Source: Lachnospiraceae bacterium (GTDB taxonomy: Bacteria; Bacillota; Clostridia; Lachnospirales; Lachnospiraceae). From it: a stretch of 55,320 nt of DNA. The stretch is taken from NCBI GenBank assembly GCA_017620155.1, contig JAFZQY010000039.1:1-55320 (forward strand). Reading direction: 5' to 3'. This document shows positions 1 to 55,320 of this stretch, piece by piece; the stretch's first letter is position 1, and the number at the start of each line of letters is the position of its first letter. The notes beneath the pieces are model-generated. The model was given only the letters and a program-made list of their open reading frames with translations, ran no database searches and was not told the origin of the DNA. The position numbers and the translations under genes are program-made.

Positions 1-1
1 A

Positions 2-433
2 AAGGCGGAAGGTCGCGAATACAGTCCCGTCATCGTGCTGGCCGGAAACGAGGTTCCGCTCGATGATATCAGAGTAACCGAAGGAAACCTGAAACTTCAG
101 CTTACCCGTGATGACGAAGAATATGAAGTGAGTGCGGTCAATGAGGACTATTCTCTCGAAGGGCGGTTTGAGGTTAAGTTTGATGCTGAGGCAGACAGCC
201 TGAGAGTTATATATAACAGGCTGTTATTGAAGATAGACGATGAAGAGTTTCTGCGCTCGAGCGGCGATGTGACTATCACTGCCGGCAAGGCGGATATAGA
301 AGTACTGGATATGGAAGATGACCTATCCGGCATGATCGATCTGTTTGGCATGGATGGTGACTCGTCCGGAATGGATGATGATACGTTCGGTATGGACAGC
401 GGCTTGCTTGATCTGTTGTTAGGTATGAATTAA
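2..433 (+). CDS. C-terminal part of an unknown acidic protein (5' end outside window)
   Basis: The frame is open from the left edge, so this is the 3' part of a longer gene; the first in-frame GTG at 35 is probably not its start. The visible ~143 residues are strongly acidic, with no cysteine or membrane segment. The middle reads like beta-strand repeats (alternating hydrophobic/charged residues), and the tail is low-complexity with a recurring Gly-Met-Asp pattern (GMDGD, GMDDD, GMDSG) ending in a leucine-rich stretch. No family is recognised. It ends 19 bases before mtnA on the same strand, so the two may share a transcript, but nothing here indicates a related function. Confidence 0.6.
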   Translation, partial: KAEGREYSPVIVLAGNEVPLDDIRVTEGNLKLQLTRDDEEYEVSAVNEDYSLEGRFEVKFDAEADSLRVIYNRLLLKIDDEEFLRSSGDVTITAGKADIEVLDMEDDLSGMIDLFGMDGDSSGMDDDTFGMDSGLLDLLLGMN

Positions 434-452
434 GAAGGATACATGGATAGAT

Positions 453-1616
453 ATGAAAAGAGAATTACTGGATATACCTACAGTTGAACTTGATGAAGAC
501 AAAAATGTGATGCGCATTATCGACCAGACGCTCCTGCCCGGTGAGACCAAAGTTATAGAGCTTAAGACCGCTCAGGAGATATGGGATGCGATATATCTTC
601 TTAAGGTAAGAGGCGCACCGGCGATCGGAGTGGCAGCAGGCTACGGTATATATATCCTGGCGTGTGAGATCGCCGATGAGATCACATCCGGTGTGAGCAC
701 GGTTTCCGAACAGGTGGCGGATGCGAACGCGGCTCCAGAACAGGTGGCCGAAGGGTTCTATGCACAGTATAAGGAAAAGAGCGATTACCTCAATTCCGCA
801 AGACCTACGGCGGTGAATCTGTCATGGGCTCTAAAGCGCATGGACGGAGTGTGCAGACAGGTACTTGATGAGGCCGCCGGCAGTAAAGCTGATCCTGCAG
901 CCATGATGAAAGCTGTGACGGACCGTCTACGCGCAGAGGCCAGGACCATACATACCGAGGATATCGAGACATGCAGGAAGATAGGTGAATACGGTCTCAG
1001 CCTGATAAAGCCCGGTGACGGGATCCTTACCCACTGCAATGCCGGACAGCTGGCTACGAGCAAGTACGGAACGGCTACCGCCCCCATGTATCTGGCTCAT
1101 GAAAAAGGATACGGACTTCACATCTACTGCGACGAGACCAGACCGCTTCTTCAGGGAGCAAGACTCACGGCGCATGAACTTGCTGCCGCAGGCATGGATG
1201 TGACGCTGCAGTGTGATAACATGGCCGCTTCACTCATGAAGCAGGGTAAGATCAACGCGATATTCGTAGGATGCGACCGCATGGCCGCAAACGGCGATTT
1301 TGCCAACAAGATAGGAACTCTCGGGGTCGCAACTATCGCCGCGAGATACAAAGTGCCTTTCTATGTGTGCGTTCCGAGCTCATCCGTAGACATGAATACT
1401 AAGGACGGCTCCGGGATCGTGATCGAACAGCGTCCCGATACCGAAGTCACGGAGATGTGGTATGAGAAGAGGATGGCTCCGGAGGGCATCAAGGTCTATA
1501 ATCCGGCGTTTGACGTAACCGACCACGACCTCGTGACTGCCGTGATCACTGAGCGCGGTATAGCGAGAGCACCGTTTGACGAATCTTTGAAGAAATTGAT
1601 GAATGCTGAAGACTGA
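453..1616 (+). CDS. mtnA: S-methyl-5-thioribose-1-phosphate isomerase (MtnA family)
   Basis: Predicted to convert methylthioribose-1-phosphate to methylthioribulose-1-phosphate in methionine salvage (cytosolic). The 387 residues match the eIF2B-alpha/MtnA fold throughout: an N-terminal KVRGAPAIGVAAGYG block (residues ~51-65), RPTAVNL (~117-123), the catalytic-cysteine block THCNAGQLATS with Cys195, and GCDRMAANGDFANKIGT with the catalytic Asp275. A Glu/Ala/Val-rich insertion near residues 78-104 is longer than usual for the family. Start: ATG 453 follows AGAAGGA at 433-439 with a rather long spacer; ATG 443 is nearer but closes after a few codons. No other methionine-salvage gene is beside it, so related aldose-phosphate isomerase activities cannot be excluded. 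Confidence 0.9.
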   Translation: MKRELLDIPTVELDEDKNVMRIIDQTLLPGETKVIELKTAQEIWDAIYLLKVRGAPAIGVAAGYGIYILACEIADEITSGVSTVSEQVADANAAPEQVAEGFYAQYKEKSDYLNSARPTAVNLSWALKRMDGVCRQVLDEAAGSKADPAAMMKAVTDRLRAEARTIHTEDIETCRKIGEYGLSLIKPGDGILTHCNAGQLATSKYGTATAPMYLAHEKGYGLHIYCDETRPLLQGARLTAHELAAAGMDVTLQCDNMAASLMKQGKINAIFVGCDRMAANGDFANKIGTLGVATIAARYKVPFYVCVPSSSVDMNTKDGSGIVIEQRPDTEVTEMWYEKRMAPEGIKVYNPAFDVTDHDLVTAVITERGIARAPFDESLKKLMNAED

Positions 1617-1670
1617 GATGCACATGAGTGTAGGAACTGAGACATACATCAGTGCCGGAAAGGAACTAAT

Positions 1671-2798
1671 ATGAGATTTCCCAAGAGCCTGCCTGCGGGC
1701 GGAACCATAGGATTTGCGGCACCCAGCTTCGGATGTGCAACGGAGCCGTATAAGAGCTGCTTTGATGCTGCGCTTGATAAGTGGCATGCGGCCGGCTATA
1801 AGACCAAACTCGGTCCGAACTGCTATGCATCCGACGGCATAGGCATAAGCTCGAGCCCTGAGTCCTGCGGGCGCGAACTTACGGACATGTACCTGGATAA
1901 GGAGTCGGATATACTCTTAAGCTGCGGCGGCGGAGAGCTGATGTGCGAGATCCTCGATCATGTCGATTTTGACAGGATAGATAAGGCCAATCCCAAATGG
2001 TACATGGGATATTCGGATAATACGAACTTTACATTTACTCTTGCGACGCTCTGCGACACAGCCGCCATATACGGTCCCTGTGCCAATGAATACGGAATGA
2101 GTAAGCTTCATCAGTCTCTGATCGATGCAAGAACGATATTGACCGATTCGGTTAATGTGTCTATGCCGGCTTCCGAACCTGCGAAAACAGCGGCTTCATC
2201 CGGGGTCATCTCATATGAATTCTCGGGATACGGAATGTGGGAAAAGTGTGACGGACGCGATGAAGAGCATCCTTACGCTCCTTACAATCTGACCGAGAAG
2301 ACCAGGCTCCACAGATTCATCGGAGACGGAGATCCTCTTCCCGCCGATCCGGCTTTAAGAAAAGAACCCGGTCATATCGAAATGAGCGGACGCCTGCTCG
2401 GAGGGTGCTTGGATTGCCTGGTAAACCTGTGCGGGACGAAATATGACCAGGTTAGTCAATTCAACAAAAAATACGCATCGGACGGCGTTCTATGGTTCAT
2501 TGAGTCCTGCGACTTAAATGTAATGTCCATCAGAAGAGCCATGTGGGAACTGGAGCATGCGGGCTGGTTTAGTGAGGCGAGCGGATTCATAATCGGAAGA
2601 CCGCTTCATTTCGATGAGCCGGAGATGGGACTTGACCAGTACATGGCCGTATACGATATCATCAGCCGGCATAAAGTCCCCGTGCTCATGGACGCCGATC
2701 TCGGACATTTAAGTCCGATGGTTCCTCTGATCACAGGATCCTTTGCCAGGATCTGTGCAGACGGCGATGACTGGAAAGTCAGAATGGAACTCAGATAA
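1671..2798 (+). CDS. Peptidase S66 family protein (LD-carboxypeptidase / MccF-like)
   Basis: Serine peptidase of the S66 family, which trims tetrapeptide stems of peptidoglycan (LdcA) or inactivates microcin C-type aminoacyl-nucleotides (MccF). The nucleophile sits in the MGYSDNT motif (Ser115). Later blocks are WFIESCDLN (acidic partner) and GHLSPMVPLITG (catalytic His), in the expected Ser-Glu-His order. At 375 residues it is slightly longer than typical LdcA and closer to MccF-like members; an internal stretch near 185-225 is an insertion. There is no signal peptide, so it should be cytosolic. GGAAAGGA precedes ATG 1671 with good spacing. It lies 54 bases after mtnA. The LdcA-versus-MccF choice cannot be made from sequence alone. 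Confidence 0.85.
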   Translation: MRFPKSLPAGGTIGFAAPSFGCATEPYKSCFDAALDKWHAAGYKTKLGPNCYASDGIGISSSPESCGRELTDMYLDKESDILLSCGGGELMCEILDHVDFDRIDKANPKWYMGYSDNTNFTFTLATLCDTAAIYGPCANEYGMSKLHQSLIDARTILTDSVNVSMPASEPAKTAASSGVISYEFSGYGMWEKCDGRDEEHPYAPYNLTEKTRLHRFIGDGDPLPADPALRKEPGHIEMSGRLLGGCLDCLVNLCGTKYDQVSQFNKKYASDGVLWFIESCDLNVMSIRRAMWELEHAGWFSEASGFIIGRPLHFDEPEMGLDQYMAVYDIISRHKVPVLMDADLGHLSPMVPLITGSFARICADGDDWKVRMELR

Positions 2799-2830
2799 TA
2801 CGGATCATCCTGCCTTACAAGGAGAAGCAT

Positions 2831-3004
2831 ATGCTGCCCAAAGACCCCATAATTCTTTTCAGCATGATCAATATGAAACTCAGGGATCAGTATCCGGATC
2901 TTGATGCGCTCTGCGATGATATGGACGAAGACCGCGAAGAGATCATACAGATATTGGCCGGTGCCGGCTATACCTATGATCCCGAGCAGAACAGGTTCAA
3001 ATAG
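2831..3004 (+). CDS. DUF4250 domain-containing small protein
   Basis: A 57-residue protein beginning MLPKDPIILFSMINMKLRD and ending GYTYDPEQNRFK, which matches my memory of the DUF4250 family (short, acidic, common in Clostridia). The middle is an acidic helix-turn-helix-like pair (DLDALCDDMDEDREEIIQIL). A strong AAGGAGAAG ribosome site sits 5-6 bases before ATG 2831. It follows the S66 peptidase by 32 bases and is probably its operon partner; a terminator-like hairpin follows. The function of the family is unknown. Confidence 0.8.
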   Translation: MLPKDPIILFSMINMKLRDQYPDLDALCDDMDEDREEIIQILAGAGYTYDPEQNRFK

Positions 3005-3041
3005 TAGTGGCGTTTTATACTGAATATATGATATGATGACA

Positions 3042-3074
3042 CGGACTGTTGTTAAGTGACAGTTCGGATTTTTT
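3042..3074 (+). terminator. Intrinsic terminator-like hairpin abutting the rarA start
   Basis: CGGACTGT (3042-3049) pairs with ACAGTTCG (3059-3066), with one G-U pair and a 9-base loop, followed by T6 at 3069-3074. It would end the S66/DUF4250 transcript. The T-run touches the ATG at 3075 used for rarA, so it could instead act as an attenuator for rarA. Confidence 0.6.
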
Positions 3075-4403
3075 ATGGATCTTTTTGAATATATGAAGGA
3101 AAAGAATATGGAGCGCGAATCACCGCTTGCGGCGAGGATGCGTCCGGTCACCATAGACGAGGTGGTCGGGCAGGAGCATATCCTTGCACCCGATAAGCTT
3201 CTGTACCGGGCAATCAAGGCTGATAAGCTGAGCTCTCTTATTTTTTTCGGGCCTCCGGGAACAGGCAAGACTACGCTTGCCAAGGTCATCGCACATACGA
3301 CTTCTGCCGAGTTCAAGCAGCTCAATGCCACTATCTCAGGCAAAAAGGATATGGAGGAAGTCGTGAGTGGGGCGCAGACCACTCTCGGGATGTACAACAA
3401 AAAGACCATCCTCTTTATTGATGAGATCCACAGATTCAATAAGGGCCAGCAGGATTTCCTTCTTCCCTATGTGGAGGACGGGACCGTGATACTGATCGGA
3501 GCAACTACTGAGAATCCGTATTTTGAGGTGAATTCCGCGCTGATCTCCAGATCGATGATATTCGAACTGAAGCCACTCAGCACAGAGAACATCAAGACTC
3601 TGATCAATCGTGCCGTTTATGATACCGAAAAAGGCATGGGTTCATACAATGCTTATATAGATGATGATGCAGCCGAGTTTCTGGCAGACAGATCCGAAGG
3701 GGACGCAAGAAGCGCCTTAAACGCCATAGAACTCGGGGTGATGTCCACCGAACCTGACGCGGATGGGCGCATCCATATCACGATCGATGTCGCATCCGAA
3801 TGCATACAGAAAAAGGTGCTCAGGTACGACAAGAACGGGGATAACCACTACGATACGATATCCGCTTTCATCAAGAGCATGAGAGGCTCGGATCCTGACG
3901 CGGCGGTATATTACCTGGCCAGGATGCTTGAAGCAGGAGAAGATCCTAAGTTCATCATCAGACGCATCATGATATGCGCATCCGAGGATGTGGGAATGGC
4001 CGATCCTCAGGCGATAGTGGTTGCCGAGGCGGCAGCAGGCATCGTAGAGCGCGTGGGCATGCCGGAAGCCAGGATACCCTTAAGCCAGGCAGCGGTGTAT
4101 GTAGCCACTGCGCCCAAGAGCAATGCTTCATACCTGGCCATAGGTCAGGCGGCCGAGGAAGTCCGCTCGAGCGGCAATCTGCCGATCCCCGCGCATCTTC
4201 AGGTGGGCAGTTATAAAGGCGCTGAGAAACTAGGGCACGGGCAGGACTACAAGTATGCGCACGATTATCCGAATCACTACGTATCGCAGCAGTACCTTCC
4301 TTATGAACTTACCGGAAAAGAATTCTATAATCCGACGGGTAACGGATATGAGGTCAAGGTCAGAGAACATATGAAGAAGCTTCACAAGGAAGCCGGCGAA
4401 TGA
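3075..4403 (+). CDS. rarA: Replication-associated recombination protein A (AAA+ ATPase)
   Basis: RarA/MgsA/WRNIP1-type AAA+ ATPase that acts at stalled replication forks. The 442 residues show Walker A GPPGTGKT (59-66), Walker B ILFIDEIHRF (~112-121), sensor 1 GATTENP and the arginine-finger segment SRS, then the family's C-terminal tetramerisation region (AAVYVATAPKSN, HLQVGSYKGAEKLGHGQDYKYAHD). The N-terminal MDLFEYM segment is usual for clostridial members and supports ATG 3075, although that ATG directly follows a terminator T-run and lacks an SD. ATG 3108, preceded by AAGGAAAAG, is a plausible alternative. Its last codons overlap the next gene by 4 bases (ATGA). Confidence 0.93.
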   Translation: MDLFEYMKEKNMERESPLAARMRPVTIDEVVGQEHILAPDKLLYRAIKADKLSSLIFFGPPGTGKTTLAKVIAHTTSAEFKQLNATISGKKDMEEVVSGAQTTLGMYNKKTILFIDEIHRFNKGQQDFLLPYVEDGTVILIGATTENPYFEVNSALISRSMIFELKPLSTENIKTLINRAVYDTEKGMGSYNAYIDDDAAEFLADRSEGDARSALNAIELGVMSTEPDADGRIHITIDVASECIQKKVLRYDKNGDNHYDTISAFIKSMRGSDPDAAVYYLARMLEAGEDPKFIIRRIMICASEDVGMADPQAIVVAEAAAGIVERVGMPEARIPLSQAAVYVATAPKSNASYLAIGQAAEEVRSSGNLPIPAHLQVGSYKGAEKLGHGQDYKYAHDYPNHYVSQQYLPYELTGKEFYNPTGNGYEVKVREHMKKLHKEAGE

Positions 4404-6430
4404 GCAGCGAAGAAAACAAGCAGGAAGAACTTGAAAATATAATAGAGGAAAAGGCCGAAGAAACTCCAGCAGAAGAAGCGACCGAAGCCGAAGAGTCGGC
4501 GGAAGAGGAAAAAGCCGAAGCCGAAGAGACAGCGGCAGAGGAAAATGCCGAAGCCGAAGAGGCGCCTGCTGAGGATGATAATCCAAAGGAGGACAAACCC
4601 AAGGAGGACAAGCCGAAGCGTAAAGTGCCGATGGGACTGAAGATCTTCGGGGGTATTCTCGCGCTCCTGATTATCGCGGGCGGGATAGGTGCATATGTCG
4701 GATATACCAAGTATCAGGCATATCTTGAAGAATGCGCCCGCATTGCCGAAGAGGATGCATATGTTAAACAGCAGGCGGTGACTCTCGCACTGGATACCTT
4801 CCACAGGCATGCCGTTGAGGATGTCTTCGGAGGAACCGGCGAGGATGCAGCGAGTGCTTTTGTCGATGCCGGCATCGGAACCATTGAGGGAGTGAACAAC
4901 AGGCCTCCTTATGTAGAGATTACGGATGCCAACAGAGCTCATTTTGCGGATGTGGAGTCGGTTCTCATATCTCCTTCGACGGGAATGGTCGAGGTGAGCG
5001 TCAATGTACCCGCCAAGGCTCTCCCCGTATCGGATGACGGATATTATTATCTGTTCTCCAAGGCCATTTATCAGGACCATATCAGCGGCGAACCCATTAC
5101 AAAGATAGAGAAGGATGTAGATTTTGTCGCTGAGTGCAATCTGAACTATAATACCGCGCAGTCCAGGCTTTTCGATAAGTTCTGCGTGGCACTTTTGCTG
5201 GACGGAGAGTATGTAGAGGTCAGCAACTCCCGTTATATCACCAATCCCGAGGCCAAGGCGGCTTTTGCCTCGAGCAGGGACGGCGGATCCAGCAAAAAGG
5301 GACTGCTCGTATATTCCGAACTCATAACCAGCGGACAGCTGGAGGATCTCGGAGTCAAGCATGCCGCATATAATGTATATACTTCCCTGATATGTAACGG
5401 AGGCGGGATCAGCTATACATATAACGGACATACGTATAATTTCAATGCTCATCAGGTCGGACTTTATGACATAATCTTCTCCAGACTGTCATCCAGAGGC
5501 ATTGATATCAATGCGATCATCATCAACGATCTGTCAGGTTCCACGATCACATATCCTGCATCCAGAGGCGGCGGGGCTACTCTGTATGCCTTCAACGCAG
5601 CTGATGAGGAAGGCGTGAACATGCTCGCCGCTGTTGCAAGTTTCCTGGCCAACCGTTATTCCGGTGCGTCCGGACACGGAAAGGTCTCCAACTGGATCAT
5701 CGGTAATGAGGTCAATGAACGTACTATATATAATTACACACCGTATATGGGAGTGGATGAATATGCCAGACTTTATGCCGATGTAGTCAGGGTGTTCTAC
5801 AACGCCATGACGGCTGTAAACTCCACTACCAGAGTCTATGTATCATTAGATAACAGGTGGAATCTTAACAAATCAGACAAATCCTTCTATGACGTGAAGG
5901 ATATGATGGATGCCTTTAATACATATATGTGTTCCGAAGGGAATATCAACTGGCATGTCGGCTTTCATCCGTACAACTATCCTCTGACCGAAGCGAAGGC
6001 CTGGTCATGGGGCAGATATGATTCGCTTGTGTCCGGATCCGCATCTTCGGGCATCGTATCCATGAGAAACATACATGTTCTCACAGATTACTTAAGCCAG
6101 TCGTCGTTCCTGGATACCAACGGCAATGTCAGACACGTGATCCTGTCCGAGATGGGCTATACATCCAGCAAGGGTCAGAATCTCCAGGCTGCTTCAATAT
6201 GTTATGCATATAAGATAATGGAGAGAAATTCGCATATAGACTATATGCTTTTGTCGAGACAGGTGGATGCCGCTCCCGAGGTTGCCGAAGGACTGGCTCT
6301 GGGTATCAACGGAAAAGAGGCCTATACGGCTTATAAATTCTGCGGGACCGATCAGGAATCCACATATGTAGATAAATATCTGGGTACTATAGGTATAAGT
6401 TCCTGGAGTGCGATACAGAATCCCCGGTAG
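4400..6430 (+). CDS. Membrane-anchored DUF5722 (glycoside-hydrolase-like) protein
   Basis: A 676-residue protein in three parts. Residues 1-75 are a cytoplasmic Glu/Ala/Lys-rich low-complexity tail with repeats such as EEKAEAEE and KEDKPKEDKP. A single transmembrane helix spans about 78-102 (LKIFGGILALLIIAGGIGAYVGYT). The rest is extracellular: a beta-rich part (to ~290) and then a region I assign to DUF5722, a TIM-barrel glycosidase-like family, from GLLVYSELITSGQLEDLG onward with WIIGNEVNE, VSLDNRWN, GFHPYNYP and ILSEMGYTSS. The glutamates of GNEVNE and LSEMGY sit where retaining glycosidases keep their acid/base and nucleophile, but activity is inferred only. The start overlaps rarA by 4 bases, with AAGGAAG upstream, so translation is coupled. 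Confidence 0.75.
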   Translation: MSSEENKQEELENIIEEKAEETPAEEATEAEESAEEEKAEAEETAAEENAEAEEAPAEDDNPKEDKPKEDKPKRKVPMGLKIFGGILALLIIAGGIGAYVGYTKYQAYLEECARIAEEDAYVKQQAVTLALDTFHRHAVEDVFGGTGEDAASAFVDAGIGTIEGVNNRPPYVEITDANRAHFADVESVLISPSTGMVEVSVNVPAKALPVSDDGYYYLFSKAIYQDHISGEPITKIEKDVDFVAECNLNYNTAQSRLFDKFCVALLLDGEYVEVSNSRYITNPEAKAAFASSRDGGSSKKGLLVYSELITSGQLEDLGVKHAAYNVYTSLICNGGGISYTYNGHTYNFNAHQVGLYDIIFSRLSSRGIDINAIIINDLSGSTITYPASRGGGATLYAFNAADEEGVNMLAAVASFLANRYSGASGHGKVSNWIIGNEVNERTIYNYTPYMGVDEYARLYADVVRVFYNAMTAVNSTTRVYVSLDNRWNLNKSDKSFYDVKDMMDAFNTYMCSEGNINWHVGFHPYNYPLTEAKAWSWGRYDSLVSGSASSGIVSMRNIHVLTDYLSQSSFLDTNGNVRHVILSEMGYTSSKGQNLQAASICYAYKIMERNSHIDYMLLSRQVDAAPEVAEGLALGINGKEAYTAYKFCGTDQESTYVDKYLGTIGISSWSAIQNPR

Positions 6431-6462
6431 TTTTTCTTAAGATTCCTATACGGGGGCAGAGC

Positions 6463-7008
6463 TTAGAACAGTTTTTCAACCAGCATCCGGTAGATCTCCT
6501 GGTTATGCTTTTCCCAATTCTCGCATATATGCGCGGCTATTTCGGCATCGGGCACCGACATGGTGATGTCCGCCATGGCTATTCCGCGGTCCAAAGCCAC
6601 CAGGTGAGCCTCATATTCGCCCGTGACAGCCGATTTATAATAATTTGACTGGATCGATACCTCATTCCTGAGTTCTACTTCGTTTTCGCTTAAGAACTCA
6701 TCGATCTGTCTGATCGTATCTTTGCTCAGCCTTTTTCTGAACATCTCGAGGGTATTTCGCCCTTCATCCGTCAGTGAAATATGGGTGCGGTTACGCATGG
6801 ACTTGGCCATGACCATCTCTGCATCCATAAGCTCGCCCATTACCTGCTGCAGCGTCAGATAGTCGGTGTAATCATGCATAAGAAGAAAATCGAATATCTG
6901 GGCCTTGGTCAGGGGAAAAGGCACACGATCGAGCATATATAAGATTATCAGCTTAAGCTGGATGGCGGGCGAACCCGCCGGAACCTGCGGAATTGTGTTG
7001 TTTTTCAT
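6463..7008 (-). CDS. DUF4364 family winged-helix protein
   Basis: 181 residues matching the clostridial DUF4364 family. An N-terminal helical/winged-helix segment (LKLIILYMLDRVPFPLTKAQIFDFLL, then LTLQQVMGELMDAEMV and HISLTDEGRNTLEMF) resembles PadR/MarR-type DNA-binding domains. The C-terminal half (KSAVTGEYEAHLVALDRGIAMADITMSVPDAEIAAHICENW) is beta-rich. The family is taken to be transcriptional regulators with unknown targets. It is convergent with the DUF5722 gene (33-base gap) and divergent from the first large surface protein. On the minus strand a TATTAT hexamer lies only ~10 bases before the ATG, so any leader would be very short. Confidence 0.8.
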   Translation of the reverse strand: MKNNTIPQVPAGSPAIQLKLIILYMLDRVPFPLTKAQIFDFLLMHDYTDYLTLQQVMGELMDAEMVMAKSMRNRTHISLTDEGRNTLEMFRKRLSKDTIRQIDEFLSENEVELRNEVSIQSNYYKSAVTGEYEAHLVALDRGIAMADITMSVPDAEIAAHICENWEKHNQEIYRMLVEKLF

Positions 7009-7141
7009 ATCTTTTTATATAATATCACAAAATCTGGACCTTTTTTGGTAAAAGGTGTGTCCTATATGATAAGAAACCCATATTATATGCGGATCGTTAT
7101 GCACTAAAAAACGAGTTTTTCTCGAAAACACTTGAGATAAG

Positions 7142-7150
7142 TGGTATAAT
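7142..7150 (+). promoter_or_regulatory. Extended -10 promoter of surface protein 1
   Basis: TGGTATAAT is a perfect extended -10 element (TGn-TATAAT, hexamer 7145-7150) about 138 bases before the surface-protein start. No good -35 is seen at 17 bases. The identical TGGTATAAT occurs before the paralogous gene at 12819-12827. The rest of the 279-base gap between DUF4364 and this gene is AT-rich with no other gene. Confidence 0.65.
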
Positions 7151-7219
7151 ATCCGATACACATATTAAGAAGGAATACGAAGAATTAGGGTACATTACAT
7201 AATCTAAGTTATCACAACA

Positions 7220-7266
7220 TCTCGGAACGCCCGAACCATCGAGCCGGATATATGATAACTCCCTAA
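7220..7266 (+). promoter_or_regulatory. Conserved 5' leader element, copy 1
   Basis: The segment starting TCTCGGAACGCCCGAA and continuing through CATCGAGCCGGAT is nearly identical to the segment at 12882-12927 before the paralogous surface gene; 30 of the first 31 bases match, then similarity fades. It lies in the 5' UTR, about 70 bases after the predicted promoter and ~20 bases before the ribosome site AGAGGAGGA. CTCG...CGAG and CGG...CCG can pair. It does not match any riboswitch consensus I can recall. It could be a protein- or RNA-binding control site. Confidence 0.6.
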
Positions 7267-7287
7267 AGAAAAGAGGAGGATAATCGT

Positions 7288-10200
7288 ATGAAGAAGGCAA
7301 GGTTTTGGGCGATTTTTATGACCGGTTTACTGGTCTTCTCAACACTTACCAACGATTATATAGTAGCAAATGCAGAGGATCTGGAAGGCCTCGGAGAAAC
7401 TCCTGCGGTTGAAGAATCTCCGCAGTACGGAGAAGCAGACGGATATCTCATGACGGAGCCTGAGCAGGTAGTACTTAATATGGCATCCAATCCGGAAGCA
7501 GGTGGAGACTCCAATGTATTTACGGATTTCTTAAGTACATTTACCGGCGGCGGTGAGGACTTTACCGGCGGCGAGGACTTTTCCGGCGGTGAGGATTATA
7601 CCGGTGGCGAAGGCTTCACAGGCGGTGAGGACTTTATCGGCGGTGAGGATTATACCGGTGGCGAAGGCTTCACAGACGGCGAAGGCTTCACAGATGGCGA
7701 AGAAGGCTATACCGACGATGATGAGACCACCGGCGGCGAAGACGATGCCGATGATGCCGACGATGATGAAGATGAAGATGAAGAAGACGCCGATGAAGAT
7801 GACGCCGATGAAGATGACGCCGATGATGAAGAAGATGAACTAACTGAGGACGAACTCGCAGCACTACTAGCTAAGACCACTGAAGAAGAAGTTACTTATC
7901 CCGCCAAGGATTTCGGTAGCTTCACCGTAGGAAGTACGAGTGTATCGATCAAAGCTCCCGAAGGTGCTTTCCCCGAGGGGACCGAGGTCAGTGTTAAATC
8001 CGTTTATGCAAACAAATCTGCAGTGGAAGCCGAACTCGAAGAAGGAGAAGAGGTCAGCAAAATCGTTGCGATTGATATCACGTTTACATACAAGGGCGAG
8101 GAAATCCAGCCTAAGACCAGTATCGATGTAACATTCTCAAATCTGGATTTGGGCGGTGATTCTGTAGCCGTATTCCATGACGGCGGCAGTGGTTTGGATA
8201 TGGTCACTGATGTTGCAGATACCTCATCGGTTGAGATCAGTGCATCATCATTCTCGACATATTATCTGGTAGGTTATTATTCAGAGAACGACTCAGACGC
8301 TGATAAAGCAGAAGCCTCTTTAAATGCAACGATTGCGGATACTGACAATGCTGACAAAACCGTTACACAGATCACTGATGGTGTAGACGGATACCATATC
8401 AAGTTCAGCGTTGGCTTTGCTACCGGCATGGGTGACAAGGTCAGACCGCAGGTATATGGCGGAACCATAAAACTTAGGAATATCGATAAAGATTCAATAG
8501 TTAGGTTGAACGATGGAGATGTTATTGAGTTCCCTGCCGGAGTAAAGGATGCGGATATTACCAGTTCATTCCCCGGATACCATGTTGTGTGGGAAACATA
8601 CGAGAGACAGAGCAAAAATAACGGAAAGGAATACCATATCAATGGTAACCTGGTAGGGTCATATGAGATTCAGTATATTAACTACCTGACGAAAGAAACT
8701 TTCCATACAGAACCCGGTGAAGCCAGGTGGAATACTGTTATCAATCCCGATAAGACATATGATGGCTTTAAATATGTCAGCTCACTTCCCGCAAACGGAA
8801 GTTTGACAATCAATAATACGAATGCAGCAGATAATGTGCTCAAACTTTTCTTCGTACCTGAAGGAAGTGAAGCTATAGAAGATGCATCGGTTCCTACAGC
8901 AAAAAATAAAGTGATTTTCATATTGAAAGTAGGAGAGAATGCAACTGATTGGCGTTGTGATGGTGATTACTCGATGGTCAAAACCAGACCCGGCTTTAAG
9001 ACTACCCAGCACTATTATGACAACGTAGAGAGTTACATTGTTTCTTATCCCGCTAAGCTAACTACTTATCTGAACGGACGTACACCGATCTGGAAAGATT
9101 ATGAGGTATGCGAGCCCGGCAATCCCGGCAGTTACATCAAGATTCAGGGGGTGCTGGCAGATTATACGGGGTATACGGTTAACACCTACTTTGCAGATGT
9201 GGATGGAAACTATCCGGATACACCTTCTTCTTCGGAAGAAGTTAATGATCAGCTTGCCGGTTCAAAGGTAACTTATACTCCGGCTAATCCCTTCATAACG
9301 GCAGATGGTAGTACCAAATATGTTCTGGATAGAGCAAACAGCACTCTTACAATCAATAAACTTAAAGACAATAAGGCAGAAAATATAATAGACGTCCGCT
9401 ATAAGCTTGCCGATGTTTCATACAAAATAGAACTGTATTATCAGAATCAGAACAGAAGCAGCTATACAAAGGTAAAGATCCAGTCCGGTCTTAAAGCAAC
9501 TCTGGGTGCGACCATTAACCTTAATACCCCTGAAGTAGCGCAGTATGTGCCGGCTGAGACGACCAGAGAGATGGACAAAGTAACCATTGCTTTCAAGCGC
9601 GATGATACGCATGAAGGTGCGGTATCTGAGATAAAGATAGGCATCAATACTGACGATAATGTACTTAAGGTTTACTATACGAGAGGCGCCAAGGGGTCGA
9701 ACGTGGTATATTGGTCCATCCTTTATCCCGGTGAAGAAATGCCTACAGAAGCGAGCGCTCAGCCTGTAAAAAGATTCTATCCCACCAGGATTGAGGGACA
9801 GGGATTCTGGAGAACTACAGGTGATGATATCCATGTTATGGACTCCACGGATGATAATGAGGTTTGGTCCGCATATGATCCCAACGGAGTAGATCTGAAT
9901 AAGTACGGACTCACTCCTCCTACGGAACAGGTGAATGCATATCTTAAAGAAGCTTATCCCGGTCAGGACGTGAGGGTTATATGGTATACATATAAGTGCG
10001 ACGAGAAAGGTTACCTCTCAAAAGGCGGAACAGGATCAGCTACATCCATGTGGTTCGTAAACGGATATGTAGTGGGAGCCAATGGCGGACGACCTGATAT
10101 AGTTAAGTATGACGCGAACTATCCGGGCGGAGGAACTTATGTAGATAACACCAAGCTGGAGGACGGTCAGATCAACTACACGGTGCTTGGACGTGAAGGA

Positions 10201-11397
10201 GATAACGCTTATGCTCTTACCGTAAGAAACGGCTGGACATTTAAAGGCTGGTCCCTTAATAAGAATGCCGAAACGGGTGAATATCTTCCCGGTTCAAACT
10301 ACGAGCTTACTCAAAATACTGTTACATTCTATGCAATATGGCAAAGAGCAAAGCAGGGTGAGCTGATCGTAAACGCTAACTCTAACAGCAAGGCTTATGA
10401 CGGAACACCGCTTGAGGATGCCGGCTATACAACTTCCGGACTTCCGGATGGATGGAACGCTACGGTAACGGTTAACGGTTCCATAACCAATAAAGGCAAA
10501 GTTAATAACATTATAGATCGTGCGTCTCTGAAGGTTACTGATGAGTCTGGATTTGAAGTAGATGTAGACAGCGTTTTCACATCTGTAACATTCAATGACG
10601 GCTCGTTAGAAATAACTCCGATAACCCTTACGGTGACTACCGAATCTGCAACCTTAGTAGATGACGGAACTGTTCTTACCGCACCCGGTACTATAGAAGG
10701 TCTTATTGATAAGGATAAAGAAGTCGTGATCTTCGAAGTTACCGGAAAGCAGGTTGGAGTAGGATCGAGCATTAACACATATAAACTTACCTGGCCCGAA
10801 TCTCCGGAGGCAGACGCAGTGCGGAGCCGCGCGGTAGAAGACGGCATTGAGGCCGGTGGAGTTTCAGGTGAGAGTCTTAAACTCAGTGATAATTATACGA
10901 TAGTTGAGGATTTGGGAACATTGACCATTAATCCGACCACGGATGATCCTACTACGCCTACACCTACGCCGACGCCTACACCGACACCGACACCTACACC
11001 CACACCCACACCAACGCCCACTCCGGTTCCGATAGTGCCTGTACCCACCCCGGATACACCTGTTACCACTTCGGATGAAACTGTGACAGCTACTACCGAA
11101 GAGGTTATCCCGGTAGCTACAGTAGCTCAGACCGCTCAGGCAGTAGCAACCACTACCATTCCTGACGAGCAGGTTCCTCTTGCAGGAGTTCTCGGAGCAC
11201 AGAGAGGTATCGAAGCAGACGACTCATCCGTACTCGGACAGAGACGTGCAGCAGCTGAAGCAGGAGTTCTCGGAGCAAGACGTGATGCCGAGACATCCGA
11301 TGCAAACCACATGGCAATGTATCTGATGCTCATGGGTATCGCAACAGGAGTCGGCGGAGCATATACCTTCAGCAGACGCAAGAAACGTGAAGACTGA
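7288..11397 (+). CDS. Large secreted, probably wall-anchored surface protein with MBG/InlB-type repeats
   Basis: 1369 residues, very likely an adhesin-type surface protein. In order: a signal peptide (1-30, MKKARFWAIF...cut near ANA); Gly-Gly-Glu-Asp repeats (~85-140) and a pure Asp/Glu tract (~150-190); a ZU5-like domain (~200-330, with APEGAFPEG); a long beta-rich region containing MucBP-like segments (YKIELYYQNQNR); one InlB B-repeat ending FYAIW (~985-1020); MBG-like domains beginning SKAYDGTPL (~1025-1215); a Thr-Pro repeat (~1220-1250); three VLGxxR motifs (~1300-1335); a hydrophobic helix and an RRKKRED tail. The end is built like a sortase signal, but has ETSDAN instead of LPXTG, so the anchoring mode is inferred. 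AGAGGAGGA precedes ATG 7288. It shares both termini and the leader with the gene at 12950. Confidence 0.8.
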   Translation: MKKARFWAIFMTGLLVFSTLTNDYIVANAEDLEGLGETPAVEESPQYGEADGYLMTEPEQVVLNMASNPEAGGDSNVFTDFLSTFTGGGEDFTGGEDFSGGEDYTGGEGFTGGEDFIGGEDYTGGEGFTDGEGFTDGEEGYTDDDETTGGEDDADDADDDEDEDEEDADEDDADEDDADDEEDELTEDELAALLAKTTEEEVTYPAKDFGSFTVGSTSVSIKAPEGAFPEGTEVSVKSVYANKSAVEAELEEGEEVSKIVAIDITFTYKGEEIQPKTSIDVTFSNLDLGGDSVAVFHDGGSGLDMVTDVADTSSVEISASSFSTYYLVGYYSENDSDADKAEASLNATIADTDNADKTVTQITDGVDGYHIKFSVGFATGMGDKVRPQVYGGTIKLRNIDKDSIVRLNDGDVIEFPAGVKDADITSSFPGYHVVWETYERQSKNNGKEYHINGNLVGSYEIQYINYLTKETFHTEPGEARWNTVINPDKTYDGFKYVSSLPANGSLTINNTNAADNVLKLFFVPEGSEAIEDASVPTAKNKVIFILKVGENATDWRCDGDYSMVKTRPGFKTTQHYYDNVESYIVSYPAKLTTYLNGRTPIWKDYEVCEPGNPGSYIKIQGVLADYTGYTVNTYFADVDGNYPDTPSSSEEVNDQLAGSKVTYTPANPFITADGSTKYVLDRANSTLTINKLKDNKAENIIDVRYKLADVSYKIELYYQNQNRSSYTKVKIQSGLKATLGATINLNTPEVAQYVPAETTREMDKVTIAFKRDDTHEGAVSEIKIGINTDDNVLKVYYTRGAKGSNVVYWSILYPGEEMPTEASAQPVKRFYPTRIEGQGFWRTTGDDIHVMDSTDDNEVWSAYDPNGVDLNKYGLTPPTEQVNAYLKEAYPGQDVRVIWYTYKCDEKGYLSKGGTGSATSMWFVNGYVVGANGGRPDIVKYDANYPGGGTYVDNTKLEDGQINYTVLGREGDNAYALTVRNGWTFKGWSLNKNAETGEYLPGSNYELTQNTVTFYAIWQRAKQGELIVNANSNSKAYDGTPLEDAGYTTSGLPDGWNATVTVNGSITNKGKVNNIIDRASLKVTDESGFEVDVDSVFTSVTFNDGSLEITPITLTVTTESATLVDDGTVLTAPGTIEGLIDKDKEVVIFEVTGKQVGVGSSINTYKLTWPESPEADAVRSRAVEDGIEAGGVSGESLKLSDNYTIVEDLGTLTINPTTDDPTTPTPTPTPTPTPTPTPTPTPTPTPVPIVPVPTPDTPVTTSDETVTATTEEVIPVATVAQTAQAVATTTIPDEQVPLAGVLGAQRGIEADDSSVLGQRRAAAEAGVLGARRDAETSDANHMAMYLMLMGIATGVGGAYTFSRRKKRED

Positions 11398-11437
11398 TCC
11401 GGACTTCGAAACAATAGTTAAACACTGATAAAGTAAC

Positions 11438-11463
11438 GAGCGGCCGCAATTTTGCGGCCGCTC
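11438..11463. terminator. Bidirectional terminator between surface protein 1 and XRE gene
   Basis: A perfect 10-bp stem, GAGCGGCCGC / GCGGCCGCTC, encloses an AATTTT loop and is followed by TTATTATTCTT. It lies between convergent genes and can serve both. The terminator after the paralogous surface gene at 15897 has the same stem sequence. Confidence 0.8.
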
Positions 11464-11466
11464 TTA

Positions 11467-11985
11467 TTATTCTTGCTGTTCGGTATCGTTCTTGTTCTTG
11501 GCTATCTTCATATATGTGATGGCTTCGGTCTGCTGGCTGTGGCGCAGTGAATCGAAGTAGAACAGACAGCACTTCTCTTCGCGGTTAAGTTTGTCGAAGC
11601 GTTTCTGATTCGTCTCGATGAATATGTTGTAGGCATTGATATCCTTGGGACGCACCTCCATATCTGCTCGGACATCATCCATCCATGCATCGGGATCAGG
11701 CAAGGCTTCCGCTGATTCTTCTCCCGTATCTCTCTTATAATCCGCTTCGGCTAAACGTATAAGGGTTTCCGCAGGAATCTCAAAGAAGGTAGCCAGCCTG
11801 AACAGCGTATTAACGGGAGGAACGATTCTGCCGCATTCGTAGTGAGAATAGGTCTGACGGCTGATGTGTAGCTCGTCGGCGACCTGCTCCTGTGAGTAGC
11901 CGTGGCTTTCTCTGAGATATTTCAGATAGTCCTGTAACCTTACTATATTACTGTTTGTGGGATTGGTTTCATTTTCCATTTTCAT
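11467..11985 (-). CDS. XRE-family transcriptional regulator (copy 1)
   Basis: Predicted DNA-binding regulator of 172 residues. An N-terminal Cro/CI-type HTH (IVRLQDYLKYLRESHGYSQ then VADELHISRQTYSHYECGR, ~14-70) is followed by an acidic linker and a C-terminal helical part (KRFDKLNREEKCCLFYFDSLRHSQQTEAITYMK). ATG 11985 is chosen because AGAGGAG stands 6 bases before it on the minus strand; the longer frame to 12021 has no ribosome site. With this start the protein has exactly the length of the paralogue at 12146. The pair lies between the two surface-protein paralogues, which suggests they control one or both; this is inference. Confidence 0.85.
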   Translation of the reverse strand: MKMENETNPTNSNIVRLQDYLKYLRESHGYSQEQVADELHISRQTYSHYECGRIVPPVNTLFRLATFFEIPAETLIRLAEADYKRDTGEESAEALPDPDAWMDDVRADMEVRPKDINAYNIFIETNQKRFDKLNREEKCCLFYFDSLRHSQQTEAITYMKIAKNKNDTEQQE

Positions 11986-12123
11986 CGGGTCTCCTCTTTT
12001 ATTGTATATGTGAAAATGCACCGAATAACGCTAATAGAAATAGCGGAGATATATGTGCGTGTGTCTAAAAAGGAGCATATATAATACAAAAGATATAAGA
12101 TCCACTACATATAGTGTGGATAT

Positions 12124-12138
12124 GCTATTCTGAATAGC
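12124..12138. promoter_or_regulatory. 15-bp perfect palindrome, possible operator
   Basis: GCTATTCTGAATAGC is fully palindromic around one central base. It lies between the two XRE genes, just after the stop of copy 2 and about 140 bases before the start of copy 1. The loop is too short for a terminator, so an operator for one of the regulators is more likely. The rest of this gap is AT-rich with a weaker CGCTA...TAGCG pair near 12028. Confidence 0.4.
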
Positions 12139-12145
12139 GCACCTG

Positions 12146-12664
12146 CTACGGCATGTATGATTTATCCCGTTTCATGGCTTTCAGCAGAGACAGTATGGCT
12201 TCGGCATGCGGTGTCTCGATTAAGCGGACATAATACAGGATGATCCTGTCCTTCGGCTCGAGCCTGAATCCTTTTCGGTTACAGGATTCGGAGAAAACCA
12301 GATAATCTGCTATCTCGTCGATCTCCACGAAAAAACAGCCGTCATCTGAGCCAGAGCTTAGATACATATCGGCTGTTTCGGATTGTGTGATATAGCTTTT
12401 CGTTTCCGGATATCCATACCAGTCTCTATATAGTTCGTCTTCATCGGCATAGTATGTCGTTATGAGTGAAAGCATTATACCGAATGGTATCGCGTACAAC
12501 CGCGCCAGGTTGGCAAGTGAGTCGACGGAAGGAGTGATCCGGCCGGTTTCATAATGAGAATAGGTTGATCGCACTATATGAAGTTTTTCTGCCACGTATT
12601 CCTGGGAGTAACCGTGATCTTTGCGCAATTGCTTCAGCAGTACTGTTAATTGAATTTCGCTCAT
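12146..12664 (-). CDS. XRE-family transcriptional regulator (copy 2)
   Basis: 172-residue paralogue of the regulator at 11467. The HTH (VLLKQLRKDHGYSQEYVAEKLHIVRSTYSHYETGRI, ~8-43) is closely similar, including the shared TYSHYE recognition-helix core and GYSQE motif; the rest is more diverged but keeps the ending pattern (RIILYYVRLIETPHAEAILSLLKAMKR). ATG 12664 is preceded by AAGGGGG. The recognition helices are so alike that both proteins may bind related sites. It is transcribed away from surface protein 2, with a ~285-base divergent intergenic region between them. Confidence 0.85.
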   Translation of the reverse strand: MSEIQLTVLLKQLRKDHGYSQEYVAEKLHIVRSTYSHYETGRITPSVDSLANLARLYAIPFGIMLSLITTYYADEDELYRDWYGYPETKSYITQSETADMYLSSGSDDGCFFVEIDEIADYLVFSESCNRKGFRLEPKDRIILYYVRLIETPHAEAILSLLKAMKRDKSYMP

Positions 12665-12818
12665 ACTATGTCCCCCTTTTATTAATTGTAAAGCGGGGCG
12701 GATGACCGGAATGATATTAACGATAGCGTATCCGAGTCGTTTTGATATTCATGTGAACGAATTGTTAGAATTTATGCCCGAACGGCAAAAACCCGAGTCG
12801 ATTTTTCGCTGAGAATCA

Positions 12819-12827
12819 TGGTATAAT
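12819..12827 (+). promoter_or_regulatory. Extended -10 promoter of surface protein 2
   Basis: TGGTATAAT again (hexamer 12822-12827), about 122 bases before the start codon at 12950, identical to the element before the first surface gene. No clear -35 is seen. Confidence 0.65.
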
Positions 12828-12881
12828 ACATAAAATACATTATTAAAAGGATTATAGGATCTGAGTAGATTCTCACATATT

Positions 12882-12927
12882 TCTCGGAACGCCCGAAGCA
12901 TCGAGCCGGATTTATGGTAAACCCCTT
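12882..12927 (+). promoter_or_regulatory. Conserved 5' leader element, copy 2
   Basis: Second copy of the leader at 7220: TCTCGGAACGCCCGAA then GCATCGAGCCGGAT, followed by TTATGGTAAACCCC. One base differs in the first 31. It ends shortly before the ribosome site AAGGAGG (12935-12941). The sequence between promoter and element is not conserved between the two genes, so this block is under selection or recently duplicated. Confidence 0.6.
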
Positions 12928-12949
12928 ACAGGACAAGGAGGACACTGAA

Positions 12950-15847
12950 ATGAAAAAGGCGAGGTTTTGGGCTATTTTTATGACCGGTTTACTGGTCTTC
13001 TCAACACTCACCAATGATTGCATAGTAGCTGGCGCCGTAGAACCAGATGGTATTGAGCAGGATGCCCCCGCTCCCGCAGACTTAGGCGGTATTGAGCAGG
13101 ATGCCCCCGCTTCCGTAGACATAGGCGGTATTGAGCAGGACACCCCTGCTCCCGCAGACTTAGGCGGTATTGAGCCGGACACCCCTGCTCCCGCAAATTT
13201 ACCTCTGGTGGGAGGTGCAGACGGCTACAGTCTTACGCTCGATTATGAGGATGATGAAGCAGGCAAGGGAACCGGTGATGGCACCGAACTTACAACTCCC
13301 GCCCCCGGCGAAAGCGAAGCGCCTGAAGGTGATGGCCTTCCGGTTGATGGTGCAAAGGCCGGCGAAGACGATGACGAAGACGTATCTTACCCCGCTATAG
13401 ACTTCGGAACCTTTGAGGCCGGCGATGTAAGCGTAACGATCTCAGCACCCGAAGGGGCATTCCCTGAGGGAACAACCGTCAGTGTACAGGCTGTCTCCGG
13501 CGAACAGTTCAGGAGCAAGGCAGAAGCTCTTGCCGATGACGATGAGGTTGTTGTTGATATATTTGCCGTTGATATTACTTTCACATACAATGGAGAACCG
13601 ATTGAACCCAAGAAACCTGTCAGCGTTTCATTTTCTCGATTGAACCTTTCCGGTGACGATCTTACGGTTGTGCATGAAGATGAAGTCTTAAGTGACGGAG
13701 ATAATACTTCTTCAGTCGATGTGACCGTTCCTTCATTCTCACCGGTGTATGCATTTACTACGACCGCGAGATCTGCTTCTGCCCTTTCTGAAGAAGGGGC
13801 CGCGACTGCGAATTATACGGTAAATGTATACTATCAGAAGCAGAACAGGAGATATCCTGAGCAGCCTAATGAGACTTATACGGAGTCCTATATCGTAGGT
13901 CAGAGGATAGAGTATACGAAGGCAAAAAGTAATGACGAGATTGATGGGATCACTTACGTGCTGGATACGCAAAAAAGCAATCTTTCCATCGAATCACCTT
14001 CGGCTGACAGTACGAAAAACGTTATCAATGTTTTTTACAAGAGAACAGCCAATAAGGTATATGTTTCGATTCTGCATCCCGGTCAAACCATGCCGCCGGA
14101 TGCAAGACCGTATGACTATTTGAAATTCTACCCTTCCAGTGATAACAGATATTCCTGGCCGGCTACAGCAATGGAGCTTCCTGAGGGACAGTGGTCCGTA
14201 TATAACAGAAAAGGCATTACTCTGAGCGACTATATCATAACATGGCCTGATAAGAATGCTATCAATACATACCTTAAAGATACATATGGCTCTGATGTTA
14301 CCTTTGACGATGTAATATGGTACACCTACAAATGTGATGAGCAGAACTACTGGCATAAAAAAGGTGGAGCGGAACCCTATACTTCCAACTGGTACATCAA
14401 CGGATATGTACCTGAAGATGCAGGTTTGATTGACAGCATTACGATAACTGCATCCAGCAAAGAAAAAACTTATGACGGTACTCCCCTTACCGATAATTCA
14501 GTAGCTGACGTCGTATGTACAAGTAATAAGATCAACACAAGCGACCTGACAATAGAGCTTACGATGACCGAAGAAAGTACGATCACGAACCCCGGAAGTG
14601 TTTCCAATGTGATCGCATCAGCGGTTATCAAAGATTCTACCGGGGCGGTAATCGGCAGCAAAGATGCTGATGGAAAGGTTACCGGCAAGTTTAAGAATAT
14701 CAATTTTGTACCCGGAACTCTTATGGTTAATGAGTATGCCGGAAAAATCACGGTTACAGTATACGGCGGCGAATGGACATATGACGGCAAAGAGCATGCT
14801 GCGTCGGTCAGCATATCCTCTGCTGAACCCGCTCGTAGTGTATCGGAACAGACGAGCCGGAGACGTAAACGTATCATTGAAAACGGTGAGATAAATTCAC
14901 AGTCCCTTCCCACAGGATATTCAGTTACAAAGGTTATGACCTCTTCGGTTCAGAATGTGGAATATATAGAGTCTGAAACCGTGGTAGCACGCACCAAGAT
15001 CACGGTGGTAAATGCAAACGGCGATGATGTAACCAACAATCTTAATATCGAATATGTAGCTGATGGTACTTCCTTTCTCGGTGCTGCGCTTAAGGTTAAT
15101 CCGGCACCCATTAATGTAACCACATACAGTAACTCCAAGGTATATAACGGTGAAGTTCTTACCGCAGGCGGTAAGATGGAAGGCGTGGTTGAAAAAGATA
15201 AAAAAGATGTAAAACTGGTCATCACCGGAAGACAGTTAGAGGTCGGAAGAAGCCGGAATACCTACAGGATCGAGTGGGGCGACGCAAGTTGGAATAACTA
15301 CAGGGTATATGATACTCTGGGCTGGCTGATCATAACCGACGGTTCCGAACCGGATAACCCGACACCCGACGATCCGACACCCGACGATCCGACCCCGGAT
15401 AATCCGACGCCGGATAACCCGACACCCGATAATCCGACACCCGATAATCCGACCCCGGATAACCCGACGCCTAACAATCCGACACCAGACTGGACTACAC
15501 TTATCACTACACTTTTCAATCTGACACCGGCTCAACCTACGCTCATCCCTGCACCTGACAATCCGACTCCCGATGAGCCTGCACTCGTCCCTGCGCTTGT
15601 CGCAGAGATACCTGCCGAGGAGGTTCCTGTTGCAGGCGTGCTCGGAGCATCCAGAGGCATAGAAGCTGATCACTCATCTGTACTTGGACAGAGAAGAGAA
15701 GCTGCAGAAGCAGGAGTTCTCGGTGCAAGACGTGACGCAGTGACGTCCGATGCAAACCAGATGGCAATGTACTTAATGCTTATGGGAGTAGCAACAGGAG
15801 TCGGCGGAGCGTATGTATTCGGCAGACGTAAGAAGCACGAAGACTAA
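12950..15847 (+). CDS. Secreted surface protein, paralogue of the 7288 gene
   Basis: 965 residues. ATG 12950 is chosen because AAGGAGG ends 8 bases before it and the product then begins MKKARFWAIFMTGLLVFSTL, the same signal peptide as the paralogue; the in-frame ATG at 12914 lies inside the leader. Then come four 16-residue repeats of the type GGIEQDAPAPADL (~31-83), a ZU5-like domain (~145-265, APEGAFPEG conserved), a MucBP-like segment (YTVNVYYQKQNR), MBG-like domains starting KTYDGTPL (~495-800), a Pro-Asp-Asn/Asp-Pro-Thr repeat (~801-847), three VLGxxR motifs, a transmembrane helix (~940-960) and a basic tail. It lacks the acidic tract and InlB repeat of the larger paralogue. Likely surface exposed; ligand unknown. 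Confidence 0.8.
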   Translation: MKKARFWAIFMTGLLVFSTLTNDCIVAGAVEPDGIEQDAPAPADLGGIEQDAPASVDIGGIEQDTPAPADLGGIEPDTPAPANLPLVGGADGYSLTLDYEDDEAGKGTGDGTELTTPAPGESEAPEGDGLPVDGAKAGEDDDEDVSYPAIDFGTFEAGDVSVTISAPEGAFPEGTTVSVQAVSGEQFRSKAEALADDDEVVVDIFAVDITFTYNGEPIEPKKPVSVSFSRLNLSGDDLTVVHEDEVLSDGDNTSSVDVTVPSFSPVYAFTTTARSASALSEEGAATANYTVNVYYQKQNRRYPEQPNETYTESYIVGQRIEYTKAKSNDEIDGITYVLDTQKSNLSIESPSADSTKNVINVFYKRTANKVYVSILHPGQTMPPDARPYDYLKFYPSSDNRYSWPATAMELPEGQWSVYNRKGITLSDYIITWPDKNAINTYLKDTYGSDVTFDDVIWYTYKCDEQNYWHKKGGAEPYTSNWYINGYVPEDAGLIDSITITASSKEKTYDGTPLTDNSVADVVCTSNKINTSDLTIELTMTEESTITNPGSVSNVIASAVIKDSTGAVIGSKDADGKVTGKFKNINFVPGTLMVNEYAGKITVTVYGGEWTYDGKEHAASVSISSAEPARSVSEQTSRRRKRIIENGEINSQSLPTGYSVTKVMTSSVQNVEYIESETVVARTKITVVNANGDDVTNNLNIEYVADGTSFLGAALKVNPAPINVTTYSNSKVYNGEVLTAGGKMEGVVEKDKKDVKLVITGRQLEVGRSRNTYRIEWGDASWNNYRVYDTLGWLIITDGSEPDNPTPDDPTPDDPTPDNPTPDNPTPDNPTPDNPTPDNPTPNNPTPDWTTLITTLFNLTPAQPTLIPAPDNPTPDEPALVPALVAEIPAEEVPVAGVLGASRGIEADHSSVLGQRREAAEAGVLGARRDAVTSDANQMAMYLMLMGVATGVGGAYVFGRRKKHED

Positions 15848-15896
15848 ACAGCAAACTAAACAGCAAACAAAATTAATGATCTCGCACGAGATACAG

Positions 15897-15920
15897 GAGC
15901 GGTCGCGTAAGCGGCCGCTC
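15897..15920 (+). terminator. Terminator-like hairpin after surface protein 2
   Basis: GAGCGGTCGC - GTAA - GCGGCCGCTC forms a 10-bp stem with one G-U pair. The following AATTTATATAT is only moderately T-rich. The stem matches that of the terminator at 11438. Confidence 0.65.
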
Positions 15921-15952
15921 AATTTATATATAAATAAACATTCTATAAAGAA

Positions 15953-15994
15953 TTAGCACTCATCGTTGACGAGTGCTAACAATGATGTTATAAA
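15953..15994 (+). promoter_or_regulatory. CIRCE operator overlapping the clpB promoter
   Basis: TTAGCACTC (15953-15961), nine bases, GAGTGCTAA (15971-15979): a perfect CIRCE inverted repeat, the binding site of the heat-shock repressor HrcA. A sigma-A promoter overlaps it: -35 TTGACG at 15966-15971, 17-bp spacer, -10 TATAAA at 15989-15994. HrcA binding would cover the -35, so clpB should be induced by heat shock through HrcA. Confidence 0.92.
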
Positions 15995-16042
15995 TGATAC
16001 AGAAGACGATATAAACCACTTTTTTACAAGGGAGGTGAGGAT

Positions 16043-18631
16043 ATGAACATACAGAAATTCACGCAGAAATCAGTGGAAGCGATCAATGAATGCGAGAAGC
16101 TCGCATATGAATACGGCAATCAGGAGATCGATGAAGAACATCTCCTCTACAGCCTTCTGACCATAGATGATTCCCTGATCTTAAAACTCATAGAGAAGAT
16201 GGATATCAACACGGATTATTTCGTCGGCAAGGCCGAGGATGCCGTGGCCAGGCGTGTCAAAGTATCCGGCGCATCCAACATATATATGAGCCAGGACTTA
16301 AACAGGGTCCTGCTGGGAGCAGAGGATGAAGCCAAAGCGATGGGAGATGACTATGTCTCCGTGGAGCATATCTTCCTGTCGATGCTTAAGACTCCCAACA
16401 AGGCCGTCGATGCCCTTTTCAAGGATGTGGGGATTACCAGAGATCGCTTCCTTTCAGTTCTTTCGACCGTGAGAGGCAATCAGAAAGTGGTATCCGACAA
16501 TCCGGAAGCCACATACGATACTCTGGCTAAATATGCCCAGGATCTGGTTGCACAGGCTGCAAGTCAGAAGCTCGATCCTGTCATAGGCCGTGACTCCGAG
16601 ATCCGTAACGTGATCCGTATCCTTTCCCGTAAGACCAAGAATAACCCGGTGCTCATCGGTGAACCCGGTGTAGGTAAGACCGCCGTAGTGGAAGGCCTTG
16701 CACAGCGTATAGTACGCGGCGATGTTCCTGAGGGACTAAAGGATAAGAAATTGTTTGCACTCGATATGGGCGCTCTTGTTGCGGGCGCAAAATACCGCGG
16801 TGAGTTCGAGGAGCGTCTTAAAGCCGTATTGGATGAGGTAAAAGCATCCAACGGCCAGATCATTCTCTTCATAGATGAACTTCATACCATCGTAGGAGCA
16901 GGCAAGACCGACGGTGCCCTCGATGCCGGAAACATGCTTAAGCCCATGCTCGCCAGAGGCGAACTCCATTGTATCGGCGCCACGACGCTCAATGAATACA
17001 GACAGTATATCGAGAAAGACTCGGCGCTTGAGAGACGTTTCCAGCCTGTAATGGTAGATGAACCTACTGTTGAAGATACCATTTCCATACTGCGCGGTCT
17101 TAAAGACAGATACGAAGTATATCACGGCGTTAAGATCCAGGATAATGCGCTTGTTTCGGCCGCTGTCCTGTCTGACCGTTACATATCTGACAGATTTCTT
17201 CCCGATAAGGCCATCGACCTGGTTGATGAAGCCTGCGCTCTGATCAAGACGGAACTCGATTCCATGCCTACCGAGATGGATGAACTAAACCGCCGTATCA
17301 TGCAGCTTCAAATAGAAGAGACCGCTCTTAAGAAAGAGGATGATAACTTAAGCCGTGAGCGTCTGGAAGACCTGCAAAAGGAACTTGCGGAGCTTAAAGA
17401 TAAGTTCAATTCCATGAAGGCTCAGTGGGATAACGAGAAAGCTTCCGTAGATAAACTGAGCACCCTTCGTGAACAGATAGACGCCATTAACTCTCAGATC
17501 CAGGTAGCGCAGAGAGACGGCGATTATGAGACCGCCGCAAAACTTACCTACGGCGAATTACCCGCTCTTAAGAAAGAACTGGAAGCCGAAGAGGCATCCA
17601 TTCAGAACCGCGACATGTCACTTGTTCATGAGGCAGTTACCGACGAGGAGATAGCGAAGATCATCTCCAGATGGACGGGCATCCCCGTTGCAAAACTTAC
17701 AGAAAGTGAAAGATCCAAGACGCTGCACCTTGATGAAGAACTCCATAAGAGAGTGATCGGTCAGGATGAGGCTGTCACCAAAGTTAGCGAAGCCATCATG
17801 AGATCCAAAGCCGGGATCAAGGATCCGACCAAACCTATCGGTTCGTTCCTGTTCCTCGGACCTACGGGCGTAGGTAAGACAGAACTTGCCAAGAGCTTAG
17901 CGGCCGCACTTTTCGATGATGAGAACAACATGGTCCGCATCGATATGAGTGAATACATGGAGAAATTCTCCGTATCAAGGCTGATCGGAGCACCTCCCGG
18001 ATATGTAGGATATGAAGAAGGCGGACAATTGACCGAAGCGGTCAGAAGAAAACCTTATTCGGTTGTACTCTTCGATGAGATTGAAAAAGCACATCCCGAT
18101 GTATTTAATGTCCTGCTTCAGGTTCTCGATGACGGACGTATCACAGACTCACAGGGCAGAACTGTGGACTTCAAGAATACGATCCTGATCATGACCAGCA
18201 ACATCGGTGCTCAGTATCTGCTTGACGGCATCAGGGACGATGGCACGATCGATGATGAAGCCACTTCCATGGTAACTGAAGATCTGAGGGCTCATTTCAG
18301 ACCTGAGTTCCTGAACCGCCTGGATGAGACCATAATGTTCAAGCCTCTGACCAAAGAAAACATCACCGGCATCGTAGGTCTGATCGTGGATGATTTGAAC
18401 GAGAGACTCTCCGACAGATCACTCCATGTGAAACTGACAGACGCCGCCCGCGATCACATCGTCGAGGCTGCCTATGATCCGATATACGGCGCACGCCCGT
18501 TGCGTAGGTATATTCAGAAGTATGTTGAAACCTTATCAGCTAAACTGATCCTTTCAGGTGAGGTTGATGAAGGCGACACCATTGCAATCGATCTTGAAGG
18601 CGATACGCTGGTAGCGAAGGTCGAGAAGTAA
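16043..18631 (+). CDS. clpB: ATP-dependent chaperone ClpB
   Basis: Cytosolic Hsp100 disaggregase that works with DnaK to rescue aggregated proteins. The 862 residues are full length: N domain (1-145), first AAA+ with GEPGVGKT (206-213) and Walker B ILFIDELH, the coiled-coil middle domain (~405-530, charged heptads; this insert distinguishes ClpB from ClpA/ClpC), then the second AAA+ with GPTGVGKT (~607-614), [26 protein letters not shown], and a C-terminal small domain with [11 protein letters not shown]. The ribosome site AAGGGAGGTGAGG stands just before ATG 16043. It is monocistronic, controlled by the CIRCE/sigma-A promoter at 15953-15994. Confidence 0.97.
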
Positions 18632-18639
18632 AAAAAACA

Positions 18640-18836
18640 GCCGCCTCGAAAACAGGTTCAAGAGCAGGTGCTTGGAAGCCCGTCGTTACTTGGCGAGGTT
18701 TTTTCGAGCCTAGTAACGCAACGAGGCAACAGCAGCGAAAGCGTGCCTGCGTTGAACTGTTTTCGAGGCGGCGTAACCTTTACACCGCCACCGTAGCGAG
18801 AGCGTGCCTGCGGTGAATTGTTTTCGCTGTGGCGTA
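18640..18836. repeat. Structured intergenic repeat element after clpB
   Basis: A non-coding stretch with nested symmetry. GCCGCCTCGAAAACAGGTTCAA at 18640-18661 pairs with 18752-18772 (21 bp, one extra G). Between them GTTACT (18685-18690) pairs with AGTAAC (18712-18717), with extra partial pairing. In addition a 41-base unit at 18735-18775 recurs at 18796-18836 with 35/41 identity, a 61-base period. The outer stem can end the clpB transcript. The arrangement looks like a REP/extragenic palindromic family rather than a simple terminator. Confidence 0.6.
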
Positions 18837-18841
18837 TCATT

Positions 18842-19087
18842 TCACCACTTCTCGTACGGACACCGATTCGCCGCAGTGAGAGCACGAAGTTGTACGAAGC
18901 ATCCGCAGCCGCGGCACAGCCCGTCATGCAGGCGCTCGCATTCCTGACAGATCGCCAGCCGCTCGGCGTAGAGATCGTCAGGAGTCCGTAACTCGGGCGC
19001 GATGCGCTCCATATATTCGTTTAGGTTAAAATCAGCCCCCGAAGCTTCTATGAGGCATCGGGGGCATATGTTTTGTAATGATATCAT
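18842..19087 (-). CDS. Small Cys-rich DUF6171 family protein
   Basis: 81 residues with three cysteine clusters: CPRC near the N-terminus, CQEC in the middle and CRGCGC followed by a late Cys in NRCPYEKW. This is a likely zinc-ribbon arrangement, and I recognise the pattern (RTPDDLYAERLAICQECERL...GLCRGCGCFV) as DUF6171. Function unknown. The ATG at 19087 has no good ribosome site. The gene starts 20 bases after the cellobiose phosphorylase stop on the same strand, so it is probably translated from that transcript. Its stop is within a few bases of the intergenic repeat. Confidence 0.75.
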   Translation of the reverse strand: MISLQNICPRCLIEASGADFNLNEYMERIAPELRTPDDLYAERLAICQECERLHDGLCRGCGCFVQLRALTAANRCPYEKW

Positions 19088-19106
19088 TGGCTTGCGCCGA
19101 CAGGCT

Positions 19107-21545
19107 TTAACCCATCACAACTTCTACATTAACTTCTTTCTTGGAAGGATCGAAAGGAATGATGCATCCGTCTACGGCCTGGCCGTCTACTGTCATGCTC
19201 TTTACGCCCTTCTCAACATCGGAAGGATTCTTAACGGTGATATTGTAGGTAGCGCCGCGGAACTTACGTGTTACCTTGAAATCGCCGAAGCCGTGAGGTA
19301 CGCAAGGGTCTACCTGAAGTCCCTTGTGTGTAGGATATACGCCGAGGATGTACTGTGAGATATTGCAGAATGTCCACGCAGCGGTACCAGTCAGCCAGCT
19401 GTTCTTGCCTTCGCCGGGGATGTATGCATCGTTACCTGCTACCATCTGGCAGTATACATAAGGCTCGGTCTTGTGGATCTCGGAGATCTCTTCGGTGTAT
19501 GCAGGGCAGGTCTTCTTATAGATCTCGAATGCTCTGTCGCCGCGGCCGATGACTGTCTCTGCTATGGAAACCCAAGGGTTGTTGTGGCAGAAGATACCGG
19601 CATTCTCTTTGTATCCGGGCGGATATGATGAGATCTCACCGAGCTCTAAGTGATATACGGTATATGCGGGCTGAAGGATCATTACGCCGTATTCGCAGTC
19701 GAGGTGCTCTTTTACGGAATCAAGAGCTTTCTGTGCGAGGCCTTCCTTAACACCGATGCCTGCGAGTGAGCAGAAACCGTTACTTTCGATGAAGATCTTG
19801 CCCTCTTCGCATTCCTTTGAACCGATCTTGTGGCTGTATGCGTCATATGCTCTGACGAACCAGTCGCCGTCCCAGCCGTCCTTGAGGACTGCATCGTACA
19901 TGATCTGAACTTCCTTGCGGGCTCTCTCAGCCTCAGCGGTGTCGCCGAGAAGTTCGCATAACTGAGCGTATTCCTCGCCGTACTTAACGAACATGCCTGC
20001 AATGAATACCGACTCTGCAACGGGGCCTTCTGAAGGTCCGAAGCACTGGAAAGACTCACCGGGATGCTCTGAGAAGCAGTTGAGGTTTAAGCAGTCATTC
20101 CAGTCTGCACGACCGATCAGAGGAAGGTTATGAGGTCCTTTGTTATTGACTGTGAAGTCGAAGGATCTCTTTAAGTGCTCCATAAGAGTGGTAGCTACGC
20201 TCATGTCATTGTCGTAAGGAACCATCTCATTAAGGATGGAAGTATCGCCTGTCTCTCTTACATATGCGGACACGCCTGCGATCAGCCACAGCGGATCGTC
20301 ATTGAATCCGGAACCGATGTCGGAGTTACCTCTCTTGGTAAGAGGCTGATACTGGTGATATGCGCTACCGTTCTGGAACTGTGTCGAAGCGATGTCGATG
20401 ATACGCTCTCTTGCACGCTCGGGGATCAGATGTACAAAACCGAGGAGATCCTGGTTGGAATCTCTGAAGCCCATTCCGCGGCCGATACCTGACTCGAAGT
20501 AGGAAGCGGAACGGCTCATGTTGAAGGTTACCATACACTGATACTGGTTCCAGATGTTGACCATACGGTTAACTTTGTCATTGGAGGATTCCAGAGTGTA
20601 GATGGAGAGCAGGTTGTTCCAGTACTCGCTTAACTTGGCAAAAGCAGCTTCTACGTCGGCATCAGTCTGATACTTTGCAAGAAGCTTGTTTGCGGGATCT
20701 TTCTTGATAACGCCCTTGGATTCCCACTTGTCATCATCGGGATTCTCGCAGTAGCCGAGAACGAATACGAATGACTTGGTCTCACCGGACTTTAAGTCTA
20801 CATTGAGCTGATGAACGCCTACAGGTGCCCAGCCGTGTGCGATGGAGCCTGTGCATGCGCCCTTTTCGCATACAACTTCGGGATTGCTGTTGTCGTGATA
20901 TGCTCCAAGGAATGCATCTCTGGATGTATCGAATCCGTCAACGGGTGCATTTACGGAGAATACTGCGTAGTGATTGCGGCGCTCTCTGTACTCGGTCTTG
21001 TGATAGATCGTAGATCCGATCACTTCAACTTCACCGGTAGAGAAGTTACGCTGGAAGTTTCTGGAATCGTCATCTGCGTTCCACAGACACCACTCAACAT
21101 ATGAGAAGAGTTTGATGGACTTATCCGCGGATGAATCGTTGGTCAGCTTGACCTGATGGATCTCGCAGTTATCATCTGTGGGAACGAAAGAAAGAACCGA
21201 TGCCTTAACGCCGTTCTTGGATGAATTCCACTTGCTGTATCCGATACCGTGACGGCACTCATAAGAGTCGAGCTCGGTCTTGGTGGGCTGCCAGCCGGGA
21301 TTCCATACGCTGTCGCCGTCCTTGATATAGAAATATTTACCGTTTATATCAGCGGGGACATCATTGTAACGATAACGGGTGATACGCAGAAGCTTGGCAT
21401 CCTTATAGAAAGAATAACCGCCCATCGTGTTGGATATAAGTGTAAAATAACTGTTGCTGCCCAGATAGTTGATCCAGGGCAAAGGAGTCTTGGGTGTGGT
21501 GATCACATACTCCTTGTTCGGGTCATCAAAATAACCGAATTTCAT
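19107..21545 (-). CDS. cbp: Cellobiose phosphorylase (GH94)
   Basis: Cytosolic glycoside phosphorylase that splits cellobiose with phosphate to glucose-1-phosphate and glucose, saving ATP during cellulose-derived sugar use. 812 residues, the normal length for the family. An N-terminal beta-sandwich ([42 protein letters not shown]) is followed by the (alpha/alpha)6 barrel with [27 protein letters not shown] (the general-acid Asp) and the C-terminal [26 protein letters not shown] blocks typical of GH94. ATG 21545 is preceded by TTGGAGG; the in-frame upstream extension to 21686 has no ribosome site. A minus-strand TATAAT at 21646-21651 gives a ~95-base leader. Related disaccharide phosphorylases (cellodextrin, laminaribiose) are less likely but possible. 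Confidence 0.92.
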
Positions 21546-21718
21546 GCTATACCTCCAATAGTAGTTTCTTGACATCAGGGTTGTCATAGTTGTATTATTT
21601 ATACCCTGAAAACAGACTGCTGCTGCGTAGTGCAGTGCAGAGATAATTATATCAAATTGTCTGTTATAAGTACACTTTTTTTGCACTATATCGCTGAAAA
21701 CAGCCCCTCAAATCCGAT

Positions 21719-22882
21719 ATGTATGAGTATATAGCCGTGTGCCATTTCGGCATGGAGGCGGTGCTTAAAAGAGAAATATCCGACCTGGGATATGAGATAA
21801 CGAATTCGCAGGATGGCCGCATCTGCTTTAAGGGCGGACCGGAGGCCCTTGCGCGGGCAAATATCTTCCTTCGCACGGCCGAAAGAGTGCTCATCAAGAT
21901 AGGGGAGTTCGATGCGACCACATATGAAGAGCTTTTCCAGGGGACCAAGGCGCTTGCCTGGGAGGAATTTATCCCCGAGAACGGGCGATTCTGGGTGACC
22001 AAGGTCGCGACGGTCAAGTCCGCACTTTTTTCTCCGAGGGACATTCAGTCCGTCATGAAAAAGGCGATGGTCGAACGCATGAAAAAGACTTACCGGCGGG
22101 ATGTGTTTGCCGAAGACGGCGACGATTATCCCGTAAGAGTCTTCCTGTATAAGGATAATGTGACAGTCGGCCTGGATTCGAGCGGTGAGAGCCTTCACAA
22201 GAGGGGATACCGGAAGCTGAACAATCAGGCTCCGATAGCCGAGAACCTGGCAGCAGGCCTGATCATGCTGACCCCCTGGCACGGAGACCGCATCCTGGTC
22301 GATCCTTTCTGCGGGAGCGGCACATTCCCGATAGAGGCCGCCATGATGGCTGCGAACATCGCCCCCGGAATGAACAGAGAGTTCACGGCCGAGGACTGGA
22401 CACATATCATCCCCAGGAAGGCATGGTATGAGGCCGGCGATGAAGCAAGAGACCTGATCCGGCATGATATCGAGACAGACATCCAGGGATATGACATAGA
22501 CGATGCCTGTGTCACAATATCCCGGGAGAATGCGAGAGCGGCAGGCGTTGATCATCTGATACACTTCCAGAGGCGGGACGTCAAAGACCTGTCTCATCCG
22601 AAGAAATACGGCTTCATCATCACGAATCCTCCTTACGGCGAGAGGATGATGAAAGACGGCGAATTAAAGGAACTCTACCGGACCATCGGAGAAAGATACA
22701 AAGCTCTGGATTCCTGGTCGATGTACCTGATCACCGCGTACGAAAATGCAGAATATGACATAGGTCACAAAGCAACCAAAAACCGCAAGATCTACAACGG
22801 TATGATCAAAACATATTTTTATCAGTATATGGGGCCGAAGCCTCCGCGCAGAGCCCCGGAACGGGAAGGGATTAAGGCGTGA
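21719..22882 (+). CDS. THUMP-domain class I SAM-dependent RNA methyltransferase (RlmL/YpsC-like)
   Basis: Predicted 23S rRNA (guanine-N2) methyltransferase of the YpsC/RlmL-N type. The 387 residues comprise an N-terminal ferredoxin-like part and THUMP domain (~1-155; VCHFGMEAVLKREI, GRICFKGGPEALARANIFLRTAERV), then a Rossmann methyltransferase with the SAM motif DPFCGSGT (~194-201), an acidic loop (QGYDIDD) and the catalytic NPPYGERM motif (~302-309). The ATG at 21719 has only a weak ribosome site. The gene overlaps the next one by 4 bases (GTGA), so the two are translationally coupled and head a compact four-gene run. Confidence 0.88.
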   Translation: MYEYIAVCHFGMEAVLKREISDLGYEITNSQDGRICFKGGPEALARANIFLRTAERVLIKIGEFDATTYEELFQGTKALAWEEFIPENGRFWVTKVATVKSALFSPRDIQSVMKKAMVERMKKTYRRDVFAEDGDDYPVRVFLYKDNVTVGLDSSGESLHKRGYRKLNNQAPIAENLAAGLIMLTPWHGDRILVDPFCGSGTFPIEAAMMAANIAPGMNREFTAEDWTHIIPRKAWYEAGDEARDLIRHDIETDIQGYDIDDACVTISRENARAAGVDHLIHFQRRDVKDLSHPKKYGFIITNPPYGERMMKDGELKELYRTIGERYKALDSWSMYLITAYENAEYDIGHKATKNRKIYNGMIKTYFYQYMGPKPPRRAPEREGIKA

Positions 22883-23991
22883 GCGCTGCCGGAGATATTT
22901 ATTCCGTATATAAGAAAACATTGATAGCGGCCCTTATATGCGCCGTATTCCTGCTGGGCGGCTCTTTTGCCTATGTTGCGCTGATGCATCCGGTGAGTCT
23001 TACGGCTTCCCGCGGAGTCCAGGACGCGACCCATGCGAGCGTGGGTTCTGTGGGCATGTCACAGAGTTCGTCTTATGCGGCCCAATCCGCAGCCGACTCT
23101 GACGGCACATCTCTTTTCCTGAATGCCGCATCATCCGATTCGGAGTATCTGTGGGTACCCATTCCCGACGGTATCGCCAGCTCCGACATCACGATCGAGA
23201 ACCACTACATGGACAGGCAGCTCTGGGTATGCATAGCCGGCGGAGATGCAGAGTACTATAATGACAATTACATTTCGGGCAACTTAAACGGCGTATCGTA
23301 CGGCCAGGCTGTGGCCGACAATGACCGTACGGTCCTGAAATTCGATATGGATCAGGTTTATGAATACAACACTATCTACGAAGACGGGGTTCTTTATATC
23401 GGAAAGCTCCGTCCCAGAGAGGTGTATGACAGGATCGTGATCATCGACCCGGCAGGCGTGGTACCGATCGAGTATGCCAATGCCGATTCGCTTTCCGCCG
23501 CACGGATCTGCCAGGATATCTCGTCCAAGCTGCTGACGGCACTTGAATCCAAAGGCATCCGCGTATATGTGACGAGCCTGGATGAGAGGGTTGCCGCCAA
23601 TGAAGACAGCCTGTCGCTCCTTACAGAGGTTAAGCCGGACATGTATATCCGCATAGAGACTTCATATGATGAAGACTCCAAAGTATACGGGACGGAGACG
23701 ATATATAACGGTACGTATTTTATCCCGGGATTCGGATCGGTCGAGCTGGCGGATCTTTTAGAGGCCAATGTGACGACGGCCATAGGCGGAAAAGCCATGG
23801 GGCTTGCCGAAGCCGGAGAAAACGACGAGATCATCCGCAGGGCGACTGTTCCGGCTGCTACCATCAAGATCGGATACTATACCAATACGCAGGAAAACAT
23901 ACTGCTTAACAGAGATGACTACAGGACCAGGATCGCTGACGGCATCACGGCGGCGATCGAGCAGGCCTACGACGGGGACGGGCAGAGGTAA
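22879..23991 (+). CDS. Membrane-anchored, apparently inactive amidase_3-like protein
   Basis: 370 residues from a GTG start overlapping the upstream stop. An N-terminal transmembrane helix (~14-36, TLIAALICAVFLLGGSFAYVAL) and a Ser/Ala-rich linker precede a beta-rich domain (~95-180) and a domain shaped like N-acetylmuramoyl-L-alanine amidase (amidase_3, ~183-365). The family landmarks can be aligned but the zinc ligands are changed: DPGHGG reads DPAGVV (~190-195), and the SIHAN-type block reads RIETS after KPDMY. The VYVTS..DERVAANED and C-terminal NILLNRDDYRTRIADGI blocks remain. I infer a non-catalytic wall-binding or regulatory homologue. It sits outside the membrane. Confidence 0.6.
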   Translation: MSAAGDIYSVYKKTLIAALICAVFLLGGSFAYVALMHPVSLTASRGVQDATHASVGSVGMSQSSSYAAQSAADSDGTSLFLNAASSDSEYLWVPIPDGIASSDITIENHYMDRQLWVCIAGGDAEYYNDNYISGNLNGVSYGQAVADNDRTVLKFDMDQVYEYNTIYEDGVLYIGKLRPREVYDRIVIIDPAGVVPIEYANADSLSAARICQDISSKLLTALESKGIRVYVTSLDERVAANEDSLSLLTEVKPDMYIRIETSYDEDSKVYGTETIYNGTYFIPGFGSVELADLLEANVTTAIGGKAMGLAEAGENDEIIRRATVPAATIKIGYYTNTQENILLNRDDYRTRIADGITAAIEQAYDGDGQR

Positions 23992-23994
23992 GAC

Positions 23995-24609
23995 ATGAAC
24001 AGGATAGTTTTTGCGACGGCTAATCAGGGCAAGTTAAAAGAGATCCACCAGATCCTATCCGATACCGGATTTGAGATCGTGTCGATGGCGGAGGCCGGAA
24101 TAGATATCGATGTCGAGGAAGACGGCACCACTTTTGAGGAAAATGCTCTCATCAAGGCCCGCGCTGTTGCGGCCAAGCTCCCCGATGATATCGTGATGGC
24201 TGACGATTCGGGGCTTGAGATCGATTATCTCGGCGGCGAGCCCGGCATCTACTCGGCCAGATACTTGGGGCACGATACCCCCTACCATGAGAAGAACATG
24301 CACTTCATCAAACTCCTCGAGGGAGTTCCCGATGAAAAAAGAACCGCCAGGTTCGTATGCGCGATAGCAGCCGTGCTCCCCGGCGGCCGCGAGATCACCA
24401 CTCACGGAACCTACGAGGGCATGATCGGATATGAGGAAAAAGGAGAAAACGGTTTCGGTTATGATCCCGTCTTCTATCTTCCTGATGCGGGATGCTATTC
24501 CGCTGAACTGACGGATGAGGAAAAACACGCAAGGAGCCACAGGGGCAAAGCCTTAAGGGCCATGCGTGATGAATTGAAGAAGATATATGCGAATACTGAT
24601 AATAAGTGA
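23995..24609 (+). CDS. rdgB: XTP/dITP (non-canonical purine NTP) pyrophosphatase
   Basis: House-cleaning HAM1/RdgB enzyme that hydrolyses XTP and (d)ITP to monophosphates, keeping deaminated purines out of nucleic acids. 204 residues, the normal length. Landmarks: N-terminal FATANQGKLKEI (substrate/metal loop), VMADDSGLEIDYLGGEPGIYSARY, the GENGFGYDPVFY block and SHRGKALR near the end. The ribosome site GAGGTAA precedes ATG 23995, three bases after the previous stop. Its 3' end overlaps the next gene by 23 bases. Confidence 0.94.
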   Translation: MNRIVFATANQGKLKEIHQILSDTGFEIVSMAEAGIDIDVEEDGTTFEENALIKARAVAAKLPDDIVMADDSGLEIDYLGGEPGIYSARYLGHDTPYHEKNMHFIKLLEGVPDEKRTARFVCAIAAVLPGGREITTHGTYEGMIGYEEKGENGFGYDPVFYLPDAGCYSAELTDEEKHARSHRGKALRAMRDELKKIYANTDNK

Positions 24610-25072
24610 TACACACAGATACCATGAGCCGCTCGAGGGGATCCTCAAGAACGACGGGCCTTTTGATCTGCTGATCCATTGCGGAGACTTAGAGGGTGAA
24701 GAGGATCAGATCGACAGACTGACGGGCCCTACCTGCGCATGTGTGATGGTTCCCGGCAACAACGACTTTTTCTGTACACTTCCCAGAGAAAGGGTGCTGA
24801 AGATAGCAGGGCTTAAGATATTGGTCACTCACGGCCACAATTATTATGTGTCCATGGATCCGAGCATCTTAAAGAGCGAGGCATATGACCGCGGGATGGA
24901 CATAGTGATGTTCGGACATACCCATAAGCCGCTCATTGATGAGTCGGGTCCCGTCATCGCGATCAATCCGGGGTCCCTTACCTATCCCAGACAGAACGGC
25001 CGCCGGCCTTCATATATAGTGATGGAAGCAGAAGAAGGAAGAGCGCCTTCTTTCGAAATAAGGTATCTGTAA
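24587..25072 (+). CDS. YfcE/MJ0936-type metallophosphoesterase
   Basis: 161-residue calcineurin-like phosphodiesterase of the YfcE family. Metal-binding motifs appear in order: ISDTHRYH (8-10), IHCGDLEG (~33), VPGNNDF (~57), LVTHGH (~82) and FGHTHKP (~106). The family hydrolyses phosphodiesters in vitro; the physiological substrate is unclear. It overlaps rdgB by 23 bases in another frame, an arrangement common in Clostridia that suggests a shared nucleotide-cleaning role. The ATG at 24587 has a weak GAAGAAG site, consistent with translational coupling. Confidence 0.88.
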   Translation: MRILIISDTHRYHEPLEGILKNDGPFDLLIHCGDLEGEEDQIDRLTGPTCACVMVPGNNDFFCTLPRERVLKIAGLKILVTHGHNYYVSMDPSILKSEAYDRGMDIVMFGHTHKPLIDESGPVIAINPGSLTYPRQNGRRPSYIVMEAEEGRAPSFEIRYL

Positions 25073-25131
25073 AGAAATCGCAGATATGATAAGATAATCA
25101 GTGACGGATGACCGATCCGTACATATGACAT

Positions 25132-25206
25132 CGGGGTGTGGCTCAGTTTGGCTAGAGCACCTGGTTTGGGACCAGGGGGTCGCAGGTTCGAATCCTGTCA
25201 CCCCGA
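25132..25206 (+). tRNA. tRNA-Pro (anticodon TGG)
   Basis: 75 nucleotides with a complete cloverleaf. The acceptor arm CGGGGTG / CACCCCG is perfect. The anticodon stem CCTGG/CCAGG encloses loop TTTGGGA with anticodon TGG; the T arm has GGTTCGAATCC; discriminator A. CCA is not encoded. The minus-strand GGDEF gene ends inside it (stop at 25198-25200). Confidence 0.96.
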
Positions 25207-27120
25207 CACTTTCGTTTTTTCTTTATACATTTCCTTATCGGCGCGGTTGATGACCGCGTCGATATTTGTATTATCGTCTATCGTTTCCGTAACTATGCCT
25301 ATGCTGGCCGAGAGTACATACTCTTTCGAAGATTTGGTCTGGAGGTCCTTTAATGTTCTGTGGAAGCTCTCTGCGCGTGCGCTTAAGATCTCATCGCCAT
25401 AATACCCGACCCCGATGATATAAAATTCATCCCCGCCGGCTCTTACACAGATCTCTCCGGGAAGCGTACTCTGCATTACGGCCGTACTTAGGACCTTGAT
25501 ACCGTAGTCGCCCTCCAGATGCCCATAGGTGTCGTTTATATTCTTAAGCCCGTTCATGTCGATCACGGCCACGAAGAGTTTTTCGCCGTGATGATTCTCA
25601 AGGGATATTTTTTCCAGCTGATGGGTCATTCCCCTGCGGTTATACAGACCGGTCATACTGTCGCGGATCGACATTAATAACAACTGTCTTTTGGTTCTGG
25701 ACATTTCCAGAGCGTTGTTAACGAACCGCAGCCATGTACGATATACAAGCGTCAGTGTGCAGGGATCTTCCAGAGATCTTCTGATGACGGCATATCCGAA
25801 TGTTATCTTTTCAAAGTGGAGAGGAGAAAAATAAAAGATGCTCGGCTCGATCGTTTCATCGCTTAAAAGGGGAGTCATGATCCCTGTGTCGAATGTGACC
25901 GGCGCCGTGCTGACATCAAACTCTCTGTTCGGAAGCAGATGGGCGGAAAGCGCGACGGTCATCTTTTCCGGATAGTCCTTGCGGTCATCCAGGTCGTCGC
26001 TCAGCCAGTTTTCCTTCAGACAGAGCTGATAATCTCTGAAGGGCTTTAGCAGATAGATGAGCTCGCCGATCTTCTCAAGGCATGCTTCGGGTGAGCCCGA
26101 GGCGGTGAATTCTTCCATGCAATAGCTCTCCATGAGCCGTCCGAAACTGATTTCGTCAAGCTCGTTATCCGAAGAACTGTTGTATGCCACCAGATACGAG
26201 ATACGTCGGAAAGCACTCAGAGACCTCTCGATACGGGGAGCGCAGCCGCAGCTTATGCCGGGGAAGAACATCTCTTTGACTTCCGATTCATACGGCAGTA
26301 TCTCTTTTCCGGGATCGATGATCTTCCTCAGATAGTCGACGGTCTGCGATGCGGAAAAAGTGTCCGCCGCATCATATGCCGAAAGGATGACGTCGTTGCA
26401 GCATCCTTCCATGGTGGTATCGAAACCTATGACGGTGATATCTTCGGGAACATTGATCCCGAGCTGCCTTAACCTGTAGATCAGTCCCAAAGCCATGTGA
26501 GTGCTGGTACAAAGTACGGCTTCCGGCATGGAGATCTCTCCGTCCGCCAGCTGTCTGGCCAGCGTATCGCCGCTGGAATACCAGAAATCTCCATATACGA
26601 TATGCTCCTTGCTGACGCTATAGCCTGCCTTTTCTATCTCATCAAGGCACACATTCAGCCTTTCTTCCGCAACCTCGTTTCCCTTGGGGCCCGTAAGTAT
26701 GCACAGGTTCTTTTTGCCGTGGACTTCGATCATGTGTCTGCACATCTCGCGAAGGGCCATTTCGTTATCGCTTTTTATCATCGGCAGGTCGCCGATCGAC
26801 ATTTCAAGGGTTACGACAGGAAGATCGGGATGCGCTTTAAGGCATTCGAGCAGTTCGGGTAATATGCGCCCACCCTCGCCCAGAACGAGATTCACCGAAT
26901 CGAGGATCAGTCCGTCGATGCTGTCAAAATTCATGAGACGGAAGATATTAGACTCCGCCTCCACATATGTCTCGCGTTGGAATTCCAGGTGGGTCAGGGG
27001 TGAAAAAACGGAAAAATGATATCCGTATTTCCTGCATTGGGTAGCGATCCCGTTTATTATCCTTATCCCGTGAGATGCCTCCGGCTGTGCCGTAAAGAGT
27101 GCGATGTTCTTTCTGCGCAT
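25198..27120 (-). CDS. LacI-like sugar-binding sensor fused to a GGDEF (diguanylate cyclase) domain
   Basis: 640 residues. Residues ~1-280 look like the periplasmic-binding-protein fold of LacI-type regulators (KNIALFTAQPEASHGIRIINGI, DGLILDSVN, LCILTGPKGNEVAEERLNVC, AVLCTSTHMALGLIYRLRQLGINVPEDITVIGFD), but there is no HTH before it and no signal peptide, so it should sense a cytosolic ligand. A middle region (~290-460) is of unclear family. A C-terminal GGDEF domain (~470-640) keeps LTGLYNRRG-like SMTGLYNRRG, DMNGLKNINDTYGH and the catalytic GGDEF (562-566). The RxxD inhibitory site is absent. I infer ligand-controlled c-di-GMP synthesis. ATG 27120 follows a weak AAGGG. Its 3' end lies in tRNA-Pro. 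Confidence 0.85.
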   Translation of the reverse strand: MRRKNIALFTAQPEASHGIRIINGIATQCRKYGYHFSVFSPLTHLEFQRETYVEAESNIFRLMNFDSIDGLILDSVNLVLGEGGRILPELLECLKAHPDLPVVTLEMSIGDLPMIKSDNEMALREMCRHMIEVHGKKNLCILTGPKGNEVAEERLNVCLDEIEKAGYSVSKEHIVYGDFWYSSGDTLARQLADGEISMPEAVLCTSTHMALGLIYRLRQLGINVPEDITVIGFDTTMEGCCNDVILSAYDAADTFSASQTVDYLRKIIDPGKEILPYESEVKEMFFPGISCGCAPRIERSLSAFRRISYLVAYNSSSDNELDEISFGRLMESYCMEEFTASGSPEACLEKIGELIYLLKPFRDYQLCLKENWLSDDLDDRKDYPEKMTVALSAHLLPNREFDVSTAPVTFDTGIMTPLLSDETIEPSIFYFSPLHFEKITFGYAVIRRSLEDPCTLTLVYRTWLRFVNNALEMSRTKRQLLLMSIRDSMTGLYNRRGMTHQLEKISLENHHGEKLFVAVIDMNGLKNINDTYGHLEGDYGIKVLSTAVMQSTLPGEICVRAGGDEFYIIGVGYYGDEILSARAESFHRTLKDLQTKSSKEYVLSASIGIVTETIDDNTNIDAVINRADKEMYKEKTKVSG

Positions 27121-27250
27121 TTCTTTTAACCCTTTTTTGATGAAAAAGAACCCTATATATACAAAATTGTAAATGTGTAGTGTCGCAATGTCTACAATTT
27201 CGAGGTAAAATAGTGTATAAGTCTCCGGTTGTATTTTTGAGAGTAATTAT

Positions 27251-29134
27251 ATGTATTACAATATCTCGTTTGATATAGCCGCAATACTTGTTCTGGCAGT
27301 GATTGCGATCGGAATGAGCACCGTTCTGTATACTGATACGAGCGGTCATAAGCTTGTGCGCAGATATGTGTACTCTGTGATCATCTGCGCCATCGTCGAT
27401 ATCATCACCGCATACACGATCTGTTACGGATCCATGGTTCCGGATCCCCTTAATATCATTCTGAACACCATTTATCAATATGCATCCGTTTTCTGCGTTG
27501 CTGTGGCGATGCGGACTATCCTGAATTATTATCCGAGCGCGTCGCGGACATCGATAATCATCAACAGAACGCTTCTTTATGCGCAGGCTGCTTTTGTTAC
27601 GCTCAACCTGTTCACAGGGTGGCTCTTTACATTCGAGGACGGCGTATATATTCACGGAAAAATCTATTACATCGCTTATGTTCTTTCGCTCCTCGTAGTC
27701 TTCCACATGCTTGTTGTCGTTGTAAAAAACAGGGCCGACAGGCCTGCCACGATAACCAGGATCATCATTCTTTTCCTTTTCCTGCCGACGATCTTCACCG
27801 TGATCCAGATGATCTTCAGTTCGATCCTTCTCATCGCATTCGGGGAGGCATTCTCTGCTCTCATCATGCTCTTTGCATTGGAGACTCCCGATTACCGCGC
27901 ACTCATGAAGACGATGAATGAACTCGAGATAGCCAGGGAAGAGGCCAACATCGCAAGCCGCGCCAAGAGTGACTTCTTAGCGAACATGTCCCATGAGATC
28001 AGGACTCCGATTAACGGAATACTCGGAATGAACACGATGATATTAAGGGACTGCGACGATCCTCAGGTGGTCGAATATGCCGAGAATATCCGTATCGCCG
28101 GCAACGGGCTTCTGTCCATAATCAATGATATCCTGGACCTTAGTAAGATCGAGTCAGGCCGGATGGAGATCCTGCCCGCAAATTATGAACTGTTTTCGAT
28201 AATGAACGATTGCTATCAGATGAACAGGATGCGTGCGAGCGAAAAGGGACTGGATTTCATCATGGAAAACGATCCGAACATGCCGGCGCAGTACTACGGC
28301 GATGAGGTCACGATCCGTCAGATCATGAACAACCTCATATCAAACGGCATTAAATATACCAAAGAGGGTTCGGTCACCGTGTCGGTCTCTTTTTCGGAAG
28401 ATGATAAGGTCTACGATCCGGACAGAGGTGAACAGGGAGCGCTTTTGATCGCAGTGTCGGATACCGGCATTGGCATCAAAGAAGAGGATTTAGATAATCT
28501 TTTCAAGAGCTTCACCAGACTTGAAGAAAGCCGCAACCGTCATATCGAGGGAACAGGGCTTGGTCTTAACATCACACAGAACCTGGTCAGCATGATGAAC
28601 GGTACGATCGAAGTGACCAGCGAATACGGCAAGGGATCGGTATTTACCGTTAAGATCCCTCAGAAGGTCGTAAGCCACAAACGCATGGGCGACTTTGATA
28701 CAAGGCAGAAGGAGCGCGTGAATTCCGATATTATCGGAACGAGCACATTCAAAGCTCCCGGCAAAAAGGTTCTCGTTGTCGATGACGTGAAGATGAACAT
28801 TTTGGTATTCACCGGTCTTCTTCGCGGTACGGAGATGACCATCGACAGCGCACTCTCCGGACCGGCGGCTATCGAGATGACTAAGAATACCAAATACGAC
28901 ATAATCTTCATGGATCATCTGATGCCCGGAATGGACGGCATCGAGGCATTCCATATGATACGTGATGACGAGGGCAATATAAACCGTGACACGCCGGTCG
29001 TGGTACTTACCGCCAATGCGATCGTCGGCATGCGTTCGTCGTATCTGGAAGAAGGATTTGATGAGTACTTAAGTAAGCCGGTTGAGCAGAAAGATCTGCT
29101 CAAGGTGGCCGAAGAGATATTGGGTGACAGATAA
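27251..29134 (+). CDS. Hybrid sensor histidine kinase (membrane domain, HisKA, HATPase, REC)
   Basis: 627 residues. About six hydrophobic helices in residues 1-215 form an integral-membrane sensor; there is no large extracellular domain. HisKA has [16 protein letters not shown] with phospho-acceptor His248. The ATP-binding domain has RQIMNNLISNGIKYT (N box), VSDTGIGIKEED (G1) and GTGLGLNI (G2). A C-terminal receiver starts VLVVDDVKMN, with the phospho-acceptor Asp555 in FMDHLMPGMDG and the conserved Lys in LSKPVEQ. There is no output domain, so the phosphate must be passed on or the receiver controls the kinase. Divergent from the GGDEF gene across a 130-base AT-rich region that contains an ATTGTA...TACAAT pair. 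The next gene starts one base inside its stop (TAATG). Confidence 0.92.
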   Translation: MYYNISFDIAAILVLAVIAIGMSTVLYTDTSGHKLVRRYVYSVIICAIVDIITAYTICYGSMVPDPLNIILNTIYQYASVFCVAVAMRTILNYYPSASRTSIIINRTLLYAQAAFVTLNLFTGWLFTFEDGVYIHGKIYYIAYVLSLLVVFHMLVVVVKNRADRPATITRIIILFLFLPTIFTVIQMIFSSILLIAFGEAFSALIMLFALETPDYRALMKTMNELEIAREEANIASRAKSDFLANMSHEIRTPINGILGMNTMILRDCDDPQVVEYAENIRIAGNGLLSIINDILDLSKIESGRMEILPANYELFSIMNDCYQMNRMRASEKGLDFIMENDPNMPAQYYGDEVTIRQIMNNLISNGIKYTKEGSVTVSVSFSEDDKVYDPDRGEQGALLIAVSDTGIGIKEEDLDNLFKSFTRLEESRNRHIEGTGLGLNITQNLVSMMNGTIEVTSEYGKGSVFTVKIPQKVVSHKRMGDFDTRQKERVNSDIIGTSTFKAPGKKVLVVDDVKMNILVFTGLLRGTEMTIDSALSGPAAIEMTKNTKYDIIFMDHLMPGMDGIEAFHMIRDDEGNINRDTPVVVLTANAIVGMRSSYLEEGFDEYLSKPVEQKDLLKVAEEILGDR

Positions 29135-29778
29135 TGGCAAGAATATCCGTAAACATAGATGAAGTTAAGGTCATGCTCAGGCGGGAAGGCATGTATATCA
29201 TCAAGAACAGAGATGAGATGGAAGAGGCGCTTGATGTCATGACGGAGTTTTACAGAGATGATGATCTGTTCATCTGGTTCTGCGGCGGTGAGTATGATGA
29301 GACGACTACCCGGAATATCATGCGGGCCGGTCTTTATTCGATGCCCAATTTCATTATCTACGCCGATTCTCCGGAAGTTAACGCTGTTGCCGCATGGATC
29401 CCTCCCGGAAATAAGAATCTACCCGTCATTCCGTATCTCAAGAACGGAGGCATCGAGCTCTATAAGCAGAACGGCTTAGGGATAGCCTACAAACTCCTAA
29501 CTTACCAGGGGTATGCATCCAGGATGCATAAGAGCATCACGGGAAAAGGAGACTGGTATCTGTTTTCCTATGCTGTTAAGCCGGGGCTTGATTACAACGA
29601 GTTCAGTCAGAAACTCCTGCGACCGATGACCAAATACGGCTGGGAAACCGGAGAATCCTGCTATAGCGAGGTTACTTCGGAACTCGGCGTAAACTTTATG
29701 AGAGCTGCGGGATTCCAGGTCCGTGATCAGGGCAGGATCCCGAGGAGCAACGTGAATTATTTCGGGGTCATGGTTTAG
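29134..29778 (+). CDS. GNAT-like acetyltransferase-fold protein, substrate unknown
   Basis: 214 residues, no signal or membrane helix. Sequence order is compatible with a GNAT fold: N-terminal helices (DEMEEALDVMTEFYRDDDLFIWFCGG), a strand pair with VNAVAAWIPPGN, then WYLFSYAVKPGLD, the position where GNATs have the strand before the acetyl-CoA loop, and a closing segment (VNFMRAAGFQVRDQG) like the usual C-terminal beta strands. The canonical R/QxxGxG/A loop is not obvious, so the call is tentative. It is translationally coupled to the kinase before it (TAATG) and 3 bases from the kinase after it. Placement inside a kinase operon suggests a signalling-linked role. Confidence 0.5.
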   Translation: MARISVNIDEVKVMLRREGMYIIKNRDEMEEALDVMTEFYRDDDLFIWFCGGEYDETTTRNIMRAGLYSMPNFIIYADSPEVNAVAAWIPPGNKNLPVIPYLKNGGIELYKQNGLGIAYKLLTYQGYASRMHKSITGKGDWYLFSYAVKPGLDYNEFSQKLLRPMTKYGWETGESCYSEVTSELGVNFMRAAGFQVRDQGRIPRSNVNYFGVMV

Positions 29779-29781
29779 TAA

Positions 29782-32028
29782 ATGATGAATGCATTTAATA
29801 TTCTTTTGACAATTCAGATAATCTGCGTATGTCTTTCTTTCGTTTCGATAGGAAGAGTCCTATCGGTGCGAAATTCCGTAAGCTCGAGATACCTCGTGCT
29901 CACGGTCATCTTCACGATGCTCTATTCCATGGGCTATCTGGAGGAGATGCTCGCACGTACGCCGGACGCCGCACTGGTAAGTTATGTGATCCAGTATTTC
30001 GGCCTCGCATTTTTGCCGGTTGGGTATTTCTGCTTTACCTGCGATTATCTTAACGTAAAGCTCAATACCGTCCTTAAGTGGCTGTTCTTCGGAATAGGAG
30101 CCTTTATCTTTTCGCTTGTTGCGCTCGCCCCGTATGCAAACCTCTATTACGGCGGTTATGAGTTTGTTGATACCGGTCTTTATCCCCATCTTGTTACGCA
30201 GAAAACTCCTGTTTACTGGGCATATCTGATCGTGGAGACGGCGTTCCTTCTGGCCAGTGCGATCCTTTTTGCGGTTAAACTGCGCTTAAGCCGGAACAAC
30301 AGGATGCGTGCTCTCTTGCTGGCACTGTTCTTTGAATCACTTCTTCCCATCCTGGGAACGATGTTAAATATCCTGGATCTGCTTCACGGATTCGAACCAT
30401 CGAGTGCGGTCGTGAGCATTATGGCGGTTCTGATCACGTTTACTCTGACCAGCGGAAAAATGGCGGACGTCCGCGAGGTTGCATATGCGAACCTGTACCG
30501 TAACGTCGGCATGGGTATAATCATCGCTGATGCTTCAAAGAATTATCTCGACAGTAACTTTACCGCACAGACTTATCTTCCCGTTCTTAAGGAAATGGTT
30601 CCCGGAACAGCGCTGCATCTTCCGGAGCTTCCTCTTTTCCAGGGTCTTGGAGAGCACTATTTCGAGCTCGAGGGAAGAATGTATGTAAGTACCTGCGTCA
30701 GGCTGTTTGAAGCAGGCAACAACATCGGTTACATCATCTCGATAAACGATGTATCGGAGATCCGTCAGCGTGTTGAGGAAATGCGAAAACTCAAGGAAGA
30801 GGCAGATGCTGCCAACGATGCTAAGAGCCGGTTCTTAGCGAACATGAGTCACGAGATCCGCACGCCTCTGAATGCGATCATCGGCATGAGCGAACTTTCC
30901 GAAAAAGAAGAATCCACAGAAGTCGTTCATGATTACGTTGCGCAGATCAAGGCAGCAGGCAAGGTGCTGGTTGATATAGTATCGAACGTGCTTGACATCT
31001 CCAAGGCTGAGTCGGGCAAACTCGAACTTACCATGGTGGAATATGATGTGGTCGAGTTCTTTAATTCCGTGATCAACATCACCAACATGCGTATCGGTGA
31101 TAAGCCCGTTGAGTTCCTGATCGATGTGGATCCCACTATTCCCCGCAGGCTTTACGGTGATGATGTGAGGTTAAGACAGGTGTTCATGAACTTCCTGGGA
31201 AATGCCGAGAAATACACGGATACCGGGCGCATCAAGCTTACTGTGGACGGGCATGTAGAGGGCAAACGCGTCAAACTGACCGTATCGGTCAAAGATACCG
31301 GGCGCGGCATAAAAGAAGACGACATAGACCAGCTGTTTAAGCCGTTCTCACAGGTTGATACCCTTAAGAACAGGGGAATCACGGGAACCGGGCTCGGTCT
31401 TAACATAGCAGCCAAACTTATCGATCTGATGGACGGGTCGTACTCCGTGAAGAGTACCTATGGTGAAGGGAGTACATTCTCTTTTGAGGTTTACGAAGAA
31501 ATCGTTGATCCTGAACCTTTTGCAGGAGATAAGGAGCGTAAGATATATACGGCTGCCAAGTATCAGACATTTCACCTCTATGGAAAACGAGAGTCTGCTG
31601 AGACCAGGAAACTCATCGCCAAGCAGCAGAAGGTCGGAGAAAAGAAGTATCCCAATGCGCGGGTGCTTGTCGTTGATGACAACAAGGTCAATGTCAAGGT
31701 GCTCAGCGCATACCTGAAGAAGTTTGATATAGCCGCCGATGTCGCGATGGGCGGAGAAGAAGCGATCGAAGCGGTTAAGAACAAAGAGTACGATCTGATC
31801 CTCATGGACCATATGATGCCCGGCATGGACGGCGTCGAAGCGACCGGGATCATAAGAAAACTTGAAGTGCCGTGGGCAAGGAGCGTGAGGATATCGGCAT
31901 GTACGGCCAACGTCATCAAGGGCGTTGAAGAAGAGTTTAAAGAAGCGGGAATGGATGGATTCCTGCCCAAACCGGTTCAGTTTGATGACCTGTCAGAGCA
32001 TCTGTACAGGATGCTCGACGGGAAATGA
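29782..32028 (+). CDS. Hybrid sensor histidine kinase with 7TM-type sensor region
   Basis: 748 residues. Seven hydrophobic helices in residues ~5-225 resemble the N-terminal 7TM sensor of histidine kinases. A PAS-like linker (~235-330, [16 protein letters not shown]...[15 protein letters not shown]) follows, then HisKA with [18 protein letters not shown] (His357), an HATPase domain ([37 protein letters not shown]) and a receiver ([12 protein letters not shown], Asp676 in [17 protein letters not shown]). It is the third gene of a tightly packed operon after the kinase at 27251 and the GNAT-like gene. It shares domain plan with that kinase and with the one at 52867, but the sensors differ, so they are likely to read different signals. 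Confidence 0.92.
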
Positions 32029-32071
32029 TATGAGCGAAAATGTGAGATCATGATTTGGAAAGGAGTACTTT

Positions 32072-33250
32072 ATGTTTGATTTTCAGTATTATACCCCGAC
32101 CAAAGTGGTTTTCGGTAAAAACACGGAGAGCCGTGTGGCGGAGCTTATCAAAGAGTTCGGCGGAACGAAGGTCCTTATACATTACGGCGGCGGAAGCGTG
32201 GTCCGTTCGGGACTGCTTCAGCGTGTGACGGACTGCCTCGATGCTGCGGGCATAAGTTTCGTTACGCTTGGCGGCGCCGTTCCCAATCCTCATCTGGGAC
32301 TTGTATATGAAGGAATAGAACTCTGTAAGAAAGAGGGAGTGGATTTCCTTCTGGGCGTAGGCGGCGGCAGCGCGATAGATTCTGCCAAGGCGATCGGATA
32401 CGGCGTAGCCAACGAAGGAGATGTCTGGGACTTCTATGATTATAAGCGCAAAGCGACCGGATGCCTCCCTTTAGGCGTGATACTTACGATCGCAGCGACA
32501 GGAAGCGAGATGAGCGATTCCTCTGTCATCACCAAAGAAGAGGGACTGGTTAAGCGCGGATACAGCAGCGATTACTGCCGTCCGAAATTCGCGATCATGA
32601 ATCCCGAGCTCACCATGACTCTCCCCGATTATCAGACTGCATGCGGATGCACCGATATCATGATGCATACGATGGAGAGGTATTTTACCAACGGCGGAAA
32701 CATGGATATTACGGATGCTCTGGCTGAAGGACTCTTAAGGACAGTGAAGGATAACGCGCTGATCCTCTGCAAGGATCCGAAGAACTATGAAGCCCGCGCC
32801 GAAGTCATGTGGGCGGGAAGCTTAGCGCATAACGGACTGACCGGGTGCGGAAACGACGGCGGCGACTGGATGACTCATAAGCTCGAGCATGAGTTAGGAG
32901 GCCTGTATGATGTGGCACACGGCGCCGGCCTTGCGGCAATTTGGGGCAGCTGGGCCAGATATGTCTATAAGGACTGCCTGCCTCGCTTTAAGAAGTTCGC
33001 GATCAATGTCATGGGAGTTGAGGATAAGGGCACAGATGAAGAGATAGCGCTTCGCGGAATAGAAGCGATGGAAGATTTCTACAGGAGCATCAACATGCCT
33101 ACTAATCTTCGTGAACTGGGCATCGAGGCGACAGATGAGGACCTTGTTCTCATGGCGAAAAAGTGCGCGATCGGAGTAGGCGGCGAGATGGGATCCGCCA
33201 AAGTGCTTAACGAAGAGGCAATGCTTGCGATCTACAGAGCCAGCATGTAA
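32072..33250 (+). CDS. Iron-containing alcohol dehydrogenase (BdhA/YqhD-like)
   Basis: Group III alcohol dehydrogenase reducing aldehydes such as butanal to alcohols with NAD(P)H during fermentation; cytosolic. 392 residues, the usual length. The N-terminal Rossmann domain has GVGGGSAIDSAK. The catalytic domain carries the metal ligands Asp195 and His199 in GCTDIMMHTMERYF, His269 in THKLEHELGG and His283 in VAHGAGLA. FDFQYYTPTKVVFGK at the N-terminus is typical of the butanol-dehydrogenase branch. GGAAAGGAG precedes ATG 32072. It lies 43 bases after the kinase gene and may be cotranscribed with it, but no functional link is evident. Confidence 0.92.
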   Translation: MFDFQYYTPTKVVFGKNTESRVAELIKEFGGTKVLIHYGGGSVVRSGLLQRVTDCLDAAGISFVTLGGAVPNPHLGLVYEGIELCKKEGVDFLLGVGGGSAIDSAKAIGYGVANEGDVWDFYDYKRKATGCLPLGVILTIAATGSEMSDSSVITKEEGLVKRGYSSDYCRPKFAIMNPELTMTLPDYQTACGCTDIMMHTMERYFTNGGNMDITDALAEGLLRTVKDNALILCKDPKNYEARAEVMWAGSLAHNGLTGCGNDGGDWMTHKLEHELGGLYDVAHGAGLAAIWGSWARYVYKDCLPRFKKFAINVMGVEDKGTDEEIALRGIEAMEDFYRSINMPTNLRELGIEATDEDLVLMAKKCAIGVGGEMGSAKVLNEEAMLAIYRASM

Positions 33251-33270
33251 AAAGGGCCGGCCCCGGCCGG

Positions 33271-33323
33271 GGACAGGATGATAGAATGTGCCGGCTTAGC
33301 CGGACGGACAGGATGATAGAATG
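33271..33323 (+). repeat. 18-bp direct repeat covering the ribosome site and start of the sigma/WYL gene
   Basis: GGACAGGATGATAGAATG occurs at 33271-33288 and again at 33306-33323, where its last ATG is the start codon of the next gene. The first copy therefore offers a duplicate initiation site that opens a 29-codon frame overlapping the true start out of frame. GC-rich palindromic sequence (GGCCGGCCCCGGCCGG, and CCGGCTTAGCCGG between the copies) surrounds it. Confidence 0.6.
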
Positions 33324-35012
33324 GAAAACGAGTATATATACCCGGATAAAGATGAACTTGACGGACTGGTTTTAAAGGCAAAAGCGGGTGATGATGAAGC
33401 CTGGAGTATGCTTCTTGAAGCATGCAAGGGCTTTATCCACTATCTGGCCTGGGGCAGGATAAAAGGGATGAACCTTAAGAGGCCCGAAGAGATTGAACGG
33501 GAACTGTTTCAGGCTGGGTGGGTCGGCTTTGCAAGTGCACTTAAGAGATATGTACCCGGTGGAAAAGCCGGGTTCCTGACTTATGCAAGAAAAGATATCG
33601 AAGGGGCTATATCTGACCAGCTTAAATTCGAGTTCGATAACGGTATAGCGGACAAACCTAAAGGATTGACTGTAGTAGTCGAACATGCGAGTGGTAATAC
33701 CGAAATGGAGCAGAGAACTTTTGAAGCGAAGATGACAGGCCCTGCCATGGCTGAGAAGGCGACGATCGGCATGACGATCCCCGAACCGACTAATCACGAA
33801 TCATTCGGGCAGGCGCGAAGCGTTCTTCAGATCCTCAAGGTACTCAAAATGCTAACGGATGAGGACCACAGTTTAAGTAAGGCTGAACTACTTAAGCAGC
33901 TTCACTACTTCCGTCTGGGTACCTATGGAACCGACTGCACTCTCAAAGAAGAAAAAGGGGAGAAGATACTCAAGACCGATGACGGTACATATACCAAAGA
34001 ACTCGACGAGATGCTCGCGGAACTTGACCCGCTTCTGCACACAGGCGATAACGATGATGATTATCTGATCAGATATTCCGGTTATGAAGAAGACCGCCTG
34101 TACAAAAAGATCAATAAGACCAAAGGGCAAAAATCCGGCCCCATAACCGATTTTTCGTATAATCATCTCTTTGATAAGGAAACTCTTGACCGTATCATAG
34201 CGCTCATCAGTCTCTCTGACATGTTCTCCGAAGAGGAGAAGATAAGACTGATAAAAAAACTGGTCGGAACTGCCAGCGTACATTATGACACGCCATTCAT
34301 GGACGGTAATGATCTTAAGTTCAATCCTAAAGCCATACACGGCAGGTTTTCTGGGAGAAACGGGGCAGACAGGGAACTGGTCGTTAACAATCTTAGGACG
34401 ATACAGTTTGCAATCAACAATCTGGTTCAGATCAGATTCAGGTTCAACCACTATACTGCCGATCACAAACTTATTCCCAAACAGGACTTTGCACATGCGC
34501 TGAGCCCGTATCACCTGGTCGTTTTTCACGACAACTATTATGTGATCGGATTAAATCAGGAATGGGGCGATAACAGGGTGCTTCACTACCGCGTGGATCT
34601 GATGTCGGATATTGAGATCGCACGCGACGAAGCAGGCGAAATGATCCCGATCAAAGTGTGTGATTTTACCGGTCTTCCGATAAGCAACGTGGACTGGGAT
34701 CCCGGGAAGTATATGGCTGAACATCTGAACATGGCCTTCGACGAACCGCGTGATATAAAGATCAAAATCCCGGATACGGAATATACTCTTATCCACACCT
34801 GGTTTGGCAGTCATTTCCGTAAGGTCGACAGCATCACGGAAACAGATGAAGCCGGCAATGAGACCGGATACGACATCATAGTTGTTAGGACTTCGCCGTT
34901 CATGATCGTCAGCTGGGCAATGCAGTACGGCACCACCGTCGAGATCCTGGACGAGGAGATTCGGGAGAAGATCCGCGAGAGGCTGGAGGAATTGAGAGTA
35001 CTGTATGAATAA
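33321..35012 (+). CDS. Sigma-70 region-2-like / winged-helix / WYL fusion regulator
   Basis: 563 residues with an unusual layout. Residues ~13-115 align by eye to sigma-70 region 2: AGDDEAWSMLLEACKGFI, then ELFQAGWVGFASALKRY at the position of the sigma DLxQEGxIGLxxAxxRF core-binding helix, and FLTYARKDIEGAISDQL where sigma factors have FxTYAxxxIRxxIxxxL (-10 recognition). Residues ~165-200 (SVLQILKVLKML, SLSKAELLKQL) resemble the winged HTH that opens WYL regulators. Residues ~390-470 (ALSPYHLVVFHDNYYVIGLNQEW...LHYRVDLMSDIEI) form a WYL domain, followed by a WCX-like C-terminus. No sigma region 4 is seen. WYL domains bind ligands (often nucleic acid) and regulate many defence or stress loci. 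The next gene overlaps its end by 8 bases. I infer a transcription factor, perhaps an alternative sigma factor or sigma mimic, for the adjacent genes. Confidence 0.75.
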   Translation: MENEYIYPDKDELDGLVLKAKAGDDEAWSMLLEACKGFIHYLAWGRIKGMNLKRPEEIERELFQAGWVGFASALKRYVPGGKAGFLTYARKDIEGAISDQLKFEFDNGIADKPKGLTVVVEHASGNTEMEQRTFEAKMTGPAMAEKATIGMTIPEPTNHESFGQARSVLQILKVLKMLTDEDHSLSKAELLKQLHYFRLGTYGTDCTLKEEKGEKILKTDDGTYTKELDEMLAELDPLLHTGDNDDDYLIRYSGYEEDRLYKKINKTKGQKSGPITDFSYNHLFDKETLDRIIALISLSDMFSEEEKIRLIKKLVGTASVHYDTPFMDGNDLKFNPKAIHGRFSGRNGADRELVVNNLRTIQFAINNLVQIRFRFNHYTADHKLIPKQDFAHALSPYHLVVFHDNYYVIGLNQEWGDNRVLHYRVDLMSDIEIARDEAGEMIPIKVCDFTGLPISNVDWDPGKYMAEHLNMAFDEPRDIKIKIPDTEYTLIHTWFGSHFRKVDSITETDEAGNETGYDIIVVRTSPFMIVSWAMQYGTTVEILDEEIREKIRERLEELRVLYE

Positions 35013-35898
35013 TATGTATAGTATCGCAGAATGGAATATAGATCGGAAAACAACAGCAGATGACTCATTAATCTTGCGGATAAATGAGATAATGGAAAAT
35101 AATGATATTCTGTTTTTGACAGAAGTATGTGGGAAGGCCAAGACAACCCTGGAAAACAGATGGCTTAAATCACTGAGCACTGAGCTATACATTTATAATA
35201 TTAGGAGAATAGGCAAAACGGAGTATATGATCGCTGTCGTTTCAAAGGACAAGTTTGATACAATCGCTTTTCTTGATGACAATGATGAATTACCAGTAGA
35301 TTCCAGAATAAGTACTATCGGGATAAGTACCGTTCTAAAAGATAATAGAAAAGAATTCGTGATCAAAGGTGTCCGGTTACAGACGATATGTACCGGAAGG
35401 GAATTTAAAAATCAGACAGGAATGTTTGTTTCAGATGTCATTGATTCAAAGCCGGATATTATTATCGGTGATTTTAACTGGTCAACAACAATCGGAAAAT
35501 ACATAAACAAGATTTTGGGATCTGGTGAAAGGAAGAAAGAGAATATAGAGCATAGTAAGAAAATATTAAGGAAGATCCTTGGCGATAAAGAACTTGTTAT
35601 TCCAAAAGAATATTCCGGCGAGGACAAACTGTGTACATTAATAAACCATGTGATTGATGACGATACGGTTGAATATGGAATCTGGCCGCATACTGATAGT
35701 GGCATCTTTAGTGCTAAAACGAGAAACCATAATACATACATACTCAGTAATCCGGACAGAGTGATGTGGAATACCAAGGCTGTAAGCGGGATCAAAAAAA
35801 CATATTCGCCCTTATTATTTGATGGAAACACAGATTTTTTCAATGACTGGCCATCCGATCACAGCATTTTGAAATTTATGTTTTCCATAAGCGGTTAA
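35005..35898 (+). CDS. Endonuclease/exonuclease/phosphatase (DNase I-fold) family protein
   Basis: 297 residues showing the EEP landmarks in order: IAEWNI at the N-terminus (the metal-binding Asn), DILFLTEV (metal-binding Glu), IIIGDFNW (catalytic Asp-Asn pair, ~150-157), NPDRVMWNT (~249-257) and a final WPSDHSILKFMF with the Ser-Asp-His catalytic triad end. All key residues are present, so an active Mg-dependent phosphodiesterase is likely; the substrate (DNA, RNA, a nucleotide or a lipid headgroup) is unknown. It overlaps the sigma/WYL gene by 8 bases. The sequence is visibly more AT-rich and uses more A/T-ending codons than either neighbour, suggesting separate acquisition. No signal peptide, so intracellular. 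Confidence 0.75.
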   Translation: MNNMYSIAEWNIDRKTTADDSLILRINEIMENNDILFLTEVCGKAKTTLENRWLKSLSTELYIYNIRRIGKTEYMIAVVSKDKFDTIAFLDDNDELPVDSRISTIGISTVLKDNRKEFVIKGVRLQTICTGREFKNQTGMFVSDVIDSKPDIIIGDFNWSTTIGKYINKILGSGERKKENIEHSKKILRKILGDKELVIPKEYSGEDKLCTLINHVIDDDTVEYGIWPHTDSGIFSAKTRNHNTYILSNPDRVMWNTKAVSGIKKTYSPLLFDGNTDFFNDWPSDHSILKFMFSISG

Positions 35899-35907
35899 AA
35901 CCCGCCT

Positions 35908-35954
35908 TATCCTCAAATATTTAAAGATACCTTCCTCCATATTATAGGCGTAAC
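35908..35954 (+). promoter_or_regulatory. Shared promoter motif, copy A
   Basis: A 47-base block matching 51676-51722 at 37 positions without gaps. It comprises TATCC.CAAATA, GATACCT and the near-invariant ATATTATnGGnGTAAC. TATTAT (35940-35945) could be a -10 hexamer; the hexamer 17 bases upstream (ATATTT) is far from TTGACA, so an activator or alternative sigma factor seems needed. It lies 30 bases before the start of the gene at 35985 and just downstream of the sigma/WYL-EEP pair. Confidence 0.6.
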
Positions 35955-35984
35955 CGATTCACCTATAAAATGGAGGATTTTTAT

Positions 35985-36749
35985 ATGAAAAACTATATGC
36001 AGCAGTACCTTGGAAATGACTATGGCAAGGATCACTTAAGAAACTTTTGTCTCTATTGGATGAAAGCGTATGACGGAAGCGGTGATGAGTGGAGAAAGGG
36101 GAATGATCTCGACTGTATCTGCTTCGACGGAGACCTGAGGGCCGACACGCTCATGAGCGCATGGACGCCGGTCAAGTGGGTTGCGGACTGCCTGAACAAA
36201 GATACGGGCATGAAGTTTTATAAGAGAGCCAAAGACCGTGAATATCCCGATCATTATCTGAAACTCCTCGCAACGGACAGGGATGCATATCTTCCGCGTA
36301 AACACAGACTTACCGGCCTTCTTGATGAGTTTCTTGAACTTGCAGAGCTCAGGTGTAACTTCATTCTTTTGCCCGTGAGGGAAATGAACTGCGCGAGATA
36401 CAAAAGCGTGATAAACGGAGAGGAAGTGTGGCTCTGCGACGAGGTTCCCGCGACTCTTTCCCACATATTTGATAAGGACAGCCTCGGAAGATTTTTCCTC
36501 GGGGATGACGGAGAAGTCGATGAAGAAGCGGTTGTCTCATGGGTTAAGCGTGAGCACTTGGAAATGGGCTTTGAAGACGGATGCATCGCGCGCGAACGTG
36601 TCCGTCCGCTCATACCGGGAGCGGATCCGTATGAGGCGAGATGGCTAACGGATGAAGACGAGATATATGCGGCGCTTGAGTATATGATCGGTTTTCTCGC
36701 GGAGAGACAGTGGGTGCTAAGCCACGGGATGACGGCTGAAGCGGTCTGA
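35985..36749 (+). CDS. Unknown soluble protein, first gene of the AAA/phosphatase unit
   Basis: 254 residues; not recognised. ATG 35985 is preferred because GGAGGA (35972-35977) stands 7 bases before it; the in-frame ATG at 35970 lies within that ribosome site. There is no signal peptide or membrane helix. Features: Trp/Tyr/Cys-rich N-terminal third (NFCLYWMKAY, WTPVKWVADCLN), a helical centre (TGLLDEFLELAELRCNFILLPVREMN) and an acidic C-terminal half with DDGEVDEEAVVSWVKREHLEMGF. It is preceded by shared motif A and followed after 23 bases by the AAA+ gene, so it is part of that operon and may be an adaptor or substrate of the ATPase. Confidence 0.7.
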   Translation: MKNYMQQYLGNDYGKDHLRNFCLYWMKAYDGSGDEWRKGNDLDCICFDGDLRADTLMSAWTPVKWVADCLNKDTGMKFYKRAKDREYPDHYLKLLATDRDAYLPRKHRLTGLLDEFLELAELRCNFILLPVREMNCARYKSVINGEEVWLCDEVPATLSHIFDKDSLGRFFLGDDGEVDEEAVVSWVKREHLEMGFEDGCIARERVRPLIPGADPYEARWLTDEDEIYAALEYMIGFLAERQWVLSHGMTAEAV

Positions 36750-36772
36750 AGAGCGGATTGGAGGAGAAAGAT

Positions 36773-38827
36773 ATGATCCTGTACAAGTATACGGCTGACT
36801 GTTCGGCCACGGAATATAACGAAGTGAAGATGAATAAGAAAAAGCAGGAAGAACTGTTTTCCCGCAGAAGTGATATCACCGAGATAAACAGCGCTTTTTA
36901 CACCGAATACAGTATTGATAAGAAATACATGATAGCCGTAACGGATATACTGCGCGGGCGTATGACCATCGTAGCCGCGCACGATTTTGAAGTGAATCCC
37001 GGTCAGGTGGAGGGGTGCATCAGAGCCAAACTTCCCGGTGTTAAGATCATGAAGTCGGAGGAGATCACTCTGGAAGTTTTCTGTCAGGAGATCACAAGAG
37101 CTGAGAGGAACAACTGGACAGAGAGAGGGCGCAGGACCATAATCACGGACCTCGGCCTGAACGTTGAACCGGAGGGTTTCAGTTTTTTTGATGGTCCTCC
37201 TTACCGGCTTGAGGAAAAAATCTATACAGCCGACGGGACCGCCAAAAGAAGTGTTAAGCAGCGCCTTAGGGACATTCTTGCCTCTGAAGGTTTTATCGAG
37301 GAGATCAGCCGGATCTATTCGAACGAGAATGAAAAACGATTCCTCGGTCATCCAGTGCATTACCTGATCAGCGCTGGCGATAAAGGCGCGGCTGACGATA
37401 TGCTCGATATCCTGATCCCGGCACTCATGGCTAACAAAAGACTCGAGTCGGGACGAGTATGTTCCATTACAGATCTGAAATCCAAAGCGTACAGGGAGGA
37501 GAACTTTTTCAACATTTTCCCTGCCATGCGCGGAGGCACGGTCGTGATCAATCTGACCGGGGAAACCGATGATGGAATGTATGCTACCGGATATCATGAA
37601 CTGGCGGAGCGACTGGGCAGGAAACTCGGAGAATACGGAAATGATACGCTTTTCATATTCGTTGATATATCAGGCAAAAGAGCCATCACTAACGAGACGA
37701 TCATATCTATCTTAAGCAATGCGGATATGATCCAGTTAAACGAAGGCCAGGGTGATCTGAAGAGGGCGTCCGCGTACTTAAAAAGGCTTGCCGCAAAAAC
37801 CGAGTATCATGATTATCGGCTCGAAGACCTGACAAGATATCTTCCGCAGGATAAAGATTCGTATTCGGTTTCCGAGATATATGCCGCCTACAACAAGTGG
37901 TACGGAAGCGGCCTGAAAACTCATATATACAAGGCCTATAAGGAAAAGGACATGATCCGGATCGATCTTAAGAAAAAGGTCGACAAGCCCTATGAACAAC
38001 TGCAGAAAATGATAGGTCTGGCCGATGTTAAAAAGGTCACGGATGAGATACTTTCGGTAGCGAAGATGCAGAAGATGAGGAAGGACATGGGCCTTACCGA
38101 TACAAAAGCGTCGATGCACATGCTCTTTTCCGGGAATCCGGGTACCGCCAAGACTACGGTTGCGCGGCTCTTAGCACAGATTCTCAAAGAGGAGGACGTA
38201 TTGTCAAACGGGCATATCGTGGAATGCGGCAGGCAGGATCTTGTGGGCAAATATGTCGGCTGGACAGCGAAGATCGTTGAGGAAAAGTTCCGGGCCGCAC
38301 GAGGCGGGATCCTCTTCATAGACGAGGCGTATTCGCTCGTGGAGGATGGACGCACTTACGGGGCGGAGGCTATCAATACCATAGTCCAGCAGATGGAAAA
38401 CTACCGTGAAGATACGATCGTGATATTCGCGGGATATCCGGAGAAGATGGAAGAGTTTCTTGAACAGAATGAGGGGTTGGCGAGCAGGATCGCGTTTCAC
38501 ATAAATTTCCCGGATTATACACCGGATGAACTCGTGTCGATCATGGATCTGATGGTCGGAAAACTCGGATACAGCATTGACGAAGACGTGCGAGATAAGT
38601 GTTACGGGTTATTTGCGGATGCCTCCGGGAACGAAAACTTCGGTAACGGGCGATTTGTCCGCAATACGCTTGAACATGCGATCATGCATCAGGCCGACAG
38701 GGTCCTTCGTAAGACCGGAAATACCGAACTTACCAAAGAGATGGCGGGAGAGCTGCTCCCGGAGGATTTTGAGATGATCGGTATCAAAAAACAGACAGGC
38801 AGGACGATAGGGTTTGGAGTATACTAG
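36773..38827 (+). CDS. Tandem AAA+ ATPase, SpoVK/CbbX/EccA type
   Basis: 684 residues from ATG 36773, chosen for GGAGGAGAAAG immediately upstream rather than TTG 36758. The N-terminal ~190 residues are unfamiliar. Residues ~190-380 look like a degenerate AAA domain (VHYLISAGDKGAADDMLDIL, GGTVVINL, TLFIFVDISG) lacking Walker A. Residues ~405-680 are an intact AAA+ of the CbbX/SpoVK family: GLADVKKVTDEILS, Walker A GNPGTAKT (454-461), VGRADLVGKY-like CGRQDLVGKYVGWT, Walker B ILFIDEAYSL (Asp517, Glu518), pore-side and sensor motifs VIFAGYPEKME, SRIAFHINFPDYT, and NGRFVRNTLEHAI. Such proteins remodel partner complexes as hexamers. Operon position suggests it acts on the products of 35985 or the phosphatases. 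Confidence 0.82.
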   Translation: MILYKYTADCSATEYNEVKMNKKKQEELFSRRSDITEINSAFYTEYSIDKKYMIAVTDILRGRMTIVAAHDFEVNPGQVEGCIRAKLPGVKIMKSEEITLEVFCQEITRAERNNWTERGRRTIITDLGLNVEPEGFSFFDGPPYRLEEKIYTADGTAKRSVKQRLRDILASEGFIEEISRIYSNENEKRFLGHPVHYLISAGDKGAADDMLDILIPALMANKRLESGRVCSITDLKSKAYREENFFNIFPAMRGGTVVINLTGETDDGMYATGYHELAERLGRKLGEYGNDTLFIFVDISGKRAITNETIISILSNADMIQLNEGQGDLKRASAYLKRLAAKTEYHDYRLEDLTRYLPQDKDSYSVSEIYAAYNKWYGSGLKTHIYKAYKEKDMIRIDLKKKVDKPYEQLQKMIGLADVKKVTDEILSVAKMQKMRKDMGLTDTKASMHMLFSGNPGTAKTTVARLLAQILKEEDVLSNGHIVECGRQDLVGKYVGWTAKIVEEKFRAARGGILFIDEAYSLVEDGRTYGAEAINTIVQQMENYREDTIVIFAGYPEKMEEFLEQNEGLASRIAFHINFPDYTPDELVSIMDLMVGKLGYSIDEDVRDKCYGLFADASGNENFGNGRFVRNTLEHAIMHQADRVLRKTGNTELTKEMAGELLPEDFEMIGIKKQTGRTIGFGVY

Positions 38828-38850
38828 AGTGTATTGTAAGGAGGGTTCAG

Positions 38851-39564
38851 ATGCACTACGCAGTATCCGATATTCACGGATGTTTTGATGAACTGATGAG
38901 GCTTATGGAGAAGATCGGCTTCTCCGATGAAGATACGCTTTACGTGATCGGCGATACGATCGACCGCGGCCCCAAGCCTGTCGAGGTTCTTACATGGATG
39001 ATGGGCAGGCACAATGTGATACCGATCATCGGCAATCACGAATACATGATGATGCGGGTCCTGCTTCCCGGACTTAAGAAAGTGGATTCCGAGGAAGAAA
39101 TCGAGAAGACCCTGACATATGATTTTCTCGTGGATTCCAATCTGTGGTTCTTGAGCGATAACGGCGGCAGGATCACAGCCGAGGCGTTCAGGAGTCTGCC
39201 CGAATACCGGAGAGAGGCTCTGCTCGATTATGTTAAAGAATTCTCCGTATATGAAGATATAGTTGTGAATGACAGGCACTTCGTGATGGTGCATACGATC
39301 AACGAGGATATTCACAGCTTAAGTGACCTTGAGAATGCCGATATCTATGACCTTGGCGCTTTTCTTATCTCGCGTCCTGATTTTGACGGGGTATGGGATC
39401 AGGAGGAGATCTTTGTGATCGGTCATACGCCCACATGGTTCCTCGATTGTAAAGATAATATGGTCTTCAGAAACGGCAATCTGATCAACATCGATTGCGG
39501 GTGTGTGATGGGAGGTCATCTCGCCGCGCTCTGTCTGGAGACGATGGAGGTTTTTTATGAGTAA
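38851..39564 (+). CDS. PPP-type metallophosphatase (Ser/Thr phosphatase-like), first copy
   Basis: 237 residues with every PPP signature: SDIHGCFDEL (6-15), VIGDTIDRGPKP (~32-43), IIGNHEYMMM (~58-67), a metal-binding VHT (~149), and GHTPTWF (~190). This resembles bacterial PrpA/lambda-type protein phosphatases, so a protein phosphatase or a diadenosine tetraphosphatase-like activity is possible. Ribosome site AAGGAGGG before ATG 38851. It is 23 bases after the AAA+ gene and overlaps the next, similar gene by 8 bases; the two may work as a pair. Confidence 0.88.
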   Translation: MHYAVSDIHGCFDELMRLMEKIGFSDEDTLYVIGDTIDRGPKPVEVLTWMMGRHNVIPIIGNHEYMMMRVLLPGLKKVDSEEEIEKTLTYDFLVDSNLWFLSDNGGRITAEAFRSLPEYRREALLDYVKEFSVYEDIVVNDRHFVMVHTINEDIHSLSDLENADIYDLGAFLISRPDFDGVWDQEEIFVIGHTPTWFLDCKDNMVFRNGNLINIDCGCVMGGHLAALCLETMEVFYE

Positions 39565-40273
39565 GGTTTTAGTGATACCCGATATACATCTGAAGCCGTG
39601 GATATTCGATCAGGCAGAAGAGGTACTGATCAACACCGATTGTGAGTTTGCGGTTTTCATAGGCGATCTGGTCGATGACTGGAATTGCGAAAAGAACGTG
39701 GAACTCTACGAGGAGACGCTTCAGCGTGCGATAGATTTTGTGAGAAAGTTTTCCGAGACAGTATGGTGCTGGGGCAATCATGACCTGTCCTATCTTTGGG
39801 ATCAGTATGATCATCCGGGGTATTCGATATTTGCTGCCGACATGGTGGTAGATATGTTTGAGGAATTAAGTGACAGCTTAGGATCGCCCGAACAGGCCGG
39901 GATCATCCACAGGATCGACAATGTCCTGTTTTCTCATGCGGGACTTTCAAATGAGTTTGTGGAATCGAACCTTTCTGATATGATGGATGATATAGACTGC
40001 ATGATCGATATCATCAACGGATACGGCGTGGAGGAATTATGGGAGAATAACTCTCCGATCTGGGTCCGCCCGCAGTACGGTACCCTGGCCGAAGGAATGT
40101 ATGATCACGGCCTTTTCCAGGTAGTCGGGCATACGCCTGTATCGAAAGTGTTCATGATGGAAAAAGTCCTTACGGTAGACGTTTTTTCGACTTCCAGCAC
40201 AGGAAGGAAGATAGGTAACGAGGAACTGGCCTGGGTTGATACCTTGACCGGGGACTGGGGATACATAGAGTAG
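39557..40273 (+). CDS. PPP-type metallophosphatase, second copy (diverged)
   Basis: 238 residues, of the same superfamily as the preceding protein but clearly diverged: PDIHLKPW (7-14) instead of SDIHG, FIGDLVDDW (~33-41) where the family has GDxVDRG (Arg-Gly replaced by Asp-Trp), WCWGNHDLS (~70-78), LFSHAGLS (~114) and VVGHTPVS (~190). The metal ligands are present, so it is probably active, but the altered VDDW loop suggests a different substrate. It overlaps the first phosphatase by 8 bases and is followed 10 bases later by the transglutaminase-like gene, so all belong to one transcript. Confidence 0.85.
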   Translation: MSKVLVIPDIHLKPWIFDQAEEVLINTDCEFAVFIGDLVDDWNCEKNVELYEETLQRAIDFVRKFSETVWCWGNHDLSYLWDQYDHPGYSIFAADMVVDMFEELSDSLGSPEQAGIIHRIDNVLFSHAGLSNEFVESNLSDMMDDIDCMIDIINGYGVEELWENNSPIWVRPQYGTLAEGMYDHGLFQVVGHTPVSKVFMMEKVLTVDVFSTSSTGRKIGNEELAWVDTLTGDWGYIE

Positions 40274-40283
40274 AGTTTTCGGC

Positions 40284-41642
40284 ATGAAAAAAGTATTTAA
40301 CTGGATCGCGGTAATACTGCTGTTATTACTGACGCTGATCATCATACTTACGGGAATATATATAGCCGACCCTGATTTCAAGGAGTGGGTCAATTCCCAC
40401 GTCCCGAAGGTCAAAGTTACGCACGCTCCTGTCGTGACGACGGATGGATCATATAATATAGAGCCGGGATCGGCAGGCTCATCCGGTACCGGTATTGATG
40501 CCGGAAGCTATGGTGAAGCGTCTGTTCCCGGTCAGTCTTATTCCGAGCCTATAACGTATGGCGGGAGCGGCGTTCCCGCATATATGGATGATGACATCAC
40601 GCGCTTCCTGTCGGGAGATGTTGATACGGATTATGTGGCGCCCGACATAAGTCAGATCATGATACCGAACGAACTTCTTACCAGGATAGGCGGGTTCGAA
40701 CCTCTGACTCTTGATATCGGCGTCCTGTCGGATGAAGATGCCGATAGGCTGGAGCAGGAACTCGGCTATGGGGAGACCGGAGACGGACTCGATTTCGATC
40801 CGCTGATGTATCCGTATTATTCCATGCTCGACGATCAGTCCAAGCATCTCTATCGCCAGATCTATGCCAATGCCTGCGCTCTAAACGATGACTTCAGAGC
40901 AGTGGAGAGCAATGTGACCAAGGGGCAACTGGACAATGCGTTTACTGCGGTGTTCAACGATCATCCGGAGCTCTTTTGGCTGGATACCAAGTTCGGCGCG
41001 AGATACCGCGGGAACGGCGACTGCCTGGAACTGAAACTTTTCTTTAATTCTCTGGCCAATGATATCGATAGCACCAAGGCGCAGTTTGAAGCGGCGGCAG
41101 CAGGCATAAGCTCCGCAGGCGGCTCTCCCTATGAGACTGAAAAAGCGATCCATCAGGCGCTTGCAAACAATAACATCTACTCGCTCGGAGCACCGTATAA
41201 CCAAAGCGGATACAGCGCACTCGTGAACGGATCTACCGTGTGTGCGGGTTACTCCAGAGCATTTCAGTATGCATGCCAGCTGGCTGGGATCCCGTGCTAT
41301 TACTGCTCGGGATATGCCGGAGAGAATCACGCCTGGAATATCATCTGTCTTGACGGTGATTTCTACAATGTGGATGTGACATGGGATGACACGGACTCAT
41401 CACCTGCGTATAATTATCAATGGTTTAACAAGACGGACGACGATTACGGAACGACTCATATCCGCAGGGATCTGTCGGTATACTTGCCTCCCTGTAACGG
41501 TACGAAATACCGCAATCTGGAGAGTGACCCGGCAGTGGATACTCAGAGTGCTCCGACAGGAGGGACTCCGGTTGCGCCTTCTTCCGGGGATGATACGCCG
41601 GGAGAGATATATCTGGTGCTGAATGTGCCCGCCGGGCAGTGA
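40284..41642 (+). CDS. Membrane-anchored transglutaminase-like (papain-fold) protein
   Basis: 452 residues. A signal anchor helix (~7-29, AVILLLLLTLIIILTGIYIA) puts the rest outside the cell. After a Gly/Ser-rich linker (~50-95) and an alpha-helical region, the transglutaminase-core triad is complete: Cys in VCAGYSRAF (~317), His in GENHAWNII (~350) and Asp in NVDVTWDDT (~365). The C-terminal 40 residues are Pro/Thr/Gly-rich. Bacterial members are proteases, amidases or cross-linkers of the envelope. It starts 10 bases after the phosphatase stop with a poor ribosome site, so it is read as the last gene of the same unit. Confidence 0.82.
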   Translation: MKKVFNWIAVILLLLLTLIIILTGIYIADPDFKEWVNSHVPKVKVTHAPVVTTDGSYNIEPGSAGSSGTGIDAGSYGEASVPGQSYSEPITYGGSGVPAYMDDDITRFLSGDVDTDYVAPDISQIMIPNELLTRIGGFEPLTLDIGVLSDEDADRLEQELGYGETGDGLDFDPLMYPYYSMLDDQSKHLYRQIYANACALNDDFRAVESNVTKGQLDNAFTAVFNDHPELFWLDTKFGARYRGNGDCLELKLFFNSLANDIDSTKAQFEAAAAGISSAGGSPYETEKAIHQALANNNIYSLGAPYNQSGYSALVNGSTVCAGYSRAFQYACQLAGIPCYYCSGYAGENHAWNIICLDGDFYNVDVTWDDTDSSPAYNYQWFNKTDDDYGTTHIRRDLSVYLPPCNGTKYRNLESDPAVDTQSAPTGGTPVAPSSGDDTPGEIYLVLNVPAGQ

Positions 41643-41690
41643 TTATGGCCTATGCATGGAATCGCCGGATGAACACATAGAAACTGAACG

Positions 41691-42776
41691 ATGGTGAAGG
41701 AATACGATACTAAAAACAATTTATTCGGAATATTAAAATACTGGGCTGCATTCTCCGTATTCATGCTGCACTACGGAGGATTCTGGCGAATTTACCGGGG
41801 ATACCTTCTCTATGTGGAGTGGCACTATGAGAAGGTCACTTTCTTTCCGCCGGTCATCATCTTCTTAGCCATAAGCGGATTCCTGACAGCCGGTTCTCTT
41901 GACAGGAGCGGCTCTGTCAGAGAGTTCTTCTCCAAGAGGATCAAAAGAATATACATCCCGCTGTGGATCAGTACCATAGCATATCTGATCATGTATCTGA
42001 TAATCGCGCGAGACAGGATTGACGGTTCGATCATCCTATGGCTGTTGACCAGCCTGGTCGGTATTGCGTATACGCCTTCCTGTCTGGCTGATTTTGTTAC
42101 GGGTTCGGCCAACGGCGTGCTTTGGACGATCACGGTGCTCATCGAACTGTATGTGATCTCCGGACTTCTGTGGAAATATATTAAGAAGATCTCGGCCGGC
42201 ATGTGGCTGGTGATTCTTCCGCTGCTTGCTTTGGCCAATGTCGGATCTGAGTTTCTGGATCAGCGCGGCGGTATAGCGGCTAAGCTTCTTGAGAGGACTT
42301 TTATTCCGTTTGCGGTATTCTACTTTCTGGGAATGGCAGCATATCTCTATCGCAGGGAACTTGGGAACAAACTTCATCTGATAGGCGCTGCGGCGGTCAT
42401 CGTACTTCTCATATATCATAAGCTCAGGCTTCCGGATTACGGATATTATACGGGTATCGTCAGGGGGCTGCTTACATCTCTGGCCGCTGTCGGGATCGGT
42501 TCCTGGTCACCGGAGAAGATCGGAGATAAGGGGCTGGCCGGCATGTTCGGGCTGTTCAGCAGATTCGACTTTACATATGAGATCTACCTGTATCAGTGGG
42601 CCGTGTTTACGGTGCTGATCTTCCTCGGGATATATGAGACCGGAGAGTGGTATTCGGTGTACTATACCGCGGAATACTCGGTCTACGGAGTATCGCTCGT
42701 GATGTATCTTCTGACGCGCCTCCTCATGCGTAAACTTGAACATAAATCTCTTGACAAACTAAGGGATCATCTATAA
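41691..42776 (+). CDS. Acyltransferase-3 family membrane protein
   Basis: 361 residues with about ten hydrophobic helices. The acyltransferase-3 signature is visible: KYWAAFSVFMLHYGG (the conserved His at ~24), then FFPPVIIFLAISGFLTAGSL and FFSKRIKRIYIPLW, the usual F-x-R-R-x-x-R-I-x-P pattern. The family O-acylates sugars of the cell surface, peptidoglycan or polysaccharides in the membrane. ATG 41691 has no convincing ribosome site; it lies 48 bases after the transglutaminase gene and may have its own expression. tRNA-Gly follows 36 bases after its stop. Confidence 0.88.
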   Translation: MVKEYDTKNNLFGILKYWAAFSVFMLHYGGFWRIYRGYLLYVEWHYEKVTFFPPVIIFLAISGFLTAGSLDRSGSVREFFSKRIKRIYIPLWISTIAYLIMYLIIARDRIDGSIILWLLTSLVGIAYTPSCLADFVTGSANGVLWTITVLIELYVISGLLWKYIKKISAGMWLVILPLLALANVGSEFLDQRGGIAAKLLERTFIPFAVFYFLGMAAYLYRRELGNKLHLIGAAAVIVLLIYHKLRLPDYGYYTGIVRGLLTSLAAVGIGSWSPEKIGDKGLAGMFGLFSRFDFTYEIYLYQWAVFTVLIFLGIYETGEWYSVYYTAEYSVYGVSLVMYLLTRLLMRKLEHKSLDKLRDHL

Positions 42777-42812
42777 AATAGGCAAGGTGACAACGAAATA
42801 AGCGATTTTTTT

Positions 42813-42883
42813 GCGGGTGTAGTTCAATGGTAGAACACCAGCCTTCCAAGCTGGACACGTGGGTTCGATTCCCATCACCCGCT
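42813..42883 (+). tRNA. tRNA-Gly (anticodon TCC), integration target
   Basis: 71 nucleotides: acceptor GCGGGTG / CACCCGC, anticodon stem CCAGC/GCTGG with loop CTTCCAA (anticodon TCC), T arm with GGTTCGATTCC, discriminator T. Its last 20 bases are part of the 22-bp sequence repeated at 51593, so the element behind it inserted into this gene and restored its 3' end. Confidence 0.96.
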
Positions 42884-42885
42884 CT
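42864..42885 (+). repeat. attL: 22-bp direct repeat overlapping the tRNA-Gly 3' end
   Basis: TTCGATTCCCATCACCCGCTCT, the last 20 bases of tRNA-Gly plus two, repeated exactly at 51593-51614. Confidence 0.9.
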
Positions 42886-42893
42886 TTTTATGC

Positions 42894-42933
42894 CCTAAAA
42901 TACTGGATTTTAGGTCGTACAGAAGTCGTACAG
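42894..42933. promoter_or_regulatory. Left-end integrase arm-site candidates
   Basis: Two directly repeated TCGTAC sites, 11 bases apart (GTCGTACAGAAGTCGTACAG, 42914-42933), lie between attL and the integrase gene. Just before them is a perfect inverted repeat, CCTAAAAT - ACTGG - ATTTTAGG (42894-42914). The same doubled TCGTAC with 11-base spacing occurs near the right end (51515-51534), as expected for arm-type sites of a tyrosine recombinase. Confidence 0.55.
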
Positions 42934-42953
42934 CCCTTGATTTTACTGGCTTT

Positions 42954-44177
42954 TCAGCCAAACATACTATCCCACACATCAGAATCAACCGTCATGTTAG
43001 AACGTGCAACACGCTTATAATGGATCGTGGTAGCCATGTCAGAATGTCCGGCTGTGTATTGGATCAGACTATCGTTAACGTCTTCGGTAAACATCTTAGT
43101 GATGGCCCAAAAGCGGATTTTGTGAGTAGATAAATAATCAACACCTGCATCATCACATATATGATGTAGTTTTTTATTTATCATGTTTGTTGTGAGAGGA
43201 TGTCCGTTAGACATAAAAACATACTCACTATCGGGGTTATCATTTTTCTGCGCAGATAAAAACGATAACGCGAGGTCAGACATACTCTGATACCGATTAC
43301 ACTCCTTTTTTTTGCCTTTTGTGCGGTTAACGCATGTCTCACCATTAGCAGTCTCGACGAATGATCTGTGGATATAGATTCTTCTGTTAATGAAATCTAT
43401 ATCAGACCACTTGAGAGCCTTAATTTCTCCGATACGGACACATTGACAAAACATAAGACCGATGCATCGAGCATACACATCATCATGAGCTTTACACGTT
43501 GCTATAATACGATCACGCTCATGATCCGTATAAACAAGGTCAGAATTATCGGATTCCTTACAAATTAGATCCGTTGTTCTGATATCATGAGTGTCTATAA
43601 CACGTATATCATGATCCCTGGCATAATCGAAGATCTGATTGATTAACGTCTTAACATTATTAAGACATTTACGGGTTATAGCTTGCTTTGATGTTATAGC
43701 CTCATAGAATAGCTTAATATCAGAGTATGTGATTTTAGATATATCCCTATTCTCGATATCCGTACCCATAAGATAAGTACGATAATCACTCTGATAGTGT
43801 TTAAGTGTTCCGTATCCTCTGTGGCCTTGTTCAACTCTGAGTTCTAATGTATGTATCCATTGGGGATAGATGTTTTTAATTGTGTTTTTCTTACGCCGAG
43901 GTAAAGGCGTTTCCTTAAAATAAAATTCATACAGCGCTATAAGTACCTCTAACCGTGTAGCCCTGCAGATCTGTGGGTTACAGGTTTTATATCGTCCATC
44001 TTTTATCAAATATATCTGATTCTTATGCACCCCCTTAAGTTTTGCCTCAAGTCGTTGTTCAAGATCTTTAGACATTAATTCATACGCGCAACTGTCCGAG
44101 CCCATTATATCAGAAATGGGATTGCGGTATCTATATAGGAGTTCATCAAGGTCATAATTATCTGCATTGTTCATCAT
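42954..44177 (-). CDS. int: Tyrosine recombinase (integrase)
   Basis: 407 residues, the expected enzyme for integration and excision at the tRNA-Gly site. The N-terminal ~100 residues are an arm-binding-like domain with Lys/Arg clusters (ETPLPRRKKNTIKNIYPQW), a SAM-like core-binding domain follows (~110-215, GYGTLKHYQSDYRTYLMG), then the catalytic domain with Arg in CVRIGEIKALKWSDID, His-x-x-Arg in THKIRFWAITKMF, His in AGHSDMATT, and the nucleophile Tyr in IHYKRVAR. All five key residues are present, so it should be active. It reads toward attL and ends 69 bases from it. AT-rich compared with the chromosome. Confidence 0.93.
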   Translation of the reverse strand: MMNNADNYDLDELLYRYRNPISDIMGSDSCAYELMSKDLEQRLEAKLKGVHKNQIYLIKDGRYKTCNPQICRATRLEVLIALYEFYFKETPLPRRKKNTIKNIYPQWIHTLELRVEQGHRGYGTLKHYQSDYRTYLMGTDIENRDISKITYSDIKLFYEAITSKQAITRKCLNNVKTLINQIFDYARDHDIRVIDTHDIRTTDLICKESDNSDLVYTDHERDRIIATCKAHDDVYARCIGLMFCQCVRIGEIKALKWSDIDFINRRIYIHRSFVETANGETCVNRTKGKKKECNRYQSMSDLALSFLSAQKNDNPDSEYVFMSNGHPLTTNMINKKLHHICDDAGVDYLSTHKIRFWAITKMFTEDVNDSLIQYTAGHSDMATTIHYKRVARSNMTVDSDVWDSMFG

Positions 44178-44281
44178 AATAAAAAGATGAACTTCAAATG
44201 ATCCAAAATGGGATTTTTGGTGCTTACTATTTCATTCTTTATGTGAAAACAATTATATGCGCCATGCTTGGAGGTGATAAA

Positions 44282-45067
44282 ATGGCAAAGTTAAAGCGAA
44301 TCTGTAAAAAATACAATAAAAATTTTACAATCATTTCTAATAGCCCGTATCAAGATGAAGAACTGCGTGCGATAGACCGAGGTATACTAACAACTATGTT
44401 GACTCTCAAGCCGGATTGGGGTTTTTTCACGAAAGGCATGGCAAGTATACTCCCTGATGGCGAAGCCGCAATAAGAGCTAGCCTTTCACGCTTAGAACAA
44501 AGAGGTTATATAACCCGAGAGAGGATAAGAAATGAAAAAGGCCAATTCATAGACGAAATAATATATATAAACGAAGAACCGGAAAAAATATCGCAAAATT
44601 GCGAATGTTCTGAGTCCACCCCATGTGAGAAAAAACCGCATATGGGTAATCAACAAGAGGAAATGCCTCTTGTTGATAATCGCGGACAATTAAATAAATC
44701 AAGTAATAAAAAACTCAATAATATAGAAATAGAACAATCAACAACATATGTTGCTGTTGATGCTCTTGGGCATGATCCCATTAGTAATGTGATAGATGAA
44801 TTATACAGTCTGGGCTTCAATGAGAAGGATGTTGAGGCAGTAAAGAATAAAGCTATAGAGAAAAAAGCATCTAGCCATACCATAGAAGAATACGTATCTA
44901 TGCTTAAAAACAGAAATGTTGAAAACGCAGTTGGTTGGCTAATTAGTGCAATTGAGCGTGGGTATAAGAATAAACCCGCCAAGAACGAAAAATCAAGAGA
45001 AAACAGTATATATCATCCATATACTGAAAATGAGTACGAAAAACTATATGCCAATATCAAGCATTAA
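44282..45067 (+). CDS. Winged-helix protein, probable replication initiator or element regulator
   Basis: 261 residues from ATG 44282, preceded by GGAGGTGAT; the longer frame from 44198 lacks a ribosome site. Residues ~20-105 form a winged-helix/MarR-like domain (RAIDRGILTTMLTLKPDWGFFTKGMASILPDGEAAIRASLSRLEQRGYITRERI with a wing ending IIYIN), as found in replication initiators and helix-turn-helix proteins of clostridial plasmids and ICEs. A polar, Asn/Gln/Ser-rich linker (~110-165) leads to a helical C-terminus (VEAVKNKAIEKKASSHTIEEYVSMLKNRNVENAVGWLISAIERGY) like that of DnaD/RepA-type phage proteins. It is followed directly by a ten-unit iteron-like array, which supports a replication role. 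Confidence 0.65.
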   Translation: MAKLKRICKKYNKNFTIISNSPYQDEELRAIDRGILTTMLTLKPDWGFFTKGMASILPDGEAAIRASLSRLEQRGYITRERIRNEKGQFIDEIIYINEEPEKISQNCECSESTPCEKKPHMGNQQEEMPLVDNRGQLNKSSNKKLNNIEIEQSTTYVAVDALGHDPISNVIDELYSLGFNEKDVEAVKNKAIEKKASSHTIEEYVSMLKNRNVENAVGWLISAIERGYKNKPAKNEKSRENSIYHPYTENEYEKLYANIKH

Positions 45068-45079
45068 GGAAGTGGAATT

Positions 45080-45228
45080 CCTGTACAGAACAAAATTCCT
45101 GTACAAAAAAATGCTGTACAGAAGAATCCCTGTACAGAAAAAATCTTGTACAAAGAATTCCTGTACTGAAAAATCCTGTACAGAAAAATACCTCTACAGA
45201 AAATCCCTGTACAGAAAAAACTGTACAG
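45080..45228. repeat. Ten-unit TGTACA iteron-like array
   Basis: Ten units centred on the palindrome TGTACA, mostly CCTGTACAGAAAAA, with GTAC at 45083, 45101, 45116, 45132, 45148, 45163, 45178, (CTAC) 45194, 45209 and 45223. Spacing is 14-18 bases, mostly 15-16. It starts 13 bases after the replication-like gene. Resembles plasmid iterons (oriV) or a Rep/partition binding array. The intervals are too short for CRISPR spacers. Confidence 0.7.
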
Positions 45229-45274
45229 AAAACATTCAAGGGGTATTGGTCAAAAACAACAAATCATCCTGCCA

Positions 45275-46129
45275 TCATCGTATCAGAAGTCCTCTGTCAA
45301 CATGGTACTCATCTACGATATCTTGCGCGAGTTCATAGTTTTCTTCCAATAGTTTTGTGTTATCAGAAATGAGTTGGTTATACTCGTCAATCAGATCATT
45401 AACCCTATCTATCATTTTGTTATTTTCCTCTTTAAGTTCACTAATACGCTTAAGATATTTGAACTCTCGCATATCCATATGCTTTGCATGCTCAAGGAGC
45501 GGGTGCTCTATATCAAGGCCATATTCGACACATATCCTCTCAAGCGTCGAATTCTCTTGCTTTTCCCATAGTATCTGAGCCGTTTCTTTCATTGTCTCCC
45601 CGGGCATGATCCCCTGTTGGGTAAGAGCGCGCACAAGTGCAGTCTGTATAGAGGGACCTTTTGTGCTGTTATATGCCACCGGGATATAATCACAATGCAC
45701 ATGTCCTGAGCCTTCCTCGTCAGCGTGGTAATAGGCGCCTATTAACACAAGGTTAGGATTCCGTTCCGGCCATGTGTCGATAAATTCTTTAAGTATGGTC
45801 TTGCCGAGCCATACCGGAGGATGGTTATCCTTATTACCGATCCCTACGATCATTTCGTAGACAGGATGCTTCTTTTTGTCATCGCAGATTTTTTTATAAT
45901 AGTCTTTTATTTGTCGTTCCGGGTGACCGGTCTCGACCTGTTTTAGGTTGTATTCACTGACGGCCTGTCCGAACAGTTCATTGTAGGCATCCTGGGGTTT
46001 TATGTCTATCCAAGTCTCGTGATGACCATCTCTTCTGATATGAGATTCCTTATCGGTTATCTTCCTGTTGCGACGATTGTGTTCTCGCGATACCCGATGT
46101 CCGTTGTGAGTAGATATAGTGTATCCCAT
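45275..46129 (-). CDS. MobV-type relaxase (plasmid recombination enzyme family)
   Basis: 284 residues. The N-terminus (YTISTHNGHRVSREHNRRNRKI...HI) fits the Pre/Mob family, and the metal-binding motif of MobV relaxases is clear: HADEEGSGHVHCDY (HxDE..xHxH, ~137-150). A coiled coil (~225-275, LKRISELKEENNKMIDRVNDLIDEYNQLISDN) forms the C-terminus, as in MobM. It nicks oriT and pilots the strand during mobilization by a helper conjugation system. It is shorter than most MobV proteins, but the C-terminus looks natural. ATG 46129 has AAAGGAGAAA upstream. Candidate oriT lies just upstream at 46274-46312. Confidence 0.85.
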   Translation of the reverse strand: MGYTISTHNGHRVSREHNRRNRKITDKESHIRRDGHHETWIDIKPQDAYNELFGQAVSEYNLKQVETGHPERQIKDYYKKICDDKKKHPVYEMIVGIGNKDNHPPVWLGKTILKEFIDTWPERNPNLVLIGAYYHADEEGSGHVHCDYIPVAYNSTKGPSIQTALVRALTQQGIMPGETMKETAQILWEKQENSTLERICVEYGLDIEHPLLEHAKHMDMREFKYLKRISELKEENNKMIDRVNDLIDEYNQLISDNTKLLEENYELAQDIVDEYHVDRGLLIR

Positions 46130-46273
46130 CCGTTTCTCCTTTCTCGGCTGATACGATCCTGTATATCATTCGCCAAACGGCTCATGACATTCGGCTCGTG
46201 CAGACCGATATACTGTTCGCCTTAGGTTCACAGCATATGGCCTGCCAGCCGCTCCAGTCGGCACTACTGGTAA

Positions 46274-46312
46274 CTCAATACTACTTGCGGGGAAACCCCA
46301 CAAGGTATTGAG
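46274..46312. other. Candidate oriT hairpin upstream of the relaxase
   Basis: CTCAATAC-TA-CTTG-C-GGGG-AAA-CCCC-A-CAAG-GTATTGAG forms a 16-bp interrupted stem with a 3-base loop. It is in the non-coding 240 bases (46130-46369) before the relaxase gene, where MobV elements place oriT. A second short hairpin (GGGCTAAGCCC) follows. The sequence does not match the pMV158 nick region I remember, so the nick site is not assigned. Confidence 0.5.
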
Positions 46313-46369
46313 GCAAGGGCTAAGCCCCTGCACCCTAGGTACTGTCGTCAGACGTTTGCTACGGTTCCA

Positions 46370-46615
46370 TCAAGGATCAGTAGTAAAGTCGAGTTCCACG
46401 ATCTCCGCATCATCATCGATAAGTGTATCCGATGGTGATATGTCAGATGTAGAACTGTACGACAGTCCCCAACGCTTAAGAAGCTCGTACTTCCGTTTAT
46501 CTGCATCTCGATAAAAACGTTCGTCCACCTTCTTAGCGCGTTGTATCCGCTTCGCTTTGGCCTGAAGGGCTTTTAGCGTCGCGAGTTCATCCGATGATAG
46601 ATATTCATTGTTCAT
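46370..46615 (-). CDS. Small charged protein upstream of the relaxase
   Basis: 81 residues, not recognised. The first 50 are a basic helix (LKALQAKAKRIQRAKKVDERFYRDADKRKYELLKRW), the last 30 acidic (SDTLIDDDAEIVELDF). ATG 46615 is preceded by AAGGTGAT with good spacing. It is encoded in the same direction as the relaxase with oriT between them, which fits a relaxosome accessory protein, but this is inference from position and charge. Confidence 0.6.
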   Translation of the reverse strand: MNNEYLSSDELATLKALQAKAKRIQRAKKVDERFYRDADKRKYELLKRWGLSYSSTSDISPSDTLIDDDAEIVELDFTTDP

Positions 46616-46757
46616 TTGATCACCTTACCTTTCGTATATGACGCTAAATAAAGAATGAATATCAAAAGAGAAAATAAGAAAAAAATGTCATATGGGTGGT
46701 TATCGGTCATACTTTTTCATATGGGTTCATTAATTGATTATGTAGAGGGATGAAGAC

Positions 46758-47129
46758 ATGAATTATAGAGCTATACAATTCTTAAAACTAGAAAAACCTT
46801 TTATGGATAACTATGTAAAGTTTCATGCTTTAGACAAGGATTTTTTTAATGATCTGTTGTTGAATGATACGGGTTTTGGCCGATTTATCCAGAATAATGC
46901 AGAAAGATGGCTCAGTAATATGCAGGCAGACAAGTATCCCGCAGATGTGATTGCCTCACATAGATTTCTGGATGTCAAGCTTGCCCAGGCTTTTGCCATG
47001 TGCGAAATCATATCTTTTCTGAAAAAAAATAATCCGCCTTATAAAAAGTATTTAGAAAATGCAAGAACCGATGGACGGGATCTTAGGGAAAGAATTTCCC
47101 CCAAAAATGATGATGATATGACATTATAA
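46758..47129 (+). CDS. Unknown small element-borne protein
   Basis: 123 residues, soluble, mostly helical by appearance, with several aromatic residues (FMDNYVKFHALDKDFFNDLL, GFGRFIQNNAERWLSNM, LAQAFAMCEIISFLKKNNPPYKKYL). A GAGGGATGAAG site precedes ATG 46758. No family recognised and no membrane segment. Convergent with the XRE gene. Confidence 0.6.
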   Translation: MNYRAIQFLKLEKPFMDNYVKFHALDKDFFNDLLLNDTGFGRFIQNNAERWLSNMQADKYPADVIASHRFLDVKLAQAFAMCEIISFLKKNNPPYKKYLENARTDGRDLRERISPKNDDDMTL

Positions 47130-47187
47130 TCATTCAAGAATGATGATACTAGGGTGGACAAAAAGATTCTTGGCCAGCTACCGCAGC

Positions 47188-47475
47188 CTATTCATAGTGT
47201 TCTAACTCATGGATAAGTTGACGAATCAAACTCAACTGATAATCATTTAAATCTGTTTTTAGCAGTTCCATTTGATCAGATAATCCTAGCAGGTAATCAG
47301 CAGATACATCATACACAGAACATATCTTTATAAGAATATCTACAGATGGATACTTCTTTCCGTTCTCGTATGCAGATACAGTTGCTCCAACAACCCCGAT
47401 TCTTGAAGCAAAATCTTTCTGGGATAATCCCTTTTTTATTCGTATTTCTTTTAGCTTTTCGCCAAAATACTGCAT
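47188..47475 (-). CDS. XRE-family repressor of the element
   Basis: 95 residues. A standard Cro/CI HTH: FGEKLKEIRIKKGLSQKDFASRIGVVGATVSAYENGKKYPSVDILIKICSVYDVSADYLLGL covers residues 3-65, followed by a short amphipathic helix. ATG 47475 is preceded by GGGGTG and starts MQYFGEKL; the longer frame to 47511 is less likely. Divergent from the membrane-protein gene at 47655, whose promoter carries a short inverted repeat that may be its operator. Confidence 0.85.
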   Translation of the reverse strand: MQYFGEKLKEIRIKKGLSQKDFASRIGVVGATVSAYENGKKYPSVDILIKICSVYDVSADYLLGLSDQMELLKTDLNDYQLSLIRQLIHELEHYE

Positions 47476-47528
47476 ATTGCACCCCGTGGATATTCTCATA
47501 ATAAAATACAAGTACTAACGCAACCCGC

Positions 47529-47578
47529 GGGCGAGATATCGCCCACAGGTTGAATGTATTTATGGTAATGATTATAAT
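47529..47578 (+). promoter_or_regulatory. Sigma-A promoter and putative operator for the cargo genes
   Basis: -35 TTGAAT (47550-47555), 17-bp spacer, -10 TATAAT (47573-47578). GGGCGA-GATA-TCGCCC (47529-47544), a perfect 6-bp inverted repeat, ends 5 bases before the -35 and is in the divergent region next to the XRE gene. It drives the membrane protein at 47655 and probably the gene after it. Confidence 0.7.
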
Positions 47579-47654
47579 TATCCAATGAATAGTTGACGTC
47601 TCTATGATCGTAGACTGACGCAAAGATTCTTGTTTGAAAAAGGAGTGTATGAAT

Positions 47655-49388
47655 ATGTATCAAGAACGTTTCAAAGAATTGTTAAAGTATTCAGGAATAG
47701 GATATGGTATAGGGTTAGTATTATCAGTCATACTTGTGATGGTTATTGGCTATAACGGAATCGGTGAATTCATCGGTGGAGTTATCGTGATAACGATCAT
47801 AGTCGGTTCCCTTATTTCTATAGTCATCTGTTCAAGATCCGGTGTTAAGGGGTTTATGAATGGTGCTATAACTAAGATCTGGAGTGGCATTAAACACCTC
47901 TTTTTTGGTTCACTTTTGGGAGGTGGTTTAGGAGGGCTCCTTCTGATTATCGGCATTCTGAAGTTCTTTATCGGAATTTTAATCATGATTCCTATTGGTC
48001 TATTCATGGCAGTTTCATACCTCCTAAATCTCTTATACCTTGGAATCATGAGCGGATTCGAAAAGAGAAATAAACTTGAAGGTAAGGAATCTCTGTGTAA
48101 AACACTGGATAAGGCTGTTCCAGTTCTCTCAGCAATAATAGTGGTAATACTATGTATGTTGATTTACCATGCCTTTTCCGGTGACAACAATAATGGACAC
48201 AGGACCGAAAATGCGGCAGGTTCTGATAAGGTCGTAGAGCAAGCGGGTGATACTCCTGAGATAAACGACATCGCGCACACCGAGACGATTTCGTCGCCAC
48301 CTGCAACAGAAGAGACAACTTCAACAGAGGAGACAACTCCAATTGAAACTGTTGATACCTATACGATTACCCGTGCAGATATTACGGAAGCTATTATTGA
48401 TGAGATAAACACGGTGGGCGCCAATGAAGCGGAGGAATTTGTTATAAAGGGATCGTTATTAAACCGCGATCTTATTAACGTGATGGAGCACGTAGATATT
48501 CTATGGACTTTGGAATTCACCGGGGAAGGCGAACCCGAACTTGTAAAACTCTATCTGGGTAACAAGAATGGCGGAGAAGGTAACAGAATATATGCTTTGT
48601 ATTCGGTTCCGTATAAGATTACTATCAGCGATAATTACGAGAGCAAAACAGTAAATGTAGGAGATATCGCCGGGCAGGGAGATGCTTATGCCCTAATATC
48701 CTTTACTGATAATATGCTGCATTCAAACGGAGGGATAGAAGTTGGAAGCCCCAAGAGAATAGAAGTAAATATGTCCGTGGAAGAGCAGGATGCTATAGTT
48801 GCTGAAGATGATGGCTATACATTTGAAGAGTATGTTATTGACGGTACCGATATAAGGTCGAATGATGAAGATTCATCAGATATCACCCATTCGGAGGAGA
48901 TTGTTGGCTACGTATCTTCAAAAGGATGGATAGGAGGCAACTGGTTAAGTACCGATGATGATGTGACAATACATATAAAGAATACAGATCTTCTGGACAT
49001 GACTAACAAAGATGATAATTCTGATATAGAGGTGGAGGCAGAGCCGTCCTGTTCGGTGTGGTATGTGGGTGAAAACATGGATTTATACTATTACTTATGC
49101 CCGGATACCCGTATAGAGGATTGCTTTCTTCTGTCTATTGATGGTCCGAGTTACACGGAATACTCCAGAGAAAACATGACAAATAAAGACGGCGACAGCA
49201 TAACTGCATATATCTATGATAGGGATGATCATACTACAATGTATATCTATGAAAAACCGATTTTAAATACTAATCTATATCTCTGGATCGACATAGAAGA
49301 AGAGGGAAAACCTGATGAGAATACAAAGATTGACAAGTATATAGATATGACTTGTAACGATTATTATGAGATCGTTTACGAAGATTAA
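47655..49388 (+). CDS. Multi-pass membrane protein with large extracellular domain (element cargo)
   Basis: 577 residues from ATG 47655, 9 bases after AAAAAGGAG; ATG 47649 is too close to that site. About five hydrophobic segments in residues ~10-180 (YGIGLVLSVILVMVIGY, FIGGVIVITIIVGSLISIVIC, a Gly-rich SLLGGGLGGLLLIIGILKFFIGILIMI helix pair, and AVPVLSAIIVVILCMLIYHAF). A Thr/Glu/Ser-rich stalk (~205-235) and an acidic extracellular region (~240-577) without cysteines of clear pattern follow. No family recognised. It is read with the cysteine-peptidase-like gene 25 bases downstream. Confidence 0.65.
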   Translation: MYQERFKELLKYSGIGYGIGLVLSVILVMVIGYNGIGEFIGGVIVITIIVGSLISIVICSRSGVKGFMNGAITKIWSGIKHLFFGSLLGGGLGGLLLIIGILKFFIGILIMIPIGLFMAVSYLLNLLYLGIMSGFEKRNKLEGKESLCKTLDKAVPVLSAIIVVILCMLIYHAFSGDNNNGHRTENAAGSDKVVEQAGDTPEINDIAHTETISSPPATEETTSTEETTPIETVDTYTITRADITEAIIDEINTVGANEAEEFVIKGSLLNRDLINVMEHVDILWTLEFTGEGEPELVKLYLGNKNGGEGNRIYALYSVPYKITISDNYESKTVNVGDIAGQGDAYALISFTDNMLHSNGGIEVGSPKRIEVNMSVEEQDAIVAEDDGYTFEEYVIDGTDIRSNDEDSSDITHSEEIVGYVSSKGWIGGNWLSTDDDVTIHIKNTDLLDMTNKDDNSDIEVEAEPSCSVWYVGENMDLYYYLCPDTRIEDCFLLSIDGPSYTEYSRENMTNKDGDSITAYIYDRDDHTTMYIYEKPILNTNLYLWIDIEEEGKPDENTKIDKYIDMTCNDYYEIVYED

Positions 49389-49413
49389 TGCATTACTCAG
49401 ATAGAGAGTTCTT

Positions 49414-51429
49414 ATGGATAATATGACGGATACTATAGAAGAAAAAGCGGCGAAAGCGCCAAAGAAAAAGCATAAAGGCTTGTTTATTCTACTGGTCTTG
49501 ATAGTAAGTGTCATCGGATTTCTCTTTGTTTGCAATAGAATGGCCCTAATGTACGACTATCCTCTTAACGGAAGGACGTATACCGTAGACGAATACGAGG
49601 AAACCCTCAAAGACAAGCCTTCTGATATCGAAGGAATGTCACAGTACGACAAGTACGCAATGGATCTGGCCATCGAAGATGGTTCTGATACCGATATGGA
49701 CGGTCTTACCGATAAGGAAGAGATCGAAGTATATGGCTCAGATCCACACAAGGCATCCACCGCAGACGATATGTACTCTGATAAGTACAAGGTCGAGAAC
49801 GGAATGGATGTACATACCTACTACGACTACGACAAAGAGATCACGTTCGACAGGAATGAATGCCCCGAAGTGATACTCACCGCAAAGACATATACAGACC
49901 TGTTCGCAACAGTAACTCCCATGAGCGAAGAGTTCTTGAGAATGAGGATAGGTTCAGAATATGATAAGTACGACTTCCTCAAGGTATACAACGTATATAA
50001 CTACAACGGAAACTTATCCATCAAGACTGATGAAACCGGCGATGTGATCGTTTTTGTAGGCAACTGGACAGGCGATGACCTCAAGAATACCCACTCAAAG
50101 GTAGAAAACGGCGTCATAGATGTAAAGTATGACTTTGAGTACGGTAAGAACTATGTGGTCATAATAGCAAAGAAGAACGGAAATTCCGGACTGTTCGGCT
50201 CCAAACTTGGTTCGGAAGACGGCAAGGCAGAGGTAAATCACTTTCAGGCTTTGATAAGAATGTCATACGCCGCATATACCGTAGGTGGTCCGAATGCAAC
50301 GCCTCATGTGTACTACACAACATCCGGCAACGATGCCGAGGATCAGGCCCTCTGCAAGCATATCCAGACTCATATCTATGATATAACCGATAAGCCCTGG
50401 TTCAGAAACCACGAGGAAAGACCTGTAGTATTCACCAAGGTTACAATGACCGAATATAATGAGAGATTAAAGACAGAGACCACAAAAGAAAAATTCATGT
50501 CATGGCATGTAAGAACCGCAGAGTTTTGTGGTGATGAGCCTGGACACGATGGTTTCTTCTACCAGTTCTTTGAATATGACGACATCGCAGGAAAGTTCAC
50601 CGCAACCGCAACTGTTGACGGCGTAGATGAAAACGGAAAGAGTACAAGAAGATTTGATGTAATGCAGGATGCACTTCCTTTTCCGAACTTCGGTTCATAC
50701 ATAAGCGAGGGCGGTAACTGTGCAGGAATATCACATCTGACAGCTCTGATATATAACACAGGTGAGAATCCTAAGACCGGTGAATACACAAGAGCAGACG
50801 GAAGCACAACGATATCATGGGATATAAGTGAAGATCCCGAGAATGAAACTTTATCAAACTCAGGTCTGTACGATTACAAGACGTCAGCTTTTGTCAGCGA
50901 GCATTCCGACTCCGGCAGAGTTCTCAATCAGAACCTTTCGTTAGGAGAGCAGCAGTTCGTAAACATGGTCGGTGCATACTTCGCTGAATCAAACGATAAG
51001 GATCGTGCTTATAACATAAAGTATCAGAGAAGAGGTATCGACCCGAACTACAGTTGGAAGACCGTAGAAACAATGATGGAGTTCCTCGACCAGGGAAAGA
51101 TCATCGATGTAGGCTTTTATACAAAAACCTGTGGTCACGCATTAAACATCGTAGGTTACACAGTAAATCCCAACAACTCAAACGAGATACTGTTTGAACT
51201 CTACGACAACGAGTTTCCCAAGAACGCTCGCGGCGATCACGCCATCAGCAATACACTTCATGTGATAAAGGAAGTTGATGACTTCGTAAACGAGACATTT
51301 ACATACAGCTACAAGCCCTATGATGAATGCAAGACCGAGTTCAGCTCTGGTCAGAATCGCGGAGACAGCTATATCATGGTTCTCTATGATGAAAACTTCA
51401 ATCTACTGAATGCTGACGATATCACCTGA
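49414..51429 (+). CDS. Membrane-anchored protein with Ca-binding repeat and papain-like Cys/His motif (element cargo)
   Basis: 671 residues. A short Lys-rich cytoplasmic tail and one anchor helix (~22-41, LFILLVLIVSVIGFLFVCNRM) put the rest outside. Residues ~85-125 contain a thrombospondin-3/EF-hand-like Ca site (DGSDTDMDGLTDKEEIEVYGSDP). After a beta-rich region, the C-terminal third has GGNCAGISHLTAL (~431-443), CGHALNIVGYTV (~571-582) and an Asp/Asn in LYDNEFPKN (~595): the Cys-His-Asn/Asp order of papain-like peptidases, with an aromatic next to the His as in C39/C70-type enzymes. Activity is inferred. Composition is closer to the chromosome than the left part of the element. A strong terminator follows its stop. 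Confidence 0.65.
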   Translation: MDNMTDTIEEKAAKAPKKKHKGLFILLVLIVSVIGFLFVCNRMALMYDYPLNGRTYTVDEYEETLKDKPSDIEGMSQYDKYAMDLAIEDGSDTDMDGLTDKEEIEVYGSDPHKASTADDMYSDKYKVENGMDVHTYYDYDKEITFDRNECPEVILTAKTYTDLFATVTPMSEEFLRMRIGSEYDKYDFLKVYNVYNYNGNLSIKTDETGDVIVFVGNWTGDDLKNTHSKVENGVIDVKYDFEYGKNYVVIIAKKNGNSGLFGSKLGSEDGKAEVNHFQALIRMSYAAYTVGGPNATPHVYYTTSGNDAEDQALCKHIQTHIYDITDKPWFRNHEERPVVFTKVTMTEYNERLKTETTKEKFMSWHVRTAEFCGDEPGHDGFFYQFFEYDDIAGKFTATATVDGVDENGKSTRRFDVMQDALPFPNFGSYISEGGNCAGISHLTALIYNTGENPKTGEYTRADGSTTISWDISEDPENETLSNSGLYDYKTSAFVSEHSDSGRVLNQNLSLGEQQFVNMVGAYFAESNDKDRAYNIKYQRRGIDPNYSWKTVETMMEFLDQGKIIDVGFYTKTCGHALNIVGYTVNPNNSNEILFELYDNEFPKNARGDHAISNTLHVIKEVDDFVNETFTYSYKPYDECKTEFSSGQNRGDSYIMVLYDENFNLLNADDIT

Positions 51430-51437
51430 CCAGACAT

Positions 51438-51477
51438 TTAAGGGCTTGCCGCTATGACAGGCTCTTAAGATTTTTTT
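51438..51477 (+). terminator. Terminator after the cargo genes
   Basis: TTAAGGGCTTG (51438-51448) pairs with CAGGCTCTTAA (51458-51468) using two G-U pairs, then GA and T7 (51471-51477). Confidence 0.8.
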
Positions 51478-51514
51478 ATATAAACTACTTCGCAAAAGAT
51501 ATGTTGTGCGAAAT

Positions 51515-51534
51515 CTCGTACGGAGGTCGTACAT
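51515..51534. promoter_or_regulatory. Right-end integrase arm-site candidate
   Basis: Two direct TCGTAC sites 11 bases apart (CTCGTACGGAGGTCGTACAT), matching the pair near the left end (42914-42933) in spacing and orientation; 59 bases inside attR. Confidence 0.5.
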
Positions 51535-51592
51535 TAGGGCGGACAGTTGCGTTTTCCTTTCATATTTACTGGGTTTCTTGAACCTGACCTCA

Positions 51593-51614
51593 TTCGATTC
51601 CCATCACCCGCTCT
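51593..51614 (+). repeat. attR: 22-bp direct repeat
   Basis: Exact copy of attL, TTCGATTCCCATCACCCGCTCT. It marks the right end of the element and the join to the chromosome, where the original tRNA-Gly downstream sequence resumes. Confidence 0.9.
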
Positions 51615-51674
51615 AACTAATTGCCCCGGGCTTTCTGCCCGGGGCAATTTAGTTAGAGCGGGTGATGTTTTTTT
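51602..51674 (+). terminator. Very long terminator hairpin that includes the tRNA-Gly 3' end
   Basis: The 30-base arm at 51602-51631 (from CATCACCCGCTC to GCCCCGGGC) pairs with the 31-base arm at 51637-51667 with a single unpaired A and a TTTCT loop, followed by T7 (51668-51674). Before integration this was the terminator of tRNA-Gly, and its outer arm is the tRNA acceptor/T-arm strand. It is far longer than an ordinary intrinsic terminator. Confidence 0.8.
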
Positions 51675-51675
51675 C

Positions 51676-51722
51676 TATCCCCAAATAATTGGGGATACCT
51701 CCGTACATATTATTGGTGTAAC
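51676..51722 (+). promoter_or_regulatory. Shared promoter motif, copy B
   Basis: Matches 35908-35954 at 37 of 47 positions with no gap. Here the first part is a clean inverted repeat, CCCCAA-ATAA-TTGGGG (51679-51694), followed by GATACCTCC and ATATTATTGGTGTAAC. TATTAT at 51708-51713 is a possible -10; the hexamer 17 bases upstream (ATAATT) is not a good -35. Lies 41 bases before the start of the gene at 51764. Confidence 0.6.
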
Positions 51723-51763
51723 GCTTGATAGCTGAGCACTGATACATGACGGAGGTACAAATC

Positions 51764-52756
51764 ATGAATAATACATCACAGAACAACAATGAACAGAATA
51801 TGATCAGAGAACTGATACCGTATTATCCGGAAGACAGAGTCTTCGAGCAGATGAGCGAGACGGAAAACAGTCTGAACTGGGTGATCAAGACCGCGCTGGG
51901 CGTACCGAAGGTTGACAGCAGGAGACTGCGCGAACTGCGAGAGATCATAGATGAAATCTCGAATAATATGATCGTGGATGAGATCTCAAATAATATGATC
52001 GGAGCAGGAGGAACCGATACGGCCGAAGCGACAGGAGACGGGACGGCCTTAAACATAGACCGCTGGACCCTTTACAGCGCCATGATCATCCATTACATGT
52101 CGCAGAATCCTCTCTGGAGATACTCAAGAAGTGAGATCAGCCGTTTCATAAGTCCGGAAATTGCGGCCATGGCATACGACAATGATATGACAGACCTGAT
52201 GTTTACATTCGCCGAGACCCTGGTCGGAGTCAGGGACAAGGCTTCATATAAGAGGACCGGTTCAATCTGGTGGGGCCCCAAAGCAGGCGGAACGAGGGAA
52301 GAATGCGAGGATCGCATCAGGACATTGGCGGATGAGGTAAGATCATATCTGGAAGGAACGGAAGCCTATCACGAATACATTATGTTAACCGACCGGATAT
52401 TTGAAGACTCGCAGGAACAGTGGAGCACGCTCAGCGGGAAAGGCTTTAACGATCTCGAAGACCTCTTTGCTTCGATCCCCGAGAGACTAATCCTGTACAA
52501 AGATACGGCCTGCACGATCCGTGATGTGAAGAAATACCGCGAATATGCCGGAAGACAGCAGATAGACGACATAGAGTTCGACATGTATGAAACCGGCGTC
52601 AGACTCACTCTCGTGCTGAACAGATGCGGCAGCGCAGAGCCGTTTGAATTAAGTATCAGCGACTGGCATTCCGGCCGTTCATGCCGGGAGATACTGAGAA
52701 GATATGACATCAGCATCCCTGATGAAAAGGTGCGAAAAACTCTGAAATCCATGTAA
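51764..52756 (+). CDS. Unknown soluble protein with the same promoter motif as the AAA/phosphatase unit
   Basis: 330 residues, not recognised. ATG 51764 has GGAGG eight bases upstream; the earlier in-frame ATG at 51746 lies before that site. A 9-residue unit is duplicated in tandem (VDEISNNMI after IDEISNNMI, ~66-84), which looks recent at DNA level. The rest is mainly helical (LYSAMIIHYMSQNPLWRYSRSEISRFISPEIAAMAY, CEDRIRTLADEVRSYLEG) with a C-terminal beta part (DIEFDMYETGVRLTLVLNRCG). No signal peptide. Its promoter region resembles that of 35985, so it is placed in the same proposed regulon. Without the integrated element it would lie just beyond tRNA-Gly. Confidence 0.7.
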   Translation: MNNTSQNNNEQNMIRELIPYYPEDRVFEQMSETENSLNWVIKTALGVPKVDSRRLRELREIIDEISNNMIVDEISNNMIGAGGTDTAEATGDGTALNIDRWTLYSAMIIHYMSQNPLWRYSRSEISRFISPEIAAMAYDNDMTDLMFTFAETLVGVRDKASYKRTGSIWWGPKAGGTREECEDRIRTLADEVRSYLEGTEAYHEYIMLTDRIFEDSQEQWSTLSGKGFNDLEDLFASIPERLILYKDTACTIRDVKKYREYAGRQQIDDIEFDMYETGVRLTLVLNRCGSAEPFELSISDWHSGRSCREILRRYDISIPDEKVRKTLKSM

Positions 52757-52769
52757 CTAAGCCATAGTG

Positions 52770-52824
52770 CAAACCGCCTTCAAACCACCTTCAAACCACA
52801 TCCAAACCACATTCAAACCACCTC
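52770..52824. repeat. Five perfect-phase 11-bp tandem repeats
   Basis: Five copies of CAAACCACMTY (52770, 52781, 52792, 52803, 52814), exactly 11 bases each, ending 7 bases before the -35 of the next promoter. The 11-base period places every copy on the same face of the helix, typical of an activator or repressor array. Confidence 0.8.
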
Positions 52825-52831
52825 ATATTGA

Positions 52832-52860
52832 TTGAAAAAGCCCTCGAACATATATATAAT
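52832..52860 (+). promoter_or_regulatory. Sigma-A promoter of the kinase gene at 52867
   Basis: -35 TTGAAA (52832-52837), 17-bp spacer, -10 TATAAT (52855-52860). The expected transcription start, about 7 bases after the -10, coincides with the ATG at 52867. An imperfect inverted repeat (AAAGCCCTC ... GAGGGCTTT) spans the promoter and first codons. Confidence 0.8.
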
Positions 52861-52866
52861 AGGTAT

Positions 52867-55320
52867 ATGTATGTTTTGAGGGCTTTATATATAGTTTTGG
52901 CTTTTGCTTCGGTTGCATGTATAGCCTATGGAGCAAAATACAAGCGTAAGAATATAGGTTTTCTTCTGACCGCCGGCATAATCGCGGCCTGCGATATGCT
53001 GTGCGCTTTTCTGGTCGGCGTGGCCAATGCCAAGCAGGCAGGCAATGTGCTTTTGCCGTATTATATCCTGCACGCATGGCTCTTGTTCGCGATGCTGATC
53101 ATGCTGATCCTGATCGACAGATACAGGCAGTTCTTAGTAGCTCTGATCATTTCCGCCATAGTCTGCTTATATCAGACATATCTCGTTATCGTCCAGTACA
53201 GAGGCGAACGCATCTTTTCATTCCAGAAGAGAGTATATTTCCGCAAGGCCTGGTGGGTCGCAACGGATACCAAGAATACCGGATTCTTTATGAGTTTCCG
53301 CTCATACAGGATCATGGTATATACGAATATGCTGATCCTTCTGATAGTTGCCGCGATATGTATCTGGTATTCGCATAAGGTATTCAGGACCAGATATATC
53401 GCACTTATCATTATGGTTCTTCTTTACAGCGTATTGGAAGGCCTGACCGTGCATTTTGCGCTTCCGGTATGGATCCCTTGTATCGGATACAGCGTTATTC
53501 CGCTGCTCTGTCTGTACCTGACCTGCGCGTATTCAGACAATGCGCTCAGGGAGTGGTCTCTGGACAGTTTCGCCAATGACATGAGTGACGGTCTGATCCT
53601 GTATGACAAGCATGACGACCTGATACATATCAACGACATGATCAGAGAGAGCCTGGACGAAGAACTGGTAGAAGGTTTTAAGGACAGAAGCCGGCTGGAG
53701 GAATGGATATCAGGTTCGATGCAGCACGATGAAAGTGCGGATGGAGTCCTGCTCTATAAAGGCAGCAACCGCGATATATATATAAAGATCAATGTCAGAA
53801 ACTTAGGCGACAGAAAATCCCCCATCGGAACCCTGTATATTCTTCACGATACCACCGATTCCATCACCAGGATCAAGGCGATGCAGGAAGCCAATGAGGA
53901 ACTCGAGCGTGCCAACCGCATGAAGTCTGACTTCCTGGCCAACATGAGCCATGAGATCCGTACTCCCATGAACGCCGTGCTCGGCATGGCGGAGATCGCC
54001 CTCAGGGAAGACAATCCCGCTTCGACTCAGGATTACCTGCAGCAGATTCAGGGCTCCGGCCGCAATCTGTTAAATATCATCAACGACATTCTGGATTATT
54101 CAAAGATCGAATCCGGCAAAATGGAGATAATCGAAGAAGATTATGAGCCTTTTGCAGAATACATGGATATAGCAAAAATCCTGGGGGCCAATATCGGAAC
54201 CAAGGATCTCGAGATGTTCGTTCTTATAGAATCCGAACTCCCTCACATGCTTCACGGAGATGCGATGCGCATCCGTCAGGTACTCATCAATCTGGCAAAC
54301 AATGCGATCAAGTTCACCCCCGAGGGAATGGTCCGCGTGCATATCAAGTGCGAACCGGTATCTGACGATACGGTCAACATGAATTTCAGAGTCATCGATA
54401 CAGGTATAGGTATCAAGGAAGAGGATCTGGATAAACTTTTCGTCAGCTTCCAGCAGGTTGATTCGAAACGCAACCGTTCGGTTGAAGGTACAGGCCTGGG
54501 ACTTGCCATATCCCAGAGACTTGTCGAAGCAATGAACGGTACGATCGGAGTCAAAAGCGTGTACGGCGAGGGCTCGGAATTCTACTTTACGATCCCGCAG
54601 ACCGTTACGGATCATACGAACGATCTGACCATTGAAAAAGCATCAGACAAGAAAGCATATATGCTCTGTGTGGATGATACCGTCATCGGATTGTTCAACG
54701 ACGAGATGAAGCGTCTGGGACTGGCGTCTCAGGCTCTTAAATCTCTTGACGAATATGTACCCGGCGAAACAAGAGACTATCTGTTCTTCGTAGAAAGCAG
54801 ACTGGATGGTGAACTTGAGGAATTCCTTAAGTCTAACCCGGATGTAAACGGTATCATTCTTGCTGCCATGTCATCGGAATTTGAAACCGATCTGCCCAAC
54901 CTTCATGTGATGCGCAGACCCGAATCCACGATGGCCATGGTGAATACCCTGAATGACCGATTCACAGAGCTTCACGAAGCAGATGAGAATAAATCATTCA
55001 TGATCGATTTTACCGCACCGGATGCCAGACTTCTGGTAGTGGACGACAATGCGATCAATCTGACCATAGCCGAAGGTCTGCTCGCACCGCTGAAGGTTCA
55101 CCTGGATAAGGCTAACGGTGGACAGGAAGCCATCGATATGGTTGCGGCAAATGACTATGACATAGTTCTCATGGACCATATGATGCCCGGAGTTGACGGC
55201 GTAGATGCTACCCGCGCGATAAGAGAGGCAAGGGGAGATTCCGAGAGACCCGTCATCATAGCTCTGTCTGCAAATGCCATGGAAGAGGCCCGCAAACTTT
55301 TCAAGGAAGCCGGGATGAGG
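52867..55320 (+). CDS. Hybrid sensor histidine kinase (3' end outside window)
   Basis: Open frame from ATG 52867 to the right edge, 818 residues visible. Six or seven hydrophobic helices (~5-220) form the sensor. A PAS-like region (~235-330) and a linker lead to HisKA with [18 protein letters not shown] (His362), then HATPase (RIRQVLINLANNAIKFT, VIDTGIGIKEED, GTGLGLAI). A degenerate receiver (~595-700, AYMLCVDDTVIGLF, with FFVES where the phospho-Asp should be) precedes a true receiver (LLVVDDNAINLT, Asp770 in [11 protein letters not shown]) that is cut by the window. There is no ribosome site; the promoter places the transcript start at the ATG, so it is probably leaderless. In-frame TTG codons downstream also lack SD sites. 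Confidence 0.9.
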   Translation, partial: MYVLRALYIVLAFASVACIAYGAKYKRKNIGFLLTAGIIAACDMLCAFLVGVANAKQAGNVLLPYYILHAWLLFAMLIMLILIDRYRQFLVALIISAIVCLYQTYLVIVQYRGERIFSFQKRVYFRKAWWVATDTKNTGFFMSFRSYRIMVYTNMLILLIVAAICIWYSHKVFRTRYIALIIMVLLYSVLEGLTVHFALPVWIPCIGYSVIPLLCLYLTCAYSDNALREWSLDSFANDMSDGLILYDKHDDLIHINDMIRESLDEELVEGFKDRSRLEEWISGSMQHDESADGVLLYKGSNRDIYIKINVRNLGDRKSPIGTLYILHDTTDSITRIKAMQEANEELERANRMKSDFLANMSHEIRTPMNAVLGMAEIALREDNPASTQDYLQQIQGSGRNLLNIINDILDYSKIESGKMEIIEEDYEPFAEYMDIAKILGANIGTKDLEMFVLIESELPHMLHGDAMRIRQVLINLANNAIKFTPEGMVRVHIKCEPVSDDTVNMNFRVIDTGIGIKEEDLDKLFVSFQQVDSKRNRSVEGTGLGLAISQRLVEAMNGTIGVKSVYGEGSEFYFTIPQTVTDHTNDLTIEKASDKKAYMLCVDDTVIGLFNDEMKRLGLASQALKSLDEYVPGETRDYLFFVESRLDGELEEFLKSNPDVNGIILAAMSSEFETDLPNLHVMRRPESTMAMVNTLNDRFTELHEADENKSFMIDFTAPDARLLVVDDNAINLTIAEGLLAPLKVHLDKANGGQEAIDMVAANDYDIVLMDHMMPGVDGVDATRAIREARGDSERPVIIALSANAMEEARKLFKEAGMR

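Follow-up and report, generated by a model that had tools for sequence, protein, structure and literature searches.

A sigma-70 region 2 domain joined to a WYL regulator in the place of region 4: a probable one-component sigma factor of Clostridia with palindromic promoters

One-component sigma factors and WYL activators have both been described before. ECF sigma factors with regulatory extensions combine sigma factor and sensor in one chain, with no separate anti-sigma factor, the extensions being added to sigma2 and sigma4 (excerpts of the review PMC8999054); the word WYL occurs 0 times in the text of that review. PafBC and DriD are WYL proteins with a wHTH-WYL-WCX layout (wHTH, winged helix-turn-helix), which occupy a DNA site in the -35 region, are switched by single-stranded DNA, and activate transcription by the housekeeping sigma factor, having no sigma domain of their own (excerpts of PMC11804915, PMC12340889 and PMC10693628). 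A survey of WYL proteins names fusions to enzymes and, in the sections used here, none to a sigma-70 domain (PMC4012209). In SigO-RsoA of Bacillus subtilis, sigma function is shared among separable parts, the sigma domains being split over two proteins (excerpt of PMC10141391). MzaA, a sigma-70-like protein of the MZA anti-phage system, carries a sigma2-like domain within a multi-domain accessory protein, and the SigI family has a weak NCBIfam similarity to the sigma2 part studied here. The C-terminal part of SigI is unlike sigma4, and SigI is controlled by RsgI; it is not known to have a WYL or wHTH regulator, nor MzaA a WYL domain.

The family described here departs from each of these schemes. 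Unlike in the extended ECF sigmas, wHTH-WYL stands in the place of sigma4 in the 46 fusions that we aligned; unlike PafBC and DriD, the fusions have a built-in sigma2 and are associated with a -10 element that is not of the sigma A type; and whereas SigO-RsoA distributes sigma domains, here a non-sigma regulator replaces one. The joining of sigma2 to a WYL regulator without sigma4, together with promoters of its own made of a palindrome plus CATAAT, is apparently new: no sigma-WYL fusion was recognised from the titles and abstract starts of the open-licence papers listed for WYL with sigma and for unusual sigma factors.

The window analysed is a stretch of 55,320 nucleotides (contig JAFZQY010000039.1 of assembly GCA_017620155.1, Lachnospiraceae bacterium). 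A preliminary description, made from these letters, had pointed out one gene whose product would start with a sigma-70 region 2-like domain and continue as a wHTH-WYL-WCX regulator, region 4 being missing. This gene and the parts of its product are the following.

33321..35012, + strand: sigma2-wHTH-WYL fusion gene, a single open reading frame with an ATG start, 563 aa
33348..33674, + strand: sigma-70 region 2 part, residues 10-118, from matches of profile A7 to PDB sigma factors (best E 1.6e-12; Pfam match to residues 42-102 below cut-off)
33675..33806, + strand: linker without region 4, residues 119-162, from the alignment and a sigma4 profile search
33807..34094, + strand: winged helix-turn-helix, residues ~163-258, by eye from the alignment with stand-alone WYL relatives
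34389..34619, + strand: WYL domain, residues 357-433, Pfam PF13280, E 2.1e-5, above cut-off
34839..34994, + strand: WCX-like C-terminal part, residues 507-558, Pfam PF25583, E 0.016, below cut-off

Judged by sequence profiles, the sigma match is marginal for the window protein alone and firm for the fusion family as a whole. In the window protein, Sigma70_r2 (residues 42-102, E 0.0078) and HTH_16 (residues 16-44 of the same N-terminal part, E 0.0061) both fall below the Pfam cut-off, as does the sigma70-ECF model below that of NCBIfam (residues 26-168, E 5.7e-6); a PHROG sigma-factor family matches residues 12-98 with E 2.5e-7. Pfam gives no wHTH match in the segment ~163-258.

Relatives with the same sigma2-wHTH-WYL order occur in gut and rumen bacteria. 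In a search of 61 genomes, G001 and G005 proved to have the fusion, and G002, G004 and G006 the split form; a search of 397 genomes of the family added fusions in G364, G164 and G342. Contig look-up with the single window protein as query returned no relative; a scan of named genomes with an alignment as query gave 63 loci. Five contigs bear two handles, as judged by their equal lengths (G001=L061, G005=L092, G364=L094, G164=L068, G342=L106). Alignment A5 combines the window protein with those 45 proteins of the 63-locus scan that are 460 aa or longer, 46 in all; the 45 relatives include two from one assembly (L099 and L100), one whose frame is broken (L089) and three truncated at contig ends (L066, L069 and L098). 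WYL is matched by 46/46 of the aligned fusions, Sigma70_r2 by 43, HTH_16 by 15 and WCX by 9 (Pfam, E<=0.01). When profile A7, built from the sigma part, was compared to the PDB, 74 distinct chains were matched at E<=0.01 (best E 1.6e-12), and the best 60 of these 74 are all named sigma factors. The WYL profile A3 had no PDB match at E<=1.

The 8 Pfam families listed for the aligned fusions do not include Sigma70_r4, and a sigma4 profile derived from the split relatives reaches at best E 0.053 against these 46 proteins. The linker between sigma2 and wHTH measures 14-85 residues across the fusions in the alignment, and 44 in the window protein. The sigma2-like N-terminus, the WYL domain fused behind sigma2 and wHTH (the latter by alignment, by eye) and the absence of region 4, all proposed in the preliminary description, are borne out by these comparisons. 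Of its wHTH-WYL-WCX layout, wHTH-WYL stands, and the WCX label is weaker, with a match below cut-off in the window protein and 9 matches in 46. The sigma2-wHTH-WYL architecture without region 4 is real, conserved and not a one-off. A search of IMG/VR returned no relative of the fusion; 1 phage record and 5 plasmid records match partially, none covering 80% of the query, and there is no sign of phage or plasmid carriage in the collections searched.

At the two positions aligned with the melting dyad of sigma70, the window copy has K-D, and the G001 copy Q-D. The second position is Y or F in 37/46 fusions, W or F in the split sigmas, and D in the window and G001 copies. Because D replaces the aromatic residue usual in relatives, melting by the window copy is less certain: this copy may melt promoters less well, or may need its ligand.

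The split forms give a view of the history of the family. The WYL protein lacks a sigma part in seven loci (L103, L105, L107, L109, L111, L112 and L114), and there a sigma gene of 185-219 aa lies directly upstream of the WYL gene, with gaps of -4 to +21 nt. These sigma genes carry both sigma2 and sigma4, and all seven match the sigma70-ECF superfamily model, the one of L103 over its full length. All seven also match the NCBIfam MzaA model weakly. In the split sigma of L004, the match to this model covers 46 residues, with 25.8 bits versus a cut-off of 800; for the window protein no MzaA match is listed in NCBIfam at E<=10. A third form is found in L127 (genome G526), where one chain of 793 aa comprises sigma2, sigma4, wHTH, WYL and an extra C-terminal domain, which in L033 has a counterpart encoded by a gene of its own further downstream (41% identity over 131 residues). 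The sigma4 profile finds residues 140-207 of L127 with E 5.8e-14. L127 thus has both sigma domains expected, next to the extension, of an extended ECF sigma, whereas the window protein does not have this combination.

In a tree of the wHTH-WYL part, from which L127 was left out, the sigma-linked WYL proteins form one group (support 98/99), and so do 45 fusions (97/99), the fusion L106 grouping with the seven split WYL proteins (99/100); the fusion/split label needs 2 changes. The sigma2 domain of L106, too, resembles a split sigma (43%, 8e-20) more than it does any of the other fusions (best 6e-8). The WYL protein of L102, which groups with the sigma-linked ones, has a promoter site and no sigma gene within its 10.8-kb locus. 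The simplest reading of these sequences suggests at least two independent fusions with loss of sigma4, from an ancestral two-gene sigma-WYL operon; L127 would then be a further fusion, with sigma4 retained. The direction of these changes is tentative, as the tree is loosely rooted around L102 and L103 and has some long branches.

Most of the genes that follow the sigma-WYL gene have its orientation, and their content varies between genomes. Aligned sites from these arrays share a bipartite motif, made of a palindrome, ATCTTCAAAATTTTGAAGAT, followed by a -10 element, CTCCATAATATA. Among 147 intergenic stretches, each 45 bp or longer (including those of the window and of the WYL-only loci L119 and L121-L123), CCATAATA is present in 37 versus 0.8 expected, and TGAA-N11-CCATA in 31 versus 0.0 expected, both expectations being from dinucleotide shuffles. 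Ribosome-binding-site words are likewise enriched in the 147 stretches, as expected.

A weight matrix was built from 29 aligned sites and used at a threshold of 14 bits. It detected 91 sites in 51 of the 59 family loci (738,624 bases), 90 of them on the same strand as the sigma-WYL gene, and 0 sites in 71 WYL-only control loci (284,169 bases), some of which are overlapping stretches of the same genomes and whose flanks are shorter than those of the family loci. When each of six clades was left out in turn, the motif register being set on all clades together, 88 sites were found in 49/59 loci, window included, and every clade was recovered, with 0 sites in five single-base shuffles per set and 0 in the controls; the clade of the window, when held out, gave 7 sites in 4/5 loci. 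Of 88 sites on the plus strand, 68 precede a gene start by 8-150 nt; 4 are closer to it or within the gene, 14 are more distant, and 2 stand at the end of a locus. The promoter is associated with the sigma-WYL family: sites are present in 50 of its 58 loci (45 fusions, 7 split loci, L102, and L096, L113, L116, L117 and L120, in which the contig ends before the sigma part). The 59-locus set further counts L118, which has a 109-aa remnant and is absent from the 58. Among the 8 loci without a site, the sequence stops within the gene in L066 and L069, and 112 bases beyond it in L112; in L089 and L095 it goes on for about 8 kb, which counts against a sigma factor reading.

Autoregulation of the fusion gene is not supported, as no site lies directly before any fusion gene. 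By eye, L072, L074, L080 and L082 have TTGACA/TATAAT-like, i.e. sigma A-like, promoters before the sigma-WYL gene. In the split loci L109, L111 and L114, a weak site (17-19 bits) is found 28 nt before the sigma gene, and in the split locus L105 a site lies 263 nt before it.

The axis of the palindrome precedes CATAAT by 19.5 nt, counted to the first base of the latter, and complementarity is 72% at this axis versus 11-38% at 15 other axes. If the first base of CATAAT is -12, the axis comes near -31.5, in the place of the -35 box. The dyad halves match in 601/819 cells versus 533.9 in shuffles; shuffling within clades gives 566.7 +/- 7.0 of 819, and 0/1000 of these shuffles reach 601. Departures in the left half are complemented on the right in 43/162 cases, mainly at two or three positions; covariation of the dyad is confined to few positions, which counts against the sigma reading. 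Some lineages have palindromic variants of their own (CCGCAATATTTTGCGG in L104 and ATCCTCAAAATTTTGAGGAT in L063).

The -10 element is uniform across sites, including the CTC upstream of it. Scanning with the dyad alone, by a matrix derived from sites that had first been picked with the -10 included, gave 55 distinct dyads at 20 bits or more. Of these, 49 are flanked on one side by CATANT with the correct spacing, and none by TATANT; at 16 bits the counts are 66/74 and 0/74. The first base of the sigma A -10 consensus is often T. With the right spacer, 7 sites are found in G003, G164, G342, G359 and G364; with a spacer one base longer, none is found in the 397 family genomes, these five included. 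The sites make up a promoter class of their own, with -10 and -35 parts at fixed spacing.

Two such sites are present in the window. They are given here with the genes around them.

35005..35898, + strand: endonuclease/exonuclease/phosphatase-family gene, overlapping the fusion gene by 8 nt
35909..35953, + strand: predicted sigma-WYL promoter 1, 47.6 bits; dyad 35909-35928, -10 CATATT 35938-35943
35970..36749, + strand: first gene behind promoter 1, without a Pfam family; 25 related loci have homologues
36758..38827, + strand: AAA+ ATPase of the array (AAA, AAA_lid_6); homologues in 10 related loci
38851..39564, + strand: calcineurin-like phosphoesterase of the array; homologues in 10 related loci
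39557..40273, + strand: calcineurin-like phosphoesterase; 90% orthologue in G001
40284..41642, + strand: transglutaminase-core gene; 85% identical gene in G001 (245 residues compared)
51677..51721, + strand: predicted sigma-WYL promoter 2, 21.8 bits; dyad ATCCCCAAATAATTGGGGAT, -10 CATATT 51706-51711
51746..52756, + strand: gene behind promoter 2, no assigned function; its start may be ATG 51764, after GGAGG

Promoter 1 belongs to the training set of the matrix, and its clade was recovered when held out; promoter 2 is outside the training set. From the -10 of promoter 1 to the ATG at 35970 there are 32 nt, and this promoter would drive the 35970 gene, the AAA+ ATPase, the two phosphoesterases and the transglutaminase-like gene. 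The endonuclease/exonuclease/phosphatase-family gene, which has no homologue among the genes collected around related loci, is probably cotranscribed with the fusion gene. The gene behind promoter 2 has one partial homologue, in L062 (39% over 106 residues).

A pattern written from both window sites, allowing up to 3 mismatches and matching the window perfectly by construction, has 2 matches in G001 (2 and 3 mismatches) and none further in G000, the genome of the window; the reversed pattern has 0. One of the G001 matches lies on another contig, before the orthologue of 39557-40273, which is followed by the homologue of 40284-41642. The same genes are thus found behind the same type of promoter near the regulator and away from it, as a trans-acting factor would allow.

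A consensus pattern was also searched in 80 chosen genomes. It has sites in 7/14 carriers of a sigma-WYL gene, in G359, in G003, and in 0/64 others; reversed, it matches 0/80 genomes. G359 (L118/L161) holds the 109-aa sigma-WYL remnant and, ~0.7 kb on, one site, which precedes, by eye, an apparent homologue of window gene 35970. In G003 the site is on a 3,080-base contig and a sigma-WYL gene was not detected in this genome, which counts against the sigma reading, as does the fact that the pattern misses 7 of the 14 carriers. Two of the missed ones, G000 and G001, match the window pattern instead, and in G002, G004 and G006 (L109, L111 and L114) sites are found by the matrix; the remaining two are G849 and G999, and L110, on the same contig as that of G999, has a site.

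Pfam families recur among the 74 genes directly behind sites: calcineurin-like phosphoesterases of the Metallophos family and NT5C nucleotidases (5 each), GNAT and Sigma70_r2 (3 each), EEP nucleases and HAD_SAK_2 (2 each); at least 29 of the 74 have no family at E<=0.001. HAD_SAK_2 is a family named after RNA-repair proteins. Sensor and cargo alike would be consistent with a role in responding to damaged nucleic acids. PADLOC gives WYL alone for the fusion protein, and 9 weakly matched families among the 74 genes; a role of the arrays in anti-phage defence is not supported.

We propose that the fusion is a one-component alternative sigma factor in which a WYL-wHTH dimer replaces sigma4, and give this reading a probability of about 0.7. 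The sigma2 domain would bind core RNA polymerase, read the -10 CTCCATA(A/T)TAT and melt the promoter, and the wHTH, dimerised through WYL/WCX, would read the palindrome ~31.5 nt upstream of the start site, the two standing in for sigma4 and the -35 box. As in PafBC and DriD, the WYL domain may sense a single-stranded nucleic acid or a nucleotide, and it would set whether the dimer can form a promoter complex. The fusion would so switch on a small local set of genes, for nucleotide and phosphate hydrolases, an AAA+ ATPase and uncharacterised proteins. This reading accounts together for where the palindrome lies, for a -10 that is not of the sigma A type, for the presence of sigma2 and for the loss of sigma4. 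Of the two possibilities raised in the preliminary description, the sigma factor has gained strong indirect support from the split pairs and the promoter type, and the polymerase-binding activator is disfavoured. A dimer carries two sigma2 domains and one holoenzyme can use one, which counts against the sigma reading.

The disfavoured possibility would be an activator of the PafBC/DriD kind, whose WYL dimer over -35 helps sigma A to use a poor -10, the sigma2-like domain being a relic or an extra polymerase anchor. PafBC places itself between domain 4 of sigma A and the DNA of the promoter (excerpt of PMC11804915), the DriD site overlaps -35, promoters with non-optimal elements being activated (excerpt of PMC12340889), and the dyad of the sigma-WYL promoters occupies just that place; the window copy, without an aromatic residue at the second melting position, and L102, with its site and no sigma gene nearby, speak in its favour as well. 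Such an activator nevertheless appears unlikely to us: a -10 read by sigma A should often start with T, whereas the dyad-selected sites have TATANT in 0/55 cases and CATANT in 49/55, and the -10 is uniform up to its upstream CTC. Moreover, sigma2 has remained recognisable in 43/46 fusions, whole sigma2-sigma4 genes accompany the split forms, and the two sigma2 domains would be in competition for a single site on the polymerase.

Repression is known from some WYL proteins, of the BrxR/CapW type, and the -10 could belong to another alternative sigma, so that the fusion might be a repressor or an anti-sigma-like blocker, keeping the array off until the ligand comes, by its dimer on the palindrome or its sigma2 on the polymerase. 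This would require that a separate sigma co-occurs with the fusion, as the promoter is found in 0/64 non-carriers, and the split loci supply a full sigma rather than a blocker; we hold it very improbable. Even less credit is given to the idea that the motif belongs to another regulator encoded in the arrays and that the fusion is a mere neighbour. Sites do lie mostly before downstream genes and never directly before the fusion gene; however, the loci were chosen by their sigma-WYL gene and no other protein cluster is present in more than 28 of the 62 clustered loci, the motif is common to split and fused lineages, and one site survives in G359, where the gene is truncated.

Turning back to the one-component sigma factor, the balance of evidence tilts towards a new sigma class, which would be dimeric and ligand-gated, with a WYL-wHTH dimer replacing sigma4, a palindromic operator as -35 box and CTCCATAAT as -10, would have originated from a two-gene sigma-WYL operon on at least two occasions, and would control, in Clostridia, small regulons for nucleic-acid processing. 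What defines a sigma factor is that it reads two promoter boxes with two domains of its own. Here, one of the boxes appears to have been handed over to an unrelated sensor, so that signal detection, operator recognition and promoter opening would be gathered in one chain. Split, full-length and trimmed forms found in living relatives make an evolutionary series visible, and the promoter is sharp enough for targets to be predicted in carrier genomes. A sigma factor without region 4, and direct gating of the polymerase by a WYL domain, become ideas that can be tested.

At the related locus L127, a single chain of 793 aa (1003-3384) joins sigma2, sigma4, wHTH and WYL to a C-terminal domain, and this last domain is encoded in locus L033 by a stand-alone gene (2636-3178) lying immediately 3' of the fusion. 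A truncated sigma-WYL remnant of 109 aa was found at L118 (4760-5089; L161 455-784 is the same remnant), where a predicted copy of the promoter is retained about 0.7 kb downstream. In G001, another genome with the fusion, the intact gene is followed about 8.6 kb further downstream by a second WYL fragment with an internal TAA (G001:C12:374315-374539), probably a decayed paralogue.

At locus L102, the WYL protein encoded at 7953-9242 belongs to the sigma-linked group; the locus, 10.8 kb long, has a matching predicted site and no sigma gene. Another site (L165, 1501-1534; G003:C20) lies on a contig of 3,080 bases, from a genome in which no sigma-WYL gene was found. The sole minus-strand site, at L075 11928 (-), falls inside an ORF called on the minus strand (11272-12021), in its initial portion; the true start of this ORF may therefore be further in, behind the promoter.

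In the window, reading of the sequence directly 5' of the fusion gene revealed two copies of GGACAGGATGATAGAATG (33271-33288 and 33306-33323), separated by the inverted repeat CCGGCTTAGCCGG; the second copy ends with the start codon of the fusion gene. The protein encoded at 35970-36749 had no Pfam match. By protein clustering, its cluster was found in 28 related loci, and direct comparison to the window gene gave a homologue in 25.

Two further genes are located between the array, 3' of the fusion gene, and the second predicted promoter:

42954-44177, minus strand, phage-type integrase gene
45275-46129, minus strand, Mob_Pre relaxase-like gene

Their presence there suggests that a mobile element may have inserted between the array and this promoter.
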